A stretch of DNA of 64,000 bases from Typha latifolia (lineage: Eukaryota > Streptophyta > Magnoliopsida > Poales > Typhaceae), in NCBI GenBank assembly GCA_019914945.1, contig CM034100.1, positions 10,241,096 to 10,305,095 on the forward strand. Reading direction: 5' to 3'. The position numbers and the translations under genes were made by a program. Below the pieces are notes generated by a model. That model had not been told where the DNA came from. It did no database searches and saw only the letters and a program-made list of their open reading frames with translations. This document shows positions 1 through 64,000 of this stretch, one piece after another (the first letter of the stretch is position 1; every line of letters starts with the position of its first letter).

Positions 1-83
1 ACTGTTCGAATATGTATTTTGCGTTCTCAATTTTTGCGAACCTAACACAGACAATAAGAAAAAATTCTAACTAAGTGTATCAG
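1..83 (-). repeat. G2-type LTR, 5' terminal fragment
   Basis: On the minus strand this reads as the start of a G2-type LTR, TGATACACTTAGTTAG, followed by the usual A/T-rich stretch and a GTTCGAA-type motif at the window edge. The same opening is found in the G2 LTRs at 28893, 52927 and 53959. The rest of the LTR lies outside the window. The bases to its right are not the G2 polypurine tract, so the LTR abuts foreign sequence. Confidence 0.6.
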
Positions 84-322
84 AACTAAAGAGATAGAGA
101 GAGAGAGAGAGAGAGGCTCTCCGGTGAGTAGAAGGGCTAAAGGCGGCTCTTCCTAGCGGTCGAAGGTCCCTGATAGACTAGAGGGGGAGAGAGAGAGAGA
201 GAGAGCTAGAGAGAGATGGAGACATTGGTGGTCACATGGCGGTGTTGGAGTGGCTCAATTGACCTGTAGCTAGAGTCGTTTAAACTCAAGAAAAGCAATT
301 TTAGACTACATCAATGACTAAA
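84..322. repeat. GA microsatellites and unassigned flank
   Basis: Two GA-rich runs (about 92-115 and 183-220) lie in sequence I cannot assign. They resemble the CT/GA-rich part of the Y repeat seen near 37140-37380, so this may be a Y relic, but the match is low complexity. No gene is visible. Confidence 0.5.
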
Positions 323-958
323 GGTAATCGAACTAGAAAGAATTCAATTTGAGGAGAAGTACAAATTGGAACTTGAACGTGTCAAAGACCTTTCTGAACA
401 ACTTGACAATGCAAAAATAAAATGAAGGCTGATGAAATTGAACTAGAGCATCTGAATAAGGAAGTGACATTTCTAAAAGGGAAGAACAAACATGAGGAGA
501 TTCGAAAGGCTCAGATCTCTGGAAAAGATAGGTATGGTGTTGGATACACTAGTAGTTCAAATAATAATAAAACTTTCTTCGTTTCTGCAGGTATATAAAA
601 GGAAGAATATCTGAAGTCATCAACCGCATTTACAAAAGAATCCTAAAAGAATGCTTCTAAACTGAAGGTGAATCTACAAATTGGTGAATCGTCAATGGCA
701 CCAAAGGAAAATTTAGTCACACTCCTCGACAAAAGGTGAGTAGAAAAGGGTTTGTTCCGACATGCTATCATTGCGGCATTCTAGGGCATATTCGATCTCA
801 TTGCAAATTTTTGCAAAAACCTAGAACTGCTTTCATTTATGGGATGAAAACAAAGGCCATATGGGTTAAGAAAATTGATTTGAAATGTTATGTTGTGCAT
901 ACAGCCTTGAAAGCTTTAAATTCTGATTTGTGGTATTTAGACAGTGGTTGTTCAAGAC
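323..958 (+). pseudogene. gag: Sirevirus-like copia gag (C-terminal part) and start of protease
   Basis: A degenerate reading frame encodes a charged, coiled-coil-like stretch (about 323-590), then a CCHC zinc knuckle near 760-805 with spacing CX2CX4HX4C, then the protease opening WYLDSGCS with catalytic DSG at 940-948. Gag would form the capsid and bind RNA; the protease would cut the Gag-Pol polyprotein. There is at least one frameshift near 418 and stops before 736. The protease is cut at 958 by the nested insertion and resumes at 5277. The 5' part of gag, the primer-binding site and the 5' LTR of this element are not in the window. Confidence 0.82.
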
Positions 959-1934
959 TGAAAAAACCCTAAACACAACTATGTATCTAAATACTAGGCA
1001 ATGATATCACTCGTTCGCTTAAGTAAAAGTCCGTAGAAATATTAAAAATGAAAACAAAGATGAACGCCAAGATTTTAACGTGGAAAATCCCAAACGGGAA
1101 AAAAATCACGGATCCAAAGTCAGATCAAAACCAATCACTAGAATAGTAGCAGTTACAAGACTGACTCACAAAACAACCTGTCGATTCAAACGACTTTGCT
1201 CTTCTCAGTCTTGCTCGGTAGAACCCACGATTCACTGCTTCTCGTGATTGAAGTCTATCCTCAGTAACCCTCGAGATTGATCTTTCGTCTAGATAACTCT
1301 TAAGACGAAAGATTAACTTTTTAATGATGAGTGGAACCTTATTAGTTGAAGAACTAATGTAGCCTCAATAAGTCTCCTTCAATAATGCTTCTTCAACCAC
1401 CCTCAAGATAGGGCATCACAATCCTTATATATGATCTCCAAGATAGAGCCAAATCCAAGTCTTATCTGTACTCACGAAAGTCCAATTTTATCAAACTTCG
1501 TTGCTGTGTTCGAATGCGACCCGGGTGCGTTTGAACGGAATGACTTGAACTCAGGTGCGTTTGAACGGGCCCGAGTGCGTTCGAACGCGACAACTTGAAT
1601 TCTTCAGGTTGCATTCGAACACGTTTGTGAACGCAGCTCTCTGTCTATGTGAACGCAGTGCCCACGTTCGAACGCGTTTGTGAACTCGGCTCTTTGTTTG
1701 TGTGAACGCAGTGCCCGCGTTCGAACGCGTTTGTGAATGTGGCTCTCTGTCTGTGTGAACGCAGCTTTCGCATTTGAATGCGTTTGTGAACGCGGTGTGA
1801 ACTCGACGGCTTTTCTCCAATAATCTTGCAATTCTTCAAACCAGAGATATTCTAGACTTGTGTAAAGCTCATATACATGAAAAAATACACTTATAATATT
1901 TTGTACACAATTGCCAACAAATAAAAACCTAACA
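959..1934 (-). repeat. 3' LTR of the nested S element
   Basis: This 976-bp LTR reads TGTTAGGTTTTTATTTG at its start (1934) and ends in CA at 959 on the minus strand. It has the family layout: A/T-rich leader, tandem units with GCGTTCACAAACGCGTTCGAACGC-like content (about 1550-1800), a TATATAAGG box (minus strand, near 1420-1430), then a leader. The tandem array is shorter than in the solo LTR at 43021. Confidence 0.88.
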
Positions 1935-2270
1935 ATCTCCCCCTTTGGCAATTTGTGACAAAACACCTAGGTTACAAGATATTACAAAGACTTCAAATTG
2001 AGCAATCAACAAGACTAGAATATTTTGCACATCAATCCCTGGAAATAAACATATACCAATCCAAGATCAAGTGAAAATAACTTGAAATGAAAAATAATCC
2101 AAACACAAGTTATCAACGGAGCATAAGTTCAAAAGTACTTAAACATACAAAGTTCATAATTTCTCCAAGCAAAGTTATAAGCAAGAATAGAAAGACAGAA
2201 AAACTCTAATAAACTCCCCCTATTACCATGCTCCCCCTACACATCTAGACACCTAGACACTCCCCCTTTT
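1935..2270 (-). promoter_or_regulatory. Polypurine tract and multiple polypurine tracts (minus strand)
   Basis: Directly beside the LTR, positions 1935-1948 read CCAAAGGGGGAGAT on the minus strand, the primer for plus-strand DNA synthesis. Three further GGGGGAG-type cores lie near 2214-2221, 2230-2237 and 2260-2268. Repeated polypurine cores upstream of the 3' LTR are a described hallmark of Sireviruses. Confidence 0.82.
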
Positions 2271-2288
2271 TGCCACAAATGCCAAAGA

Positions 2289-3339
2289 CTAGGAACTCGG
2301 AGGAAACTGACGCTGAAGAATCGTCAACACAGATTCAAGGACAGTCCCCTGACGAGCTTGTTCAACTCGTAAATCATTCACGGCGGAATGGAGGTCCTGC
2401 ACTTGAGTACTAAGCTGATCAAAACGGTCAGAGTACTGTGGTAAATCCCCCTTAGAGTGAGATGTGTCACCGTCAGAGCTATCATCAGAACTGTCGAGGT
2501 GTGAGGAGCGACCAGTGGCGGAAGAGGACGGCTTAAGAGGAGACGACTGGTCGTGAGCTTGACTCCACTTAAGAGTAATCCGATCCAACGGCTTGTGCGA
2601 AGTAAGAGAAGGTTCCAAAGCATCCACACGCACCCCACTCTAAGTGCACAAATTTGTAATAAAGATGCCAAATGGTAACCCCTCACGAGGTGCATTTTTC
2701 TGGGCAGCTGTGAGAATCGAATCATAGATCACCACAGCGAAATCAACAGAAACTCCAGTTAACATTGCATGAAGAAGGAATGCACAATCCAAACTAATAC
2801 TAGAATGTCGAGTCTTGGGGGTGACGTTGTACAGACAAAATAGGTGAAGCATGCGAGCCACTGGTGTCGGCTTCGCATACGGCATCATGTTTCCCTTCCA
2901 ATGTTCCCCTTTGATCAGTACAGTGCAGGCATATTCATCGACATCAGGAAGTGGAACAGACGTGGGGTACTAGAACTCACCATCAAGAAGACAAAGTTCA
3001 GTGTGAATAACATCGGAGTCCAAGTATATAGACACCCCACGAACAGTAGAACGAATACAGCGTTCTAAAACTATGGCATTAGAAAAAAAATTCTCGAACA
3101 ACTTCCACATAAGCAGTCCTGCTCATCCGACACACCGATAACCATCCTCGCTCAGTAAATATCTGTTCTATTCCCAAAGTAGAAAAATTGGAAATGACCA
3201 CGGATCGTTCACAGATAACAGGACGGATGCCAAAATTATGTTTGTATTGCCCTGCAGCCGTTGAAGTAGAAAACTTTGGAGCCAAAGTAGGTGAGGAAGG
3301 CGGCCTAGGTTTCTTGGAAACTGCAGCTTTTCTAGGCAT
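2289..3339 (-). pseudogene. Envelope-like / 'putative plant transposon protein' ORF, nested copy
   Basis: The ORF starts at 3339 (MPRKAAVSKK) and ends after ILQRQFPPSS at 2289. In the middle is an ERGW...R...LTPVARMLHLF...RAFLL-like pattern ending in LCT, resembling the plant-specific domain annotated as 'putative plant transposon protein'. It ends with a Ser/Asp-rich linker and a heptad-like coiled coil. It is broken by a stop after the first block (near 3079), further disruptions around 2890-3078, and a stop near 2640. It is the sister of the ORF at 8864. Its position after pol matches the extra envelope-like ORF of Sireviruses. Function is unknown, and I see no clear signal peptide. Confidence 0.72.
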
Positions 3340-4888
3340 TCTTGAGAAAGAAACAAGATGCAAGTTCAAACATGCCTAAAGCAACCAAAAAAATAGCAAG
3401 AAATCCAAAAAAAAAAATTCAAGAAACCATGAAGGCCCTAAATGAAATCAATCTTTCACTTGAAAACGCTAAGATATCACATTCAATCACACAAGAAACA
3501 TCAAGATAGTAACTTTAACGTGATCAAAACTCGAAAACACACGAAATCAATCAAGATCAAAAGACTTAATTGAATAAAAAATTGGAAAATTGATGGATGA
3601 TCATACTTTGAAAGAGTGAAGAAAAACTCAGAAATTCGGCCGAAAGACGCTAGATCCAGAGGAGTACTACCCTCTAAAAGGGTTTGTAGTGAGAAATTTG
3701 ATGAAAAATACCAAGATCTTGAAGATTTGAGAGGGAGAAAATGAAGGGTTTCTAGGGTTTGGAAGATGGAAGATGAAAACCCTTGGGTTCGGACGCAATA
3801 TATAAAGAATCCTCGAGTGCGTTCGAACGCACCAGTCTGCGCGTTCGAACGCGCCAGTCACCGCGTTCGAACTCAAAAATTTGCGTTCGAATGCCCTTTT
3901 TTTTTAAGTAAAAAATCTAAGAAAAAATCAAAAAATCTTTTTGGAGATGCACCTCTAAAAATCCAAAATAGATTCAAGACATAGAATATGACAACCGAAT
4001 GAAATAAGTCCTACACAGATCAATCAAATCATCAAAAGCATATTATAATCAATTCTAATGCATCACTCAAAAATAAATTAATCTTGATTGATCATAACAA
4101 TATACATATGCAAGGTGAGCATAGATAACATGAAACATTCTTCTTAAATAAACTTTCCTATTTAAACAATGATACAACATAGTAGTCAAACCGACTTAGT
4201 ATTTAAATTTGCACTTTTCGACTTATTCTCCATAACCGAATAGGAATTTTTCCTGTATTATTTATTTTTATATATTAACCATATAGGAGCAATGATGGCT
4301 TTCACACATGAGTAGGTAGCCCTTTTCTTATAGTACATATCAAACAATGTGCAAGAAGATATTCACAAACATCAAAAAACATTTATTTAATTTGCAAGTA
4401 ATGTACTGAGTCAAACTGGACTCTAAACAAGATGGTTTTCACACAAACTCATTGTAGCCTATTTCATTGATCTTTTATGAACACATTTGTGATGACTAAG
4501 CATGAGGTCAAACTGTGCAAATCAACGTCAATAGTGAGCTATTTTAAAAAAATATTCATGATGTCATGCTCACTCAAGAATATACACATTATGAGTGCAT
4601 TAATTTCAGTATAACTATCATATAAGTCGAGAGAGTGAATAAATTAGAAATGATACAATATACTACAAGATGACAAAATTGACTATAATAACTCATAATC
4701 AAGAGAAAAATCATATTTATATGTCAAGAGTATATTATTGAATCTAAGAGTGCATCAAATTTTTTTTTATATGACAAAAACTCTCGACAAATCTGAAACT
4801 AAAACCAAAGAAAATTTCAGAGAAAAGAAAACCTAAAAAGAAACGAAAAGAAATAATAAAAATAAAACATGCAAACAAACACGCAAAC
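3340..4888 (-). other. S-element spacer between pol and envelope-like ORF (no gene)
   Basis: Noncoding A/T-rich sequence, the inverted counterpart of 7744-8863. It contains one stretch of GTTCGAAC-rich sequence (about 3810-3895) that is absent from the plus-strand copy, so a piece of an LTR-like module seems to have been gained here or lost there. Confidence 0.7.
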
Positions 4889-5271
4889 CAATGTTGCGTT
4901 CGACCGCGTTTGTGAATGCGGCTCTCTATTTGTGTGAACGCAGTACCCGCGTTCGAACGCGTTTGTGAGCAAGGCTCTCTGTCTGTGTGAACGTAATGCC
5001 CGCGTTCGAACACGTTTGTGAACGCAGCTCTCTGTCTGTATGAACGCAGTGCCCGCGTTCGAACGCATTTGTGAACGCGGCTCTCTGTCTATGTGAACGC
5101 AGATTCCGCGTTCGAACGCGTTTGTGAACGCGGTGTGAACTCGACGGCTTTTCTCCAATAATCTTGCAATTCTTCAAACCAGAGATATTCTAGACTTGTG
5201 TAAAGCTCATATACATGAAAAAATACACTTAGAATATTTTGTACACAATTGCCAACAAAAAAAACCTAACA
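4889..5271 (-). repeat. 5' LTR stub of the nested S element
   Basis: On the minus strand this starts TGTTAGGTTTTTTTTG at 5271 and runs through several tandem GTTCGAAC units, then stops near 4889, where sequence homologous to the region just after pol begins. The TATA box and 3' half of the LTR are lost together with the primer-binding site, gag and pol, in a single junction inside the tandem array. Confidence 0.82.
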
Positions 5272-5276
5272 AAAAC

Positions 5277-5638
5277 ATATGTCGGGTGACAAGTCGTTAT
5301 TTTCTAATCTTGAAAAACATGAAGGGGGAGTTGTGACATTCGAAGATGGTAATTCATCCAAGGTAATAGGTAAAGGAAAGGTAAGTTCTCCGGGGGTTCT
5401 TATTCTTGAAAATGTTCTGTATGTTAAGGGCTTAAAAGCAAATCTTCTAAGTATCAATCAATTTTGTGATGAAGATTATGAGGTAAAATTCTCCAAAAAT
5501 GATTGTTCTATTCTAAATCATGGTGGTAATGTTATATGTTATGGCTCTAGAACATCTGATAATTGCTATTTCGTTGGAACGTCACATAAACTGAAATGTA
5601 AGAATGCCTCTTTTGACATTGCAGATCTTTGGCATTAA
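5277..5638 (+). pseudogene. pol: Copia pol: protease remainder and pre-integrase region
   Basis: This continues the protease begun at 940 and runs into the pre-integrase region, with the copia-typical ILENVLYVKGLKANLLS block (near 5400-5450) and ending ADLWH. A TAA at 5636-5638 interrupts the frame just before the RLGH motif. It lies immediately right of the nested insertion's target duplication. Confidence 0.85.
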
Positions 5639-6760
5639 CGTCTTGGACATGTGAATCACAAGGAATTATTTACTCTGTCCAAACAAGAAGTGGTAAGAGG
5701 AATACCTAAGATGAAAAAAATGTCAAAAAGAGTGTGCGGTTCGTGTCAAATTGGAAAACAAACTAGGATTTCACACAAGAAGGTAAATGCAGCTACCACC
5801 GACCGTGTGCGCCAATTAGTTCACATGGACTTGATGGGTCTAACAAAAACGGAAAGTCTTGGAGGTAAACGCTATATATTCTTAATGGTCGATGATTACT
5901 CCAGATATACCTGGGTTGCCTTCCTACGTGAGAAGTCTGAAACCTTTGAAGATTTTAAATCACTATGCTTAAAATTGTAGAATGAAATATCTATTACCCT
6001 AGTTAGGATTCGTTCTGATCATGGTAGAGAATTTGAAAATGAAATTTTTTCCATATTTTGCGATTCTCTTACTATTCAACATGAATTTTCAGCTCCTATA
6101 ACTCCACAACAGAACGGGATTGTGGAAAGAAAGAATCGAGTTGTACAGGAAATGGCTAGGGTTATGCTTCACGCTAAAAAGGTTCCTCAAAAGTTTTGGG
6201 CAGAGGCGGTCAATACAGCGGTACATGTGATAAATCGTGTTTATTTAAGACTAGGTACAAAAATGACTGCATATAAAATCTGGAAAGGAAAGAAACCTAT
6301 TGTTAAAAAATTTTGAGTTTTTGGTAGTAAATGCTATATCTTGCCTGATCGAGAATATTTGACTAAATTTGACACTAGAGGTAACGAAGGCATCTTCTTA
6401 GGGTATTCGAATAATAACAGAGCCTATAGAGTATTTAATTTTGACTCTTCTACTGTTGTGGAATCTGCTAATGTTATGATAGATGAATCCACTACTGATT
6501 TAACTAAAGCTACTTCTATTTCTGTTTCTGCAGATACATATGACAAAGAAATAGGAAACGAGCTTGATCTGGAAATTGAGAATCAGGACGATGACAAAGT
6601 TGAAATGAACAAAGATGACTGCAACGTACCGGAACCATCTGCCAGAGTGAAATCAGATCATCTACTGTCAAAAGTGATCGGAGACGTAAATGAACCAATT
6701 AAGACAAGACGACAAATCCAAAGTGAGGTATCATTTACTTGTTGTACATCTTCTTTTGAA
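5639..6760 (+). pseudogene. pol: Copia pol: integrase
   Basis: The N-terminal zinc-binding motif (RLGH...CGSCQIGK, 5639-5760) is followed by the DDE core: Asp at 5828 in HMDLMG, Asp at 6017 in RSDHGREF and Glu at 6125 in NGIVERKN, with the 35-residue spacing expected of D,D35E integrases. The C-terminal part carries the copia KFDTRGNEGIFLGYS block near 6365-6410. Stops at 5978 and 6314 break the frame, so it cannot make a full enzyme. The family enzyme inserts element cDNA into the host genome. Confidence 0.88.
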
Positions 6761-7527
6761 CCTAAAAATGTGAAGGAAGCATTGTTAGACGATTCTTGGG
6801 TTAATGCTATGCATGAGGAATTAGAGCAATTTTCTAGGAATGGTGTTTGGTATTTAGTTCCTAGACCTAAGAATGTGAACGCCATTGGAATAAAATTGTA
6901 AGAATAAAAGTGATGAACATGGCAATATAGTTCGAAATAAAGCTAGACTCGTAGCACAGGGATATACTCAGGTTGAGGGTATAGATTTTGATGAGACATT
7001 TGCTCCTGTTGCTAGATTAGAATCTATTCGTATACTGCTTGCTATTGCTTGTCACCTAAAATTTAAATTGTTTCAAAGGATGTGAAAAGTGCTTTCTTGA
7101 ATGGTACTCTGAATGAAGATGTTTATGTAAAACAACCGAAAGGGTTTGAAGATCAAAATTTTCCTTCTCATGTGTTTAAACTGAAAAAAGCCCTCTATGG
7201 ACTAAAACAAGCTCCAAGAGCTTGGTATGAGAAGTTGACCACTTTTTTAGTGGATGCGGGGTTCACTCGAGGGGGAGTGGACAAGACATTGTTCATTAGA
7301 CGGTCAAACAAGAGTTTAGTTGTGGCACAAATTTATGTGGATGACATTGTCTTCGGGGCAATGAGTGGATCATTAGCTAAGGAGTTTGCAGATCTTATGC
7401 ATAGTCATTTTGAGATGAGCATGATGGGTGAGTTGAAGTTCTTTTTGGGACTTCAAATTACTCAGTTGGAAAGAGGGATATTTATCGATCAAATCAAGTA
7501 TGCTAAGGATCATTTTGTGACACCATG
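6761..7527 (+). pseudogene. pol: Copia pol: reverse transcriptase
   Basis: Recognised blocks are the WYLVPRP lead-in, [26 protein letters not shown] (near 6940-7015), the [13 protein letters not shown] block (near 7195-7230) and the catalytic YVDD at 7334-7345. The frame shifts near 6899 and again near 7080. Order and motif spelling are those of Ty1/copia rather than gypsy. The RNase H that should follow is mostly missing. Confidence 0.88.
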
Positions 7528-7743
7528 AGTGCTATTAATATATCGAAAAATCCTGTTCAACACTCGCGTACAAAACATATTGATATCCGACATCATTTTA
7601 TACGCGAGTTAGTTGAAGACAAAATAATAGCAGTAGAACATGTTGAGACGGAGAAACAGTTAGGTGATCTATTTACAAAACCTTTGGACTTACAGAGATT
7701 TGAGTATCTTCGTACTTCTTTAGGAATTTGTGCTTTGGATTGA
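7528..7743 (+). pseudogene. pol: Copia RNase H, C-terminal remnant
   Basis: The short frame begins [15 protein letters not shown] and contains RTKHIDIRHHFIR and QLGDLFTKPL, the conserved last part of copia RNase H. It directly follows the reverse transcriptase block at YAKDHF, so the connection subdomain and most of the RNase H catalytic core have been deleted at about 7526. The stop at 7741-7743 is the natural end of pol. Confidence 0.85.
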
Positions 7744-8863
7744 TTTTCTTTTTGTTTTGGTTTGTGTGTTTTGGTTTGCATGTTTCATTTTTATTAGTTC
7801 TTTTCGTTTCTTTTTAGGTTTTCTTTACTCTGAAATTTTTTTTGGTTTTAGTTTCAGATTTGTCGAGAGTTTTTATCATAAAAAAAAATTGATGCACTCC
7901 TAGATTCAATAATATACTCTTGACATATAAATATGATTTTTCTTTTGATTATGAGTTATTATAGTCAATTTTGTTATCTTGTAGTATATTGTATCATTTC
8001 TGATTTATTCACTCTCTCGACTTCTATAATAATTATACTGAAATTAATGCACCCATAACGTGTGTATATTCTTGAGTGAGCATGACATTATGAAATTCTT
8101 TTTAAATAGCTCACTATTGACGTTGATTTGCATAGTTTGACCTCATGCTTAGTCATCACAAATGTGTTCATAAAAGATTAATGAAAAGGGCTACAATGAG
8201 TTTGTGTGAAAGCCATCTTGTTTAGAGTCCATTTTGACTCAGTACATTGCTTGCAAATTAAATAAATTTTTTTTATGTTTGTGAATATCTTCTTGCATGT
8301 TATTTGATATATACTACAAGAAATGGGCTACCTACTCATGTGTGAAAGCCACAATTGCACCTATATGGTTTATGTATAAAAAAATAATAATACAAGAAAA
8401 ATTCCTGTACGGTTATGGAGAATAAGTCGAAAAGTGCAAATTTCCATACTAAGTCAGCTTGACTACTGTGTTGTATCATTGTTTAAATTCCTATCTTAGT
8501 ATTTTTCATCAAATTTCTCACTACAAACCCTTTTAAAGGGTTGTTCTCCTCCGGATCTATCATCTTTCGGCCGAATTTCTTAGTTTTTCTTCACTTTTGC
8601 GAGGTATGATTATCCATCAATTTTCCTTTTTTTTCAATTAAGTCTCTTGATCTTGATTGATTTCTTGCGTTTTCGAGTTTTGATCACGTTAAAGTTAGTA
8701 TCTTGATGTTTCTTGTGTGATTGAACTTGATATCTTATCATTTTCAAGTGGATGATGGATTCCATTTAGGGCCTTCATGATTTCTTGGATTTTATTACTT
8801 CTTGCTATCTTTTTGTTTGCTTTGGGCATGTATTGAATCTTGCATCTTATTTCTTTCTCAAGA
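7744..8863 (+). other. S-element spacer between pol and envelope-like ORF (no gene)
   Basis: T-rich noncoding sequence between the pol stop and the envelope-like ORF. It is the plus-strand counterpart of 3340-4888 and forms part of one arm of a large inverted repeat. I see no ORF with recognisable content. The leader before 8864 is a candidate splice or internal-promoter region, which the sequence alone cannot settle. Confidence 0.65.
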
Positions 8864-9937
8864 ATGCCTAAAAAAGCTACAGTTTCCAAGAAACCTAGGC
8901 CGCCTTCCTCACCTACTTCGGCTCCCAAGTTTTCAACATCTACGGCTGCGGGGCGTTACAAACATAATTTTGGCACCCATCCTGTTATCTGTGAACGACC
9001 CGTGGTCATTTTCGATTTTTCTTCTTTGGGGATAGAATAGATATTTACTGAGCGAGGATGGTTATCGGTGTGTGGGATGAGTGGGACTGCTTATGTAGAA
9101 TTTGTTTGGAAATGTTTTTGTAATGCTACGGTTTTAGAACGCTGTATTTGTTCTACTGTTTGTGGTGTGTCTGTATACTTGGACTCAGATGTTATTCACG
9201 CTGAACTTCATCTTCCTGATGGTGAGTTCCAGTACCCCACGTCTGCTCCACTTCCTAATGTTGATGAATATGCTGGCACTATACTGATCAAAGGGGAACA
9301 TTGGAAGGGAAACATGATGCCGCATGCGAAACTGACACCAGTGGCTCGCATGCTTCACCTATTTTGTCTGTACAACGTCACCCCCAAGACTCGACATTCC
9401 AGTATTAGTCTGGATCATGCATTCCTTCTTCATGCAATGTTATCTGGAGTCTCGGTTGATTTGGCTGCGGTGATCTATGATTCGATACTCATAGCTGCAC
9501 AGAAAGAAGCACCTCGTGAGGGGTTACCGTTTCGCATCTTCCTTGCAAATTTGTGCACTCAGAGTGGGGTGCGTGTGGATGCTTTGGAATTACACTTAAG
9601 CGTGTGGATGCTTTGCAAATTTACTTCGCACAAATCGTTGGATCGAATTACACTTAAGCGGAGTTAAGCTCACGACCAGTTGTCTCCTCTCAAGCCGTCC
9701 GCTTCCGTCGCTGGTCGCTCATCGCACCTCGACAGTTCTGATGATAGCTCTGATGGTGACACATCTCACTCTAAGGGGGACTTACCACAGTACTCTGACC
9801 ATTTTGATCAGCTTAGTACTCAAGTGCAGGATCTCCATTCGGCCGTGAATGATTTACGAGCTAAGCAAGCTCGTCAAGGGACTATCCTTGACTCTGTGTT
9901 GACGATTCTTCAGCGTCAGTTTCCTCTGAGTTCCTAG
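8864..9937 (+). pseudogene. Envelope-like / 'putative plant transposon protein' ORF, outer copy
   Basis: I start it at 8864 (MPKKATVSKK) because the sister copy at 3339 shares this opening. The order is: basic Pro/Ser-rich N-terminus, ERGWLSVC block (near 9050), a central domain with KLTPVARMLHLF and AFLLHAMLSGVSVD (near 9320-9450), LPFRIFLANLCT (near 9528-9560), a Ser/Asp linker, and a coiled coil with heptads at about 9800-9920. In-frame stops lie at 9038 and 9665; otherwise the frame is maintained throughout. A short tandem duplication near 9580-9655 precedes the second stop. The fold resembles the plant transposon domain family; its biochemical role is not known. Confidence 0.75.
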
Positions 9938-9957
9938 TCTTTAGCATTTGTGGCAAC

Positions 9958-10294
9958 AAGGGGGAGAGTGTCTAGGTGTCTAGGTGTGTAGGGGGAGCAT
10001 GGTAATAGGGGGAGTTTATTAGAGTCTTTCTGTCTTTCTAATCTTGCTTATAACTTTGCTTGGAGAAATTGTGAACTTTGTCTATTTAAGTACTTTTGAA
10101 CTTATGCTTCATTGATAACTTGTCTTTGGATTGTTTATTCATTTCAAGTTATTTTCACTTGATCTTGGATTGGTATATGTTTATTTGCAGGGATTGATGT
10201 GCAAAATATTCAAGTCTTGTTGATTGCTCAATTTGAAGTCTTTGTAATATCTTGTAAACTAGGTGTTTTGTCACAAATTGCCAAAGGGGGAGAT
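9958..10294 (+). promoter_or_regulatory. Multiple polypurine tracts and 3' polypurine tract
   Basis: GGGGGAG cores occur at about 9958-9968, 9990-9998 and 10007-10014, then AAAGGGGGAGAT at 10283-10294 directly abuts the LTR. The last is the plus-strand primer; the first three match the repeated polypurine motif described for Sireviruses. The region between them is T-rich with no ORF. Confidence 0.85.
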
Positions 10295-11126
10295 TGTTAG
10301 GTTTTTATTTGTTGGCAATTGTGTACAAAATATTCTAACTGTATTTTTTCATGTATATGAGCTTTACACAAGTCTAGAATATCTCTGGTTTGAAGAATTG
10401 CAAGATTATTGAAGAAAAGCCGTCGAGTTCACACCGCGTTCACAAACGCGTTCGAACACGGATACTTTGTTCACATAAACAGAGAGCTGCGTTCACAAAC
10501 GCATTCGAACGCAGGTACTGCGTTCCCACAGACAGAGAGCCGCGTTCACAAACGCGTTCAAACGCGGGTACTGCGTTCACACAGACCGAGAGCTGCGTTC
10601 ACAAACGCGTTCGAATGCAATGTGAAGAATTCAAGTTGTCGCGTTCGAATGCACTCGGGCCCGTTCGAACGCACCTGAGTTCAAGTCATGTCGTTCGAAC
10701 GCACCCGGGCCGCATTCGAACGCACCAACGAAATTTGATAAAATTGGACTTTCATGAGTACGGATAAGACTTGGATTTGGCTCTATCTTGGAGATCATAT
10801 ATAAGGATTGTGATGCCCTATCTTGAGGTTGGTTGAAGAAGCATTATTGAAGGAGACTTCTTGAGGCTACATCTGTTCTTCAACTATCAAGGTTCCACTC
10901 ATCATTAAAAAGTTAATCTTTCATCTTAAGAGTTATCTAGACGAAAGATCAATCTCGAGAGTTACTGAGGTTGGACTTCAATCACGAGAAGCAGTGAATC
11001 GTGGGTTCTAGCGAGCAAAACTGAGAAGAACAAAGTCGTTTGGATCGACGGGTTGTTTTGTGAGTCAGTCTTGTAACTGCTATTATTCTAGTGATTGGTT
11101 TTGATCTGAGTTTGGATCCGTGGTTT
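10295..11126 (+). repeat. 3' LTR of the outer S element, truncated
   Basis: It begins TGTTAGGTTTTTATTTG right after the polypurine tract and follows the solo S LTRs up to GGATCCGTGGTTT. There it breaks off at 11126 into the terminal bases of a G1 LTR. About 200 bp of normal S LTR end are lost, including the terminal TTTTTTCA, so the right-hand target duplication of the outer element is not recoverable. Confidence 0.87.
10437..10806 (+). promoter_or_regulatory. S LTR promoter: GTTCGAAC tandem array and TATA box
   Basis: Four tandem units of about 52-54 bp, each holding GTTCACAAACGC and a GTTCGAACGC-type palindrome, run from 10437 to about 10620. More palindromes extend to about 10725, then a TATATAAGG box lies at 10797-10805. 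The arrangement (array, 60-70 bp gap, TATA) recurs in the other S LTRs. A promoter role is inferred from position, not shown. Confidence 0.6.
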
Positions 11127-11347
11127 TGATCGTATCAAGCTGGTATCAGAGCTCCTTAGTTGTGTGCGGCGTGGTCGATTTGATCAAATCAGGCTTCCAA
11201 TGGAAGTGGTGGGCCTAAATCAGGTTTGATTGGCCCTAAATAGGCTGACTTTCCCTTCCTATTTGTGAATAGGTCCCATTTGGCTTGGTGCAGTAGTGTG
11301 AGTCTGGCCTAGTCTCGATCAAGCTCTATTCATTTCATGCCCTGATG
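11127..11347 (+). other. G1 LTR terminus, PBS-like motif and unassigned leader
   Basis: The first 11 bases (TGATCGTATCA) are the end of a G1 LTR and TGGTATCAGAGCT follows at 11140, the primer-binding site of a lost element. The remaining bases to 11342 match nothing else I can see in the window and have no ORF of note; they may be a retroelement 5' leader. TGATG at 11343-11347 is the target duplication of the next element. Confidence 0.6.
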
Positions 11348-12343
11348 TGATATGATTCGGACTTCACCGACGTCGTCTCGAGCATGGATTCACTTTAGGA
11401 GTGTTTTTATTTCATGTTTTAGTGTTTAATTTCCATTAAAATAAGTTTCCTATAAGTCGCGTTCGAACGCGGGTGGACTGAGTTCGAACGCGGTTTGTGA
11501 ACGGGGTTGTGAACGTGGTGAAGAGAATGTACTGTGCGTTCGAACGCGGTGTGTTCGAACGCACTGTGAACGCCTGCATCGCGTTCGCAAATACCGACAG
11601 GCGCGTTCGATTGCGCGTTCGAACGCCTGCATCGCGTTCGCAAATCCAGAAGAGCGAACTTGGTGCGTTCGAATGCGGTCGGGCGAGTTCGAACGCGGTC
11701 GACGAAAATTGTGTTTTTTAGGGTTAATTTGAGTTGTTGGTTAGCCTATAAAAGGATGTGGTAGGCAACCAAATTGATTATTGATTATTGAGATTGAGTT
11801 TTGCCTTGCCTCCTTCGTCTTCTTCGCTCCCGTTCTCTCAATCCCCGTCGACGCCGCTTCTAACCTCCCTCGTCCGGCTAATCACCCTAGTCCCTTAGGG
11901 GTGGCCCTCTTCTTCCCCTTCGTCCAATCTATCCCACACTTGCCCTAATCCTTCCATCAACGACAACCCTTCCACCATCACTTTTCACCGGTGCCACCAC
12001 ATTAACGCCGGTCCTCCATCAACCATCAGTACCTAGGATCTTGTGCCTCCATCCACGAATCCAAAACAGAGCATCCTGATGTTCGTCCACTAAACGGACG
12101 GTATCTCGAGATCCACAACTCCGATTCGTCTGAAACTTGATTTGTTGGAAAGCTCTTTTCTAGGGCTACAATATATAAAAATTTCACATCGATCCAACGG
12201 CGGAATATTTCGGGATCTTATTTCACATTTCCATGCCAGATCTAGTCCAGATCAAGAATTGGAAGAGATCGACCCTTTATCAAAAATGCGTGATCGTATC
12301 AAGCTGGTATCAGAGCTCCATAGCCAGAGGCATGATCGTATCA
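11348..12343 (+). repeat. 5' LTR of the RT-less G1 element
   Basis: This 996-bp LTR has a leader, the GTTCGAACGC-rich block (11459-11700), a TATA box at 11747, a long pyrimidine-rich transcribed part, and an end that contains a primer-binding-site-like motif (12305-12317) before the terminal GATCGTATCA. The 3' end is fixed by comparison with the 3' LTR and its target duplication. Confidence 0.92.
11459..11754 (+). promoter_or_regulatory. G1 LTR promoter: palindrome block and TATAAAAG box
   Basis: Several GTTCGAACGC motifs, some forming the full 12-bp palindrome GCGTTCGAACGC, alternate with GTTCGCAAATMCMGA motifs between 11459 and 11700. TATAAAAG follows at 11747-11754. The same order appears at 15876-16161 in the 3' LTR. 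I infer this is the promoter-proximal control region. Confidence 0.6.
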
Positions 12344-12359
12344 AGCTGGTATTAGAGCC
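12305..12359 (+). promoter_or_regulatory. Primer-binding site and its LTR-embedded duplicate
   Basis: The working primer-binding site is at 12347-12359 (TGGTATTAGAGCC, one base off the initiator tRNA-Met complement), three bases after the LTR end. A better match, TGGTATCAGAGCT, lies 42 bp upstream at 12305-12317 inside the LTR. The 3' LTR carries the same embedded copy at 16712-16724. Confidence 0.82.
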
Positions 12360-12384
12360 ACCATTCCTCGGACAAGCGCTTCCA

Positions 12385-14070
12385 ATGACGACAACCAGAT
12401 CGATGGCTGCACGGCGAGATGACGAAGAAGAGATTCTCCCAATAGAGGAGGGAGAAACGATTACAGGGACTTCCACCCGTGGAACCGCCTGATCTAATCA
12501 GAATATGGAAGAACCTAGCGTTCAAGATGTGTTGGGGTCTCTTTCAGAGCAAATGGCCATCAACAACCAGATGATGATGGAGATGATGCGGGAACTACGG
12601 GCGACAAGGGAAGCAATGACAAACGGGAAAGCACCATCGACCCCACGACGCGAGTCCACCCCCTTGAACCCACCGCCACCGATTCAGCCTTTGCAACCAC
12701 AAGAGCCGCTGCTACCACCACCCTTTGGGCAGAGGTAAGAAAGGATGGTTACACCTGGTCTAGTTGCAGGTGAACCCATCCGACGGGTGAACCACTATGG
12801 AGACCGCCTTGGAGATCAAGATCCGTGGGCGGGTCAATACGATCCGGAACCACGACAAGTTAATCAAAATCGAAGGAGGGATCATCAACCCTTCATGGTG
12901 CATCCTCCCCCGGTTAGACAAGGACATGATCTGGAATGAGACAATGGCATTCGTGGACAAGTCGTGCGTCTCTAATTCCCCAAGTTCAAAGGTGGCGACC
13001 CGATCGATTGGTTGTATAGGGCGGAGCAATTCTTTGCATACCAAGGAACGGCGGAAGAGTACAAGGTGACGCTTGTGAGCTTCCACCTTGAGGATGCGGC
13101 GCTTCATTGGTTTCGAGCAGCCAATGCCACTAAGGCTATCGAAACTTGAGCTGAATTTTGCGCCGATATCACACGGCGATTTAGAGCATCGGGATATGAA
13201 GACTTTGATGCTCTCCTCTCAAAGGCAGTGCAAAAGACCATGGTTGGGTCATACCAAGAAGAATTTGAGAGGATTAGTAGCCGATGTCATCCACCATGGA
13301 CGGATCAGCAACTTCGCAGCACCTTCATCTCCGGGCTGCGGGGTGACATACAAGCCGATGTGAGGGCTTTAAGGCCTAGAACCTTAAAGGAGGCCTTCGA
13401 AGATGCGGTGCTTATGGAAGACAAACATAGGGCCATGAAGATACACCTGAAGCAGAGTTGGATAAGCCAAGGAAGCCGCAATCAAGCTCAACCAAACATA
13501 GCGGCGGGAAATACTATCGGAGTACCAAGGGTTGCTGCTACAGTGGTAACTCCTCGAGCACCCTTGAAGCCATCCCAAGATGTGAAGTATGCACCTAGAG
13601 GTCCGGGACGAGCACTCACACCAGCCCAAGTAGAACAAAGAAGAGCCAAGGACCTATGCTTCCGTTGCGATGAGAAGTTTGTACCCGGGCATCGCTGCGG
13701 TAAACTAATGGGATCGGTGATGCTAATCGATGGATTGGAGGAAGCGGAGGACGAGTTTGTAGCTGAAGGTGCAGATGTGGCTGGACATCAAGGAGAAGAA
13801 GTTGAGGAGCAACCCGTGGAGGACAGGATAGCCGAAATCTCCCTCCACGCCTATTCGGGGACAGCTACGCCAAAGACTTTGCGGGTGAACGGGGTAGTCA
13901 AGAAAACCACAGTGAGAATCTTGATTGACACCGGGTCCACCCACAACTTCATTGACAAGAGGCTCCTTAGGAACATTGGGCTCGAGTCGGAACCAACGGA
14001 AGGGTTCGATGTGACGATCGGGATGGCACCACATTGCGAGCAGATTATATTTGTGGAGGTGCGGAATTGA
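12385..14070 (+). pseudogene. gag: Gypsy gag and protease (RT-less G1 element)
   Basis: Starting at the ATG at 12385 (MTTTRSMAARR, shared by four copies), one reading frame runs to 14070. It holds an acidic N-terminus, a Pro/Gln-rich linker, the retrotransposon gag core (about 12975-13440), a CX2CX7HXC knuckle (CFRCDEKFVPGHRC, near 13660-13700) and the protease motif LIDTGSTHNFID near 13920-13960. In-frame stops at 12490, 12736, 12937, 12973 and 13147 break it; four of the five look like C-to-T or G-to-A changes compared with sister copies. A 2-bp loss near 14018 shifts the frame inside protease. Confidence 0.88.
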
Positions 14071-15737
14071 CGGTGCAAGGCCAAACTTTCACATTGGATC
14101 TTTATCCGTTGGCCTTGCAAGGTGCCGATATTGCTTTGGGGACCCAATGGCTTCGAAGCTTGGGGCCTGTGACATTTGATTTTACAAGCCTCACATTGAC
14201 GTTTTGGAGAAATGACAAGAGAGTGCTGCTAGATGGAAGCCAACCGCTACTTGAACTTCCAAATGAAGGGGTCGCAAGGGAGCTCGCTTCTTTCTCGGCG
14301 CCCACCTTTCCTTTCTTCTCAGATCTGCGGAGAGCTAGTGCAGAGGATAGTGAGCTGGTCCAACTCATGGAGGAGTTGAGAGAGAACCCCTCAAGCCACC
14401 CCAAGCACGAGGAGCGCGATGGGTTAGTACTAGAGTGCGGGCAAATCAAGGTACCCTGGAACGAAGAGCTACGGAGACTATTGATGGCACACTTCCATGA
14501 TACTCCTATAGCAGGGCATGAAGGGGTATTACGTACCTACAAGCGGCTGGCCCAAAACTGTATATGGACAGCAATGAAGACGGACGTGAAAAAGTATGTG
14601 CGTGAATGTCAAATCTGCCAACGAGTCAAATCAGAGGCACTCAAGCCTAGCGGGCTGCTACAACCACTACCTATACCAGAGCGTATTTGGGAGGATATCT
14701 CCATGGACTTCATCGAGGGGCTGCCAGAGGTTCGGGGATAATCGATGGTGCTTGTTGTGGTGGATAGACTGAGCAAATATGCTCATTTCATAACATTGTC
14801 TCACCCATTTTCAGCAAAAAGGGTTGCTGAAATTTTTGTTCGGGAAGTGGCACGCTTGCATGGGATGCCTAGGACGATCGTGTCAGACCGGGATTGCATC
14901 TTCATCAGTGAGTTTTGGACCGAGTTCTTCAGATTGCAAGGGACTCAAATCAACCTGAGTTTAGCTTATCACCCTGAGACGGATGGCCAAACCGAGGTGG
15001 TGAATCGCAGACTGGAGCAATACTTGCGATGCTTTGTGGCGGAACGACCAAAGGATTGGGTCAAATTCCTTCCATGGGCTGAGTGGTCATACAATACTGC
15101 TCATCACTCTAGCATCAGCATGACCCCCTTTGAGGCGGTTTATGGGCACACTCCCCCTGTCTTGCGTGCCTATGATAGACTCGCGGCGGCGGATAAGATC
15201 GAGCTTGACTTGGAGCTTGCTGATCGAGATGAAACATTGAGACTGCTCAAGACTCACCTAGCCACAGCCCAAAACCGCATGAAGCAAACTCATGACAAAG
15301 GCCGACGTGAGCGAGAATTTGAGGTGGATCAATTGGTGTTCGTTCGAGCTCAATCGTATCGACAATCCACATTGAGACCAATTTTGAACCAAAAGTTGGG
15401 TTACAAGTACTACGGTCCGTACCGAGTGCTACAATGAATCGGTCCCGTAGCTTAGCGGTTGGACCTACCTGAAGGAACCAGGATACATCCGGTCTTCCAT
15501 GTATCAGCATTGAAGGCTCAAATCGAGCCTAACCATGTGGTGGGTTCGGCCTTACCCGAACTAATGGAGGAGGATGGCCCCACTGAACCGGTCCGAGTAT
15601 TAGGCCGCAGGAGAAGATGCCATGGGATCAGATTAGAGACTGAAGTGCTAATTGAGTGGCTGGGCAAATCTACTGATGAGTCTACTTGGGAGCTAGACGC
15701 AGATATCATGGATCGCTTTCCAAACTTCAAACCTTGA
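14034..15737 (+). pseudogene. pol: Gypsy protease tail joined to integrase with chromodomain-like tail
   Basis: The frame opens in the protease tail (LGTQWLRSLGPVTFDF), then joins integrase leader at about 14280-14310. The zinc finger H...H...CQICQ lies at about 14487-14625. The core has Asp in SMDFIEGL, Asp in VSDRD and Glu in DGQTEVVNR with 35 residues between the last two, so the triad is intact. The tail (HPVFHVSALK; VLIEWLGKSTDESTWE near 15645-15700) resembles a chromodomain, which places the family with chromoviruses, perhaps near Reina. Stops at 14739, 15435 and near 15453 break the frame; the first two read as C-to-T changes from CAA and CGA in sister copies. Confidence 0.88.
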
Positions 15738-15764
15738 GGACAAGGTTGCAGAAGCGTGGTAGAT

Positions 15765-16750
15765 TGATATGATTCAGACTTCACCGACGTCGTCTCGAGC
15801 ATGGATTCACTTTAGGAGTGTTTTTATTTCATGTTTTAGTGTTTAATTTCCATTAAAATAAGTTTTCTGTAAGTCGCGTTCGAACGCGGTTTGTGAACGG
15901 GGTTGTGAACGTGGTGAAGAGAATGTACTGTGCGTTCGAACGCGGTGCGTTCGAACGCACTGTGAACGCCTGCATTGCGTTCGCAAATACCGATAGGCGC
16001 GTTCGATTGCGCGTTCGATTGCGCGTTCGAACGCCTGCATCGCGTTCGCAAATCCAGAAGAGCGAACTCGGTGCGTTCGAACGCAGTCGGGCGAGTTCAA
16101 ACGCGGTCGACGAAAATTGTGTTTTTAGGGTTAATTTGAGTTGTTGGTTAGCCTATAAAAGGATGTGGTAGGCAACCAAATTGATTATTGATTATTGAGA
16201 TTGAGTTTTGCCTTGCCTCCTTCGTCTTCTTCACTCCCGTTCTCTCAATCCCCGGCGACGCCGCTTCTAACCTCTCTCGTCCGGCTAATCACCCTAGTCC
16301 CTTAGGGGTGGCCCTCTTCTTCCCTTTTGTCCAATCTATCCCACACTTGCCCTAATCCTTCCATCAACCACACCCCTTCCACCATCACTTTTCACCGGTG
16401 CCACCACATTAACGCCAGTCCTCCATCAACCATCAGTACCTAGGATCTCGTGCCTCCATCCACGAATCCAAAACAGAGCATCCTGATGTTCGTCCACTAA
16501 ACGGACGGTATCTCGAGATCCACAACTCCGATTCGTCTGAAACTTGATTTGTTGGAAAGCTCTTTTCTAGGGCTACAATATATAAAAATTTCACATCGAT
16601 CCAACGGCGGAATATTTCGGGATCTTATTTCACATTTCCGTGCCAGATCTAGTCCAGATCAAGAATTGGAAGAGATCGACCCTTTATCAAAAATGCGTGA
16701 TCGTATCAAGCTGGTATCAGAGCTCCATAGCCAGAGGCATGATCGTATCA
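15765..16750 (+). repeat. 3' LTR of the RT-less G1 element
   Basis: This 986-bp LTR starts TGATATGATTC after the purine-rich GAAGCGTGGTAGA and ends GATCGTATCA, followed by TGATG. It lacks a 20-odd-base segment with one palindrome present in the 5' LTR and has one extra GCGTTCGATT. Its TATA box is at 16154. It contains the embedded PBS-like motif at 16712-16724, which shows that motif belongs to the LTR proper. Confidence 0.93.
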
Positions 16751-16755
16751 TGATG

Positions 16756-17332
16756 CACCTGTGTTGTTGCGGTTCATGATTTAGGTGCATAGTAAAACCG
16801 CTTCAATTTATATCAATTTCTATTTATGTTTTAGGAAAATAAAATAATTTTTGGAAGGTGCATTCAAACACGAAATTGATGGCGTTCAAACATGGTCGTT
16901 CGAATGCCTGATTCGCATTCGCATATACAGAGAATGCGTTTTAGCCATTCGAACGTCTGATCTCGCGTTCACACATACAAAGAACACGTTTTGGCCTTTC
17001 AAACTCGATTGGGCTGCATTCGAACGCAAGACGAGTAAGCTGAGTCATAATAGCATTTGTTTAAGGTTTTTCGATATTTGGCAAGCCTATATATATGGAA
17101 AAGCAGCCTTCGTAGATTATTGATTATTGAATATTGGAATTGGTTTTCATCTAAGGCCTAAGCCATCTTCTCCCTCCTCCTTCCTCCCCCTTGGTATCTA
17201 ACCCAAGTTCTAGTCTATGACCAAGATTAATCCTCTGTCGCTTATACCTCTTTTCTCTAACAACCAGCCATACTTGGAAGCTCCCTTCTCCCCCCCTCAT
17301 CTAGTTCTAAGGACAAATCCATCTACCATATG
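16756..17332 (+). repeat. Divergent LTR relic with GTTCGAAC motifs
   Basis: After an unassigned 40-bp stretch, this looks like an old LTR: Ttattttaggaaaataa leader, GTTCGAATGC/GTTCGAACGC and GCATATACAGAGAATGCG motifs (16850-17030), a TATATATGG box near 17088, and a pyrimidine-rich downstream part. It follows the layout of the G1 and G2 LTRs but differs in sequence from both, so it may be a further family. No coding sequence. Confidence 0.55.
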
Positions 17333-17545
17333 ATATATTTAGTTAGGATTTTTTCTTACTGCAATAGTTATTTATTTTTGTTAAAATAAAATTCTTGTAG
17401 GTTGCATTCGAATGCGGAACGTGTTGCGTTCGAACGCCCTTGCGAATGCCTGCATCAGGTTCGCAAATACAGAGGATGCGAAAAGCATATTCGAATGGGG
17501 TCAAGCGAGTTTGAATGCTTGCATCGTGTTTGCACATACAGAGAA
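17333..17545 (+). repeat. G2-type LTR 5' part, cut by Y
   Basis: It starts TGATATATTTAGTTAGG and carries the A/T-rich leader and GTTCGAACGC block of the G2 LTR at 59219, then stops at 17545 where the Y repeat begins TGTAACGCTC. The remainder of this LTR was not found beyond the Y fragment. Confidence 0.65.
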
Positions 17546-19089
17546 TGTAACGCTCTCGCCCGATACGGGCACGTGCACGCCCACGCACCCACACGACATG
17601 CCGTACACGATAGATCGGGCATGTCCCGACACGCACAAATAGTCTCCTGTGCACATATAATCATGACATCATCAAATAAAACCTGCTAACCAATCTATGA
17701 TCATATAATTCATCACTAAATAAATCATACTATTAACCAAATAAACCTATTAACATATGAATATCCCAGTCCACAATAATATACATTAGACCACTATATA
17801 TTCTGGCAGGACCCACACAGGCCACAATAAACCATCAAGATACAACTAAAATAACCAATACAAGGGTACACTATGATTCGACCTGTATTATCCAAATCAT
17901 CGTCTAATACAAAAAAGTATAAATATGAAATACTGGTACAATTTAATATCTGGTTAAACTATCATCTATACCGTCTCACATCTATAGCTCACATCATCAT
18001 CGTTCTAAAATATCTTCTCAAGATATCTCAAGTCATTGTCACGTACCACATATCTGAAAGGGTTAGAAAAAAATAAAGAAAGTCATGAGCAAAACGCTAA
18101 GTGAATAGACCTTACCCCCGAATCAGTGATGCCAAACAAAGAGTAAATCATGTACTGAATAATATGAATCAGAACGAGCATAATGTCATGAATGAATATG
18201 TGAATGTATCCTCAATAATATATAAATGAAAAGTAGATAATATGTCATAACTGATAGAAGTATATAATCCTCGACAATGAGTAAACAGATTTCCATGTTA
18301 TATTATCATCACAACTCTCTCTCAAATATGATACATGATGCATGCCGACCATAACCATGCTATGATATCAAATGCAAATTAATCACTCGATAATCAGGTA
18401 ACCAAAAGATAATAAAATCATATGCATTTCTCAACATCACAATCATCATCGACATCTCGGTATAATATCATCATACTAGACCACTATGCATAGTCAACTC
18501 CCGGTACTCGGTCTCAACATCATGTCCGAAGGCTCAGAACATATTCCGCGACCCGCAAGAGTATATCAAATATAACCATACCCCGCCACCGGCTAGGGTA
18601 TTAACATCCATCTAGACCGGGCACCCACATAGTTGATAGAAACCTCGTGAGGATAACTCGCCACATATGCCCTAGCGAACGGCATGTGTCTAAATGTCTG
18701 CTGCGCACACAAACTAACGACCTTGGACGTAAGGCCAACAGGATCGCGACTATGTCGAGCGATTAATCATCCACCAAGCGCGTCCTAACCCTCACGCCCA
18801 CTCGGGTATCCTCACGCTTTCTATCAACTATCCTATTAATCATATTTTATGCTTTCCTTCTAAATGATAGATCATATGCATATATCCAGTATGATAACAA
18901 GTCAATGCATAATAGGAATTTAGGTGGAACAGGAATCAAGAGAAAAATAATGCAATATAGTCTCTGATCATGTAGTTAACACATGCATACTCATGATAAT
19001 CAATTACTTGCATACTAATGCTACAGACCAACTCGACATAACATTATAACAGTATAATCATCTCTTATCATCTCTATATATCACCAATG
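17546..19089 (-). mobile_element. Y unit, partial (copy a)
   Basis: It begins with the GC-rich Y terminus (TGTAACGCTCTCGCCCG) and matches 33417-35000 and, inverted, 27000-28537 for about 1.5 kb. It is cut at 19089 in sequence equivalent to the middle of Y, where a G1 LTR begins. It holds no convincing ORF. The missing half was presumably lost with the other end of the interrupting G1 element. Confidence 0.75.
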
Positions 19090-19138
19090 TGATACGATTC
19101 GGACTTCACCGACGTCGTCTCGAGTTTGGATTTACTTT

Positions 19139-19226
19139 AGGATAAGATTGAGTTTTAGGATAAGATTGAGTTTTAGGATAAGATTGAGTTTTAGGATAAG
19201 ATTGTGTTTTAGGATAAGATTGAGTT
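19139..19226 (+). repeat. Five tandem 18-bp repeats within the G1 LTR
   Basis: The unit AGGATAAGATTGAGTTTT is repeated from 19139: four full copies (the fourth with one change) and a partial fifth running into GTTGTTGGTTAGCC. In other G1 LTRs this place holds the GTTCGAACGC block just upstream of the TATA box, which here is at about 19239 (TATAAAAG). Confidence 0.92.
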
Positions 19227-19826
19227 GTTGGTTAGCCTATAAAAGTATGTGTAGGGCAACCAAAATTAGGAATTGAATATTGAGAATTGAGTTTGCCTTG
19301 CCTCCTTCGTCTTCTTCGCTCTCGTTCCCTCAATCTCCCCGGCGACGCCGCTTCTAATCTCCCTCGAGAGGCCAATCACCCTAGTCCCTTAGGAGTGGCC
19401 CTCTTCTCCCCCTTCTTCCAATTTATCCATCGCTATCTCTAACCTTTCCATCATCCATAACCCTTCCACCATCACTTTTACACCGGTGCCACCCCATCAA
19501 CACCGGCCCTCCACAATCCACCATTACCCAAGATTTCGTGCCTTCATCCACGGAATCCAAAAACAGAGTATCCTGACGTTCGTCCACTAAACGAACGATA
19601 TCTCGAGATCCCCAACTTCGATTCGCCTCAAACTAGATCCGTTGGAAAGCTCTTTTCCGGGCCTACATCATATCAAAATTTCACAGCGATCCAACGGTAG
19701 GATATTTCGGGATCTGATCTCAAAGTTCCGTGCAAGATCGTAACAATCTGGTATCAGAGCCTATAGCCGAGGAAGAATCGTAACAATCTGGTATCAGAGC
19801 CACCGTTCCTCGGACAAGCGCTTCCA

Positions 19827-20349
19827 ATGACGACCACCAGATCCATGGCTGCACGGCGTGATGATGAAGAAGAGATTCTCCCAATAGAGGAGGAAGAGAC
19901 GATTGCGGGGACTTCCACCCGCGAAACCATCCGATCTAATCGGAATACGGAAGAGCCTAGCGTTCTATCCATGTTGGGGTCTATTTCAGAGCAGATGGCC
20001 ATCAACCACCAGATGATGATGGAGATGATGCGGGAACTACGGGCGCCAAGGGAAGCAATGTCTAACGGGAAGGCACCATCGACCCCACGACGCGAGTCCA
20101 CCCCCTTGAATCAATCCTCACCGGTTCAGCCTTTGCAACCACAAGAGCCGCTGCTACCACCACCCTATGGGCAGAGGCAAGCAAGGATGGTTACACCAGG
20201 ACCAGTTGCAGGTGAACCCATCCGACGAGCGAATCACCATGGAGACCACATTGGAGATCAAGATCCATGGGCGGGCCGATACGATCCGGAACCACGGCGA
20301 GTTGATCTAAACCGAAGGAGGGATCATCAACCCTTCATGGTGCATCCTC
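19827..20349 (+). pseudogene. gag: Gypsy gag N-terminal fragment (G1)
   Basis: From the ATG at 19827 (MTTTRSMAARR) the frame is uninterrupted through the Met-rich block (MAINHQMMMEMMRELRA) and the Pro-rich linker to HPPP near 20349, then continues into unrelated G2 LTR sequence and stops near 20417. It lacks the gag core, knuckle and all of pol. It is the best preserved copy of this N-terminal segment in the window. Confidence 0.85.
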
Positions 20350-20700
20350 CACCCGTCACCACCACCATTACCCACGTTATTCCGTATTTTCATCCTTGCT
20401 ATAGTTTGAATCTGTGAAGGGAGTACAAACTTTGTAGATTAGGAAGTTAGGGATCCAACCCAATTGGTTTTGTAATTTTCTGACTATGGAGAATATCTGA
20501 CGAATACTTTCCCACGGTTGCGCGGACTGCTTGCTGTAATAAATTCAGATCTTAAGGAATTATTCCGTAGATGATCTTTTGGTTCCGGATCCTATCAATT
20601 TGGTATCAGAGCCTATCATTTAATATCAGACTTAGCAATTGGTATCAGAGCCTTAACAATTTGGTATCAGAGCCTAACAAGTGGTATTAGAGCCTAACAC
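20350..20700 (+). promoter_or_regulatory. G2 LTR 3' end followed by a cluster of primer-binding sites
   Basis: 20350-20598 matches the last quarter of the G2 LTR at 59219, ending CCTATCA. Then TGGTATCAGAGCC occurs at 20601-20613, a degraded copy near 20619, and further copies at 20640-20652, 20662-20674 and 20682-20694 (TGGTATTAGAGCC). Spacing is about 20 bp. Only one site would be needed to bind initiator tRNA-Met. Confidence 0.85.
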
Positions 20701-21059
20701 CAACTTCTCCCCCTTTTTCTTTATCTCCATCACTATTACCACCTCCTTTATTGTCATCATCACCATCACCTGCAATCTCCACCAACACAACAATATTGTT
20801 AGTTTCATCCTAGGAGTAGTCATAATTTGCCAAGGATGTGAATGTCAAAAACGTATATCAAGAAGATCCAGAATGATCCCCTCTAATTTTGTAATTTTAT
20901 GACTAATGGAAAATATTTTAAAATTATTCATTTTTGACTGGGCGGACTGCTTTCCTACATCCGAGCTTTATTGAGAATGGACGCACGATTCATATCAAGT
21001 GATATCAAAGCCATTGTTCCTCAGACACCATGCCAACAACTAGATCCATGGTGCCAAGA
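20701..21059 (+). other. Degenerate retroelement leader and gag start
   Basis: A pyrimidine-rich LTR-like stretch precedes a decayed PBS (ATCAAGTGATATCAAAGCC, near 20995-21013) and a gag start reading MPTTRSMVPRPNEG-like from about 21029. It resembles the G1 layout (PBS, 25-30 bp, ATG-ACN-ACN-AGA). The frame is lost within 40 bases where an inverted gag fragment begins. Confidence 0.5.
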
Positions 21060-21457
21060 CCAAATGAAGGCACCTTTCTCAAGGCCCCGCTCGGTAAACC
21101 CAATCGAGCGGATCTGCTCTATTGAAGGGTGGGAAGTTGAAGCGAACAGTCCCTGCACGGATGCTGCGTTCTTTATGTCGGTTGGGCCGTCTTTCTCTTG
21201 GGATTAATCCAGCATCCCTAGGATGATATCGAGGGGTTGTTGGTTCTTCATAATCTGCGCACTCATCATCGTCGTCATGGTGCGGTGGATCTAGTGATCG
21301 ATTGCGATGAAAAGCCAGCGGTGGTATGTTCCACCTTTCGAGCGATGTAGATAGCAAGGGTGTGACCACCCATGAGATCTTCATGATCTTCGTCTGGTCT
21401 GGCACGGATTAGTAGAGGCAAAGTCCCTTGGCGAAAGGGTGGTTCCATCGGTGGCAC
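21060..21457 (-). pseudogene. gag: Gypsy gag fragment, inverted
   Basis: On the minus strand an ORF includes a Pro/His/Asp-rich linker and VRFNFPPFNRADPLDWVYRAGP at 21079-21145, the start of the retrotransposon gag core. It ends there at the junction with the plus-strand fragment. It is more divergent from G1 and G2 than they are from each other in this block, so it may be a third gypsy group. Confidence 0.68.
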
Positions 21458-21733
21458 AGTCTGGGTTCACGTAGAGAACTCGATTGCCGCCGTACACCCT
21501 TGGTGTGCTCAATAGGACTTGATATATTGCTTCTATCGACACTTGCATGGCTCATTGCGACTCCATCATGTCCATGAACATCTTGATCAGATCTGAGTTG
21601 ATTGTAGAAGTGGTTGGAGAAGTCCTGACTGATGAGTTTGGTTTTGCCTCCGATCTAATAATATCCGGGGCCTTCGAGTACTAGTGAACACCTAATGGGT
21701 TCTACGGTACCAAAAGATAGGCTCTGATACTAA
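21458..21733 (-). other. Gypsy 5' leader and gag start with PBS, inverted
   Basis: Reading leftwards from 21733, a PBS-like TTAGTATCAGAGCC (near 21720-21733) is followed by leader sequence and Met/Gln-rich coding remnants of gag. It follows directly on the LTR whose other side carries the end of a different pol, so the LTR at 21734 is shared by two internal regions. Confidence 0.6.
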
Positions 21734-22131
21734 TGATAGGATATGGAACAATTCCTTTAAGATTTAAATTTATTGTATAAAGCAGTTTGCGCAATCGAGG
21801 GAAAATATTCACCAAATATTTTCTCATAGTCAGAAAATTACGAAACCAAGTGGAAACTTCCTAATCTAAATTTTTCATATTTATGCCCTTCACAGACTTG
21901 AACTGCAACTGGGACGAAATTACGATTTAGTGTGGATGATGGTGGTGGTGACGGGCGGAGTGGATGTTAGGGTTATGGATAATAATGGAGATGAGGGTGG
22001 ATGGGTGATATTGTTTATGTGATTAAGACGAAGGGGAAGAAGTGGTTGAGATCCCAAAGAAGAGGGAGGACTCGACAGACGAGGGAGATTAGAAGTTAGG
22101 AGAGACCTTACCAACGGCAGATGTAACAACA
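21734..22131 (-). repeat. G2 LTR, 3' half (left of the Y insertion)
   Basis: On the minus strand this is the downstream half of a G2-type LTR ending CCATATCCTATCA at 21734. It resumes at 28543 on the far side of Y. Without the insertion the LTR is about 750 bp. The duplicated target GCAGA (22127-22131 and 28538-28542) proves that both halves were once joined. Confidence 0.85.
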
Positions 22132-22582
22132 CAACCTTAAAATAAAAAAAGTTAAATTAAATTATTGCATGGCACAACGTGGCCAACCACGCTGTGGTCG
22201 GCCTTGTGCCCATGCAATGGTGGGAGGGGAGGGCGCCACCCGCCCCAGCTGCCGCTACCACAGCCTCCCTCCCCACCGCCTTTCTCTCTTTTATCTCTAT
22301 CCTCACTCTCTCCCTCTTTCAGTCTCTCTCTCACTCTCCACTTGACGCCATCGGGGTAAGCCTCTCTCTTCCCCGCCTCTCTCTCTCTCTCTATCTCTAT
22401 CTAGCTCTCTTTCTCTTGCCCTTGGGCACGGGCTCGCAGGAGCCGAGCAGCCTGCTGCTGGATGGCCACCAGTGGCCGGTGCCCTCCCCGCCGACTCGGA
22501 TCCGCAACTCCCTCCCTCACCTTCTCACTTTCTTCTCTTCCTCTTCTCTTCTTCTTTTCTTCTTTCTTCTTTCTTCTTATTT

Positions 22583-23523
22583 TGATACGATCTTTTCTTT
22601 GGGGCTAAGGCTCTGATACCAGCTTGATACGATCTGGCACGGAACTTTGAAATTAGATCCCAAAATATGCTGTAGTCGGATCGATGTGAGATTTTGATAT
22701 GTTGTAGCCTCGTAAAAGAGCTTTCCAGAAAATCTAGTTTCAGGCGAATCGGAGTTGGGAATCTCGAGATATCGTTCGTTTAGTGGACGAACGTCAGGAT
22801 ACTCTGTTTTGGATCCGTGGATGGAGGCACGAGATCCTAGGTAATGATGGTTGGTGGAGGACCGGCGTTAATGTGGTGGCACCGGTGAAAAGTGATGGTG
22901 GAAGGGTTGTGGTTGATGGAAGGATTAGGGCAAGTGTGGGATAGATTGGACGAAGGGGGAGAAGAGGGCCACCCCTAAGGGACTAGGGTGATTAGCCGGA
23001 CGAGGGAGGTTAGAAGCGGCATCGCCGGGGATTGAGAGAACGGGAGCGAAGAAGATGAAGGAGGCAAGGCAAAACTCAATCTCAATAATCAATAATAATC
23101 TTGGTTGCCCTACACATCCTTTTATAGGCTAACCAACAACTCACATTAACCCTAAAACACAATTTTTGCCGACCGCGTTCGAACTCGCCCGACCGCGTTC
23201 GAACGCACCGAATTAGCTCTTCTGGATTTGCGAACGCGATGCAGGCGTTCGAACGCATGATCGAATGCGCCTGTCGGTATTTGCGAACGGGATGCAGGCG
23301 TTCACAGTGCGTTCGAACGCACTACGTTCGAACGCACAGTATATTCTCTTCTCCACGTTCACAACCCCGTTCACAAAGCGCGTTCGAACTCGCTCCACCC
23401 GCGTTCGAACGCGACTTACAGAAAACTTATTTTAATGGAAATTAAACACTAAAAAATGAAATAAAAACACTCCTAAAGTGAATCCATGCTCGAGACGACG
23501 TCGGTGAAGTCCGAATCGTATCA
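22583..23523 (-). repeat. 3' LTR of the gag-only G1 element
   Basis: This 941-bp LTR starts TGATACGATTC at 23523 (minus) and ends GATCGTATCA at 22583. It has the palindrome block at about 23165-23425, a TATAAAAGG box near 23125-23133 and the embedded PBS-like motif at 22609-22621. Preceding purines (GAAGCGTGGTGGAT, minus) mark the polypurine tract. Confidence 0.92.
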
Positions 23524-24958
23524 ATCCACCACGCTTCCGCAACCTTGTCCTCAAGGTTTGAAGTTTGGAAAGCGATCCATGATATCTGACTCTAGCTCCC
23601 AGGTAGACTCGTCAGTAGATTTGCCTAGCCACTCAATTAGCACTTCAGTCTCTAATCTGGTCCCATGGCGTCTTCTCCTACAGTCTAATACTCGGACCGG
23701 TTCAGTGGGGCCATCCTCCTCCATTAGTTCGGGTAAGGCCGAACCCGAACTCGTCCCGGACCTCTAGGTGCATACTTCACATCTTGGGATGGCTTCAAGG
23801 GTGCTCGAGGAGGTACCACTGTAGCAGCAACCCTTGGTACTCCGATAGTATTTCCGGCCGCTATGTTTGGTTGAGCTTGATTGCGGCTTCCTTGGCTCAT
23901 CCAACTCTGTTTCAAGTGTATCTTCATGGCCCTATGTTTGTCTTTCATAAGCACCGCATCTTCGAAGGCCTCCTTTAAAGTTCTAGGCCTTAAAACCCTC
24001 ACATCGGATTGTATGTCACCTCGCAACCCGGAGATGAAGGTGCTGCGAAGTTGCTGATCCGTCCATGGTGGATGACATCGGCTACTAATTTTCTCAAATT
24101 CTTCTTGGTATGACCCAACTGTGGTCTTTTGCACCGTCTTTGAGAGGAGAGCATCAAAGTCTTCATATCTCGATGCTCCAAATCGTCGTGTGATATCGGC
24201 GCAAAATTCAGCCCAAGTTTTGATAGCCTTAGTGGCATTGGCTGCTCGAAACCAATGAAGCGCCGCATCCTCAAGGTGGAAGCTCGCAAGCGTCACCTTG
24301 TACTCTTCCGCCGTTCCTTCGTATGCAAAGAATTGCTCCGCCCTATACACCCAATCGATCGGGTCGCCACCTTTGAACTTGGGGAATTCGAGACGCACGA
24401 CTTGCCCACGGATGCCATTGTGTCGTTTCGATCATGTCCTTGTCTAACCGGGGGAGGATGCAACATGAAGGGTTGATGATCCCTCCTTCGGTTTTGATTA
24501 ACTAGTTATGGTTCCGGATCGTATTGACCCGCCCACGGATCTTGATCTCCAAGGCGGTCTCCATAGTGGTTCACCCGTCGGATGGGTTCACCTGCAACTG
24601 GACCTGGTTTAACCATCCTTGCTTGCCTCTGCCCATAGGGTGGTGGTAGCAGCGGCTCTTGTGGTTGCAAAGGCTGAACCGGTGGCGGTGGGTTCAAGGG
24701 GGTGGACTCGCGTCGTGGGGTCGATGGTGCTTTCCCGTTCACCCGTAGTTCCCGCATCATCTCCATCATCATCTGGTTGTTGATGGCCAATTGCTCTGAA
24801 ATAGACCCCAACATGGCTTGAACGCTAGGTTCTTCCGTATTCTGATTAGATCGGGCGGTTCTAAGGGTGGAAGTCCTTGCAATCGTTTCTCCCTCCTCTA
24901 TTGGGAGAATCTCTTCTTCATCATCTCGCCGTGCAGCCATGGATCTGGTTGTTGTCAT
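23524..24958 (-). pseudogene. gag: Gypsy gag fused to a chromodomain-like tail (gag-only G1)
   Basis: Gag starts at 24958 (MTTTRSMAARR) and shows the Met-rich block, Pro-rich linker, core FPKFKGGDPIDWVYRAEQFF (near 24340-24395) and basic C-terminus to RGPGR near 23750. A TAA at 24506-24508 and one frameshift before 24398 interrupt it. At about 23745 the sequence jumps to the last part of integrase (VLIEWLG-type block, out of frame) and the usual pol stop near 23553. The zinc knuckle is absent, so packaging would rely on other sequences or on helper Gag. Confidence 0.85.
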
Positions 24959-24999
24959 TGGAAGCGCTTGTCCGAGGAAAGATGGCTCTGATACCAGAT

Positions 25000-25920
25000 T
25001 GATACGATCTTCTCTTTGGGGCTAAGGCTCTGATACCAGCTTGATACGATCTGGCACGGAACTTTGAAATTAGATCCCAAAATATTCTGTCGTCGGATCG
25101 ACGTGAGATTTTGATATGTTGTAGCCTCGTAAAAGAGCTTTCCAGCAAATCTAGTTTCAGGCGAATCGGAGTTGGGAATCTCGAGATATCGTTCGTTTAG
25201 TGGACGAACGTCAGGATACTCTGTTTTGGATCCGTGGATGGAGGCACGAGATCCTAGGTAATGATGGTTGGTGGAGGACCGGCGTTAATGTAGTGGCACC
25301 GGTGAAAAGTGATGGTGGAAGGGTTGTGGTTGATGGAAGGATTAGGGCAAGTGTGGGATAGATTGGACGAAGGAGGAGAAGAGGGCCACCCCTAAGGGAC
25401 TAGGGTGATTAGCCGGACGAGGGAGGTTAGAAGCGGCGTCGCCGGGGATTGAGAGAACGGGAGCGAAGAAGACGAAGGAGGCAAGGCAAAACTCAATCTC
25501 AATAATCAATAATAATCTTGGTTGCCCTACACATCCTTTTATAGGCTAACCAACAACTCACATTAACCCTAAAACACAATTTTCGCCGACCGCGTTCGAA
25601 CGCACCGAATTAGCTCTTCTGGATTTGCGAACGCGATGCAGGCGTTCGAACGCGTGATCGAATGCGCCTGTCGGTATTTGCGAACGCGATGCAGGCGTTC
25701 ACAGTGCGTTTGAACGCACCACGTTCGAACGCACAGTACATTCTCTTCTCCACGTTCAGAACCCCGTTCACAAACCGCGTTCGAACTCACTCCACCCGCG
25801 TTCGAACGCGACTTACAGAAAACTTAGTTTAATGGAAATTAAACACTAAAACATGAAATAAAAACACTCCTAAAGTGAATCCATGCTCGAGACGTCATCA
25901 GTGAAGTCCGAATCGTATCA
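25000..25920 (-). repeat. 5' LTR of the gag-only G1 element
   Basis: This 921-bp LTR runs from TGATACGATTC at 25920 to GATCGTATCA at 25000 (minus). The working PBS is at 24984-24996 and an identical motif lies 42 bp inside the LTR at 25026-25038. It is very similar to the LTR at 22583, implying a fairly recent insertion. Confidence 0.92.
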
Positions 25921-28542
25921 TATTTCTTCTTTCTTCTTCCTTTATCCTTTATTCTCCCTCAGCTCTCCTTCTCCTCTTTCTACATAGTGCTGGGCTCGGT
26001 CCAGCACTATAGCATAGCATTGGTGGCATTATTTATTTATTTGTTTCATTTTAATTTTGTTTATTTATTTAGTTAGGTATTGCTTTCTTAATTAATGTAG
26101 ATAACTTATTATACATTAATTATTTTAATAATAATGTATATTCTTCAACATGATGATTATTAATTATAATTAGTATAATTAATGATTAACTAGGTTATAA
26201 ACTATTATGCATAAATATAGCTAATACTTATATTTATTTAATTATGTATTTATATTTCTATTAGATTAATAGATAGTGTTGTAAATTATAATGATTAGAT
26301 TTATGTACTGATATTCATAATATATGCATTTTAAGTCATCTTAACAATTTATTATATACTATGGTGTGTAGAATACGATACTAGTCTTATTAATTAATTA
26401 ATTATTTTGCATAATTAAGTAAATATTATATAACTTCTGATTAATCAAGATAGAGTAAGAATTATAAAATTTATTATAAAATAGATCTTGTCATACGTAT
26501 ATCTTATTTATAATTATTTAGCTTTTATTTTATAATTACATATTTAGAATATTTCTCCTTATGTTATAACTAGTATTTTATGATAATAATATAATTATAG
26601 CATTTGAATCGTATCTATAATATAGATCTAATTATGCAATCGAAAATAAAAAGAAGTGATTCTAAACCTAATAAACCTTTATATTTTACTTGAATTCATT
26701 CTAATTAGATAAACGACTAACTTCATGCTACTTAAATATTTTCAGATCTCGAATCCTTTATTTGAGACCCCGTGGACCCTGCCGATAAGTTGACGTTTGA
26801 TTAACGGATATGAGGGATATATAGTTCGGGTCTTTTGATCAGATGTGAGTAGTCTTATCTCCTAGACGTCTTTCTCAAATTATGATATATTATATACTTA
26901 TGTAAATGCATGTTTTGGCCTCCAGCATGATATATGACTTTATTTAGAGATGATTTCAGTCGAGCATATTTTATCATGCATTTGATTAGGCTGATCTGGG
27001 ATATGATTACATTGGTGATATATATAGAGATGATTGGAGATGACTATACTGTTATGGTTTTATGACAAGATGATCTCTATCATGAGTATGCATGTAATAG
27101 ATTAGCATGAGTATACATATGTTGACTACATGGTTGGAGACTACATTGTATCATTTTCTCTTGATTCCTATTCCACCGAAATTCCTATTATGCATTGACT
27201 TGTTATTGTACTAGATATATGCATATAATCTGTCATGTAGAAGGAAAGCATGAAATATGATTGATAGGATAGTTGATAAAAAGTGTGAGGATACCTGAGT
27301 GGGCACGAGGATTAGGATGTGCTTGGTGGATGATTGATCGCTCGACATAGTCACGATCCTGTGGCCTTACGTCCGAGGTCGTTAGTCTGTGAGCGCAGCA
27401 GACATTCAGACACATGCCGTTTGCTAGGGCATATATGACGAGTTATCCTCATGAGATTTCTATCAACTAGAAGGGTGCCCGGTCTGGATGGATATTGATA
27501 CCCTTAGCGGATGGCAGGGTATGATTATTTTTTAGATACTCATTGCGGATGGCAAGAGAATGCTCGATCCTTCGGGCATGATGTTGAGACCGGGTACCGG
27601 GTGTTGACCGTGCATAGTAGTCTAGTAGATGATGACATATAGAGATTACATTGATGATTGAGATGTTGAGAAATGCATATAATTTCATTACCATCTGATT
27701 ACTTGATTATCGAGTGGTCAATATACATCATATATAGTTGCATTTAATATCATAGTATCGTCATGGTCGGCATGCGTCATGTGTCATATTTGAGAGAGAG
27801 TAATGATGATAGTATGACATGAAGATTTGTTTATTCATTGTTGAGGATTATATATTTTATCAGTTATGACATATTATCTACTTTTCATTTATGTATTGTT
27901 GAGGAACATTCATATTATTCAGTACATGATTTACTCTCTATTTGCCATCACTGATTCGGGGTAAGGTCTGTTCACTGAGCGTTTTGCTCATGACTCTCTT
28001 TATTTCTTTTCTAACCCCTATAGATATTATGGTATGTGATACCGACTTGAGATATCCTGAGGAGATATTTTAGAAAGATGAGGTAAGCTATAGACGTGAG
28101 ATAGTATAGAAGATAGTTTAACCAGTTATTGAGTTGTACCATTATTTAATATTTGTAGTTCATTGCATAAATGATAATTTGTATAATATAGGTTAGATTA
28201 TAGTGTACTCGTGTATCGGTTGTTAAGTTGTATCTTTATGGTTTATCATGGCCTGTGTGGGTCCTACCAGATTATGTAGTGGTCTAGTGTATATTATTGT
28301 GGACTTGTATATTCATATATTAACAGATTTATTTGGTTGATAGCATGATTTATTTGGTGTTGGATTATGTGAGCATGGATATATTAGCAGGTAGTATTTC
28401 ATGATGTCATGATTGTATGTGCAAAGGACTATGTCTGTGCATGACGGGCTCCACTTGCCTTGTCGCGTGTACCACAGCCGCGCGTGCCGTGTGAGCACGT
28501 GGGCGTGCACGTGCCCGTGCCGGGCCGGGGCGCTACAGCAGA

Positions 28543-28893
28543 GGTGGTAGGTTGGTGAAGAGGGAAGAGGGAGATTAGGTAGAGACAATAGAGAGAAGAT
28601 AGGAGGCAAGAAATCAATAATCCAATAGCATTATAATTTTGGCTGCCATCCACACCTTTATAGAGGCTAGCCAACAAGTCCTAAAAATAATAACTAACCC
28701 TAATCCTAGTGTAATCCCGCCGATTGCGTTCGAACGTACAAAAGACATTCTCTATATGTGAGAATGCGATGCAGGTGTTCGCAAGGGCATTCGAACGCGA
28801 CCCCTTCCGCGTTCGAATGCGACCTACAAAAATTTTATTTTAATAAAAATAAACAACTAATGCAATAAGAAAAGACCCTAACTAATTGTATCA
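28543..28893 (-). repeat. G2 LTR, 5' half (right of the Y insertion)
   Basis: On the minus strand it begins TGATACAATTAGTTAGGG at 28893 and includes GTTCGAAC/GTTCGCA motifs at about 28725-28830 and a TATAAAGGTGTGG box near 28650-28665. It ends at the Y insertion point. Confidence 0.85.
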
Positions 28894-29418
28894 GCCCACC
28901 ACGCTTCCCCTACATTGTCTTAAAGGTGAAAAGTTTGGGAAATGCTCCAAAATGTTAGTCTCCAACTTCCATGTCGCCTCTTCAGATGGCTTGCCAAGCC
29001 ACTCGACTAGAATCTCTATCTCTAATCTAGAACCATGTCGTCGTTGGTGCCTACAAGTACACGAACTGGCTCTATGATCTCTGTCTCCTCCAATCCTCCA
29101 ATGGCTCTAGTAGAAATGATCCAACGACCTCATAATCTCCAACCCGCTCCCTCAACAATGAAACATGAAAGACAGGATGCACTCTCGACCCCTCCGGCAA
29201 CTCCAAATGATATGCATCCCGACCAATATGCTCTAACACTTGAAATAGAACGAAGTAGCAATGTGCTAACATCTGGTTTCGCATCGGACGCAAGATCACT
29301 TGTCGATACAATTGCACCGTTACAAACACCTAACTGCCAGTGCCGAACTCCTACGCCTCATGACTGCGATCATAAACTTGCTTCAAGCGGTTTTGAGCAA
29401 GTTTAAAATATGGCGTCT
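28894..29418 (-). pseudogene. pol: Gypsy integrase C-terminus with chromodomain-like tail and polypurine tract
   Basis: The minus strand encodes LYRQVILRPMRNQ, HPVFHVSLLRERV (near 29140-29180) and, after breaks, the VEWLGKPSEEAT-like block near 28985-29010, ending about 28925. AGGGGAAGCGTGGTGGGC then abuts the LTR as polypurine tract. The tail resembles a chromodomain, which in chromoviruses helps direct integration to marked chromatin. Confidence 0.78.
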
Positions 29419-30450
29419 CTATATTCGATCTACAGATGCCACTGGATCATAAGCGCGTAATGTCAGAGCCGTGCGTCCACACACCACCTCAAATGGAGTC
29501 ATGCCAATGGTGCTATGGTAGGCGGTGTTGTAAGACCACGCCGCCCATGGTAACAACTCCAACCATTGTCTCGGCATCTCTCCAACAATGCACCACAAGT
29601 ACTGCTCAATCCCTCGATTGACCACCTTTGTTTGACCGTCTGTCTGTGGATGGTAGGCCGAACTGAAGTTCAATCGAGTCCCCTGCAATCTAAAAAACTC
29701 CATCCAAAAGTCGCTCATAAATACATGATCACTATCCGAGACAATCGTGCATGGCATGCCATGTAACCGAGCAATATCTCTCACAAAAAATTTAGCCACT
29801 AACTTGGCTGAAAATGCATGTGATAATGCCAAAAATTGCGCATAGTTGCTCAACCGGTCAACGACAACAAAAATAACTAAATAGCCACATACCAGTAGAA
29901 GACCCTCTATAAAATCCATAGAAATTTCTTTCCAAACACAGTCCGGTATAGGTAAAGGCTGTAGTAATCCAGCCGGTTTCAATGTGGTTGCCTTAGCCCT
30001 TTGACAAACTTCGCAAGCACGGACAAAGCTCCTCGCATTGCACCTCAATCCTGGCCACGTGCAACTCTGAGATAACCTCCTATAAGTCCTCATGACACTC
30101 TCATGACCAGCCTCTGGAGTTTGGTTGAAGTGCTCCCATAATTTCTGCCGCAACCCATAATTTGCGGGCACCCAAATGCATCCACGATCCAGCAGCAAAC
30201 TGTCTCGATTCTCCAACTTTGGATGGCGCTCTAGATCATCGATCACCTCCTGTAACAATCTTAAAATATCTGGGTCAGATGTACATGCATACCTCAGCTC
30301 ATCAAGAAAAGGAAAAGTAGGAGAAGAATAGACTGCAATCTCGGCAGTGTCGGGTTGGCGTGATTGTGCATCTGCCGCTCTATTTTCCGTTCCTTTCTTG
30401 TAATGAATTTCATAATCATACCCTAGCAATTTTGTGACCCATCTCTATTG
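29419..30450 (-). pseudogene. pol: Gypsy RNase H end and integrase, catalytic Glu replaced
   Basis: An open frame of 336 codons covers the RNase H end (KGTENRAADA), linker, zinc finger (H...GH...CEVCQ, near 30000-30130) and integrase core. The first two catalytic Asp residues are in SMDFIEG and VSDSD. The expected Glu in the DGQTEVV motif is Lys here (codon at 29626-29628), a GAG-to-AAG change, so the copy would be inactive even though the frame is long. Confidence 0.88.
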
Positions 30451-31520
30451 TTTCGGAGCATGAATACACGGTCCCATAAAGTATGGAAGACTCCTTTGAT
30501 CACCTACCGATCAAATAAGGCTTCCACTTTGTCACCGCATGCAGAATTGCCAACATCTTTCTCTCATAAGTCGATAATTGCTGAGATTTTTATGATAAAG
30601 CCTTACTATGAAAGGCTATGGAACGTCCTCTTTGCATTAGTACGACTCCTATGCCAACTCCTCACGCATCACATTCCACAATGAACTCTTTGGTGAAGTC
30701 CGGTAGCGTTAAAACGGGCGCCGTCATCATTGCTGTTTTTAGTTTTTCAAAGGCTGTAGTGGCTTCATCTGTCCATATTTTAATTAAAATGGGCTCGGCA
30801 TTGAAGCGGCGATAATATCCAGTCAGCCCAAAAAATTCTCGCAATCCGGTGGTGGCAGTAGGAATAGGTCAAGCGGTCATGCATGCCACTTTTTGAGGAT
30901 CCACCGCTACACCTTCTACTGAGATGATGTGGCCTAAATACTCCACTTGTGGTACTCCCCATAGGCACTTGGACTTCTTGATCTTCAGCTGGTTTTGCTT
31001 CAATAAATTTAGCACATCCTCCAAATGCCGCGAATGCCCTAATTCAGTTCTGCTATACACCAAAATGTCATCAAAGAATACCAAAACAAACCTTCGCAAT
31101 AGAGGATGAAATATATCATCCATGAGGCCTTGAAAAGTAGCTGGAGCATTGGTGAGATGAAAAAGCATCACCTGAAACTCGTAACGCCCGTTCGGAGTCT
31201 GAAATGCAGTTTTGTTCACATCCGCCCGGTGAATTCTAATTTTATGATAACCGAGCCTCAAGTCAAGCTTGCTGAATATAGTCGCCCCTGCAAGCTCGTC
31301 TAACAGCTCCTCTATAATCGGAATGGGATACCGGTCCTTGATGTTAATAGCATTTAGTGCCCGATAGTCGACACGAAAATGCTATGTCTTATCCTTTTTC
31401 GCACCAATAGCACAAGCGATGAGTATGAGCTATGACTTGGTTAAGTGAGGCCTTGCTCCAATATCTCGGCTACCATCCTAGAGATAACTTTCTTTTGCAC
31501 ATGGGGATATCAAAAGTGAT
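30451..31520 (-). pseudogene. pol: Gypsy reverse transcriptase and RNase H, broken
   Basis: The core fragment (31261-30869) holds [13 protein letters not shown] and the active-site FFDDILVYS (about 31060-31080). The upstream DYRALNAI...RYPIPII block lies near 31320-31390 with stops. The following LTGYYRRF block (near 30800) has lost about 20 codons before WTDEATTAFEKLK. RNase H begins with VECDA and is broken by stops up to 30450. Confidence 0.85.
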
Positions 31521-32055
31521 GGGACCCAAGCTTTGTTACCACTAAGTGCCAAGGACAATGTTCACTCCTCGTAGCACCAATGGATACATGTCCACGATGA
31601 TGTCGTGTCATTACACCTGTATACCGATGCGGCGACACCTTCTCCGCCTAAAGCTTCGTGTTGTCTCCAATAGCAATATCAAACCTCGTGGTCGATTTAG
31701 CATCCAAACATAATCCCCTCACTAACCTCTCATCTAGAAAGTTGTGTGTACTCCCAGAACCGATGAGGAATTGCACAGAATGCTTTCTAACGAGTCCGTC
31801 TACCCGTAACGTCCTCGGTGTGGAAGTACCTAAATATGCATGCATCGATATTTCAGCTTGGATATCTTCCTCCGCAACCTCCTCAACGGCCTCCTCATGG
31901 AACTCCTCTGAACACTCTCCATCACCCATAACCTCATCATCCTCCTCGAGACCATCAACGAGCATCACATTTCCGATTAGTTTGGAACAACAATGATCAG
32001 GGATGAAAAGTTCATCGCATCGAAAGCAAAGGCCCTTCACTCTTCGCTCCTCCAT
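31521..32055 (-). pseudogene. pol: Gypsy zinc knuckle and protease, catalytic Asp lost
   Basis: From 32055 leftwards: knuckle CFRCDELFIPDHCC, an acidic linker, then LIGSGSTHNF where active protease has LIDTGSTHNF. Replacement of the catalytic Asp by Gly would abolish the enzyme. Downstream coding (31521-31650) is decayed. Confidence 0.85.
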
Positions 32056-33380
32056 CTAGGCAGGTGTGAGAATTCGAATGGGGTGTCTTGTGCCTCTTCT
32101 AACATCGGAAGAAGGTCTCAAAGGGAGTCATGGTCTAGTACTCGCAGCCACTGTCTTTGAACCCGCATAATTTTCAGCCGACGTTCGAGACGCAAACCGC
32201 CCATTTCGGTTGCCCCATCTTGTTTTTGCTGCCATCTTGAGAGCCTTATGTTTTTGCTCCATCCTCACGGCCTTCTCAAAAGCCTCTTCAAGAGTGGTAG
32301 GACAAAGAGCACAAAATTCGCTTGCATCTCATCCCGCAACCCTAAAATGAATGTGCTCATCAATGTCAGTTCCGGCCAAGGTGGCTCACAACGACTACTA
32401 ACTCTTTAAAATTCAGCTTGGTACTCCAATACGGTCATCCTCTGAACCATCTAGCTTAATGTAGCAGCAAAATCTTCATATGCCACCGTCCCAAATCTGC
32501 GTCTAATCCTCCTACAAAAGTCAACTCAACTGGTAAATCCTCCACCACGAATAACCAATCTATACCAAAGCAATGCCATTCCATGCAGGTGAAAGCTTGT
32601 CATTTGGACCTTTGCATCCTCCGCTATCCCTTGACAATCAAAGTATTGTTCAACTTGAAATACCCAATCTGTTGTATCATCGCCTTGGAATTTTGGAAAG
32701 TCCAACCATGTGGTTCTCCCCCGAATAGCATTGTCGGGTTTGCGAAAGTTCCTTGGTTCATGTCTGAACCTTTGGCATGTTGATCTCCATCTCTAAATCC
32801 TCTAGCGCATCCATCACCATCTTCGAAGAGATCAACCTCATCCTCAAAGTGCCAATCCTCCTCTTCGACGAAGCGCACTGGTGCCGTTCGGCTCTCGGGT
32901 TCCACCACCGCCGGTCTTGGGTTTTGTAACGGAGGTAGGGGATGATATGTAGGCATAGGTAAAAGAGGATCATTGACACTAACATGTCACCTGGACCTGT
33001 GGGGTATCAGTTCGATGTGTCACCTGGACACTAACATGTCCTTCTTGAGGCACCGATTATCGTCAAGGAGATGATGAAGCTGATCGGTTCATGATATATT
33101 CCTTTAAAATGTTATGATCATTCTTCATTGTGTCAACTCTATGCATCAATGTTTAGAATATGCCCCTAAGTTCATCTGCCAAGCCCATATTCATACCCAT
33201 GGATGTTGGTTTACTCGATCCTGCCATGGTCGCTCCAAGAGAATCGGCCTCATGCTTAGGTTTATCGTGGATTGTGTCTTCCCTTGTCGGTGTGCTCTTT
33301 ATTGGTCTCCTTGTCGATGTCATCTTTCTTGTTTCAACCATTAATAGAGGTATGAGGTTCGCCTGGCTCGGATACCAATT
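32056..33380 (-). pseudogene. gag: Gypsy gag, 5' leader and primer-binding site (G2)
   Basis: Gag core motifs (FPKFQGDDTTDWVFQVEQYFDCQG-like, near 32640-32720, and the QADVRALCPT region near 32280-32350) are recognisable but carry several stops and shifts. The acidic FVEEEDWHFEDEVD segment lies near 32830-32880. The 5' leader extends to 33364, and the PBS (TGGTATCCGAGCC, one base altered) is at 33365-33377, next to an LTR end at 33381. Confidence 0.78.
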
Positions 33381-33416
33381 TGATGAGTTATATAGTACGA
33401 AAAGATAGGATCTGAT
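33381..33416 (-). repeat. End of the G2 5' LTR, left of Y
   Basis: Thirty-six bases of the G2 LTR end, reading TGATGAGTTATATAG on the plus strand, plus an LTR-embedded PBS-like ATCAGATCC motif that spans the Y insertion (CTGAT at 33412-33416; it resumes ACCAATGATAGG at 37695). The rest of this LTR beyond about 37735 is not recognisable. Confidence 0.65.
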
Positions 33417-36400
33417 TATAACGCCCCCGCCCGGCACGGGCATGTGCACGCCCACACGGCACGCGCGGCGCATGCGACAAGTCGGGTGGGGCCCGTCATG
33501 CACAAGATACTCTCTGTGCACATATAATCACAACATCATCAAATAAAACCTGCTAACCCATCCATGATCACATAATCCATCACTAGATAAATCATACTAT
33601 TAACCAAATAAACCTGTTAACATATGAATATCCCAATTCACAATAATATACATTAAACCACTACATAATCTCGCAGAACCCACACAGGCCACAACAAACC
33701 ATCAAGATACAACTAAACCAACTAATACAAGAGTACGCTATGATTCGACCTGTATCATACAGATCATCATCTAATATAAAATGAGTACAAATATCAAATA
33801 CTAGTACAACTCAATTTCTATATAAACTATCATCTATACCGTCTCACATCTATAGCTTACCTCATCTTTGCTCTAAAATATCTTATCAAGGTATCTCAAA
33901 GTGGTATCACGTATCATAATATCTGTGGGGGTTAAAAAGAAAGAAATAAAGAGAGTCATGAGCAAAAAGCTTAGTGAATAGACCTTATCCCGAATTAGTG
34001 ATGACAAACAGAGAGTAAATTATGTACTGGATAATATGAATCAGTAAGAGCATCATGTCATGAATGAGTATATGAATGTATCATCAATAATATATAAATG
34101 AAAAGTAGATAATATGTCGTAACTGATAAAAGTATATAATCCTCGACAATAAGAAAATAGATTTCCATGTTATACTATCATCACAACTCTCTCTCAAATA
34201 TGACACATGATGCATGCCGACCATGACTATGCTATGATATCAAATGCAACCATATATGATGCATATTGATTACTCGATAATCAGGTAACCAGATGATAAT
34301 GAAATCATATGCAATTCTCAACATCACAATCATCACCGACATCTCGGTATAATATCATCATACTAGACCACTATGCATAGTCAACTTCTGGGTACTCGAT
34401 CGAATATCATGTCCGAAGGCTTAGACAATATTCCGCGACCCGTAAGAGTATCTCAAATATAATCATACCCCACCACCTGCTAGGGTATCAACATCTATCT
34501 AGACCAGGTACCCATATAGTTGATAGAAACCTCGTGAGGATAACTCGCCACATATGCCTTGGCGAATAGCATGTATCCGATTGTCTGTGCGCACAGACTC
34601 AACTAACCTCGGACATGGGCTATAATCATCACTCCAAGCACCCCTAACCCTAGCGCCTACTCGGGTATCCTCACGCTTTCTATCAACTATCCTATCAATC
34701 ACATTTCATGCTTTCCTTCTAAATGCCAAATCACATGTATATATCCAGTACGATAATGAGTCAATGTATAAAATAAATTTAGGTGGTAAGGAAGTCAAGA
34801 GGAAAATAATGCAATGCAGTCTTTGACCATATATCTAACACATGCATACTCCTGCTAGCCCGTCACATGCACACTCATACTAGAAGATCGTCTTCATATA
34901 AAATCATAACAATATAATCATCTCTAATCATCTGTATTTATCATCATCATTTTCATATCCAAGATCAACCTAATTCTATGCATGATAAAAATATGCTTGA
35001 TTGTAATCATCTCTATTTAAAGTCATATAATCATGCTAGAGGTCGAAACATACATGTACATAATATATAATATAACCTAATTTGAGAAAGGTGTCTAGGA
35101 GATAAGACTACTCACACTTGATCAGAAGACGCAAACCACGTATCCCTCACATCCGCTTATCAACCGAGTGACACTCATCGCTAGCAAGATCCACGATATC
35201 TCAAATAAGGGGGTTGGGATTAGTAAGTTTTTATTTGTTGGGAATTGTGTACAAAATAGTCTAAGTGTATTTTTTCATGTATATGAGCTTTACACAAGTC
35301 TAGAATATCTCTCGTTTGAAGAATTGCAAGATTATTGGAGAAAAGCCATCGAGTTCACACCGCGTTCACAAACGCGTTCGAACGCGGGTATCTGCGTTCA
35401 CACAGACAGAGAGTCGCGTTCACAAACGCGTTCGAACGCGGGTATCTGCGTTCACACAGACAGAGAGCCGCGTTCACAAACGCATTCGAACGCGGGTACT
35501 GCGTTCACACAGATAGAGAGCCGCATTCACAAACGCATTCGAACGCGGGTATCTGCGTTCACACAGACAGAGAGCCGCGTTCACAAACGCGTTCGAACGC
35601 AGGTACTGCGTTCACACAGACCGAGAGCTGCGTTCACAAACGCGTTCGAACGCAACCTGAAGAATTCAAGTTGTCGCGTTCGAACGCACTCGGGCCCGTT
35701 CGAACGCACCTGAGTTCAAATCATACCGTTCGAACGCACCTAGGCCGCGTTCGAACGCACCAACGAAGTTTGGTAAAATTGGACTTTCGTGAGTACGGAT
35801 AAGACTTGGATTTGGCTCTATCTTGGAGATCATATATAAGGATTGTGAAACCCTATCTCTAGTGTGGTTGAAGAAGTATTATTGAAGGAGACTTCTTGAG
35901 GCTACATCGGTTCTTCAACTAACAAGGCTCTTCTCATCTACAAATCTTAATCTTTCATCTTAAGGGCTATCTAGACGAAAGATCAATCTCGAGGGTTACT
36001 GAGATTGGACTTCAATCACGGGAAGAGGTGAATCGTGGGTTCTAGCGAGCAAGACTGAGAGGAACAAAGTCGTTTGGTTCGACGGGTTGTTTTGAGAGTC
36101 AGTCTTGTAACTGCTACTATTCTAGTGATTGGTTTTGATCCGAGTTTGGATCCGTGGTTTATTCCCGTTTGGGTTTTTCCACGTTAAAATCTTGGCGTTC
36201 ATCTCTGCTTTCGATCTTAATATTTCTACGGACTTTTACTTAAGCGAACGAGTGATATCATTGCCTAGTATTTAGATACATATTTGTGTCTAGGGGTTTT
36301 TTCAGGGATCTGAAAATGTTTAAGTAATGTAAAATTAGTTATTTATCCAATTGGGATCCGTTTGTGTAACATATGATGATCTATTAGGTTTAAAATTTCT

Positions 36401-37318
36401 TCTTTTGTTTTTATTAAATAATTTGATCTATATCATATATTTAATTATAATAATATTAATATGTTATTATTCTAATTGTAGATTTATTTATAAAACCATA
36501 GTTTGCTAATTATATATTAAGTATATAATAGTCAATCTCTTTTGATTAAAAACAAAACGTAAAAGAGCTACATGTACAATAATATAATTAAAAATACAAG
36601 CACCTATATTATATAATATTATGTAATTATACTTTAATTATTTTGTCACAACTACCCTTACTAAACAAGTTAAGAGTTGCATATAAAATAATCTTTACTT
36701 AATCATGTAATATAAACATTAAATAAGCCTACTATTATATTACATACATAATAATGTATAATAAGTTGTACGTATATATATATATATATACCTAATTATA
36801 AAGACACATATTAATCTAATAAAAATATATGAAGTTAAAAATATATTTATGTACAAATATTTATAATTATAATTAACTAAATTTACTCTAATTACACTTA
36901 ATTAAAAATTTACTAAATATATCTATTCTTGAAAAATTAAAAAAAATTCTAATTTAGATTAACTAAATAACATAAGTGATTTAGACATGTCTTTTATTGC
37001 CAGAGAAGGTAAAATGAAGAGAGGAAGAAGAAGAAGAAGAAGAAGAAGAAAAGGGAAGAGAGGGAGGCTCACCTTAGCGGTACCAGTGGCAGCAGCGACG
37101 GCGACGACGACGACGGCGATAGCGGCAGGCCGGCGTCGATAAGAGAAGGAGAGAAAGAGAGAGCGAGAGAGAGAGAGGTGGTTGAGAGAGAGAGGAGGGT
37201 AAGTGAGAGTGAGAGAGAGTTAGAGAGAGTTGGAGAGAGACCTATAAAGAGGGAGAGAGAGAGGCAGTGACGGGGGGTGCGACGGTGGTGGTAGCGACGG
37301 CGGCGGTAGGCCGACGTT

Positions 37319-37352
<34 letters not shown>

Positions 37353-37689
37353 AGTGAGAGCGAGAGACCGAAAGAGAGGGAAAGAGAGAGCGGTGAAGGA
37401 GGGGGAGGGGCGGCAGTTGCGACGGCGGCGGCGCCCGCCGCAGCCAGCTGGCCCGGCCCGGTTGGCCGAGCCAGTGGTTGTGGGCGCACATGGCGTCCTC
37501 AACGTGCGCCCACAAGTTGCATGGCATGAGCTCGTGCCATGTAACACCAAAATTTTTTTTTCTTTCTTTCTTTTTGTCTCTTTTTTTATATTTAATTTAT
37601 ACATTATTATTATTATTTATTTATTTGGGTTATTATTATTATTATTATATTTATTTATTATTATTATTATTATTATTTGGGTTATTACA
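33417..37689 (-). mobile_element. Y unit, complete (copy b), with an S solo LTR inside
   Basis: It runs from TATAACGCCCCCGCCC (a mutated TGTAACG terminus) to GGGTTATTACA, flanked by CTGAT (33412-33416) and CTAAT (37690-37694). Without the nested solo LTR it is about 3.18 kb. It contains AAG, GA, TA and TTA microsatellites (36776-37680) and a GCATGGCATG/CGTGCCATG inverted repeat near the right end. There is no gag or pol. The flanks rejoin into a PBS-type motif, so it hit the end of an LTR. Confidence 0.85.
35221..36304 (+). mobile_element. Solo LTR of S (Sirevirus-like), inside Y
   Basis: This 1084-bp LTR is flanked by GGGAT (35216-35220, 36305-36309). Its start is mutated (TAGTAAG for TGTTAGG); its end TTTTTTCA is intact. 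Six 52-54 bp units with GTTCGAACGC run 35362-35655, more palindromes reach 35760, and TATATAAGG is at about 35834. Solo LTRs arise by recombination between the two LTRs of one element. Confidence 0.92.
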
Positions 37690-37694
37690 CTAAT

Positions 37695-38580
37695 ACCAAT
37701 GATAGGCTACGAAACGAATACTTTAAGATTCGTTGTAGCACTCGTAGCCATGGCAGGGAGCTTTCGACCATTGGGGTGAGAAAAGCATTAGCCCACAAGG
37801 TCTTTACGAGGCTGTCAGAGGCTGGTGCTGTCGTGGTTGGAAGATTGTGGCCTTCTCCTTCGAGTTGTAGCTCGGTGGAAAGCTGCAACGTTATCGCCGG
37901 TGATGGCGCTATCGCGGTCGACTTTCGATTGACCGAGGAGAAAGGTGGAAGGTCATTAGAGGCCATACATGATTTCTTCATAGTTGCTGACTCGCTGTGG
38001 TTGCAAATGAAGGTGGTGTTAGGCGGCCCAAGTGCTGGAACTTGCGGTTCTGGATCATCTCCCTCACCACTAATGAGGATTCCTGATGAGGAATATCCAG
38101 CGGCCACGTGTGGTCTTCCTCCATTCAACAGTGGTTCGCACGGTTGTCGACTCGTCGAAGAACTCCATTCTGACGTCAAAAGAACATTTCCAACCGTTGA
38201 GCTTGCCGAAGGAAACTGCTGCCTTGAAGCTAGACTCCTCGCCGTTTCTGCAGAGATCGGGAATGGTGCAGCCAGCCCTTCACAGTTTGTTGACGAGGTC
38301 TCCGGTGCATGGGAAGATGTGGAGGTTCCGAGGGCTACTACAATGGTCGAGGATCCCATTGTAGTGGACAGCCGTTCGTTGCGGCTAACCATGGGTCGAG
38401 GTGTAGAAGCTCAATCTTGCCTGATAGCCGAACTCTCCCCTACTTTTGTGATGAACGGGGAGGCCGTGGAGGATGTTGGGTATGTTGCAGAGGGTTCCCC
38501 ATGCTGCCTTGTGATTGCCCTGCTTGTTGAAGAAGGTTTCGGCCACGCCCGAATTTCCCGCAGCATCTCCATCATCTTTT
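37695..38580. other. Unidentified region, open on both strands
   Basis: After about 40 bp of G2-like LTR end, this GC-richer sequence matches nothing else in the window. The plus strand is open for 301 codons (37677-38582). The minus strand is open over the same span except for a single TGA (38411-38413) and is in frame with the gag start of the G1 relic to its right. Neither product resembles a family I know; the minus product is Ser/Thr/Pro-rich, like a low-complexity gag linker. It may be a captured host segment, a divergent gag, or chance. No promoter or splice evidence. Confidence 0.4.
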
Positions 38581-38789
38581 GATTATTGATGGCCAATTAC
38601 TTTGAAATAGACCCCAACACGGCTTGAATGCTAGGTTCTTCCATATTTTGATTAGATCGGGCGGTTCCACGGGTGGAAGTCCTTGCAATCGTTTCTCCCT
38701 CCTCTATTGGGAGAATCTCTCCTGCATCATCTCGCCGTGCAACCATGGATCTGGTTGTCGTCATTAGAAGCGCTTGTCCGAGGAAAGGT
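38581..38789 (-). pseudogene. gag: Gypsy gag N-terminal fragment (G1)
   Basis: On the minus strand the gag start (TTTRSMVARRDDAGEILPIEEG-like, from about 38765) and the AINNQKMMEMLREIRA block (about 38550-38592) are present. Homology to other G1 gags stops near 38550, where the unidentified region begins in the same frame. Confidence 0.72.
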
Positions 38790-38886
38790 GGCTCTGATAC
38801 CAGATTGATACGATCTTCTCTTTGAGGCTAAGGCTCTGATACCAGATTGATACGATCTTCTCTTTGAGGCTAAGGCTCTGATACCA
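38790..38886 (-). promoter_or_regulatory. Triplicated primer-binding-site motif at a G1 LTR end
   Basis: Three identical TGGTATCAGAGCC motifs (minus strand) lie at 38790-38802, 38832-38844 and 38874-38886, exactly 42 bp apart. The outermost is the working PBS beside gag; the other two lie in the LTR. Each is followed on the minus strand by the same roughly 29-base spacer ending GATCGTATCA. Confidence 0.9.
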
Positions 38887-39883
38887 GCTTGATACGATCA
38901 CGCCTTTTTGGTAAAGATCGATCTTTTCTAATTCTTAGATCTGGACTCGATCTAGTACGGAACTTTGAAATAAGATCCCGAAATATTCCGCCGTCGGATC
39001 GACGTGCAATTTTGATATATTTTAGGCCCGGAAAAGAGATTTCCAACAAATCAAGTTTCAGGCGAATCGGAGTTGGGGATCTCGATATATCGTTCGTTTA
39101 GTGGATGAACGTCAGGATGCTATGTTTTGGATCCGTGGATGGAGGCATGAGATCCTAGGTAATGGTGGATGGTGGAGGACCGGCGTTAATGGGGTGGCAC
39201 CGGTGAAAAGTGATGGTGGAAGGGTTGTGGTTGATGGAAGGATTAGGGCAAGTGTTGAATAGATTGGACGAAGGGGGAGAAGAGGGCCACCCCTAAGGGA
39301 CTAGGGTGATTAGCCCGACGAGGGAGGTTAGAAGCGGCGTCGCCGGGGATTGAGAGAACGGGAGCGAAGAAGACAAAGGAGGCAAGGCAAAACTCAATCT
39401 CAATAATCAATAATAATCTTGGTTGTCCTACACATCCTTTTATAGGCTAACCAACAACCCACATTAACCCAAAAACACAATTTTCGCCGACCGCGTTCGA
39501 ACTCGCCCGACCGCGTTCGAACGCACCGAATTAGCTCTTCTGGATTTGCGAACGCGATGCAGGCGTTCGAACGCGTGATCGAACGCGCCTGTCGGTATTT
39601 GCGAACGCGATGCAGGCATTCATAGTGCGTTCGAATGCACCGCGTTCGAACGCATAGTACATTCTCTTCTCCACATTCACAACCCCGTTCACAAACCGCG
39701 TTCGAACTCACTGCACCCGCGTTCGAACTCACTCCACCCGCGTTCGAACTCACTCCACCCGCGTTCGAACGCGACTTACAGAAAACTTATTTTAATGGAA
39801 ATTAAACACTAAAACATGAAATAAAAACACTCCTAAAGTGAACCCATGCTCGAGACGACGTCGGTGAAGTCCGAATCGTATCA
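38806..39883 (-). repeat. G1 5' LTR, enlarged
   Basis: This 1078-bp LTR runs from TGATACGATTC at 39883 to GATCGTATCA at 38806 (minus). It is longer than its relatives because of extra 42-bp PBS units at one end and extra GTTCGAACTCACTSCACCC repeats near 39700-39770. The TATA box is near 39437-39445. Its 3' partner is not present. Confidence 0.86.
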
Positions 39884-40265
39884 TTGGACCGATGTGAGAT
39901 TTTGATATGTTGTATCCCCCGAAAAGAACTTTCCAACAAATCAATTTTAGGCAAATCGGATGTAGGGATCTCGAGATGTCGTCCAATTAGTGGATAAACA
40001 TCAAGGGGTCTGTCTTAGGATCCTTAGATGGAGGCACGAGATCATAGATGATGGTGGATGGTTGTGGACTAGCATTAATGGGTGGCACCGGTGAATAAGT
40101 AGTGGTGGAAGGGTTATGGGTGATAGAAGGATTAGGGCAAGTGTTGGATAGATTGGAAGAACAAGGAGGAATGGGCCGCCCCCTAAGGGACTAGGGTGAT
40201 TGGCCGGTCGAGAGAGGATAGAAGTGGCGTCACCGGGGATTGAGAGAACGAGAACGAAAAAGACG
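39884..40265 (-). repeat. Older G1-like LTR fragment
   Basis: This matches the transcribed, pyrimidine-rich half of G1 LTRs (minus strand) with many substitutions, from GGACCGATGTGAG to GACAAGGCAAG. The G1 LTR at 38806-39883 is inserted into it. It ends at a junction with a pol fragment in the opposite orientation. Confidence 0.72.
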
Positions 40266-40553
40266 AAGGAGACAAGGCAAGATGGGAACGGAAAAAAAAG
40301 TGGCGGATGCACTATTGCGCCAACCCAATACTGCCGAGCTTGTAGCCTATTCATCTCCTACCTTTCCCTTCCTTGATGAGCTGAGGTATGCCTGTATATC
40401 TAACCAAGATATTTTGATATTGTTGCAGGAGGTGATGGATGATGCGAAGTGCCATCGCGAGTTGGAGAATCGAGGCGGGTTGTTGCTGGACCGCATGCAT
40501 TCGAGTGTTGGAGCGTATTGGTCCGGTTGCATATCGTTTAGAGCTGCCGGAGG
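40266..40553 (+). pseudogene. pol: Gypsy RNase H end / integrase fragment (G2)
   Basis: The frame reads KVADALLRQPNTAELVAYSSPTF, the end of RNase H and linker, then at about 40498 jumps to the VLERIGPVAYRLELPEG segment near the integrase C-terminus. Zinc finger and integrase core are deleted. Y inserts at 40553 within the C-terminal block. Confidence 0.78.
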
Positions 40554-43500
40554 TGTAACAACCCAACCTTAAAAAAAAAATTCTTTGCATGGTACTGTGG
40601 CCGGCCTCGTGCCGATGCAGTTGGGTAACATAAGGGGGCTGCCACGCAGCCCCTCGCATCGCCGCAGCCCCTTGGTTGCTGCCAGCTAGCCGCCGCGGGC
40701 CCCAGTGCCTCCACAGGCACCGCCAAGACCCTCCTCCTCCATCGCCTTCTCTCTCTCTCTCTCTCTCTCTCTCGGCCACCCTCTCACTCTACTCTCTCTC
40801 TATACCGACACCTTCCCTGGAGCCACCACCGCCACCGATGAGACCTCTCACTCCTCGTCTCTTTCCTTCTCTCTTTCTCTCTCTTTCTCTTTCTCTCTCT
40901 CTCTTTTTCTTGCTCGAGGTTGGGCTCGTCAGAGCCGAGCCACCGGCGAGAGGCCGGCCACTAGCTGGCCAGTAGCGACCGGTGCCCTCCTCGCTGGCCT
41001 GGGATCGCAACCTCCTCCCTCACCTCCTCTTTTTCTTCTCTTCCTCTTCTCTTCTTCGTCTTCTGCTTTCTTTCTTTCTTTCTTTCTTTTTCTCCTTCTT
41101 CCTCAGCTCCTTCTCGTTCTTTCTGCACAGTGTTGGGCTCAGCCCAACATTGATGGCAGATTTAATTTATTTATTAATTAATTATTTTATTTATGTTATT
41201 TATTTAGGTATTTTTCTTCTTAATTAATGCAAATAGATTATTTAGACATTAATTATTTTAATAATAATATATATTCTTCAATATGATTAGTATTAATTAT
41301 AATTTGTATCATCAATGATTTATTTGGTATAAATATTAGTAATACTCATATTTATTTATATCTCTATCAGATTAATATATATATTTGTAAATTATAATTA
41401 TCAAATTTATATACTAATATTTTTATGAGATACATTTTAAATAATTCTAATAATTTATTATACATTATTATTTTGTAGCAAATAAAATAATCGGCTTATG
41501 TATTTATTTATTATTTTATAAAGTAATGACTACGTAGTTCCTAATTAATCAAGATATAATTTAATTATAATTAGATTTTTATCTATATTTATATTTTTTT
41601 TTATAATTGAAACTCTAGCCAGTTATAAAGATAAGTAGAAATTCTAAAATCTAATAAATCATCATATTTTACGTGAACGGATTTTAATTAGATGAACGAC
41701 TAACTTCTTGCTACTTAAACATTTTCAGATCCCGAACCCCTTATTTGAGACTCCGTGGACCTTGCTAGCTATGAGTGTCATTCTCAAATTATGTTATATT
41801 ATATATTATGTATAAGCATATTTTGGCCTCCAATATGATTATACGACTTTATCTAGAAATGATTATAGTCGAGCATATTTTATCATGAATCGATTAGGTT
41901 GATCCTGGGATATGAGCACATTGGTGATATATAAAGATGATAAGAGATGATTATACTATTATAATGTTATGTCTAGTTGATATGTAGCATGAGTATGCAT
42001 GTAATTGATTAGCATGAGTACGCATGTGTTGACTACATGATCGGAGAATATATTCCATTATTTTTCTCTTGATTCCTATTCCACCTAAATTCATGTTATG
42101 CGTTGATTTATTATCGTACTGGATATATGCATATCATCTATCATTTAGAAGCAAAGCATGAAATGTGATTGATAGGATAGTTGATAGAAAGTGTGAGGAT
42201 ACTCGAGTGGGCGCGAGGGTCAGGACGCGCTTGGTGGATGATTAATTGCTTGACATAGTCGTGATCCTGTTGGCCTTACGTCCGAGGTCGTTAGTCTGTG
42301 TGCGCAGCAGACATTCGGACACATGCCATTCGTTAGGGCATATGTGGCGAGTTATCCTCACAAGATTTCTATCAGCTAGAAGGGTGCCCGGTCTGGATGG
42401 ATGTTGATACCCTTAACGAATGGCAGGGTATGGTTATATTTGAGATACTCCTTATGGATGACAGAGTATGCTCGAAGTCTTCGGGCATGATGTTGAGACC
42501 GGGTATCGGGTATTGACTGTGCACAGTGGTCTAGTATGATGATATTATACCGAGATTTTGGTGATGATTGTGATGTTGAGAAATTTATATGATTTCATTA
42601 TCATTTGGTTACCTGATTATCGAGTGATCAATATGCATCATATATGGTTGCATTTGATATCATAGCATGGTCATGGTTGGCATGCATCATGTGTCATATT
42701 TGAGAGAGAGTTATGATGATGGTATGACATGGAGATTTATTTATACATTATCGAGGATTATATATTTTACCAATTATGACATGACATGTTATCTATTTTT
42801 CATTTATGTATTATTGAGGAACATTCATATACTCATTCATGACATGATGCTGCTTTTTTTTATTCATATTATCCAGTACATGATTTACTCTCTGTTTGGC
42901 ATCACTGATTCGAGGTAAGGTCTATTCACTGAGCATTTTGCTCGTGACTCTCTTTATTTCTTTTCTAACCCGCTCAGATATGTGGTACGTGATAGCGACT
43001 TGAGATATCTTAGAAGATATTGTTAGTTTTGATTTGTTGGCAATTGACAAAATATTATAAGTGTATTTTTTCATGTATATGAGCTTTACACAAGTCTAGA
43101 ATATCTTTGGTTTGAAGAACTGCAAGATTATTGGAGAAAAGCCATCGAGTTTACACAAACGCGTTCGAACGCGGGTACTGCGTTCACACAGACAAAGAGC
43201 TGCGTTCACAAACGCGTTCGAACGTGGAATCTGCATTCACACGGACAGAGAGCCACGTTCACAAACGTGTTCGAACGCGAGTACTGCGTTCACACATACA
43301 GAGAGCCGCGTTCACAAACGCGTTCGAATGCGGAATCTGCGTTCACATGGACAGAGAGCCGCGTTCACAAACGCGTTCGAACGCGGGTACTGCGTTCACA
43401 CATACAGAGAGCCGCGTTCACAAACGCGTTCGAACGTGGGTACTGCGTTCACACAGACAGAGAGCCGTGTTCACAAACGCGTTCGAACGTGGGTACTGCG

Positions 43501-44686
43501 TTCACACAGACCGAGAGCTGCGTTCACAAACGTGTTCGAACGCAACCTGAAGAATTCAAGCTGTCGCGTTCGAACGCACTCGAGCCCGTTCGAACGCACC
43601 AACAAAGTTTAAGAATATTGGACTTTCGTGAGTACGGATAAGACTCGGATTTGGCTCTATCTTGAAGATCATGAGTATGGATAAGACTTAGATTTGGCTC
43701 TATCTTGTACTTTCGTGAGTACGGATAAGATTAGGATTTGGCTCTATCTTTTACTTTCATGAGTACGGATAAGACTTGGATTTGGCACTATATTGGAGGT
43801 CATATATAAGGATTTTGAAACCCTATCTCTAGGGTGGTTGAAGAAGCATTATTGATGGAGACTTCTTTAGGCTACATCGGTTCTTCAACTAACAAGGTTT
43901 CACTCATCTACAAGAATTTAATCTTTCGTCTTAAGGGCTATCTAGACGAAAGATCAATCTCGAGGGCTACCGAGATTGGACTTCAATCACAAGAAGCAGT
44001 GAATCGTGGGTTCTAGCGATCAAGACTGAGAGAAACAAAGTCGTTTGGATCGACGGGTTGTTTTGTGAGTCAGTCTTGTAACTGCTACTATTCTAGTGAT
44101 TGGTTTTGATCCAAGTTTGGATCTGTGGTTTTTTCCCATTTAGATTTTTCCACGTTAAAATCTTGGTGTTCATCTCTACTTTCGTCTTTAATGTTTCTTC
44201 CGACTTTTACTTAAGCGAACGAGCGAGATCATTGCCTAGTGTTTAGATACATACTTATGTCTAGGAGTTTTTTCAGATATTTTAGAGCGATGATTGGGTG
44301 AGCTATATATGCGAGACAGTATAGATGATAGTTTATATAGAAATTGAGTTGTACCATTATTTGATATTTCTACTCTTTTGTATTAGACGATGAATTATAT
44401 AATACAGGTTGAATCATAGAGTACTCTTATATTAGTCATTTTAGTTGTATCTTGATGGTTTATTGTGGCCTGTGTGGGTCCTGCGAAATTAGGTAGTGGT
44501 TTAATGTATATTATTGTGGACTGGAATATTCATATGTTAAGAGGTTTATTTGGTTAATAGTATGATTTATCTGGTGATGGATTTCGTGATCATGGATAGG
44601 TTAGCAGGTTTTATTTGATGATGTCATAATTATCTGTGTGTGACGGGCCCCGCCCGACTTGTCGCGTGCGCCGCGCGTTCACAAAT
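40554..44686 (+). mobile_element. Y unit (copy c), right end truncated, with an S solo LTR inside
   Basis: It starts TGTAACAACCCAACC at 40554 and follows copies b and d through CT-rich, A/T-rich and central parts to ACGGGCCCCGCCCGACTTG near 44660. It lacks the last GC-rich bases and is joined to a G1 LTR fragment. The 5 bases before it are GGAGG. A deletion near 41765-41780 removes part present in copy d. No pol or gag. Confidence 0.82.
43021..44275 (+). mobile_element. Solo LTR of S (Sirevirus-like), inside Y, with expanded repeats
   Basis: This 1255-bp LTR starts TGTTAGTTTTG and ends TTTTTTCA, flanked by GATAT (43016-43020, 44276-44280). It has eight 52-54 bp GTTCGAAC units (43155-43550). 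Just upstream of the TATATAAGG box (43803) it has four copies of a 42-45 bp unit containing GAGTACGGATAAGA (starts near 43630, 43672, 43717, 43761), where other S LTRs have one. Confidence 0.93.
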
Positions 44687-45342
44687 CGAGAGAATAGCGA
44701 ACTCGGTGCGTTCGAACGCAGTCGGGCGCGTTCGAATGCGGTCGACGAAATTGTATTGTTTAGGGTTAATTTTGAGTTGTTTGGTTAGCCTCTAAGTGGG
44801 ATGTGAATGGAAACCAAAAGATTATTAATGAAGAATTGAAATTTGCCTTGCCTCCTTCGTCTTCTTTGCTCTCATTCCCTCAATCCCCGGCGACGCCGCT
44901 TCTAACCTCCCTTGACCGGCGAATCATCCTAGACCCTTAGGGGCGGCCCTCTCCTCCCCTTTCTTCAAATCTATCCAACACTTGCCCTAACCCTTCCATC
45001 AATCATAACCCTTCCACCATCACTTTTCACTGGTGCCACCCCATTAATGCCTGTCCTCCACCAATCACCATCACCTAGGATTGTGTGCCTCCATCCACGG
45101 ATCCTAAACAGACCACCCTGATATTCATCCACTAATCAGATGATATCTCGAGATCCTTACATCTGATTCGCCTAAACCTTGATTTGTTGGAAAGCTCGTT
45201 TCTGGGGCCACAACATATCCAAATTTCACGTCGATCCAACGGTGGTATTTTTCTGGATCTTATTATAAATTTCCGTACCAGATATAGCCCAGATTAGAGA
45301 ATTGGAAGGGATCGAACCTTAGCCTAATGGGAGATCGTATCA
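44687..45342 (+). repeat. G1 5' LTR, truncated (second RT-less element)
   Basis: The fragment begins in the GTTCGAACGC block (CACAAATCGAGAGAATAGCG) and runs through a degraded TATA region and the pyrimidine-rich part to GATCGTATCA at 45342. The PBS TGGTATCAGAGCC is at 45347-45359. This LTR end has no extra embedded PBS, unlike the other G1 LTRs. Confidence 0.85.
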
Positions 45343-45384
45343 AGTTTGGTATCAGAGCCACCATTCCTCGGACAAGCGCTTCCT

Positions 45385-46614
45385 ATGACGACCACCAGAG
45401 CCATGGCTGCACGGCGAAAAGATGAAGAAGAAATTCTCCAAATAGAGGAGGGGGAAACGGTTGCGGGCACTTCCACCCGCGGAACCACTCGATCTAATCG
45501 GAATACAGAAGAACCTAGTGTTCAAGCCGTGTTGGGGTCTCTATCTGAACAAATGGCCATCAACAACCAGATGATGATGGAGATGATGCAGAAATTATGG
45601 GCGACAAGGGAAGCCATGGCAAACGGGAACGCACCATTGACCCCACAACGCGAGTCCACACCCATGAACCCATCGCCATCGGTTCAGCCTTTGCAACCAC
45701 AAGAGCCGCTGCTGCCACCACCCTATGGGTAGAGACAAGCAAGGATGGTTACATTAGGCCCAGTTGCATGTGAACCCATCCGACGAGCGAACCACTATGG
45801 AGACCGCCTTGGAGATCAAGATCCGTGGGCGGGTCAATACGATCCGGAACCACAACAAGTTAATCAAAACCGAAGGAGGGATCATCAACCCTTCATGGTG
45901 CATCCTCCCCCGGTTAGACAAGGACATGATCCGAAATGAGACAATGGCATCCGTGGACAAGTCGTGCGTCTCGAATTCCCTAAAGTTCAAAGGTGGCGAT
46001 CTGATCGATTGGTTGTATAGGGTGGAGCAATTCTTCGCATACCAAGGTATGATGGAAGAATACAAGGTGACACGCTTGCGAGCTTCCACCTTCAGGATGC
46101 GGCGCTTCATGGATTTTGAGCAGCCAATGCCAATGAGGCTATCGATTCTTGGGCTAAATTTTGTGCTGATATCACACGGCGATTTGTAGCGTCGGGGTAT
46201 GAAGACTTTGATGCTCTCCTCTCAAAGACGGTGCAAAATACCATGGTTGGGGCATACGAAGAAGAATTTGAGAGGATAAGTAGCCGATGTCATCCACCAT
46301 GGACAAATCAGCAACTTCGCAGCACCTTCATCTCCGGGCTGCAGGGAGTCATACAAGCCGATGTGAGGGCTTTAAGGCCTAGAACTTTAAAAGAGGCCTT
46401 CGAAGATGCGGTGCTTATGGAAGACAAATGCAGGGCCATGAAGTTACACCTAAAACAGAGTTGGACGAGCCAAGGGAGCCGCAATCAAGCTCAACCAACC
46501 ATAGCGGCGGGAAAAATTACTAGAGTACTGAGAACCACTACTGCGATGGTGCCTCCTCGAGCACCCTTAAAGTCATCCCAAGATGTGAAGTACGCACCTA
46601 GAGGTCCGGGATGA
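45385..46614 (+). pseudogene. gag: Gypsy gag (second RT-less G1 element)
   Basis: Gag starts at the ATG at 45385 (MTTTRAMAARR). A stop at 45730, one at 45937 and local frameshifts between 45975 and 46230 break it. The core is seen as LKFKGGDLIDWLYRVEQFF and the C-terminal part (46231-46614) is open. The stop at 46612 replaces a CGA of sister copies. It differs from the 12385 copy by many substitutions, so the two are not a recent duplication. Confidence 0.85.
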
Positions 46615-47763
46615 GCACTCACACCTGCTCAAGTGGAGGAACAAAGATCCAAATGCCTATGCTTCCACTGTGATGAGAAGTTTGTACCGAGGCATCGTTG
46701 TGCTAAACCGATGGGATCGGTGATGCTAATCGACGGATTGGAGGAGGTTGAGGATGAGTTTGCAGATGAAAATGAAGGTGTGGCTAGACATTAAGGAGAA
46801 GAAGCTGAGGAGCAACCAGTGGCGGACATGATAGTCGAAATCCCCCTCCACGCCTATTCGGGGACAGCTAAGACCTTGCGGGTGAACGGTGTAGTCAAGA
46901 AAACCATAGTGAGAATCTTGATTGACATCGGGTCCACCCACAACTTTATTGACAAGAGGCTCCTTAGGAAGATTGGGCTCAAGTCGGAACCCACGGAAGG
47001 GTTTGACGTGACGATTGGAGATGGCACCACATTGCGAGCGGATTTTATTTGTGGAGGTGTGGAATTGAAGGTGCAAGGCCAAACTTTCACATTGGATCTT
47101 TATCTCTTGGCCTTGCGAGGTGACGACATTATTTTGGGGACTGAATGGCTTCGAAGCTTGGGGCCCGTGACATTTGATTTTACAAGCCTCACATTGACAT
47201 TTTGGAGGAATGACTAGAGAGTGATGTTGGATGGAAGTCAACCGCTGCTTGAACTTCCAAATGAAGGGGACGCAAGGGAGCTCGCTTCTTTCTTGGCACC
47301 CACCTTTCCTTTCTCCTCAGATCTACAGAGAGCCAGCGCAAAGGATAGTGATCTGGTCCGACTCATGGAGGAGCTGAGAGAGAACCCATCAAGCGACCCC
47401 GAGCATGAGGAGCGCGACGGGTTGGTACTCGAGCGCGAGCGGATCAAGGTACCCGGGGACGAAGAGCTGCGGAGACTATTGATGGCACACTTCCATGATA
47501 CTCCTATAGCAGGCCATGAAGGGATCTTGCGTACCTACAAGTGGCGAGCCCAAAACTGTACATGGACAATGATGAAGTCGGACATGAAGAAATATGTGCG
47601 TGAATGTCAAATCTGCTAACGAGTCAAGTCGAAGACGCTCAAACCCAGCGGGCTATTGCAACCACTACCTATACCGGAGCATATTTGGGAGGACATCTCC
47701 ATGGACTTCATCGAAGGGCTACTGGAGGTTCGAGGACAATCGGTGGTGTTTGTTTTGGTGGAG
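46615..47763 (+). pseudogene. pol: Gypsy protease joined to integrase N-terminus (second RT-less G1 element)
   Basis: A decayed knuckle (CFHCDEKFVPRHRC, near 46660-46700) precedes protease LIDIGSTHNFID (Thr to Ile in the active-site triplet) at about 46916-46950. As in the 11348 element, LPNEG...RELASF joins directly to APTFPF near 47260-47310, skipping RT and RNase H. The integrase zinc finger is at about 47490-47620, with a TAA at 47617, and the core ends after SMDFIEGL at 47763. The shared join marks these copies as one lineage. Confidence 0.87.
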
Positions 47764-47935
47764 ATTCCTACTAATTAGTGGCAATTGAGGGGATTCCTTG
47801 GGTTGACGGGGTACTACCGGCGATTCGTAGCCAACTACGACAAAATTGCTGCCCCGCTGACTCCTTACTTAGAAAAGGAGGGTTTCAATAGACGGGCAAG
47901 GTGACGGAGGCCTTCGAAGCCTTGAAGATAGCTAT
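47764..47935 (+). pseudogene. pol: Gypsy reverse transcriptase C-terminal fragment
   Basis: This fragment reads [26 protein letters not shown] and further on EAFEALKIAM, the thumb/connection region between RT and RNase H. It follows integrase sequence, the wrong order for a gypsy pol, so two broken elements were joined here. It is closer in spelling to general gypsy RT than to the G2 copies nearby. Confidence 0.8.
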
Positions 47936-48350
47936 GTTTTAATGTTTAATTCCAAAGAAAATAAGTATTTTGTAAGTCACGTTCGAACGTGGGTGGAGTG
48001 TGTTCGAACGTGGTTATGAACGCGGTTGTGAACGTGGTTGGAGAGTGTGCATTGTGCGTTCGAACGTGGTTGGAGAGTGTGCATTGAGTTGTTTGGTTAG
48101 CCTCTAAAAGGGATGTGGATGGCAACCAAAAGATTATTATTGAAGAATTGAATTTTGCCTTGCCTCCTTCGTCTTCTTCGCTCTCATTCCCTCAATCCCC
48201 GGCGATGCCACTTCTAACCTCCCTCGACCGACCAATCACCCTAGACCCTTAGGGGCAGCCCTCTCCTCCCCTTCTTCCAATCTATCCAACACTTGCCCTA
48301 ACCCTTCCACCACCATTTTTCACCGGTGCCACCCTATTAAAGCCGGTCCT
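47936..48350 (+). repeat. Older G1-like LTR, left part
   Basis: It runs from the LTR leader (TTTAATGTTTAATTCC) through a reduced GTTCGAACGTGG block and a TATA-like CTCTAAAAGGGATGTGG to GCCGGTCCT at 48350. There the solo LTR is inserted. It resumes at 49315. Confidence 0.8.
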
Positions 48351-49309
48351 TGATACGATTCGGACTTCACCGACGTCGTCTCGAGCATGGATTCACTTTA
48401 GGAGTATTTTTTATTTCATGTTTTAGTGTTTAATTTCCATTAAAGTAAGTTTTCTGTAAGTCGCGTTCGAACGCGGGTGGAGTGAGTTCGAACGCGGTTT
48501 GTGAACGAGGTTGTGAACGTGGTGAAGAAAATGTACTGTGCGTTCGAACGCACTGTGAACGCCTGCATCGCGTTCGCAAATACCGACAGGCGTGTTCGAT
48601 CGCGCGTTCGAACGCCTGCATCGCGTTCGCAAATCCAGAAGAGCTAATTCGGTGCGTTCGAACGCGGTCGGCGAAAATTGTGTTTTACGGTTAATGTGAG
48701 TTGTTAGTTAGCCTATAAAAGGATGTGTAGGGCAACCAAATTGAGGATTGATTATTGAGATTTAGTTTTGCCTTGCCTCCTTCGTCTTCTTCGCTCCCGT
48801 TCTCTCAATCCCCGGCGACGCCGCTTCTAACCTCCCTTGTCCGGCTAATCACCCTAGTCCCTTAGGGGTGACCCTCTTCTCCCCCTTCGTCCAATCTATC
48901 CAACACTTGCCCTAATCCTTCCATCAACCATAACCCTTCCACCATCACTTTTCACCGGTGCCATCACATTAACGCCAGTCCACCATCCACCAATACCTAG
49001 GATCTCATGCCTCCATCGACGGATCCAAAATAGAGCATCCTGACGTTTGTCCACTAAATGAACGATATCTCGATATCCCCAACTCCGATTTGCCTGAAAC
49101 TAGATTTGTTGGAAAGCTCTTGTCTGGGGCTACAATATATCAAAGTTTCACATCTATCCGACGGCGGAATATTTCGGGATCTTATTTCAAAGTTCTGTGC
49201 AAGATCTAGTCCAGATATGAGAATTAGAAAAGATTGATCTTTAGCCCTAAAGGAGAGATCGCATCAAGCTTGGTATCAGAGCTCCATAGCCAGAGGCGTG
49301 ATCGTATCA
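48351..49309 (+). mobile_element. G1 solo LTR with target-site duplication
   Basis: This 959-bp LTR runs from TGATACGATTC to GATCGTATCA, flanked by GTCCT (48346-48350, 49310-49314). It has the palindrome block at 48463-48665, TATAAAAGG at 48715 and the embedded PBS-like TGGTATCAGAGCT at 49271-49283. Because both ends are fixed by the duplication, it is the cleanest proof that the PBS-like motif is part of the LTR. Confidence 0.94.
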
Positions 49310-49314
49310 GTCCT

Positions 49315-49596
49315 CCACTAACCACCATCACCTAGGATCTTGTGCCTCCATCCACGGATCCTAAACAGATGACCCTGACGTTCGTCCACTAATCGGATAA
49401 TATCTCGAGATCCCCATATCCGATTTGGCTGAACTTGATTTGTTCGATAGCTCTTTTCTAGGGCTACAACATATCCAAATTTCACATCAATCCAACGACA
49501 GTATTTTTCGAGATCTTATTACAAATTTCTATGCCAGATCTAGTCCAGATTAGAGAATTGGAAGGGATCGAACCTTAGCCTAAGGGGAGATCGTAT
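49315..49596 (+). repeat. Older G1-like LTR, right part
   Basis: The continuation of the LTR at 47936, from CCACTAACCACCATCACC to GGGGAGATCGTAT near 49596. The last bases of the LTR and its primer-binding site are missing; G2 gag sequence starts directly. Confidence 0.8.
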
Positions 49597-50737
49597 TATT
49601 TAGACCGGAACCAAGGATCTTTCGCAAACCCGACAATGCTATTCAGGGGAGAACCAGACGCTTGGAATTTCCAAAATTTTAAGGCAGTGATCCAGTGGAT
49701 TGGGTGTTTCAAGTTGAACAATATTTTGATTGTCAAGGTATAGCGAACGATGCAAAAGTCCAGATGGCAAGCTTTCACCTCCAAGAAACGACATTGCATT
49801 GATATAGATCAATTCTTCGTGTTGGTGGATTTACTAGATGGGCTAATTTTTGTAGGAGGATTACATGCAGATTTAGGACTACGGTATATGAAGATTTTGC
49901 TGGCAGATTAAGCAAGATGGATCAAAGGACGACCGTATTGGAGTACCAAGCTGAGTTTGTGGACATTGCCCTTGGTGCTCAGTGGTTAAAGAGTTTGGGA
50001 CCCATCACATTTGATTTACGGAGCATGTGGATGAAATATATACAAGGAAACAAAGATGTGCGACTTGATGGTGTTCGGTCTTCGCCGATTTCTGCGATGC
50101 AACCTATGATGGGGCTGCCTTGTGAGTATGATTTGGCCTGTGTTCTTTCATTAAGACCAGCAGGAGATGAGCCTCAAACGAGTTAAGGTACTACCATTGA
50201 ATTGTCTAATTTATTAGATAACTTTTCTCGACTGTTTGAGGAGCCACAGGAGTTGCCACCGAGGAGAGCGGCGGACCATCGCATAGATTATTGTACCTAG
50301 GGCTGCATCAGCAAACGTGCGGGCATATCGGTATCCACATGTCCAAAAAGAAGTTATCTCAAAGATGGTTGCTGGGATGTTGGAGCAAGGCCTCATTCAA
50401 CCAAGTCATAGCTTATACTCATCCCCCATGCTTTTTGGTGCGAAAAACGGACGGGACATGGCATTTTTGTGTTGGCTATCGGGCACTAAACTCTATTACT
50501 ATTAAGGACCGGTATCCTATTCCAATTATCGAGGAGTTATTTGATGAGCTTGCGGGGGTGACTATATTCAATAAGCTTGACTTAAGGGCCGGGTATCATC
50601 AAATTAGAGTTCACTTGGCGGATGTGCACAAAATTGCATTTCGGACTTCGGAGGGGCATTACGAGTTTCAGGTGATACATTTTGGTCTCACTAATGCTCC
50701 AGCTACCTTTCAAGGTCTCATGAATGATATACTCTAG
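49597..50737 (+). pseudogene. pol: G2 gag fragment and reverse transcriptase N-half
   Basis: Gag core (FPKF...DPVDWVFQVEQYFDCQG, 49640-49740) runs to LEYQAEF near 49955, where it jumps to the protease tail (DIALGAQWLKSLGPITFDL). The RT opening follows with stops (50200-50400), then an open block [15 protein letters not shown]...RYPIPII...[13 protein letters not shown] to 50737. Knuckle, protease core, the RT active site and RNase H are deleted. Confidence 0.83.
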
Positions 50738-51905
50738 AGGCTGGTCATGAGGGTGTCTTGAGGACTTATAGGAGGATATCTCAGAGTTGCACATGGCCAG
50801 GATTGAGGCGGGATGTGAGGAGTTTTGTCCGTGCTTTTGTGAAGTCTATCAAAGGGCTAAAGTAACCACATTGAAACCGGCCGGATTACTTCAGCCTTTA
50901 CCTATACCGGACTGTGTTTGGGAAGATATTTCTATGGATTCCATAGAGGGTCTTCTACTAGTATGTGGTTATTTTGTTATCTTTGTGGTGGTTGATAGAT
51001 TGAGAAAGTATGCGCACTTTTCAACTTTGTCACATCCGTTTTTAGCCAAGTCAATGGGTGAAATATTTGTTAGAGATGTTACTCGGTTACATGGCATGCC
51101 ATGCATGATTGTCTCAGATCATGATCGTGTATTTATGAGTGACTTTTGGACTGAGTTTTTTAGATTGCAAGGGACTCGATTGAACTTTAGTTCGGCCTAC
51201 CATATGTAGATGGACGACCAAATCGAGGTGGTTAATCGAGGCATTGAGCAATACTTGAAGTTCTTTGTTGGAGAGATTCCGAGACGATGGTTGGAGTTCT
51301 TACCGTGGGCGGAGTGGTCCTATAACACCGCCTAGCATAGCAGCATTGACATAACTCCATTTAAGGTGGTGTATGGATGCACGGCTCTGACATTACATGC
51401 TTATGATGCAGTGGCATCTGCGGATCGTACAGAGATGGACTTAGCTTTGATGGATAGAGACGTCACATTGAGGAGGTTGCGTGCTCATCTTAAACTTGCT
51501 CAAAACTGCATGAAGCAAGTTTATGATCGTAGCCATAGGGAGCAGGAGTTCGACATCGGCAGTTGTGTGTTTGTGAGGGTGCAACCGTATCGACAGGTGA
51601 CCTTATGTCCGATGCGTAACCAAAAGTTTGCACATCGCTACTTTGGTCCGTTTCGGGTGTTGGAGCGTATTGGTCCGGTTGCATATCGTTTAGAGCTGCT
51701 GGAGGGGTCGAGAGTTCATCCTACTTTTCATGTTTCATTATTGAGAGAGCGCATTGGAGATCATGAGATTGTTGGATCAGTTCTACTAGAGCCATTGGAG
51801 GAGATAGAGATCGTAGAGCCAGTTCGAGTACTTGCAAAACGCCGACGACGACATGGTACCAAATTAGTGATGGAGATTCTAGTTGAGTGGCTTGGCAAGT
51901 CATCC
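50738..51905 (+). pseudogene. pol: G2 integrase and chromodomain-like tail, broken
   Basis: It opens in the zinc finger (EAGHEGVLRTYRR), whose Cys pair is lost (AFVKSIKG for ACEVCQ). The core has SMDSIEGL (Phe changed to Ser beside the Asp), VSDHDRVFMSDFW and DDQIEVVNR, where the Glu is kept. Stops lie at 51207 and 51332. The tail continues open from 51366 to VEWLGKS at 51900, then meets inverted gag sequence. Confidence 0.84.
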
Positions 51906-52500
51906 GTGCCCTCCTCCACGGCCTCCTCATGGACCTCCTCTGAACACTCTCCATCACCAGCAACCTTCTCGTCCTCCTCGAGACTGTCGATGAGCATCAT
52001 ATTCCCGATTGGTTTGGACCACCGATGACAAGGGGTGAAACATTCATCGCATCGAAAGCAAAGGCCCTTCTCTCTTCGCTCCACCACCTAAGCAGGTGTG
52101 AGAGTTTGAATGGGGGGTCTTGTTCCTCCTCTAACATCAAAAAAAGGTCTCAAAGGTGGTTGTGGTCTAGTCCTAGCAGCAGCTATCTTTGAACCCGCAG
52201 AATTTCCAACCGGCGTTCTAGGTGCAAACCGCCCATCTCGGTTGCCCCAACTTATTTTCGCTGGCATTTTTAGAGCCTTATGGTTTTGCTCCATCCTCAT
52301 GACCTTCTCAAAGGCCTCCTCAAGAGTGGTAGGACAAAGAGCACGAACATCCGCCTGTATCTCCTCCTGCAGTGCTGAAATGAATGTGCTCATCAATGTC
52401 GGTTTGGGCCAAGGTGGCCCACAATGACTACTAACTCTTTCAAATTTTGTTTGGTACTTGAATACGATCGTCCTCTGAACTATCTTGCTTAATATAGCAA
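51906..52500 (-). pseudogene. gag: G2 gag C-terminus and zinc knuckle, inverted
   Basis: The minus strand is open from 52513 to 52088 through FERVSSHCGPPWPKPTLMSTF, QADVRALCPTTLEEAFEKVMRMEQNH and GNRDGRFAPRTP. It continues after one stop into the knuckle CFRCDECFTPCHRW (last Cys lost) and an acidic linker to 51906. It is head-to-head with the integrase tail on its left, so an inversion or a fold-back joining has occurred. Confidence 0.83.
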
Positions 52501-52927
52501 GATAGAGAGGCAAGAAACCAATAATCTAATAGGAGAGGCAAGAAACCAATAATCTAATAGGAGAGGCAAGAAACCAATAATCTAATAGGATAATGATTTT
52601 GGCTGCCATCTACACCTTTATAGAGGCTAGGCAACAAGCCAAAATAACAATTATTGATTCTAGAATATTCTCGCCAATCGCGTTCGAACATGCCCAATCA
52701 CACTCGAATGCACAAAAGGCATTCTCTGTTAGTAGGAACATGATACAGGTGTTTGAACACCATGTTTGAACGGGCCCGTCAATGTTTGAATGCGCATTTT
52801 ACGTTCTTTGTTTTTGCAAATCTGATGCAGGCGTTCACAAAGCCGTTCGAACGCCACATACAGGAAATTTATTTTAATGAAAATAAATAACTAACGCCAT
52901 AAGAGAAGACTCTAACTAAGTGCATCA
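52501..52927 (-). repeat. G2 LTR, 5' part, with three 28-bp repeats
   Basis: On the minus strand it starts TGATGCACTTAGTTAGAG at 52927 and covers the GTTCGAAC-type block (52680-52850) and the TATA region (near 52612-52625). It ends in three exact tandem 28-bp units (52506-52533, 52534-52561, 52562-52589). It is joined to gag sequence at about 52500. Confidence 0.82.
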
Positions 52928-53114
52928 CACACCCATGGAAGTTGGTTGACTCAGTCCAGCCATGGTCGCCCCAAAAGAATCAGCCTCACGGTTAGGGTTA
53001 TTGTGGATTGTGTCTTTCCTTGTTGGTGTGTTCCCCATTGATCTCCTTATTGATGCCATCTTCCTTGTTTCCACCATTAATAGAGGTCTGAGGTTTGCCT
53101 AGCTCTGATACCAA
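52928..53114 (-). other. G2 5' leader with primer-binding site
   Basis: On the minus strand, TTGGTATCAGAGC (about 53102-53114) is followed by leader and the first codons of G2 gag, homologous to 33150-33380. It runs out at 52928 against the start of the LTR at 52927. Confidence 0.75.
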
Positions 53115-53959
53115 TGATACGTTATAGAATGATTCCTTCAAGATTTGGAATCATGAAATGCGATATTCTTCCGTAGTTAGGAAATAACGACACTAAGGGG
53201 AATCGATCCATAACTCTCATATCTACATTTTTTGTATTTACTCCCTTCACAGATTCGAGCTTCAACTAGGATGAAAATACGATATAGTGCGGATGATGGT
53301 GGTGGTGACGGGTGGAGTGGATGTTAGGGTCATGGAAGATAGTGGATATAAGGGTGGATGGCTGATGTAGTATAAGGGATGAAGACAAAATGGAAGAAAT
53401 AGTCGAGATCCCAAGGAAGAGGGAGGACTCAACAATCGAGGGAGATTAGAAGTTAAGAGACACCATACCAACGGTAGAGGTGGTAGGTTGGTGAATAAGG
53501 AGGAGAGAGATTAGGATAGAGAGAAGATAGAGAGACAAGAAACCAATATTCCAATACTATAATGATTTTGGCTGCCATCCACACCTTTATAGAGGCTGGC
53601 CAACAAGCAAAAATAAAAAGTATTAACCGTAATTATAGCGGACTCTCGCCGATCGCATTCGAACGCGCCCGATTGCGTTCGAACCTACAAAAGGCATTCT
53701 TTGTCGTGATTCAGACATTCGATCGCGGCGTTCGAATGTGCCTTACCACAGTGTTCGAATGCGGCCGACCACGGCGTTCGAATGCGCCTGACCACGTTCG
53801 AACAAGCATTTCGCGTTCTCTATTTTTTGCAAACCTAATGTAGTTGTTCAGAAAGTTCGAACGCGCCCCCAACTATGTTCGAACGTGACCGTCAAAAAGT
53901 TTATTTTAGTGAAAACAAATAACTAATGCAATAAGAAAGGACTCTAACTAAGTATTTCA
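53115..53959 (-). repeat. G2 LTR, complete
   Basis: This 845-bp LTR reads TGAAATACTTAGTTAGAG at 53959 and ends ATAACGTATCA at 53115 (minus). It carries a GTTCGAAC-rich block (53650-53890) and a TATAAAGGTGTGG box near 53580-53592. On one side is the end of pol (53960), on the other a PBS and gag start (53114), so it sits between two internal regions. Confidence 0.87.
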
Positions 53960-54090
53960 GCCCGCCATGCTTCCCCCACCTTGTCCTCAAGGTGTAAAGT
54001 CAAGGAAATGCTCCAAGATATCCGTCTCCAACTCTCATGTTGCCTCGTAAGATGGCTTGCCAAGCCACTCAACTAGAACCTCCATCTCAC
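53960..54090 (-). pseudogene. pol: G2 chromodomain-like tail and polypurine tract
   Basis: The minus strand encodes MEVLVEWLGKPSYEAT-type sequence (54030-54087) and the usual pol end, then ACAAGGTGGGGGAAGCATGGCGGGC as polypurine tract next to the LTR (53960-53985). It stops at 54090 where plus-strand gag begins. Confidence 0.78.
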
Positions 54091-54618
54091 ATGGTGGATG
54101 ATGTTAATCCCTTCGGAGATATTGATGGGCGTGCTCGAGGATTTAGAGAAGGAGATCCATAAGAACAAAGGTTCAGACTGGAACCAAGGATCTTTCGCGA
54201 ACCCAACAATGCTACTCGGGGAAGAACCGTAAGTTTGGACTTTCCAAAATTCCAAGGTGGTGATCCGATAGATTGGGTGTTTCAAGAGGAACAATACTTT
54301 GATTGTCAAGGGACAGTGGAGGATGCAAAAGTCCAAATGACAAGCTTTCACCTACAAGGAACGACATTGCATTGGTATCGATCGGCAATTCGTGGTGGAA
54401 GATTTACCGATTGGGTTGACTTTGGTAGGAGGATTACACACAAATTTTGGACTGTGGCATATAGAGATTTTGCTGCCATGTTACTCAAGATAGTTCAAAG
54501 GTCAATCATATTGGAGTACCAAGTAGAATTTGAAAGAGATAGTAGTCGTTACGAGCCACCTTGGCCCGAACCGATATTGATGGGATTGAAGGACGGAGTC
54601 AATAAACAACTTTCGTGA
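54091..54618 (+). pseudogene. gag: G2 gag, first partial copy
   Basis: The coding frame carries an acidic lead-in, then FPKFQGGDPIDWVFQEEQYFDCQG (54235-54310), LHWYRSAIRGGRFTDWVDF and QVEFERDSSRYEPPWPEPILMG. It ends with a stop near 54618, where homology jumps. One stop lies at about 54160. The same domain is repeated after 55100, so gag is partly duplicated. Confidence 0.82.
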
Positions 54619-55800
54619 AGTGAAGAAGTCCATCTATCCGGAGGAAGAAAGGATGCATATTGTACAAGCGGATGTTCATCAGAGGAAGAAAGGATCGCCT
54701 CATCGGATGGCTTGCGAAGCCACAGCAGGACCAAGTCAACCAACATCCATGAATGCGAATATGGATGAATTTAGGGGCATGTTCCATACATTGATGAATA
54801 GAGGACTCAATTCAAAAGGATCACAATGATTCCAAGGAATATGTCATGAACTGATTTGATTCGTTATCTCCTCAACGGCGATCGGAGTTTCAAGAAGGAC
54901 CAGCGGTGGGACCTCATCGAACAAATACGCTACAGGTCCAGGTGCGTCATGTGAGTGTCAATGATCCCCTCTTGCCTATGCCTACACATGATTCCCCACC
55001 TCCATTGTGAAACCCAAGATCGGCGGTGGTGGAACCCGAGAGGCGTGCAGTACTGGTGCACTTCGTTAATGACGAGGATTGGCACTATGAGGATGAGGTT
55101 GATCCCTATGGAGATGGTGATAGATGCTCAAGGATTTAGAGAGGGTGATCAACCTGCACAAAGGTTTAGACCTGAACCAAGGATCTTTCGCGAACCCGAC
55201 AATGCTATTCGGGGGAGAATCGCACGCTTGGACTTTTCAAAATTCCAAGGCGATGAACCAACCGATTGAGTGTTTCAAGTTGAACAATATTTTGATTGTC
55301 AAGATACAACGGAAGATGCAAAAGTACAGATGGCAAGCTTTCACCTCCAAGAAATAGCAATGCATTAGTAGACAGCGGCATATGAAGATTTTGCTGCCAC
55401 ATTAAGCAAGATGGTTCAGAGGACAACCATATTAGAGTACCAAGCTGAGTTTGAAAGAGTTAGTAGTCGTTGTGAGCCACCATGGCCCGAACAGACATTG
55501 ATGAGTACATTTATTTCAGGGCTACGAGAGGAGATACAAGCAGATGTTCGTGCTCTCTGTCCTATTACTCTTTAGGAGGCCTTTTAGAAGGCCGTGAGGA
55601 TGGAACAAAAGTATTGGGCTTTAAAGATGGTAGTGAAAACCAATTGGGGCAACCGTGATGGGCGATTTGCAACTAGAACGCCAGCTGGAAATTCTGTAGT
55701 TTCAAAAATAGCGGCTGCAAGAATTCTTCTAAAATTCTTCTAAATTTTAGAGGAGACACTAGACCCCCCATTCGATCTCTCACACTTGCCCAGGTGAAGG
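54619..55800 (+). pseudogene. gag: G2 leader and gag, second partial copy
   Basis: 54619-54830 resembles the G2 leader and gag start (VSQPTSMNANMDEFRGMFHTLMNRG, near 54735-54810). The acidic VHFVNDEDWHYEDEVDP segment lies near 55050-55110, the core near 55200-55370 with stops, and the region with STFISGLREEIQADVRALCP near 55500-55560. A loss of about 90 bp at 55367 removes part of the core. Several stops follow up to the knuckle. Confidence 0.8.
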
Positions 55801-56540
55801 AGCGCAAAGCGAAGGGCCTGTGCTTTTGATGTGATGAGCGTTTCACCCCAGGTCATTGGTGTTCTAAACTAATCGGGAGTGTGATACTTATCGACGATCT
55901 TGAGGATGATGATGAGATTCTTGATGATGGAGAGTGTCTAGAGGAGGTCCATGAGGAGACCGTTGAGAAGGGCGTGGAGGAAGATATCCAAGCTGAAATA
56001 TTCATACATTCATATTCGGGTACTTCCGCGCCGAGGACGTTACGAGTACATAGGTTCATTATAAAGCATTGTGTGCACATCCTCATCAATTCGGGGAGTA
56101 CACACAACTTTCTAGACGAGTGGTTAGTGAGGAGATTGGGTTTGGATGTTGAACTGACCGTGGGATTTGACATTGCTATTGGAGACGACACTAAGCTTAA
56201 GGGGGAGAGCTTGTGTCGCCGGGAGCGGACGTTGTCCTTGGCGCTCAGTGGTTACAGAGTTAGGGACCTGTCACATTTGATTTCCGAAGCATGTGGATGA
56301 AATTTAAACGTGAAAACAAAGATGTGCGGCTTGATGGTGTTCAGACTTCGCCGATTCCTGCGATTCAGCCTATGATAGGCTGCCTTGTGCGTATGATTTG
56401 GCCTATCTTCTTCAATTAGGACCAGTAGGAGATGAGCCTCAAACAAGTTCAGGTACTACCATTGAATTGTCTAATTTATTAGATAATTTTTCTGGACTGT
56501 TTGAGGAGCCGCAGGAGTTGCCACCGAGGAGAGCGAGAGA
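55801..56540 (+). pseudogene. pol: G2 zinc knuckle and protease, catalytic Asp lost
   Basis: The knuckle (LCF-stop-CDERFTPGHWC, near 55820-55862) precedes an acidic linker. Protease reads ILINSGSTHNF (near 56082-56112) with Asn for the catalytic Asp. The tail and linker to RT follow with a frameshift near 56210 and 56385. The frame [19 protein letters not shown] near 56475-56530 marks the RT approach. Confidence 0.84.
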
Positions 56541-57760
56541 TCATCGCATAGAGATTGTACCTGGTGTTGCACTGGCAAACGTGAGGCCATATCGGTATCC
56601 ACATGTGCAAAAAAAATTATCTCAAAGATGGTAGCTGAGATGTTGGAGCAAGGTCTCATTCAACCAAGTCATAGCTCATACTCATCCCCCGTGCTATTGG
56701 TGCAAAAAAGGGATGGGACATGGTATTTTTGTGTCGACTATCGAGCACTAAACGCTATTACTATTAAGGACCAGTATCCTATTCCGGTTATTGAAAAGTT
56801 GTTGGACAAGCTTGTAGGGACGACTATATTTAGTAAGCTTGACTTGAGGGCCGGGTATCATCAAATTTGAGTTCACCGGCGGATGTGCACAAAACTGCAT
56901 TTCGGACTCCGGATGGGCATTACGATTCCGGGTGATGCCTTTTGATCTCATCAATGCTCCAGCTACCTTTCAAGGCGTCATGAATGATATATTTCGGCCA
57001 CTTTTGCGAAGGTATGTCTTGGTATTTTTTGACGATATTTTGGTGTATAGTAGGACTGAATTGGAGCGTTGGCAGCATTTGGAGGATGTGCTGAATTTGT
57101 TGAAGCGAAACCAATTGAAGATCAAGAAGTCCAAGTGCCTATGGGGAGTACCACAAGTGGAGTACTTAGGCAACATCATTTTAGCGGATGGTGTAGCGGT
57201 GTATCCTCAAAAGGTTGCATGTATGACCACTTGGCCTATTCCTACTACTATCACCGGATTGAGAGGATTATTGGGGCTGACCAGATATTATCGACGCTTC
57301 ATTGCCGGATATTGCAAGATCACTACTCCTCACACTTCTTTGTTGAAGGACTCTTTTAGATGGATGGATGAAGCCACTTCTGCCTTTGAAAAACTGAAAA
57401 CAACAATGACAACGGCACCCGTTCTAGCGCTATCGGACTTCACCAAAGAGTTCATTGTGGAATGTGATGCGTCGGGTGTTGGCATAGGAGCTGTACTTAT
57501 GCAAGGAGGACATCCCATAGCCTTTCTTAGTAAGGCTTTGTCACAAAAATCTCAGCAATTATCGACTTATGAGAGAGAGATGTTGGCAATTCTGATTGCG
57601 GTGACAAAGTGGAGGCCTTAGCATAGCATACACACTCCGGCACAGTAGCGATGGGTCACAAAATTGCTGGGATATGATTATGAAATCCAATACAAGAAGG
57701 GAATGAAAAATAGAGCGGCGGATGCACTATCGCGCAAACCGGATACCGCCGAGCTTGCAG
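56541..57760 (+). pseudogene. pol: G2 reverse transcriptase and RNase H, nearly full
   Basis: RT blocks occur in order: [59 protein letters not shown], then after a break (56868-56932) [26 protein letters not shown] (57025-57057), and LTRYYRRFIAGY. RNase H begins FIVECDASGVGIGAVLMQ with its Asp, then TYEREMLAI with its Glu, and AADALSR near 57715-57735. Stops at 56868, 57619 and 57646 and frameshifts near 56870-56930 and 56617 disable it. This is the most complete gypsy RT in the window. Confidence 0.9.
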
Positions 57761-58819
57761 CCTATTCATTTCCTACCTTTCCCTTCTTTGACGAGCTAAG
57801 GTATACATGTAGATCTGACCCAGATATTTTGAGGTTGTTGTAGGTGGTGATGGATGATCCAGAGCGCCATCCAGAGTTAGAAAATCGAGGCGATTTGTGA
57901 TGGACCGCAGATGCATTTGAATGCCCACAAATGATGGATTGCGGCAAAAATTATTGGAGCATTTCCACCATGCTTTAGAGGCTGGTCATGAGGGTGTCTT
58001 GAGGACTTATAGGAGGATATCATAGAGTTGCACATGGCTTGGATTGAGGTGGGATGTGAGGAGTTTTGTTCGTGCTTGCGAACTCTGTCAAAGGGCTAAG
58101 GAGAGCACATTGTAAACTGGCTAGATTACTACAGCCTTTACCTATACCGGACCATGTTTGGGAAGACATTTCTATGGATTTCATAGAGGGTCTTCCGCTG
58201 TTACGTCGTTATTCTGTTATCTTTATCGTGGTTGGCAGATTGACCAATTATGTGCACTTTCGGCATTGTCACATCCGTTTTCAATCAAGTAGGTGGCTAA
58301 AATTTGTTCGATTACATGGCATGCCATGCATGATTGTCTCGGATCATGATCGTGTATTTATGAGTGACTTTTGGATAGAGTTTTCAGATTATGGGGGACT
58401 CGACTGACTTCAGTTCAACCTACCATCCATAGATGGACGGCCAAACCGAGGTGGTCAATCGAGGCATTGAACAGTATTTGAGGTGCTTTATGGGAGAGAT
58501 GCAGAGACGATGGTTAGAGGTCTTATCATGGGCGGAGTAGTCTTATAACATCGCCGACAATAGCAGCATTAGCATAACTCCATTTGAGGTGGTCTATGGA
58601 CGCACAGCTCCGACATTACATGCTTATGATCTAGTGGCTTCTGCAGATCATACGGAGGTGGACTTAGCTTTGATGGATAGAGACGCCACATTGAGGAGGT
58701 TCCGTGCTCATCTTAAACTTACTCAAAACTACCTGAAGCAAGTTTATGATCGAAGCCATAGGGAGCAGGAGTTTGACATCGGCAATTGTGTGTTTGTGAG
58801 GGTGAAGCCATATCGATAG
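57761..58819 (+). pseudogene. pol: G2 integrase, broken
   Basis: The linker (AYSFPTFPFFDELRY) leads to a zinc finger with EAGHEGVLRTYRRI and a CELCQ pair near 58080. The core has SMDFIEGLP (58170-58196), VSDHDRVFMSDFW and DGQTEVVNRGIEQYL (58436-58480), so the three acidic residues are present. Stops at 57841, 57898, 58429, 58538 and 58817 and several frameshifts make it a pseudogene. Confidence 0.86.
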
Positions 58820-59218
58820 GTGACCTTATGTCTGATGCGTAACCAAAAGTTTGCACATCGCTACTTTGGTCCGTTTCGGGTGTTAGAGCATATTGGTCCG
58901 GTTCCATATCGTTTGGAACTGCCGGAGCGGTCGATAGTGCATCCTGTCTTTCATGTTTCATTGGTGAGAGAGCGGATTAGAGATCATGAGATTGTTGGAT
59001 CGGTTCTACCAGAGCCATTGGAGGAGATAAAGATCGCAGAACAAGTTCGAGTTCTTGCTAGACGCCAACGCCGACATGGTACCAGATTGGAGATGGAGAT
59101 TCTAATTGAGTGGCTTGGCAAGCCATCTGATAAGGTGACATGGGAGTTGGAGATTAATATCTTGGAGCATTTTCCTGATTTTTCACCTTGAGGGCAAGGC
59201 GGGGGAAGAGTGGTGGGA
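58820..59218 (+). pseudogene. pol: G2 integrase C-terminus, chromodomain-like tail and polypurine tract
   Basis: An open frame of 123 codons reads FGPFRVLEHIGPVPYRLELPE, HPVFHVSLVRER, and a tail MEILIEWLGKPSDKVTWELEINILEHFPDFSP to the stop at 59189. The last block resembles a chromodomain. GGGCAAGGCGGGGGAAGAGTGGTGGGA (59191-59218) is the purine-rich primer for plus-strand synthesis. Confidence 0.85.
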
Positions 59219-60041
59219 TGATAAACTTAGTTGCATTAGGAGTTTATTTTCATTAAAATAAAATTCTTGTAGGTTGCGTTCGAACGCCCTTGCGAATGCC
59301 TGCATTAGGTTTGCAAATACAAAGAACGCATATTGAGTGTTTGAACATGGTCGGGCAAGTTCGAATGCCCTGCATCGTGTTCGCACATATAGAGAACGTC
59401 TTTTGGTGCATTCAAACGCGATCGGACGCATTCGAACGTGATCGATGAGAAAGTTCTAGAATTAGGGTTTTATATTGTTTTAAGACTTGTTGGCTAGTCT
59501 CTATATATATGTGGATGGCAACTAACTTCAAAATGCTATTGGATTATTGATTTCTTGCCTCCTATCTTCTCTCTAGACTTCTCCCTCCTCCCTCTTCACC
59601 ATCTTCCACTTCTACCGTTGATAAGATTTCTTCTAACTTCTAATCTCCCTCGACTGTTGAGCCACTGCTCTTCTTTGTGATCTCGACCACTTTGTTCCCT
59701 TCGTTTACTTCCCTTAATCACATCCACTATCCACCTTCATCTCCATATCCATCCATAATCCTAACATCCACTCCATCAGTCACCACCACCATCACTCACG
59801 TTATTCCGTGTTCTCTCCCATGCTATAGTTCGATTCTGCAAAAGGCATAAATACAAAAGTTGTAGATCAGGACGTTACGGGTCTAACCCAATTGGTTTTG
59901 TAATTTAACACTAGAGGAGAATATCTGATGAATAGTTTCCTACAGTTGCGTGGACTGATTCCTGTAATATATTCAGATCTTGAAGGAATAGTTGCGTAGC
60001 TTATCTTTGGTTCGAGAACATATCAATTTGGTATCAGAGCC
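59219..60041 (+). repeat. G2 3' LTR followed by a primer-binding site
   Basis: The 807-bp LTR runs from TGATAAACTTAGTTGC to GAACATATCA at 60025. It has GTTCGAACGC/GTTCGCACATATAGAGAACG motifs (59275-59450) and a TATATATATGTGG box near 59505. It is followed by TGGTATCAGAGCC at 60029-60041, which belongs after a 5' LTR, so an adjacent internal region was once attached. Confidence 0.85.
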
Positions 60042-60240
60042 TATCAGTGAGCCTCCTTTCCTCTCTGTCCTCTCCTCCCTCCTCCTCTTTCTTCTCCTCG
60101 CTCTCTAAATTTCCTTTCATTCGGTGTCTCTCTCTTACTTTTCTCCCGCTCGAGCTCTCTCTCTTTCTCCAACACTCGCCAACGACGCTAGCCTACCGTC
60201 ATCGTCGTTGTTGATGACAGTCCCGATATCCTCTCTTCTT

Positions 60241-60286
<46 letters not shown>

Positions 60287-60470
60287 CTCTCTCTCTCTCT
60301 TACGTTAGGCTCAAGTTTGCCAGCAACGGTTGGTACCCTCCCCGCCAACCTAGGTTCGCAAACCACCTCCCGTCTCCTCCCTTCTCCTCCCTTCTTTCTT
60401 CTTCTTCTTGGTCTTTCTTCTTCTTCTTGCTCATCTTTTCCCCCTTCTACAATAGTGCTAGGCTCCACAG
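60042..60470 (+). repeat. CT-rich fragment resembling the left part of Y
   Basis: A long (CT)n tract (60242-60300) and GTGAGCCTCC... near 60047 resemble the CT-rich section of Y copies b to d, with a GCTAGGCTC-type block at the end. Part of the match is low complexity, so the assignment is moderate. No gene. Confidence 0.5.
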
Positions 60471-60631
60471 ACATGACCACTGAATTTAGATCTCCTCAAG
60501 GCAGCTGTATCGGTACCCATATGTCCTGAAGGAGGAGATCAACAAATTGGTTGTCAGGATGCTAGAGCAAGGGATTATCCAGCCGAGTAGGAGCGCCTAC
60601 TCATCACCGACACTGCTGATTTGAAAGAAAG
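60471..60631 (+). pseudogene. pol: Gypsy reverse transcriptase N-terminal fragment
   Basis: After a short lead, the frame reads YRYPYVLKEEINKLVVRMLEQGIIQPSRSAYSSP, the conserved opening of gypsy RT, with a stop before KK at 60625. It differs in spelling from G2 (KEEI for KEVIS/KLSQ) and may come from the Y parent or another group. Confidence 0.78.
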
Positions 60632-61455
60632 TGATACGTTTAGTTAGGATCTTTTCTTATTGTAATAGTTGTTTATTTTTATTAAAATAAAATTCATGTA
60701 AGTCGCATTCAAATGCAAGTGGGGTCATATTCAAATGCCCTTGCAAACGCCTTCAACAGGTTCGCAAATACAAAGAATGCGGTCGGGCGAGTTCGAATGC
60801 CCGCGTTCAAATGCAGTCGGGCGAGTTCGAACGCCCGCGTTCGAATGCCTGCATCGCGTTCGCACATAAAGAGAACGTCTTTTGTGTGTTCGAACGCGAT
60901 TGGGCTCGTCCGATCGCGATTGAACGCAATCGGTGGGAATCTTTTGGAATTAGGGTTACATATTGCTTTAGGACTTGTTGGCTAGCCTCTATAAATATGT
61001 GGATGGCAGCTAACTTCAGAATGCTATTGGAATATTGATTTCTTGCCTCTTTATTATCTATCTACCCTAATCTCCCTCCACCATCTCACCATCCTTCCAC
61101 CTCTACCGTCAACAAGGTTTCTGCTAACTTTTAGTCTCCCTCAACTATCAAGGCACCTCTCTTCTTTGGGATCTCGACCACTTTGTTCCCTTCATCTATA
61201 TCCCTTAATCACATCCACTATCCACCTTCATCTCCAAACCCATCCATAACCCTAACATCCACTCCACCCGTCACCACCACCATCACCTACGTTATTCCAT
61301 ATTTTCGTCCCAATTGTAGTTCGAATTTGCGAGGGCCGTAAATACGAAAGTTGTAGATCAGGGAACTTACGAATCTAATACACTTGATTTCATAATTTTC
61401 AAAATATTTGAAGTATATTTTCCGATGATTGCGTGGACTGCTTCCTGCAATAAAT
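60632..61455 (+). repeat. G2-like LTR, 3' end missing
   Basis: It starts TGATACGTTTAGTTAGG, carries GTTCGAATGC/GTTCGAACGC motifs (60705-60925), a TATAAATATGTGG box near 60991 and the transcribed half up to CCTGCAATAAAT at 61455. There a G1 LTR is joined. About 60-70 bases of LTR end are missing. Confidence 0.8.
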
Positions 61456-62420
61456 TGATACGATCACGCCTCTAGCTATGGAGCTCTGATACCAGCTTGA
61501 TACGATATCTCCTTTGGGCTAAAGATCGATCTCTTCCGATTCTCAGATCTGGACTAGATCTTGCACGGAACTTTGAAATAAGATCCCGAAATATTCCGCC
61601 GTCGCATCGACGTGAAATTTTGATATATTGTAGGCCCGCAAAAGGCTTTCCAACAAATCAAGTTTCAGGTAAATTTGAGTTGGGGATCTCGAGATATCGT
61701 TCGTTTAGTGGACGAACGTCAGGATGCTCTGTTTTGGATTCGTGGATGGAGGCACGAGATCCAAAGTAATGGTGGATGGTGGACCGGCGTTAATGTGGTG
61801 GCACCGGTGAAAAGTGATGGTGGAAGGGTTGTGGTTGATGGAAGGATTAGGGCAAGTGTTGGATAGATTGGACGAAGGGGGAGAAGAGGGCCACCCCTAA
61901 GGGACTAGGGTGATTAGCCGGACGAGGGAGGTTAGAAGCGGCGTCGCCGGGGATTGAGAGAACGGGAGCGAAGAAGACGAAGGAGGCAAGGCAAAACTCA
62001 ATCTCAATAATCAATAATCAATTTGGTTGCCTACCACATCCTTTTATAGGCTAACCAACAACTCAAATTAACCCTAAAAACACAATTTTCGTCGACCGCG
62101 TTCGAACTCGCCCGACCGCGTTCGAACGCACCGTGTTCGCTCTTCTGGATTTGCGAACGCGATGCAGGAGTTCGAACGCGCGATCGAACGTGCCTGTCGG
62201 TATTTGCGAACGCGATGCAGGCGTTCACAGTGCGTTCGAACGCACAGTACATTCTCTTCACCACGTTCACAACCCTGTTCACAAACCGCGTTCGAACTCA
62301 CTCCACCCGCGTTCGAACGCGACTTACAGAAAACTTATTTTAATTAAAATTAAACACTAAAACATGAAATAAAAATACTCCTAAAGTGAATCCATGCTTG
62401 AGACGACGTCGGTGAAGTCC
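61456..62420 (-). repeat. G1 LTR lacking its first bases
   Basis: On the minus strand it ends GATCGTATCA at 61456 with an embedded PBS-like motif at 61492-61504. It runs rightwards through the palindrome block (62095-62330) to GGACTTCACCGACG at 62420, missing the opening TGATACGATTC. The next LTR begins at once, suggesting recombination or a small deletion between two G1 LTRs. Confidence 0.85.
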
Positions 62421-63346
62421 TGATAGGATCTGCTCTTTGGGGCTAAGGCTCTGATACCAGCTTGATACGATCTGGCACGGAACTTTGAAATTAGATCCCA
62501 AAATATGCTGTCGTCGGATCGACGTGAGATTTTGATATGTTGTATCCTCGTAAAAGAGCTTTCCAAAAAATCTACTTATAGGCGAATCGGAGTTGGGAAT
62601 CTCGAGATATCGTTCGTTTAGTGGCCGAGCATCAGGATGCTCTGTTTTGGATTCATGGATGGAGGCACGAGATCCTAGGTAATGGTGGATGATGGAGGAC
62701 CGGCATTAATGTGGTGGCACCGGTGAAAAGTGATGGTGGAACGGTTGTGGTTGATGGAAGGATTAGGGCAAGTGTTGGATAGATTGGACGAAGGGGGAGA
62801 AGAGGGCCACCCCTAAGGGACTAGGGTGATTAGCCGGACGAGGGAGGTTAGAAGCGGCGTCGCCGGGGATTGAGAGAACGGGAGCGAAGAAGACGAAGGA
62901 GGCAAGGCAAAACTCAATCTCAATAATCAATAATAATTTTGGTTGCCGTACACATCCTTTTATAGGCTAACCAACAACTCACATTAACCCTAAAACACAA
63001 TTTTCGCCGACTGCGTTCGAACTCGCCCGACCGCATTCGAACGCACCGAATTAGCTCTTCTGGATTTGCGAACGCAATGCAGGCATTCGAAAGCGTGATC
63101 GAACGCGCCTGTCAATATTTGCGAACGCGATACAGGCGTTCACAGTGCGTTCGAACGCACAGTACTTTCTCTTCACCACATTCACAACCCCGTTCACAAA
63201 CCGCGTTCGAACTCACTCCACCCGCGTTCGAACGTGACTTACAGAAAACTTATTTTAATGGAAATTAAACACTAAAACATGAAGCAAAAATTCTCCTAAA
63301 GTGAATCCATGCTCGAGACGACGTCGGTGAAGTCCGAATCGTATCA
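62421..63346 (-). repeat. G1 3' LTR
   Basis: This 926-bp LTR runs from TGATACGATTC at 63346 to GATCCTATCA at 62421 (minus). It has the palindrome block at about 63010-63240, TATAAAAGG near 62961-62969 and an embedded PBS-like motif at 62447-62459. To its right is GAAGCGTGGTGGAT (minus), the polypurine tract of an internal region. Confidence 0.88.
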
Positions 63347-63840
63347 ATCCACCACGCTTCCGCAACCTTGTCCTCAAGGTTTGAAATTTGGGAAGCGATC
63401 TTTGAACTCTGAACTCTGACTCAAGCTCCTCCATGGTATGATCTTCTGCATTGGTTCCCCACATATCTAAAGATATAGGAAATGTTGGTGCTGAGAAATA
63501 GGCAAGCTCACTTGTGTTAGGTTGGTGTGAAAGGGCATCAGCCGCTCGATTCTCGATCAACAAGTTCCAAGTCAAGCTCGGTCCGATCCATCGCCGTGAG
63601 TCTTTCATAGGCACACAAGATAGGAGTAGTGCGACCATAACCGCCTCAAAGGGGTTCATCCTCAGTCGAGCTTGGATACTCGTACTCCAACTAGTCCAAG
63701 GTGAAATTCGGGTCCATCTACATTGAGTCCACTTGGTCTCGGGTGGTCGAACCAATTGACTCAATGTCAGTTCAGCAATAGAAATCTGGTGCATCCGATT
63801 GCGCTCGGGAGGTCGAGTTAGATGCAGTTGGTGGATGCAG
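63347..63840 (-). pseudogene. pol: Rearranged G1 pol fragments
   Basis: On the minus strand an open frame joins an integrase piece (MNPFEAVMVALLLS, near 63620-63660), a TWNLLIENRAADALSHQPNTSE block from the RNase H end (63505-63560) and the linker AYFSAPTFP (63480-63505), ending near the polypurine tract. The order is scrambled. It is useful because it keeps the RNase H/linker boundary that the RT-less G1 copies have lost. Confidence 0.72.
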
Positions 63841-64000
63841 ATTAGGTTCTCCTAATGACTCAAGTTAGGTTCAGCTAGCCAAACTGATTGTTGGTTGTGC
63901 TCATAATCATTCTGCCCACTCCATGGATTAGGATCCGAGTCAAATGTATCCTGGGATAAGCAAACTCGTCTTAAGTCAAGTAGAGGGTTTCTGATCATGT
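63841..64000. other. Unassigned sequence at the window edge
   Basis: I see no ORF, repeat or motif here that matches the rest of the window. It could be the continuation of the rearranged G1 element or unrelated host sequence. Confidence 0.3.

Follow-up and report, generated by a model that had tools for sequence, protein, structure and literature searches.

Why do the LTRs of unrelated retrotransposon superfamilies, Ty1/copia and Ty3/gypsy, carry the same palindromic module upstream of their TATA boxes? The window analysed here, a 64-kb stretch of Typha latifolia DNA at C2:10241096-10305095, is a nest of LTR retrotransposons, and the original prediction had placed such a module in the LTRs of a copia element, S, and of gypsy elements including G1 and G2. 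We found sites for the palindrome or its companion GTTCRCA-type motif in all eight stretches that had been named, and the excess over shuffled sequence was confirmed: palindrome A (GCGTTCGAACGC, at most two mismatches) matches 134 times in the window against 1.28 expected, a number reached by 0 of 100 shuffles, and forms 23 clusters of at least two palindromes; motif B (TTCRCAMAKACAGAGARC, at most three mismatches) matches 39 times against 0.05 expected. In the 214-Mb genome, exact GCGTTCGAACGC is present in 14,944 copies and its reversed control in none, and TTCRCAMAKACAGAGARC has 1,139 + 1,083 exact matches against 0 for its control. B is a real, separate motif. The sharing of the module between copia and gypsy LTRs is thus real, and a third lineage, T, can be added to it.

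Which elements carry the module? S is copia as predicted, with SH3_retrovirus before RVT_2 (coordinates of the features are collected in the table below). The PPT AGGGGGAG and the PBS junction are published Sirevirus marks (PMC2829016), and S has both. The PPT, which in Sireviruses stands in multiple copies before the 3′ LTR, is found at 9959, 9990, 10007 and 10285 in the window and four times (8140, 8325, 8386 and 8672) in a further S copy, L023, where the 5′ LTR/PBS junction with TATCAGAGC was also found (TTTTTCAATTGGTATCAGAGC near L023:1226; PBS ATTGGTATCAGAGC after the LTR end TTTTTCA). Published Sirevirus LTRs contain a many-copy palindromic motif (RM) before the TATA box, in CpG-dense sequence, and ENV-bearing members with RMs carry a further set ahead of the ENV-like gene (Bousios et al. 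2010, PMC2829016); S carries its palindromes in both places. Its putative ENV-like gene shows a Transposase_32 match, in an ORF sited where Sireviruses have ENV. The CGG-CCG core found in 12 of 13 published RMs is absent from GCGTTCGAACGC, but this core is not genus-defining because Tnd-1 is a published exception (PMC2829016). On these sequence marks, S classes as a Sirevirus.

The palindrome block upstream of the ENV-like gene is internal to S (~440 bp); a second copy lies at L023:6706-6781, and genome-wide the block matches at least 40 times, itself counted (best 40 of 724 candidates). The plus-strand S copy of the window is without it, between 8488 and 8493. One chance insertion of a gypsy LTR fragment into the S LTRs of these copies only had been named as a possible undoing of the prediction, and it is contradicted by a survey with a query lacking the module, in which 9/9 of the most similar further S LTR copies had the module (2,163 candidates, 40 scored, best 10 fetched, one of them the window's own).

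The gypsy assignment of G1 and G2 was likewise borne out, by a Ty3-type gag and a gypsy-type integrase end in G1 and, in G2, by RVT_1 (30872-31381, minus strand) before the integrase (29422-30444, minus strand), with the LTR after. A G1-type gag at 23727-24431 (minus strand) matches Retrotrans_gag and Ty3_capsid. In the pieces scanned, G1 yielded no RT and the gypsy elements yielded no chromodomain at E ≤ 0.001. One G1 element (11348 to about 16707) is flanked by TGATG on both sides, and its LTRs, compared as 15765-16750 and 11348-12343, are 94.6% identical. At 12302-12343, 22560-22610 and 38790-38899, the G1 LTR end and PBS are repeated in tandem (a 42-bp unit in 2.6 copies at 38790), so that some elements have two or three primer binding sites. 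An 18-bp tandem repeat of 5.1 copies (19136-19226) adjoins a fragment related to G1 LTRs.

The T family, which also has palindrome A, was met in sampled region L018. The pieces beside its LTR contain copia-type Retrotran_gag_2 and Pol_BBD, placing it in Ty1/copia, and the PPT before its LTR is AAGGTGGAGAA, unlike the Sirevirus AGGGGGAG; no RT of T was found in the four pieces scanned. By these features, T classes as copia but not Sirevirus. Each of the 8 T loci fetched has 8 to 12 palindromes, a tally that is not unbiased because the query included the module.

Table 1. Retrotransposon features and palindromic modules in the window (positions are those of the window).
Feature	Position	Strand	Details
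S LTR module	1506..1760	-	LTR about 959-1934
A block inside S	3785..3894	-	upstream of ENV-like gene
S LTR module	4896..5119	-	its LTR is truncated, about 4893-5271
S reverse transcriptase fragment (copia, RVT_2)	7067..7525	+	Pfam PF07727 2e-40
S ENV-like ORF region (Transposase_32 match)	9041..9664	+	Pfam PF20167 8.1e-27
S 3′ LTR, last ~145 bp missing	10295..11127	+	PPT AAAGGGGGAGAT then TGTTAGG; S similarity stops at 11127
S module	10437..10723	+	8 palindromes, 53-bp units with three motif B copies; TATA 74 bp downstream
G1 gypsy 5′ LTR module	11459..11696	+	LTR 11348-12311; CTATAAAAGG 49 bp downstream
G1 internal pieces: gag/protease, integrase H2C2, rve	13150..15434	+	Pfam; gag, rve below curated cut-off
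G1 gypsy 3′ LTR module	15876..16104	+	LTR 15765-about 16707
Gypsy-type module, decayed	16896..17027	+	with motif B
G1 LTR module	23175..23412	-	
G1 LTR module	25592..25809	-	
G2 gypsy LTR module	28726..28820	-	its RVT_1 + integrase 29422-31381
S LTR module	35374..35758	+	10 palindromes; solo LTR about 35221-36304, GGGAT both sides
G1 LTR module	39493..39772	-	10 palindromes
S LTR module	43161..43597	+	10 palindromes; 7.4 copies of 53-bp unit; solo LTR about 43021-44275, GATAT both sides
G1 LTR module	48463..48665	+	
G2-like LTR module, decayed	52680..52854	-	
G2-like LTR module	53655..53864	-	
G2 LTR module	59276..59439	+	motif B twice; RVT_1/RNaseH upstream at 56848-57618
G2-type LTR module	60789..60927	+	
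G1 LTR module	62098..62320	-	
G1 LTR module	63013..63235	-	

Could the palindromes be a functionless satellite, or a neutral tandem repeat, that lies in LTRs by chance? Tandem arrays do exist, with 53-bp units in S and 55-bp units in S2, and arrays of ~3.3 kb on small contigs include some A palindromes (16 of 50 listed period-26 pairs). On C29, C30 and C37 and at C12:3.69 Mb, 26-bp pairs return every ~3.3 kb, indicating a tandem array with the motif; at C1:13207712-13207810 there is an array of 13-bp tandem units based on GTTCGAACACCGC. However, of 20 10-kb regions sampled at preset positions on C1-C3, 13 were without any match to A, and thus A is not a dispersed satellite; the prediction's other counter-case, a genome-wide satellite equally common outside LTRs, does not describe this genome. 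One more region had a lone match, and the remaining six had 16 clusters of at least two A palindromes plus one lone palindrome. For most of these clusters (13/16), BLAST gives a match to S, G1, G2 or T that overlaps or adjoins the cluster; the one at L022:560 resembles another gypsy-type module of the same region, and BLAST assigned those at L011:5860 and L018:397 to none of the four. Placement before TATA boxes and a 20-21 bp pairing kept in several lineages despite differing spacers, both described next, also speak against a satellite, an explanation that we find barely credible.

Where do the clusters sit? We oriented 45 clusters by their own element (two unassigned ones by likeness) and found TATAWA within 140 bp downstream in 34/45, compared to 6/45 for the upstream side, with 13.9% expected per side. 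Of the 11 clusters with no downstream TATAWA, three have one on the upstream side. The distance from module to TATA is 74 bp in seven S-type LTRs, 47-49 bp in nine G1, 61-62 bp in seven G2-type LTRs (exceptions at 28, 56 and 82), 29-30 bp in two T and 13 bp at one ENV block, that of L023 (TATATA; the TATA pattern has no match at the window copy). Thus, the conserved position relative to TATA that had been claimed holds within families; between families it holds only as "upstream", the distances being different.

The palindromes are also paired. Neighbouring palindromes lie 20-22 bp apart in 16/16 module representatives, which we chose from the three lineages. Genome-wide, where periods of 16, 20, 21 and 26 bp were counted, GTTCGAAC forms 2,924 pairs at 20 bp and 2,025 at 21 bp, compared to 6 at 16 bp and 51 at 26 bp. 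The spacers within pairs vary by family (ACTCGGGC in S, GGTCGGGC in G1 and CATTGGGGC in T). At this spacing, the members of a pair would sit two helical turns apart. A helical phasing of all spacings was rejected: its significance was due to the 20-22 bp pairs alone, and 10.5-bp phasing of the other spacings gave p of about 0.14.

Is the palindrome itself under constraint? Between families, palindromes are kept better than module spacers (T2 to T1, 93% vs 76%; G1 to G2, 62% vs 44%), in a test that is biased in that palindromes were picked by motif likeness and also anchor the alignment. Within families the picture is mixed: palindromes match the spacers or do worse in T1, G1 and G2, but do better in G3 and G4, each represented by two copies. 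In some pairs, the LTR sequence flanking the module is as well kept as the palindromes (G1 to G3, 66% vs 63%). The difference between the between-family and within-family comparisons partly fits CpG decay after insertion together with constraint on active copies. Strong constraint on the core of A, as read from CpG decay, was rejected: in the window, outer CpGs changed 24 times and the central CpG twice, 6-fold per CpG, but genome-wide the figures are 9,295 for the two outer CpGs and 2,872 for the central one, just 1.6-fold per CpG.

What is the origin of the shared module? Deep descent from a copia-gypsy ancestor was rejected, as copia and gypsy modules do not align at length. When palindromes were masked, long alignments were obtained within S/S2, within T and between most gypsy families; between copia and gypsy, the aligned stretch covers only ~12 to 36 columns, located at B or C. 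We used 325 segments from module-free regions as a null for module similarity, palindromes again masked, and found that S exceeds the 95% null level against G1, G2, G2c and G3, but not against the other five gypsy modules, and S2 against four of nine, with ties for four. The scores of two comparisons exceed the null maximum: S2 with G2c (31; null maximum 29) and S with G1 (29; null maximum 25), and S and G1 share B and C in one pair, about 35 columns including a palindrome. None of the nine gypsy modules exceeded the 95% null level with T1, T2 or the ENV block (0/9), and palindrome A and the 20-22 bp pairing are all that T and the ENV block have in common with gypsy.

S and gypsy have two further short motifs in common, B and C. 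B (at most three mismatches) occurs in 13 of 15 LTR representatives; its 26 matches are all sense, and 23 follow a palindrome at a distance of 9-11 or 21-23 bp, in S-type and gypsy LTRs alike. At this threshold it was not found in T1 and T2. C (TTCRCAAR beside a palindrome) is sense in S (6 matches) and S2 (12) and antisense in five of ten gypsy representatives (G1, three G2-type and G3), and was not found in L003, T1, T2, the two ENV blocks or the other five gypsy representatives. Between S and gypsy, B therefore has the same orientation and C the opposite one. S and gypsy also both have a pair whose 8-bp spacer ends in TCGGGC, and T2 contains CAGACAGAGAGC, identical to S.

For S and gypsy, the main rival explanation is cassette exchange: an LTR promoter piece would have crossed from one to the other of the Sirevirus and gypsy elements sharing the genome, through template switching, recombination or gene conversion, and diverged afterwards except at binding sites. 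The presence of A, B and C in both S-type and gypsy LTRs, the fixed distances of B from the palindrome in both groups, the two scores above the null maximum and the shared TCGGGC spacer are all consistent with exchange, and the CAGACAGAGAGC of T2 and S is also explicable by transfer. Moreover, copia/gypsy junctions do occur: as a correction to the original prediction, the S LTR at 10295 is cut at 11127, and at 11127/11128 it gives way to a G1-type LTR end and PBS (TGATCGTATCAAGCTGGTATCAGAGCTCC, in 11100-11180). However, copia-gypsy alignments are short and within-group ones long, and five of nine gypsy modules stay at or below the 95% null level with S. The shared orientation of B and the opposite orientation of C point to piecemeal assembly, since one transferred block would give both the same way unless rearranged, and the limited likeness of T and the ENV block to gypsy fits a build-up somewhat better. 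Exchange or convergent amplification had been offered side by side; we consider exchange between S and gypsy possible but unlikely, and the sequences favour a piecemeal build-up of one protein's sites over the transfer of a single cassette.

Alternatively, the sites could form a silencing or anti-silencing code whose reader, encoded by a TE or by the host, imposes or removes DNA methylation in a VANC-like manner. VANC is a VANDAL-encoded protein that binds and demethylates its targets, which carry a short motif tandemly amplified in TE DNA (PMC5735166), and the Typha palindrome is likewise a short motif, tandemly amplified in noncoding TE DNA and, as we propose, read by one protein. The block is also CpG-dense, with observed/expected ratios of 1.84 and 1.97 vs 0.96 and 1.02 in the remaining LTR (one S and one G1 LTR). 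But VANC is the DNA transposons' own protein (PMC5735166), whereas here the sites lie in LTR promoters of unrelated superfamilies, for which a common TE-encoded reader of copia and gypsy would be odd, and they precede TATA boxes, the L023 ENV block included. We regard a methylation code as quite improbable.

What, then, would read the palindromes? Our preferred reading, to which we give a probability of roughly 0.6, is that the sites of the module, arrayed close to the promoter, are bound by one dimeric DNA-binding protein that drives several unrelated Typha LTR lineages. The palindrome pairs that the families have in common before the start signal suggest that they depend on one shared protein to switch on, and judged from the sites this protein would most likely be a host transcription activator. 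GCGTTCGAACGC could serve as a dimer site with its halves head to head, and because the pairs are spaced by 20-21 bp, the two dimers of a pair could share one helix face. Several such pairs near the promoter would raise LTR transcription from the elements' own TATA boxes and, in S, perhaps ENV transcription too, from an internal promoter. B on the sense strand and C beside the palindrome may be half-site-like additions in Sirevirus and gypsy LTRs. Tandem duplication, as in the 53-bp units of S, would multiply the sites, and the arrays would have originated separately, by local duplication and selection and not by transfer. TTYGAA presumably resembles the CHR site of CPP/LIN54. Identity with the heat-shock element was rejected by inspection.

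Parts of this picture are already published, namely the Sirevirus palindrome arrays before TATA and before ENV (PMC2829016) and the repeated gain of sites in COPIA families (PMC5059998). S resembles the published Sireviruses in its palindromes before TATA and ENV and in its PPTs and PBS. The authors of the 2010 study suggested a transcriptional role of this kind for the Sirevirus palindromes, left reader and function open, and described the motif as restricted to Sireviruses and absent from classic copia (PMC2829016). The Typha sequence differs from those RMs in being new and without the CGG-CCG core, and in occurring also in non-Sirevirus copia and in gypsy; in the available text of that paper we found no mention of a 20-21 bp pairing. 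In Brassicaceae COPIA, heat-responsive elements show how sites for one host factor, HSF, were gained repeatedly in several families, partly via duplication of a short precursor (PMC5059998). There, nGAAn units are arranged as nTTCnnGAAn, whereas TTC abuts GAA in GCGTTCGAACGC; moreover, the heat-responsive families named there are COPIA and the factor is known. Among the open-licence PMC matches listed, judged by title and start of abstract, none placed GCGTTCGAACGC in plant retrotransposons, GTTCGAAC with "retrotransposon" gave no LTR-motif paper, and no plant factor for TTCGAA emerged. In their available text, the Typha genome papers (PMC9210280, PMC12058305, PMC10230045) do not mention palindromes, and the MASiVEdb paper (PMC3414828) has a single, unrelated mention of a palindrome. 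Within this open-licence literature, as far as it could be seen, we found no report of one palindrome and pairing across Sirevirus, other copia and gypsy elements.

With a strict pairing rule and thousands of copies in a small genome, the palindrome pairs offer a bait for protein pull-down and a clear target for mutation. More tentatively, at somewhat less than even odds, the three lineages and the internal ENV promoter may have converged on a phased-pair code because they compete for the same regulator, supplied by the host or by a TE. If so, the Typha genome would hold a retrotransposon regulon, its TE lineages tuned to one factor able to switch on many families together.
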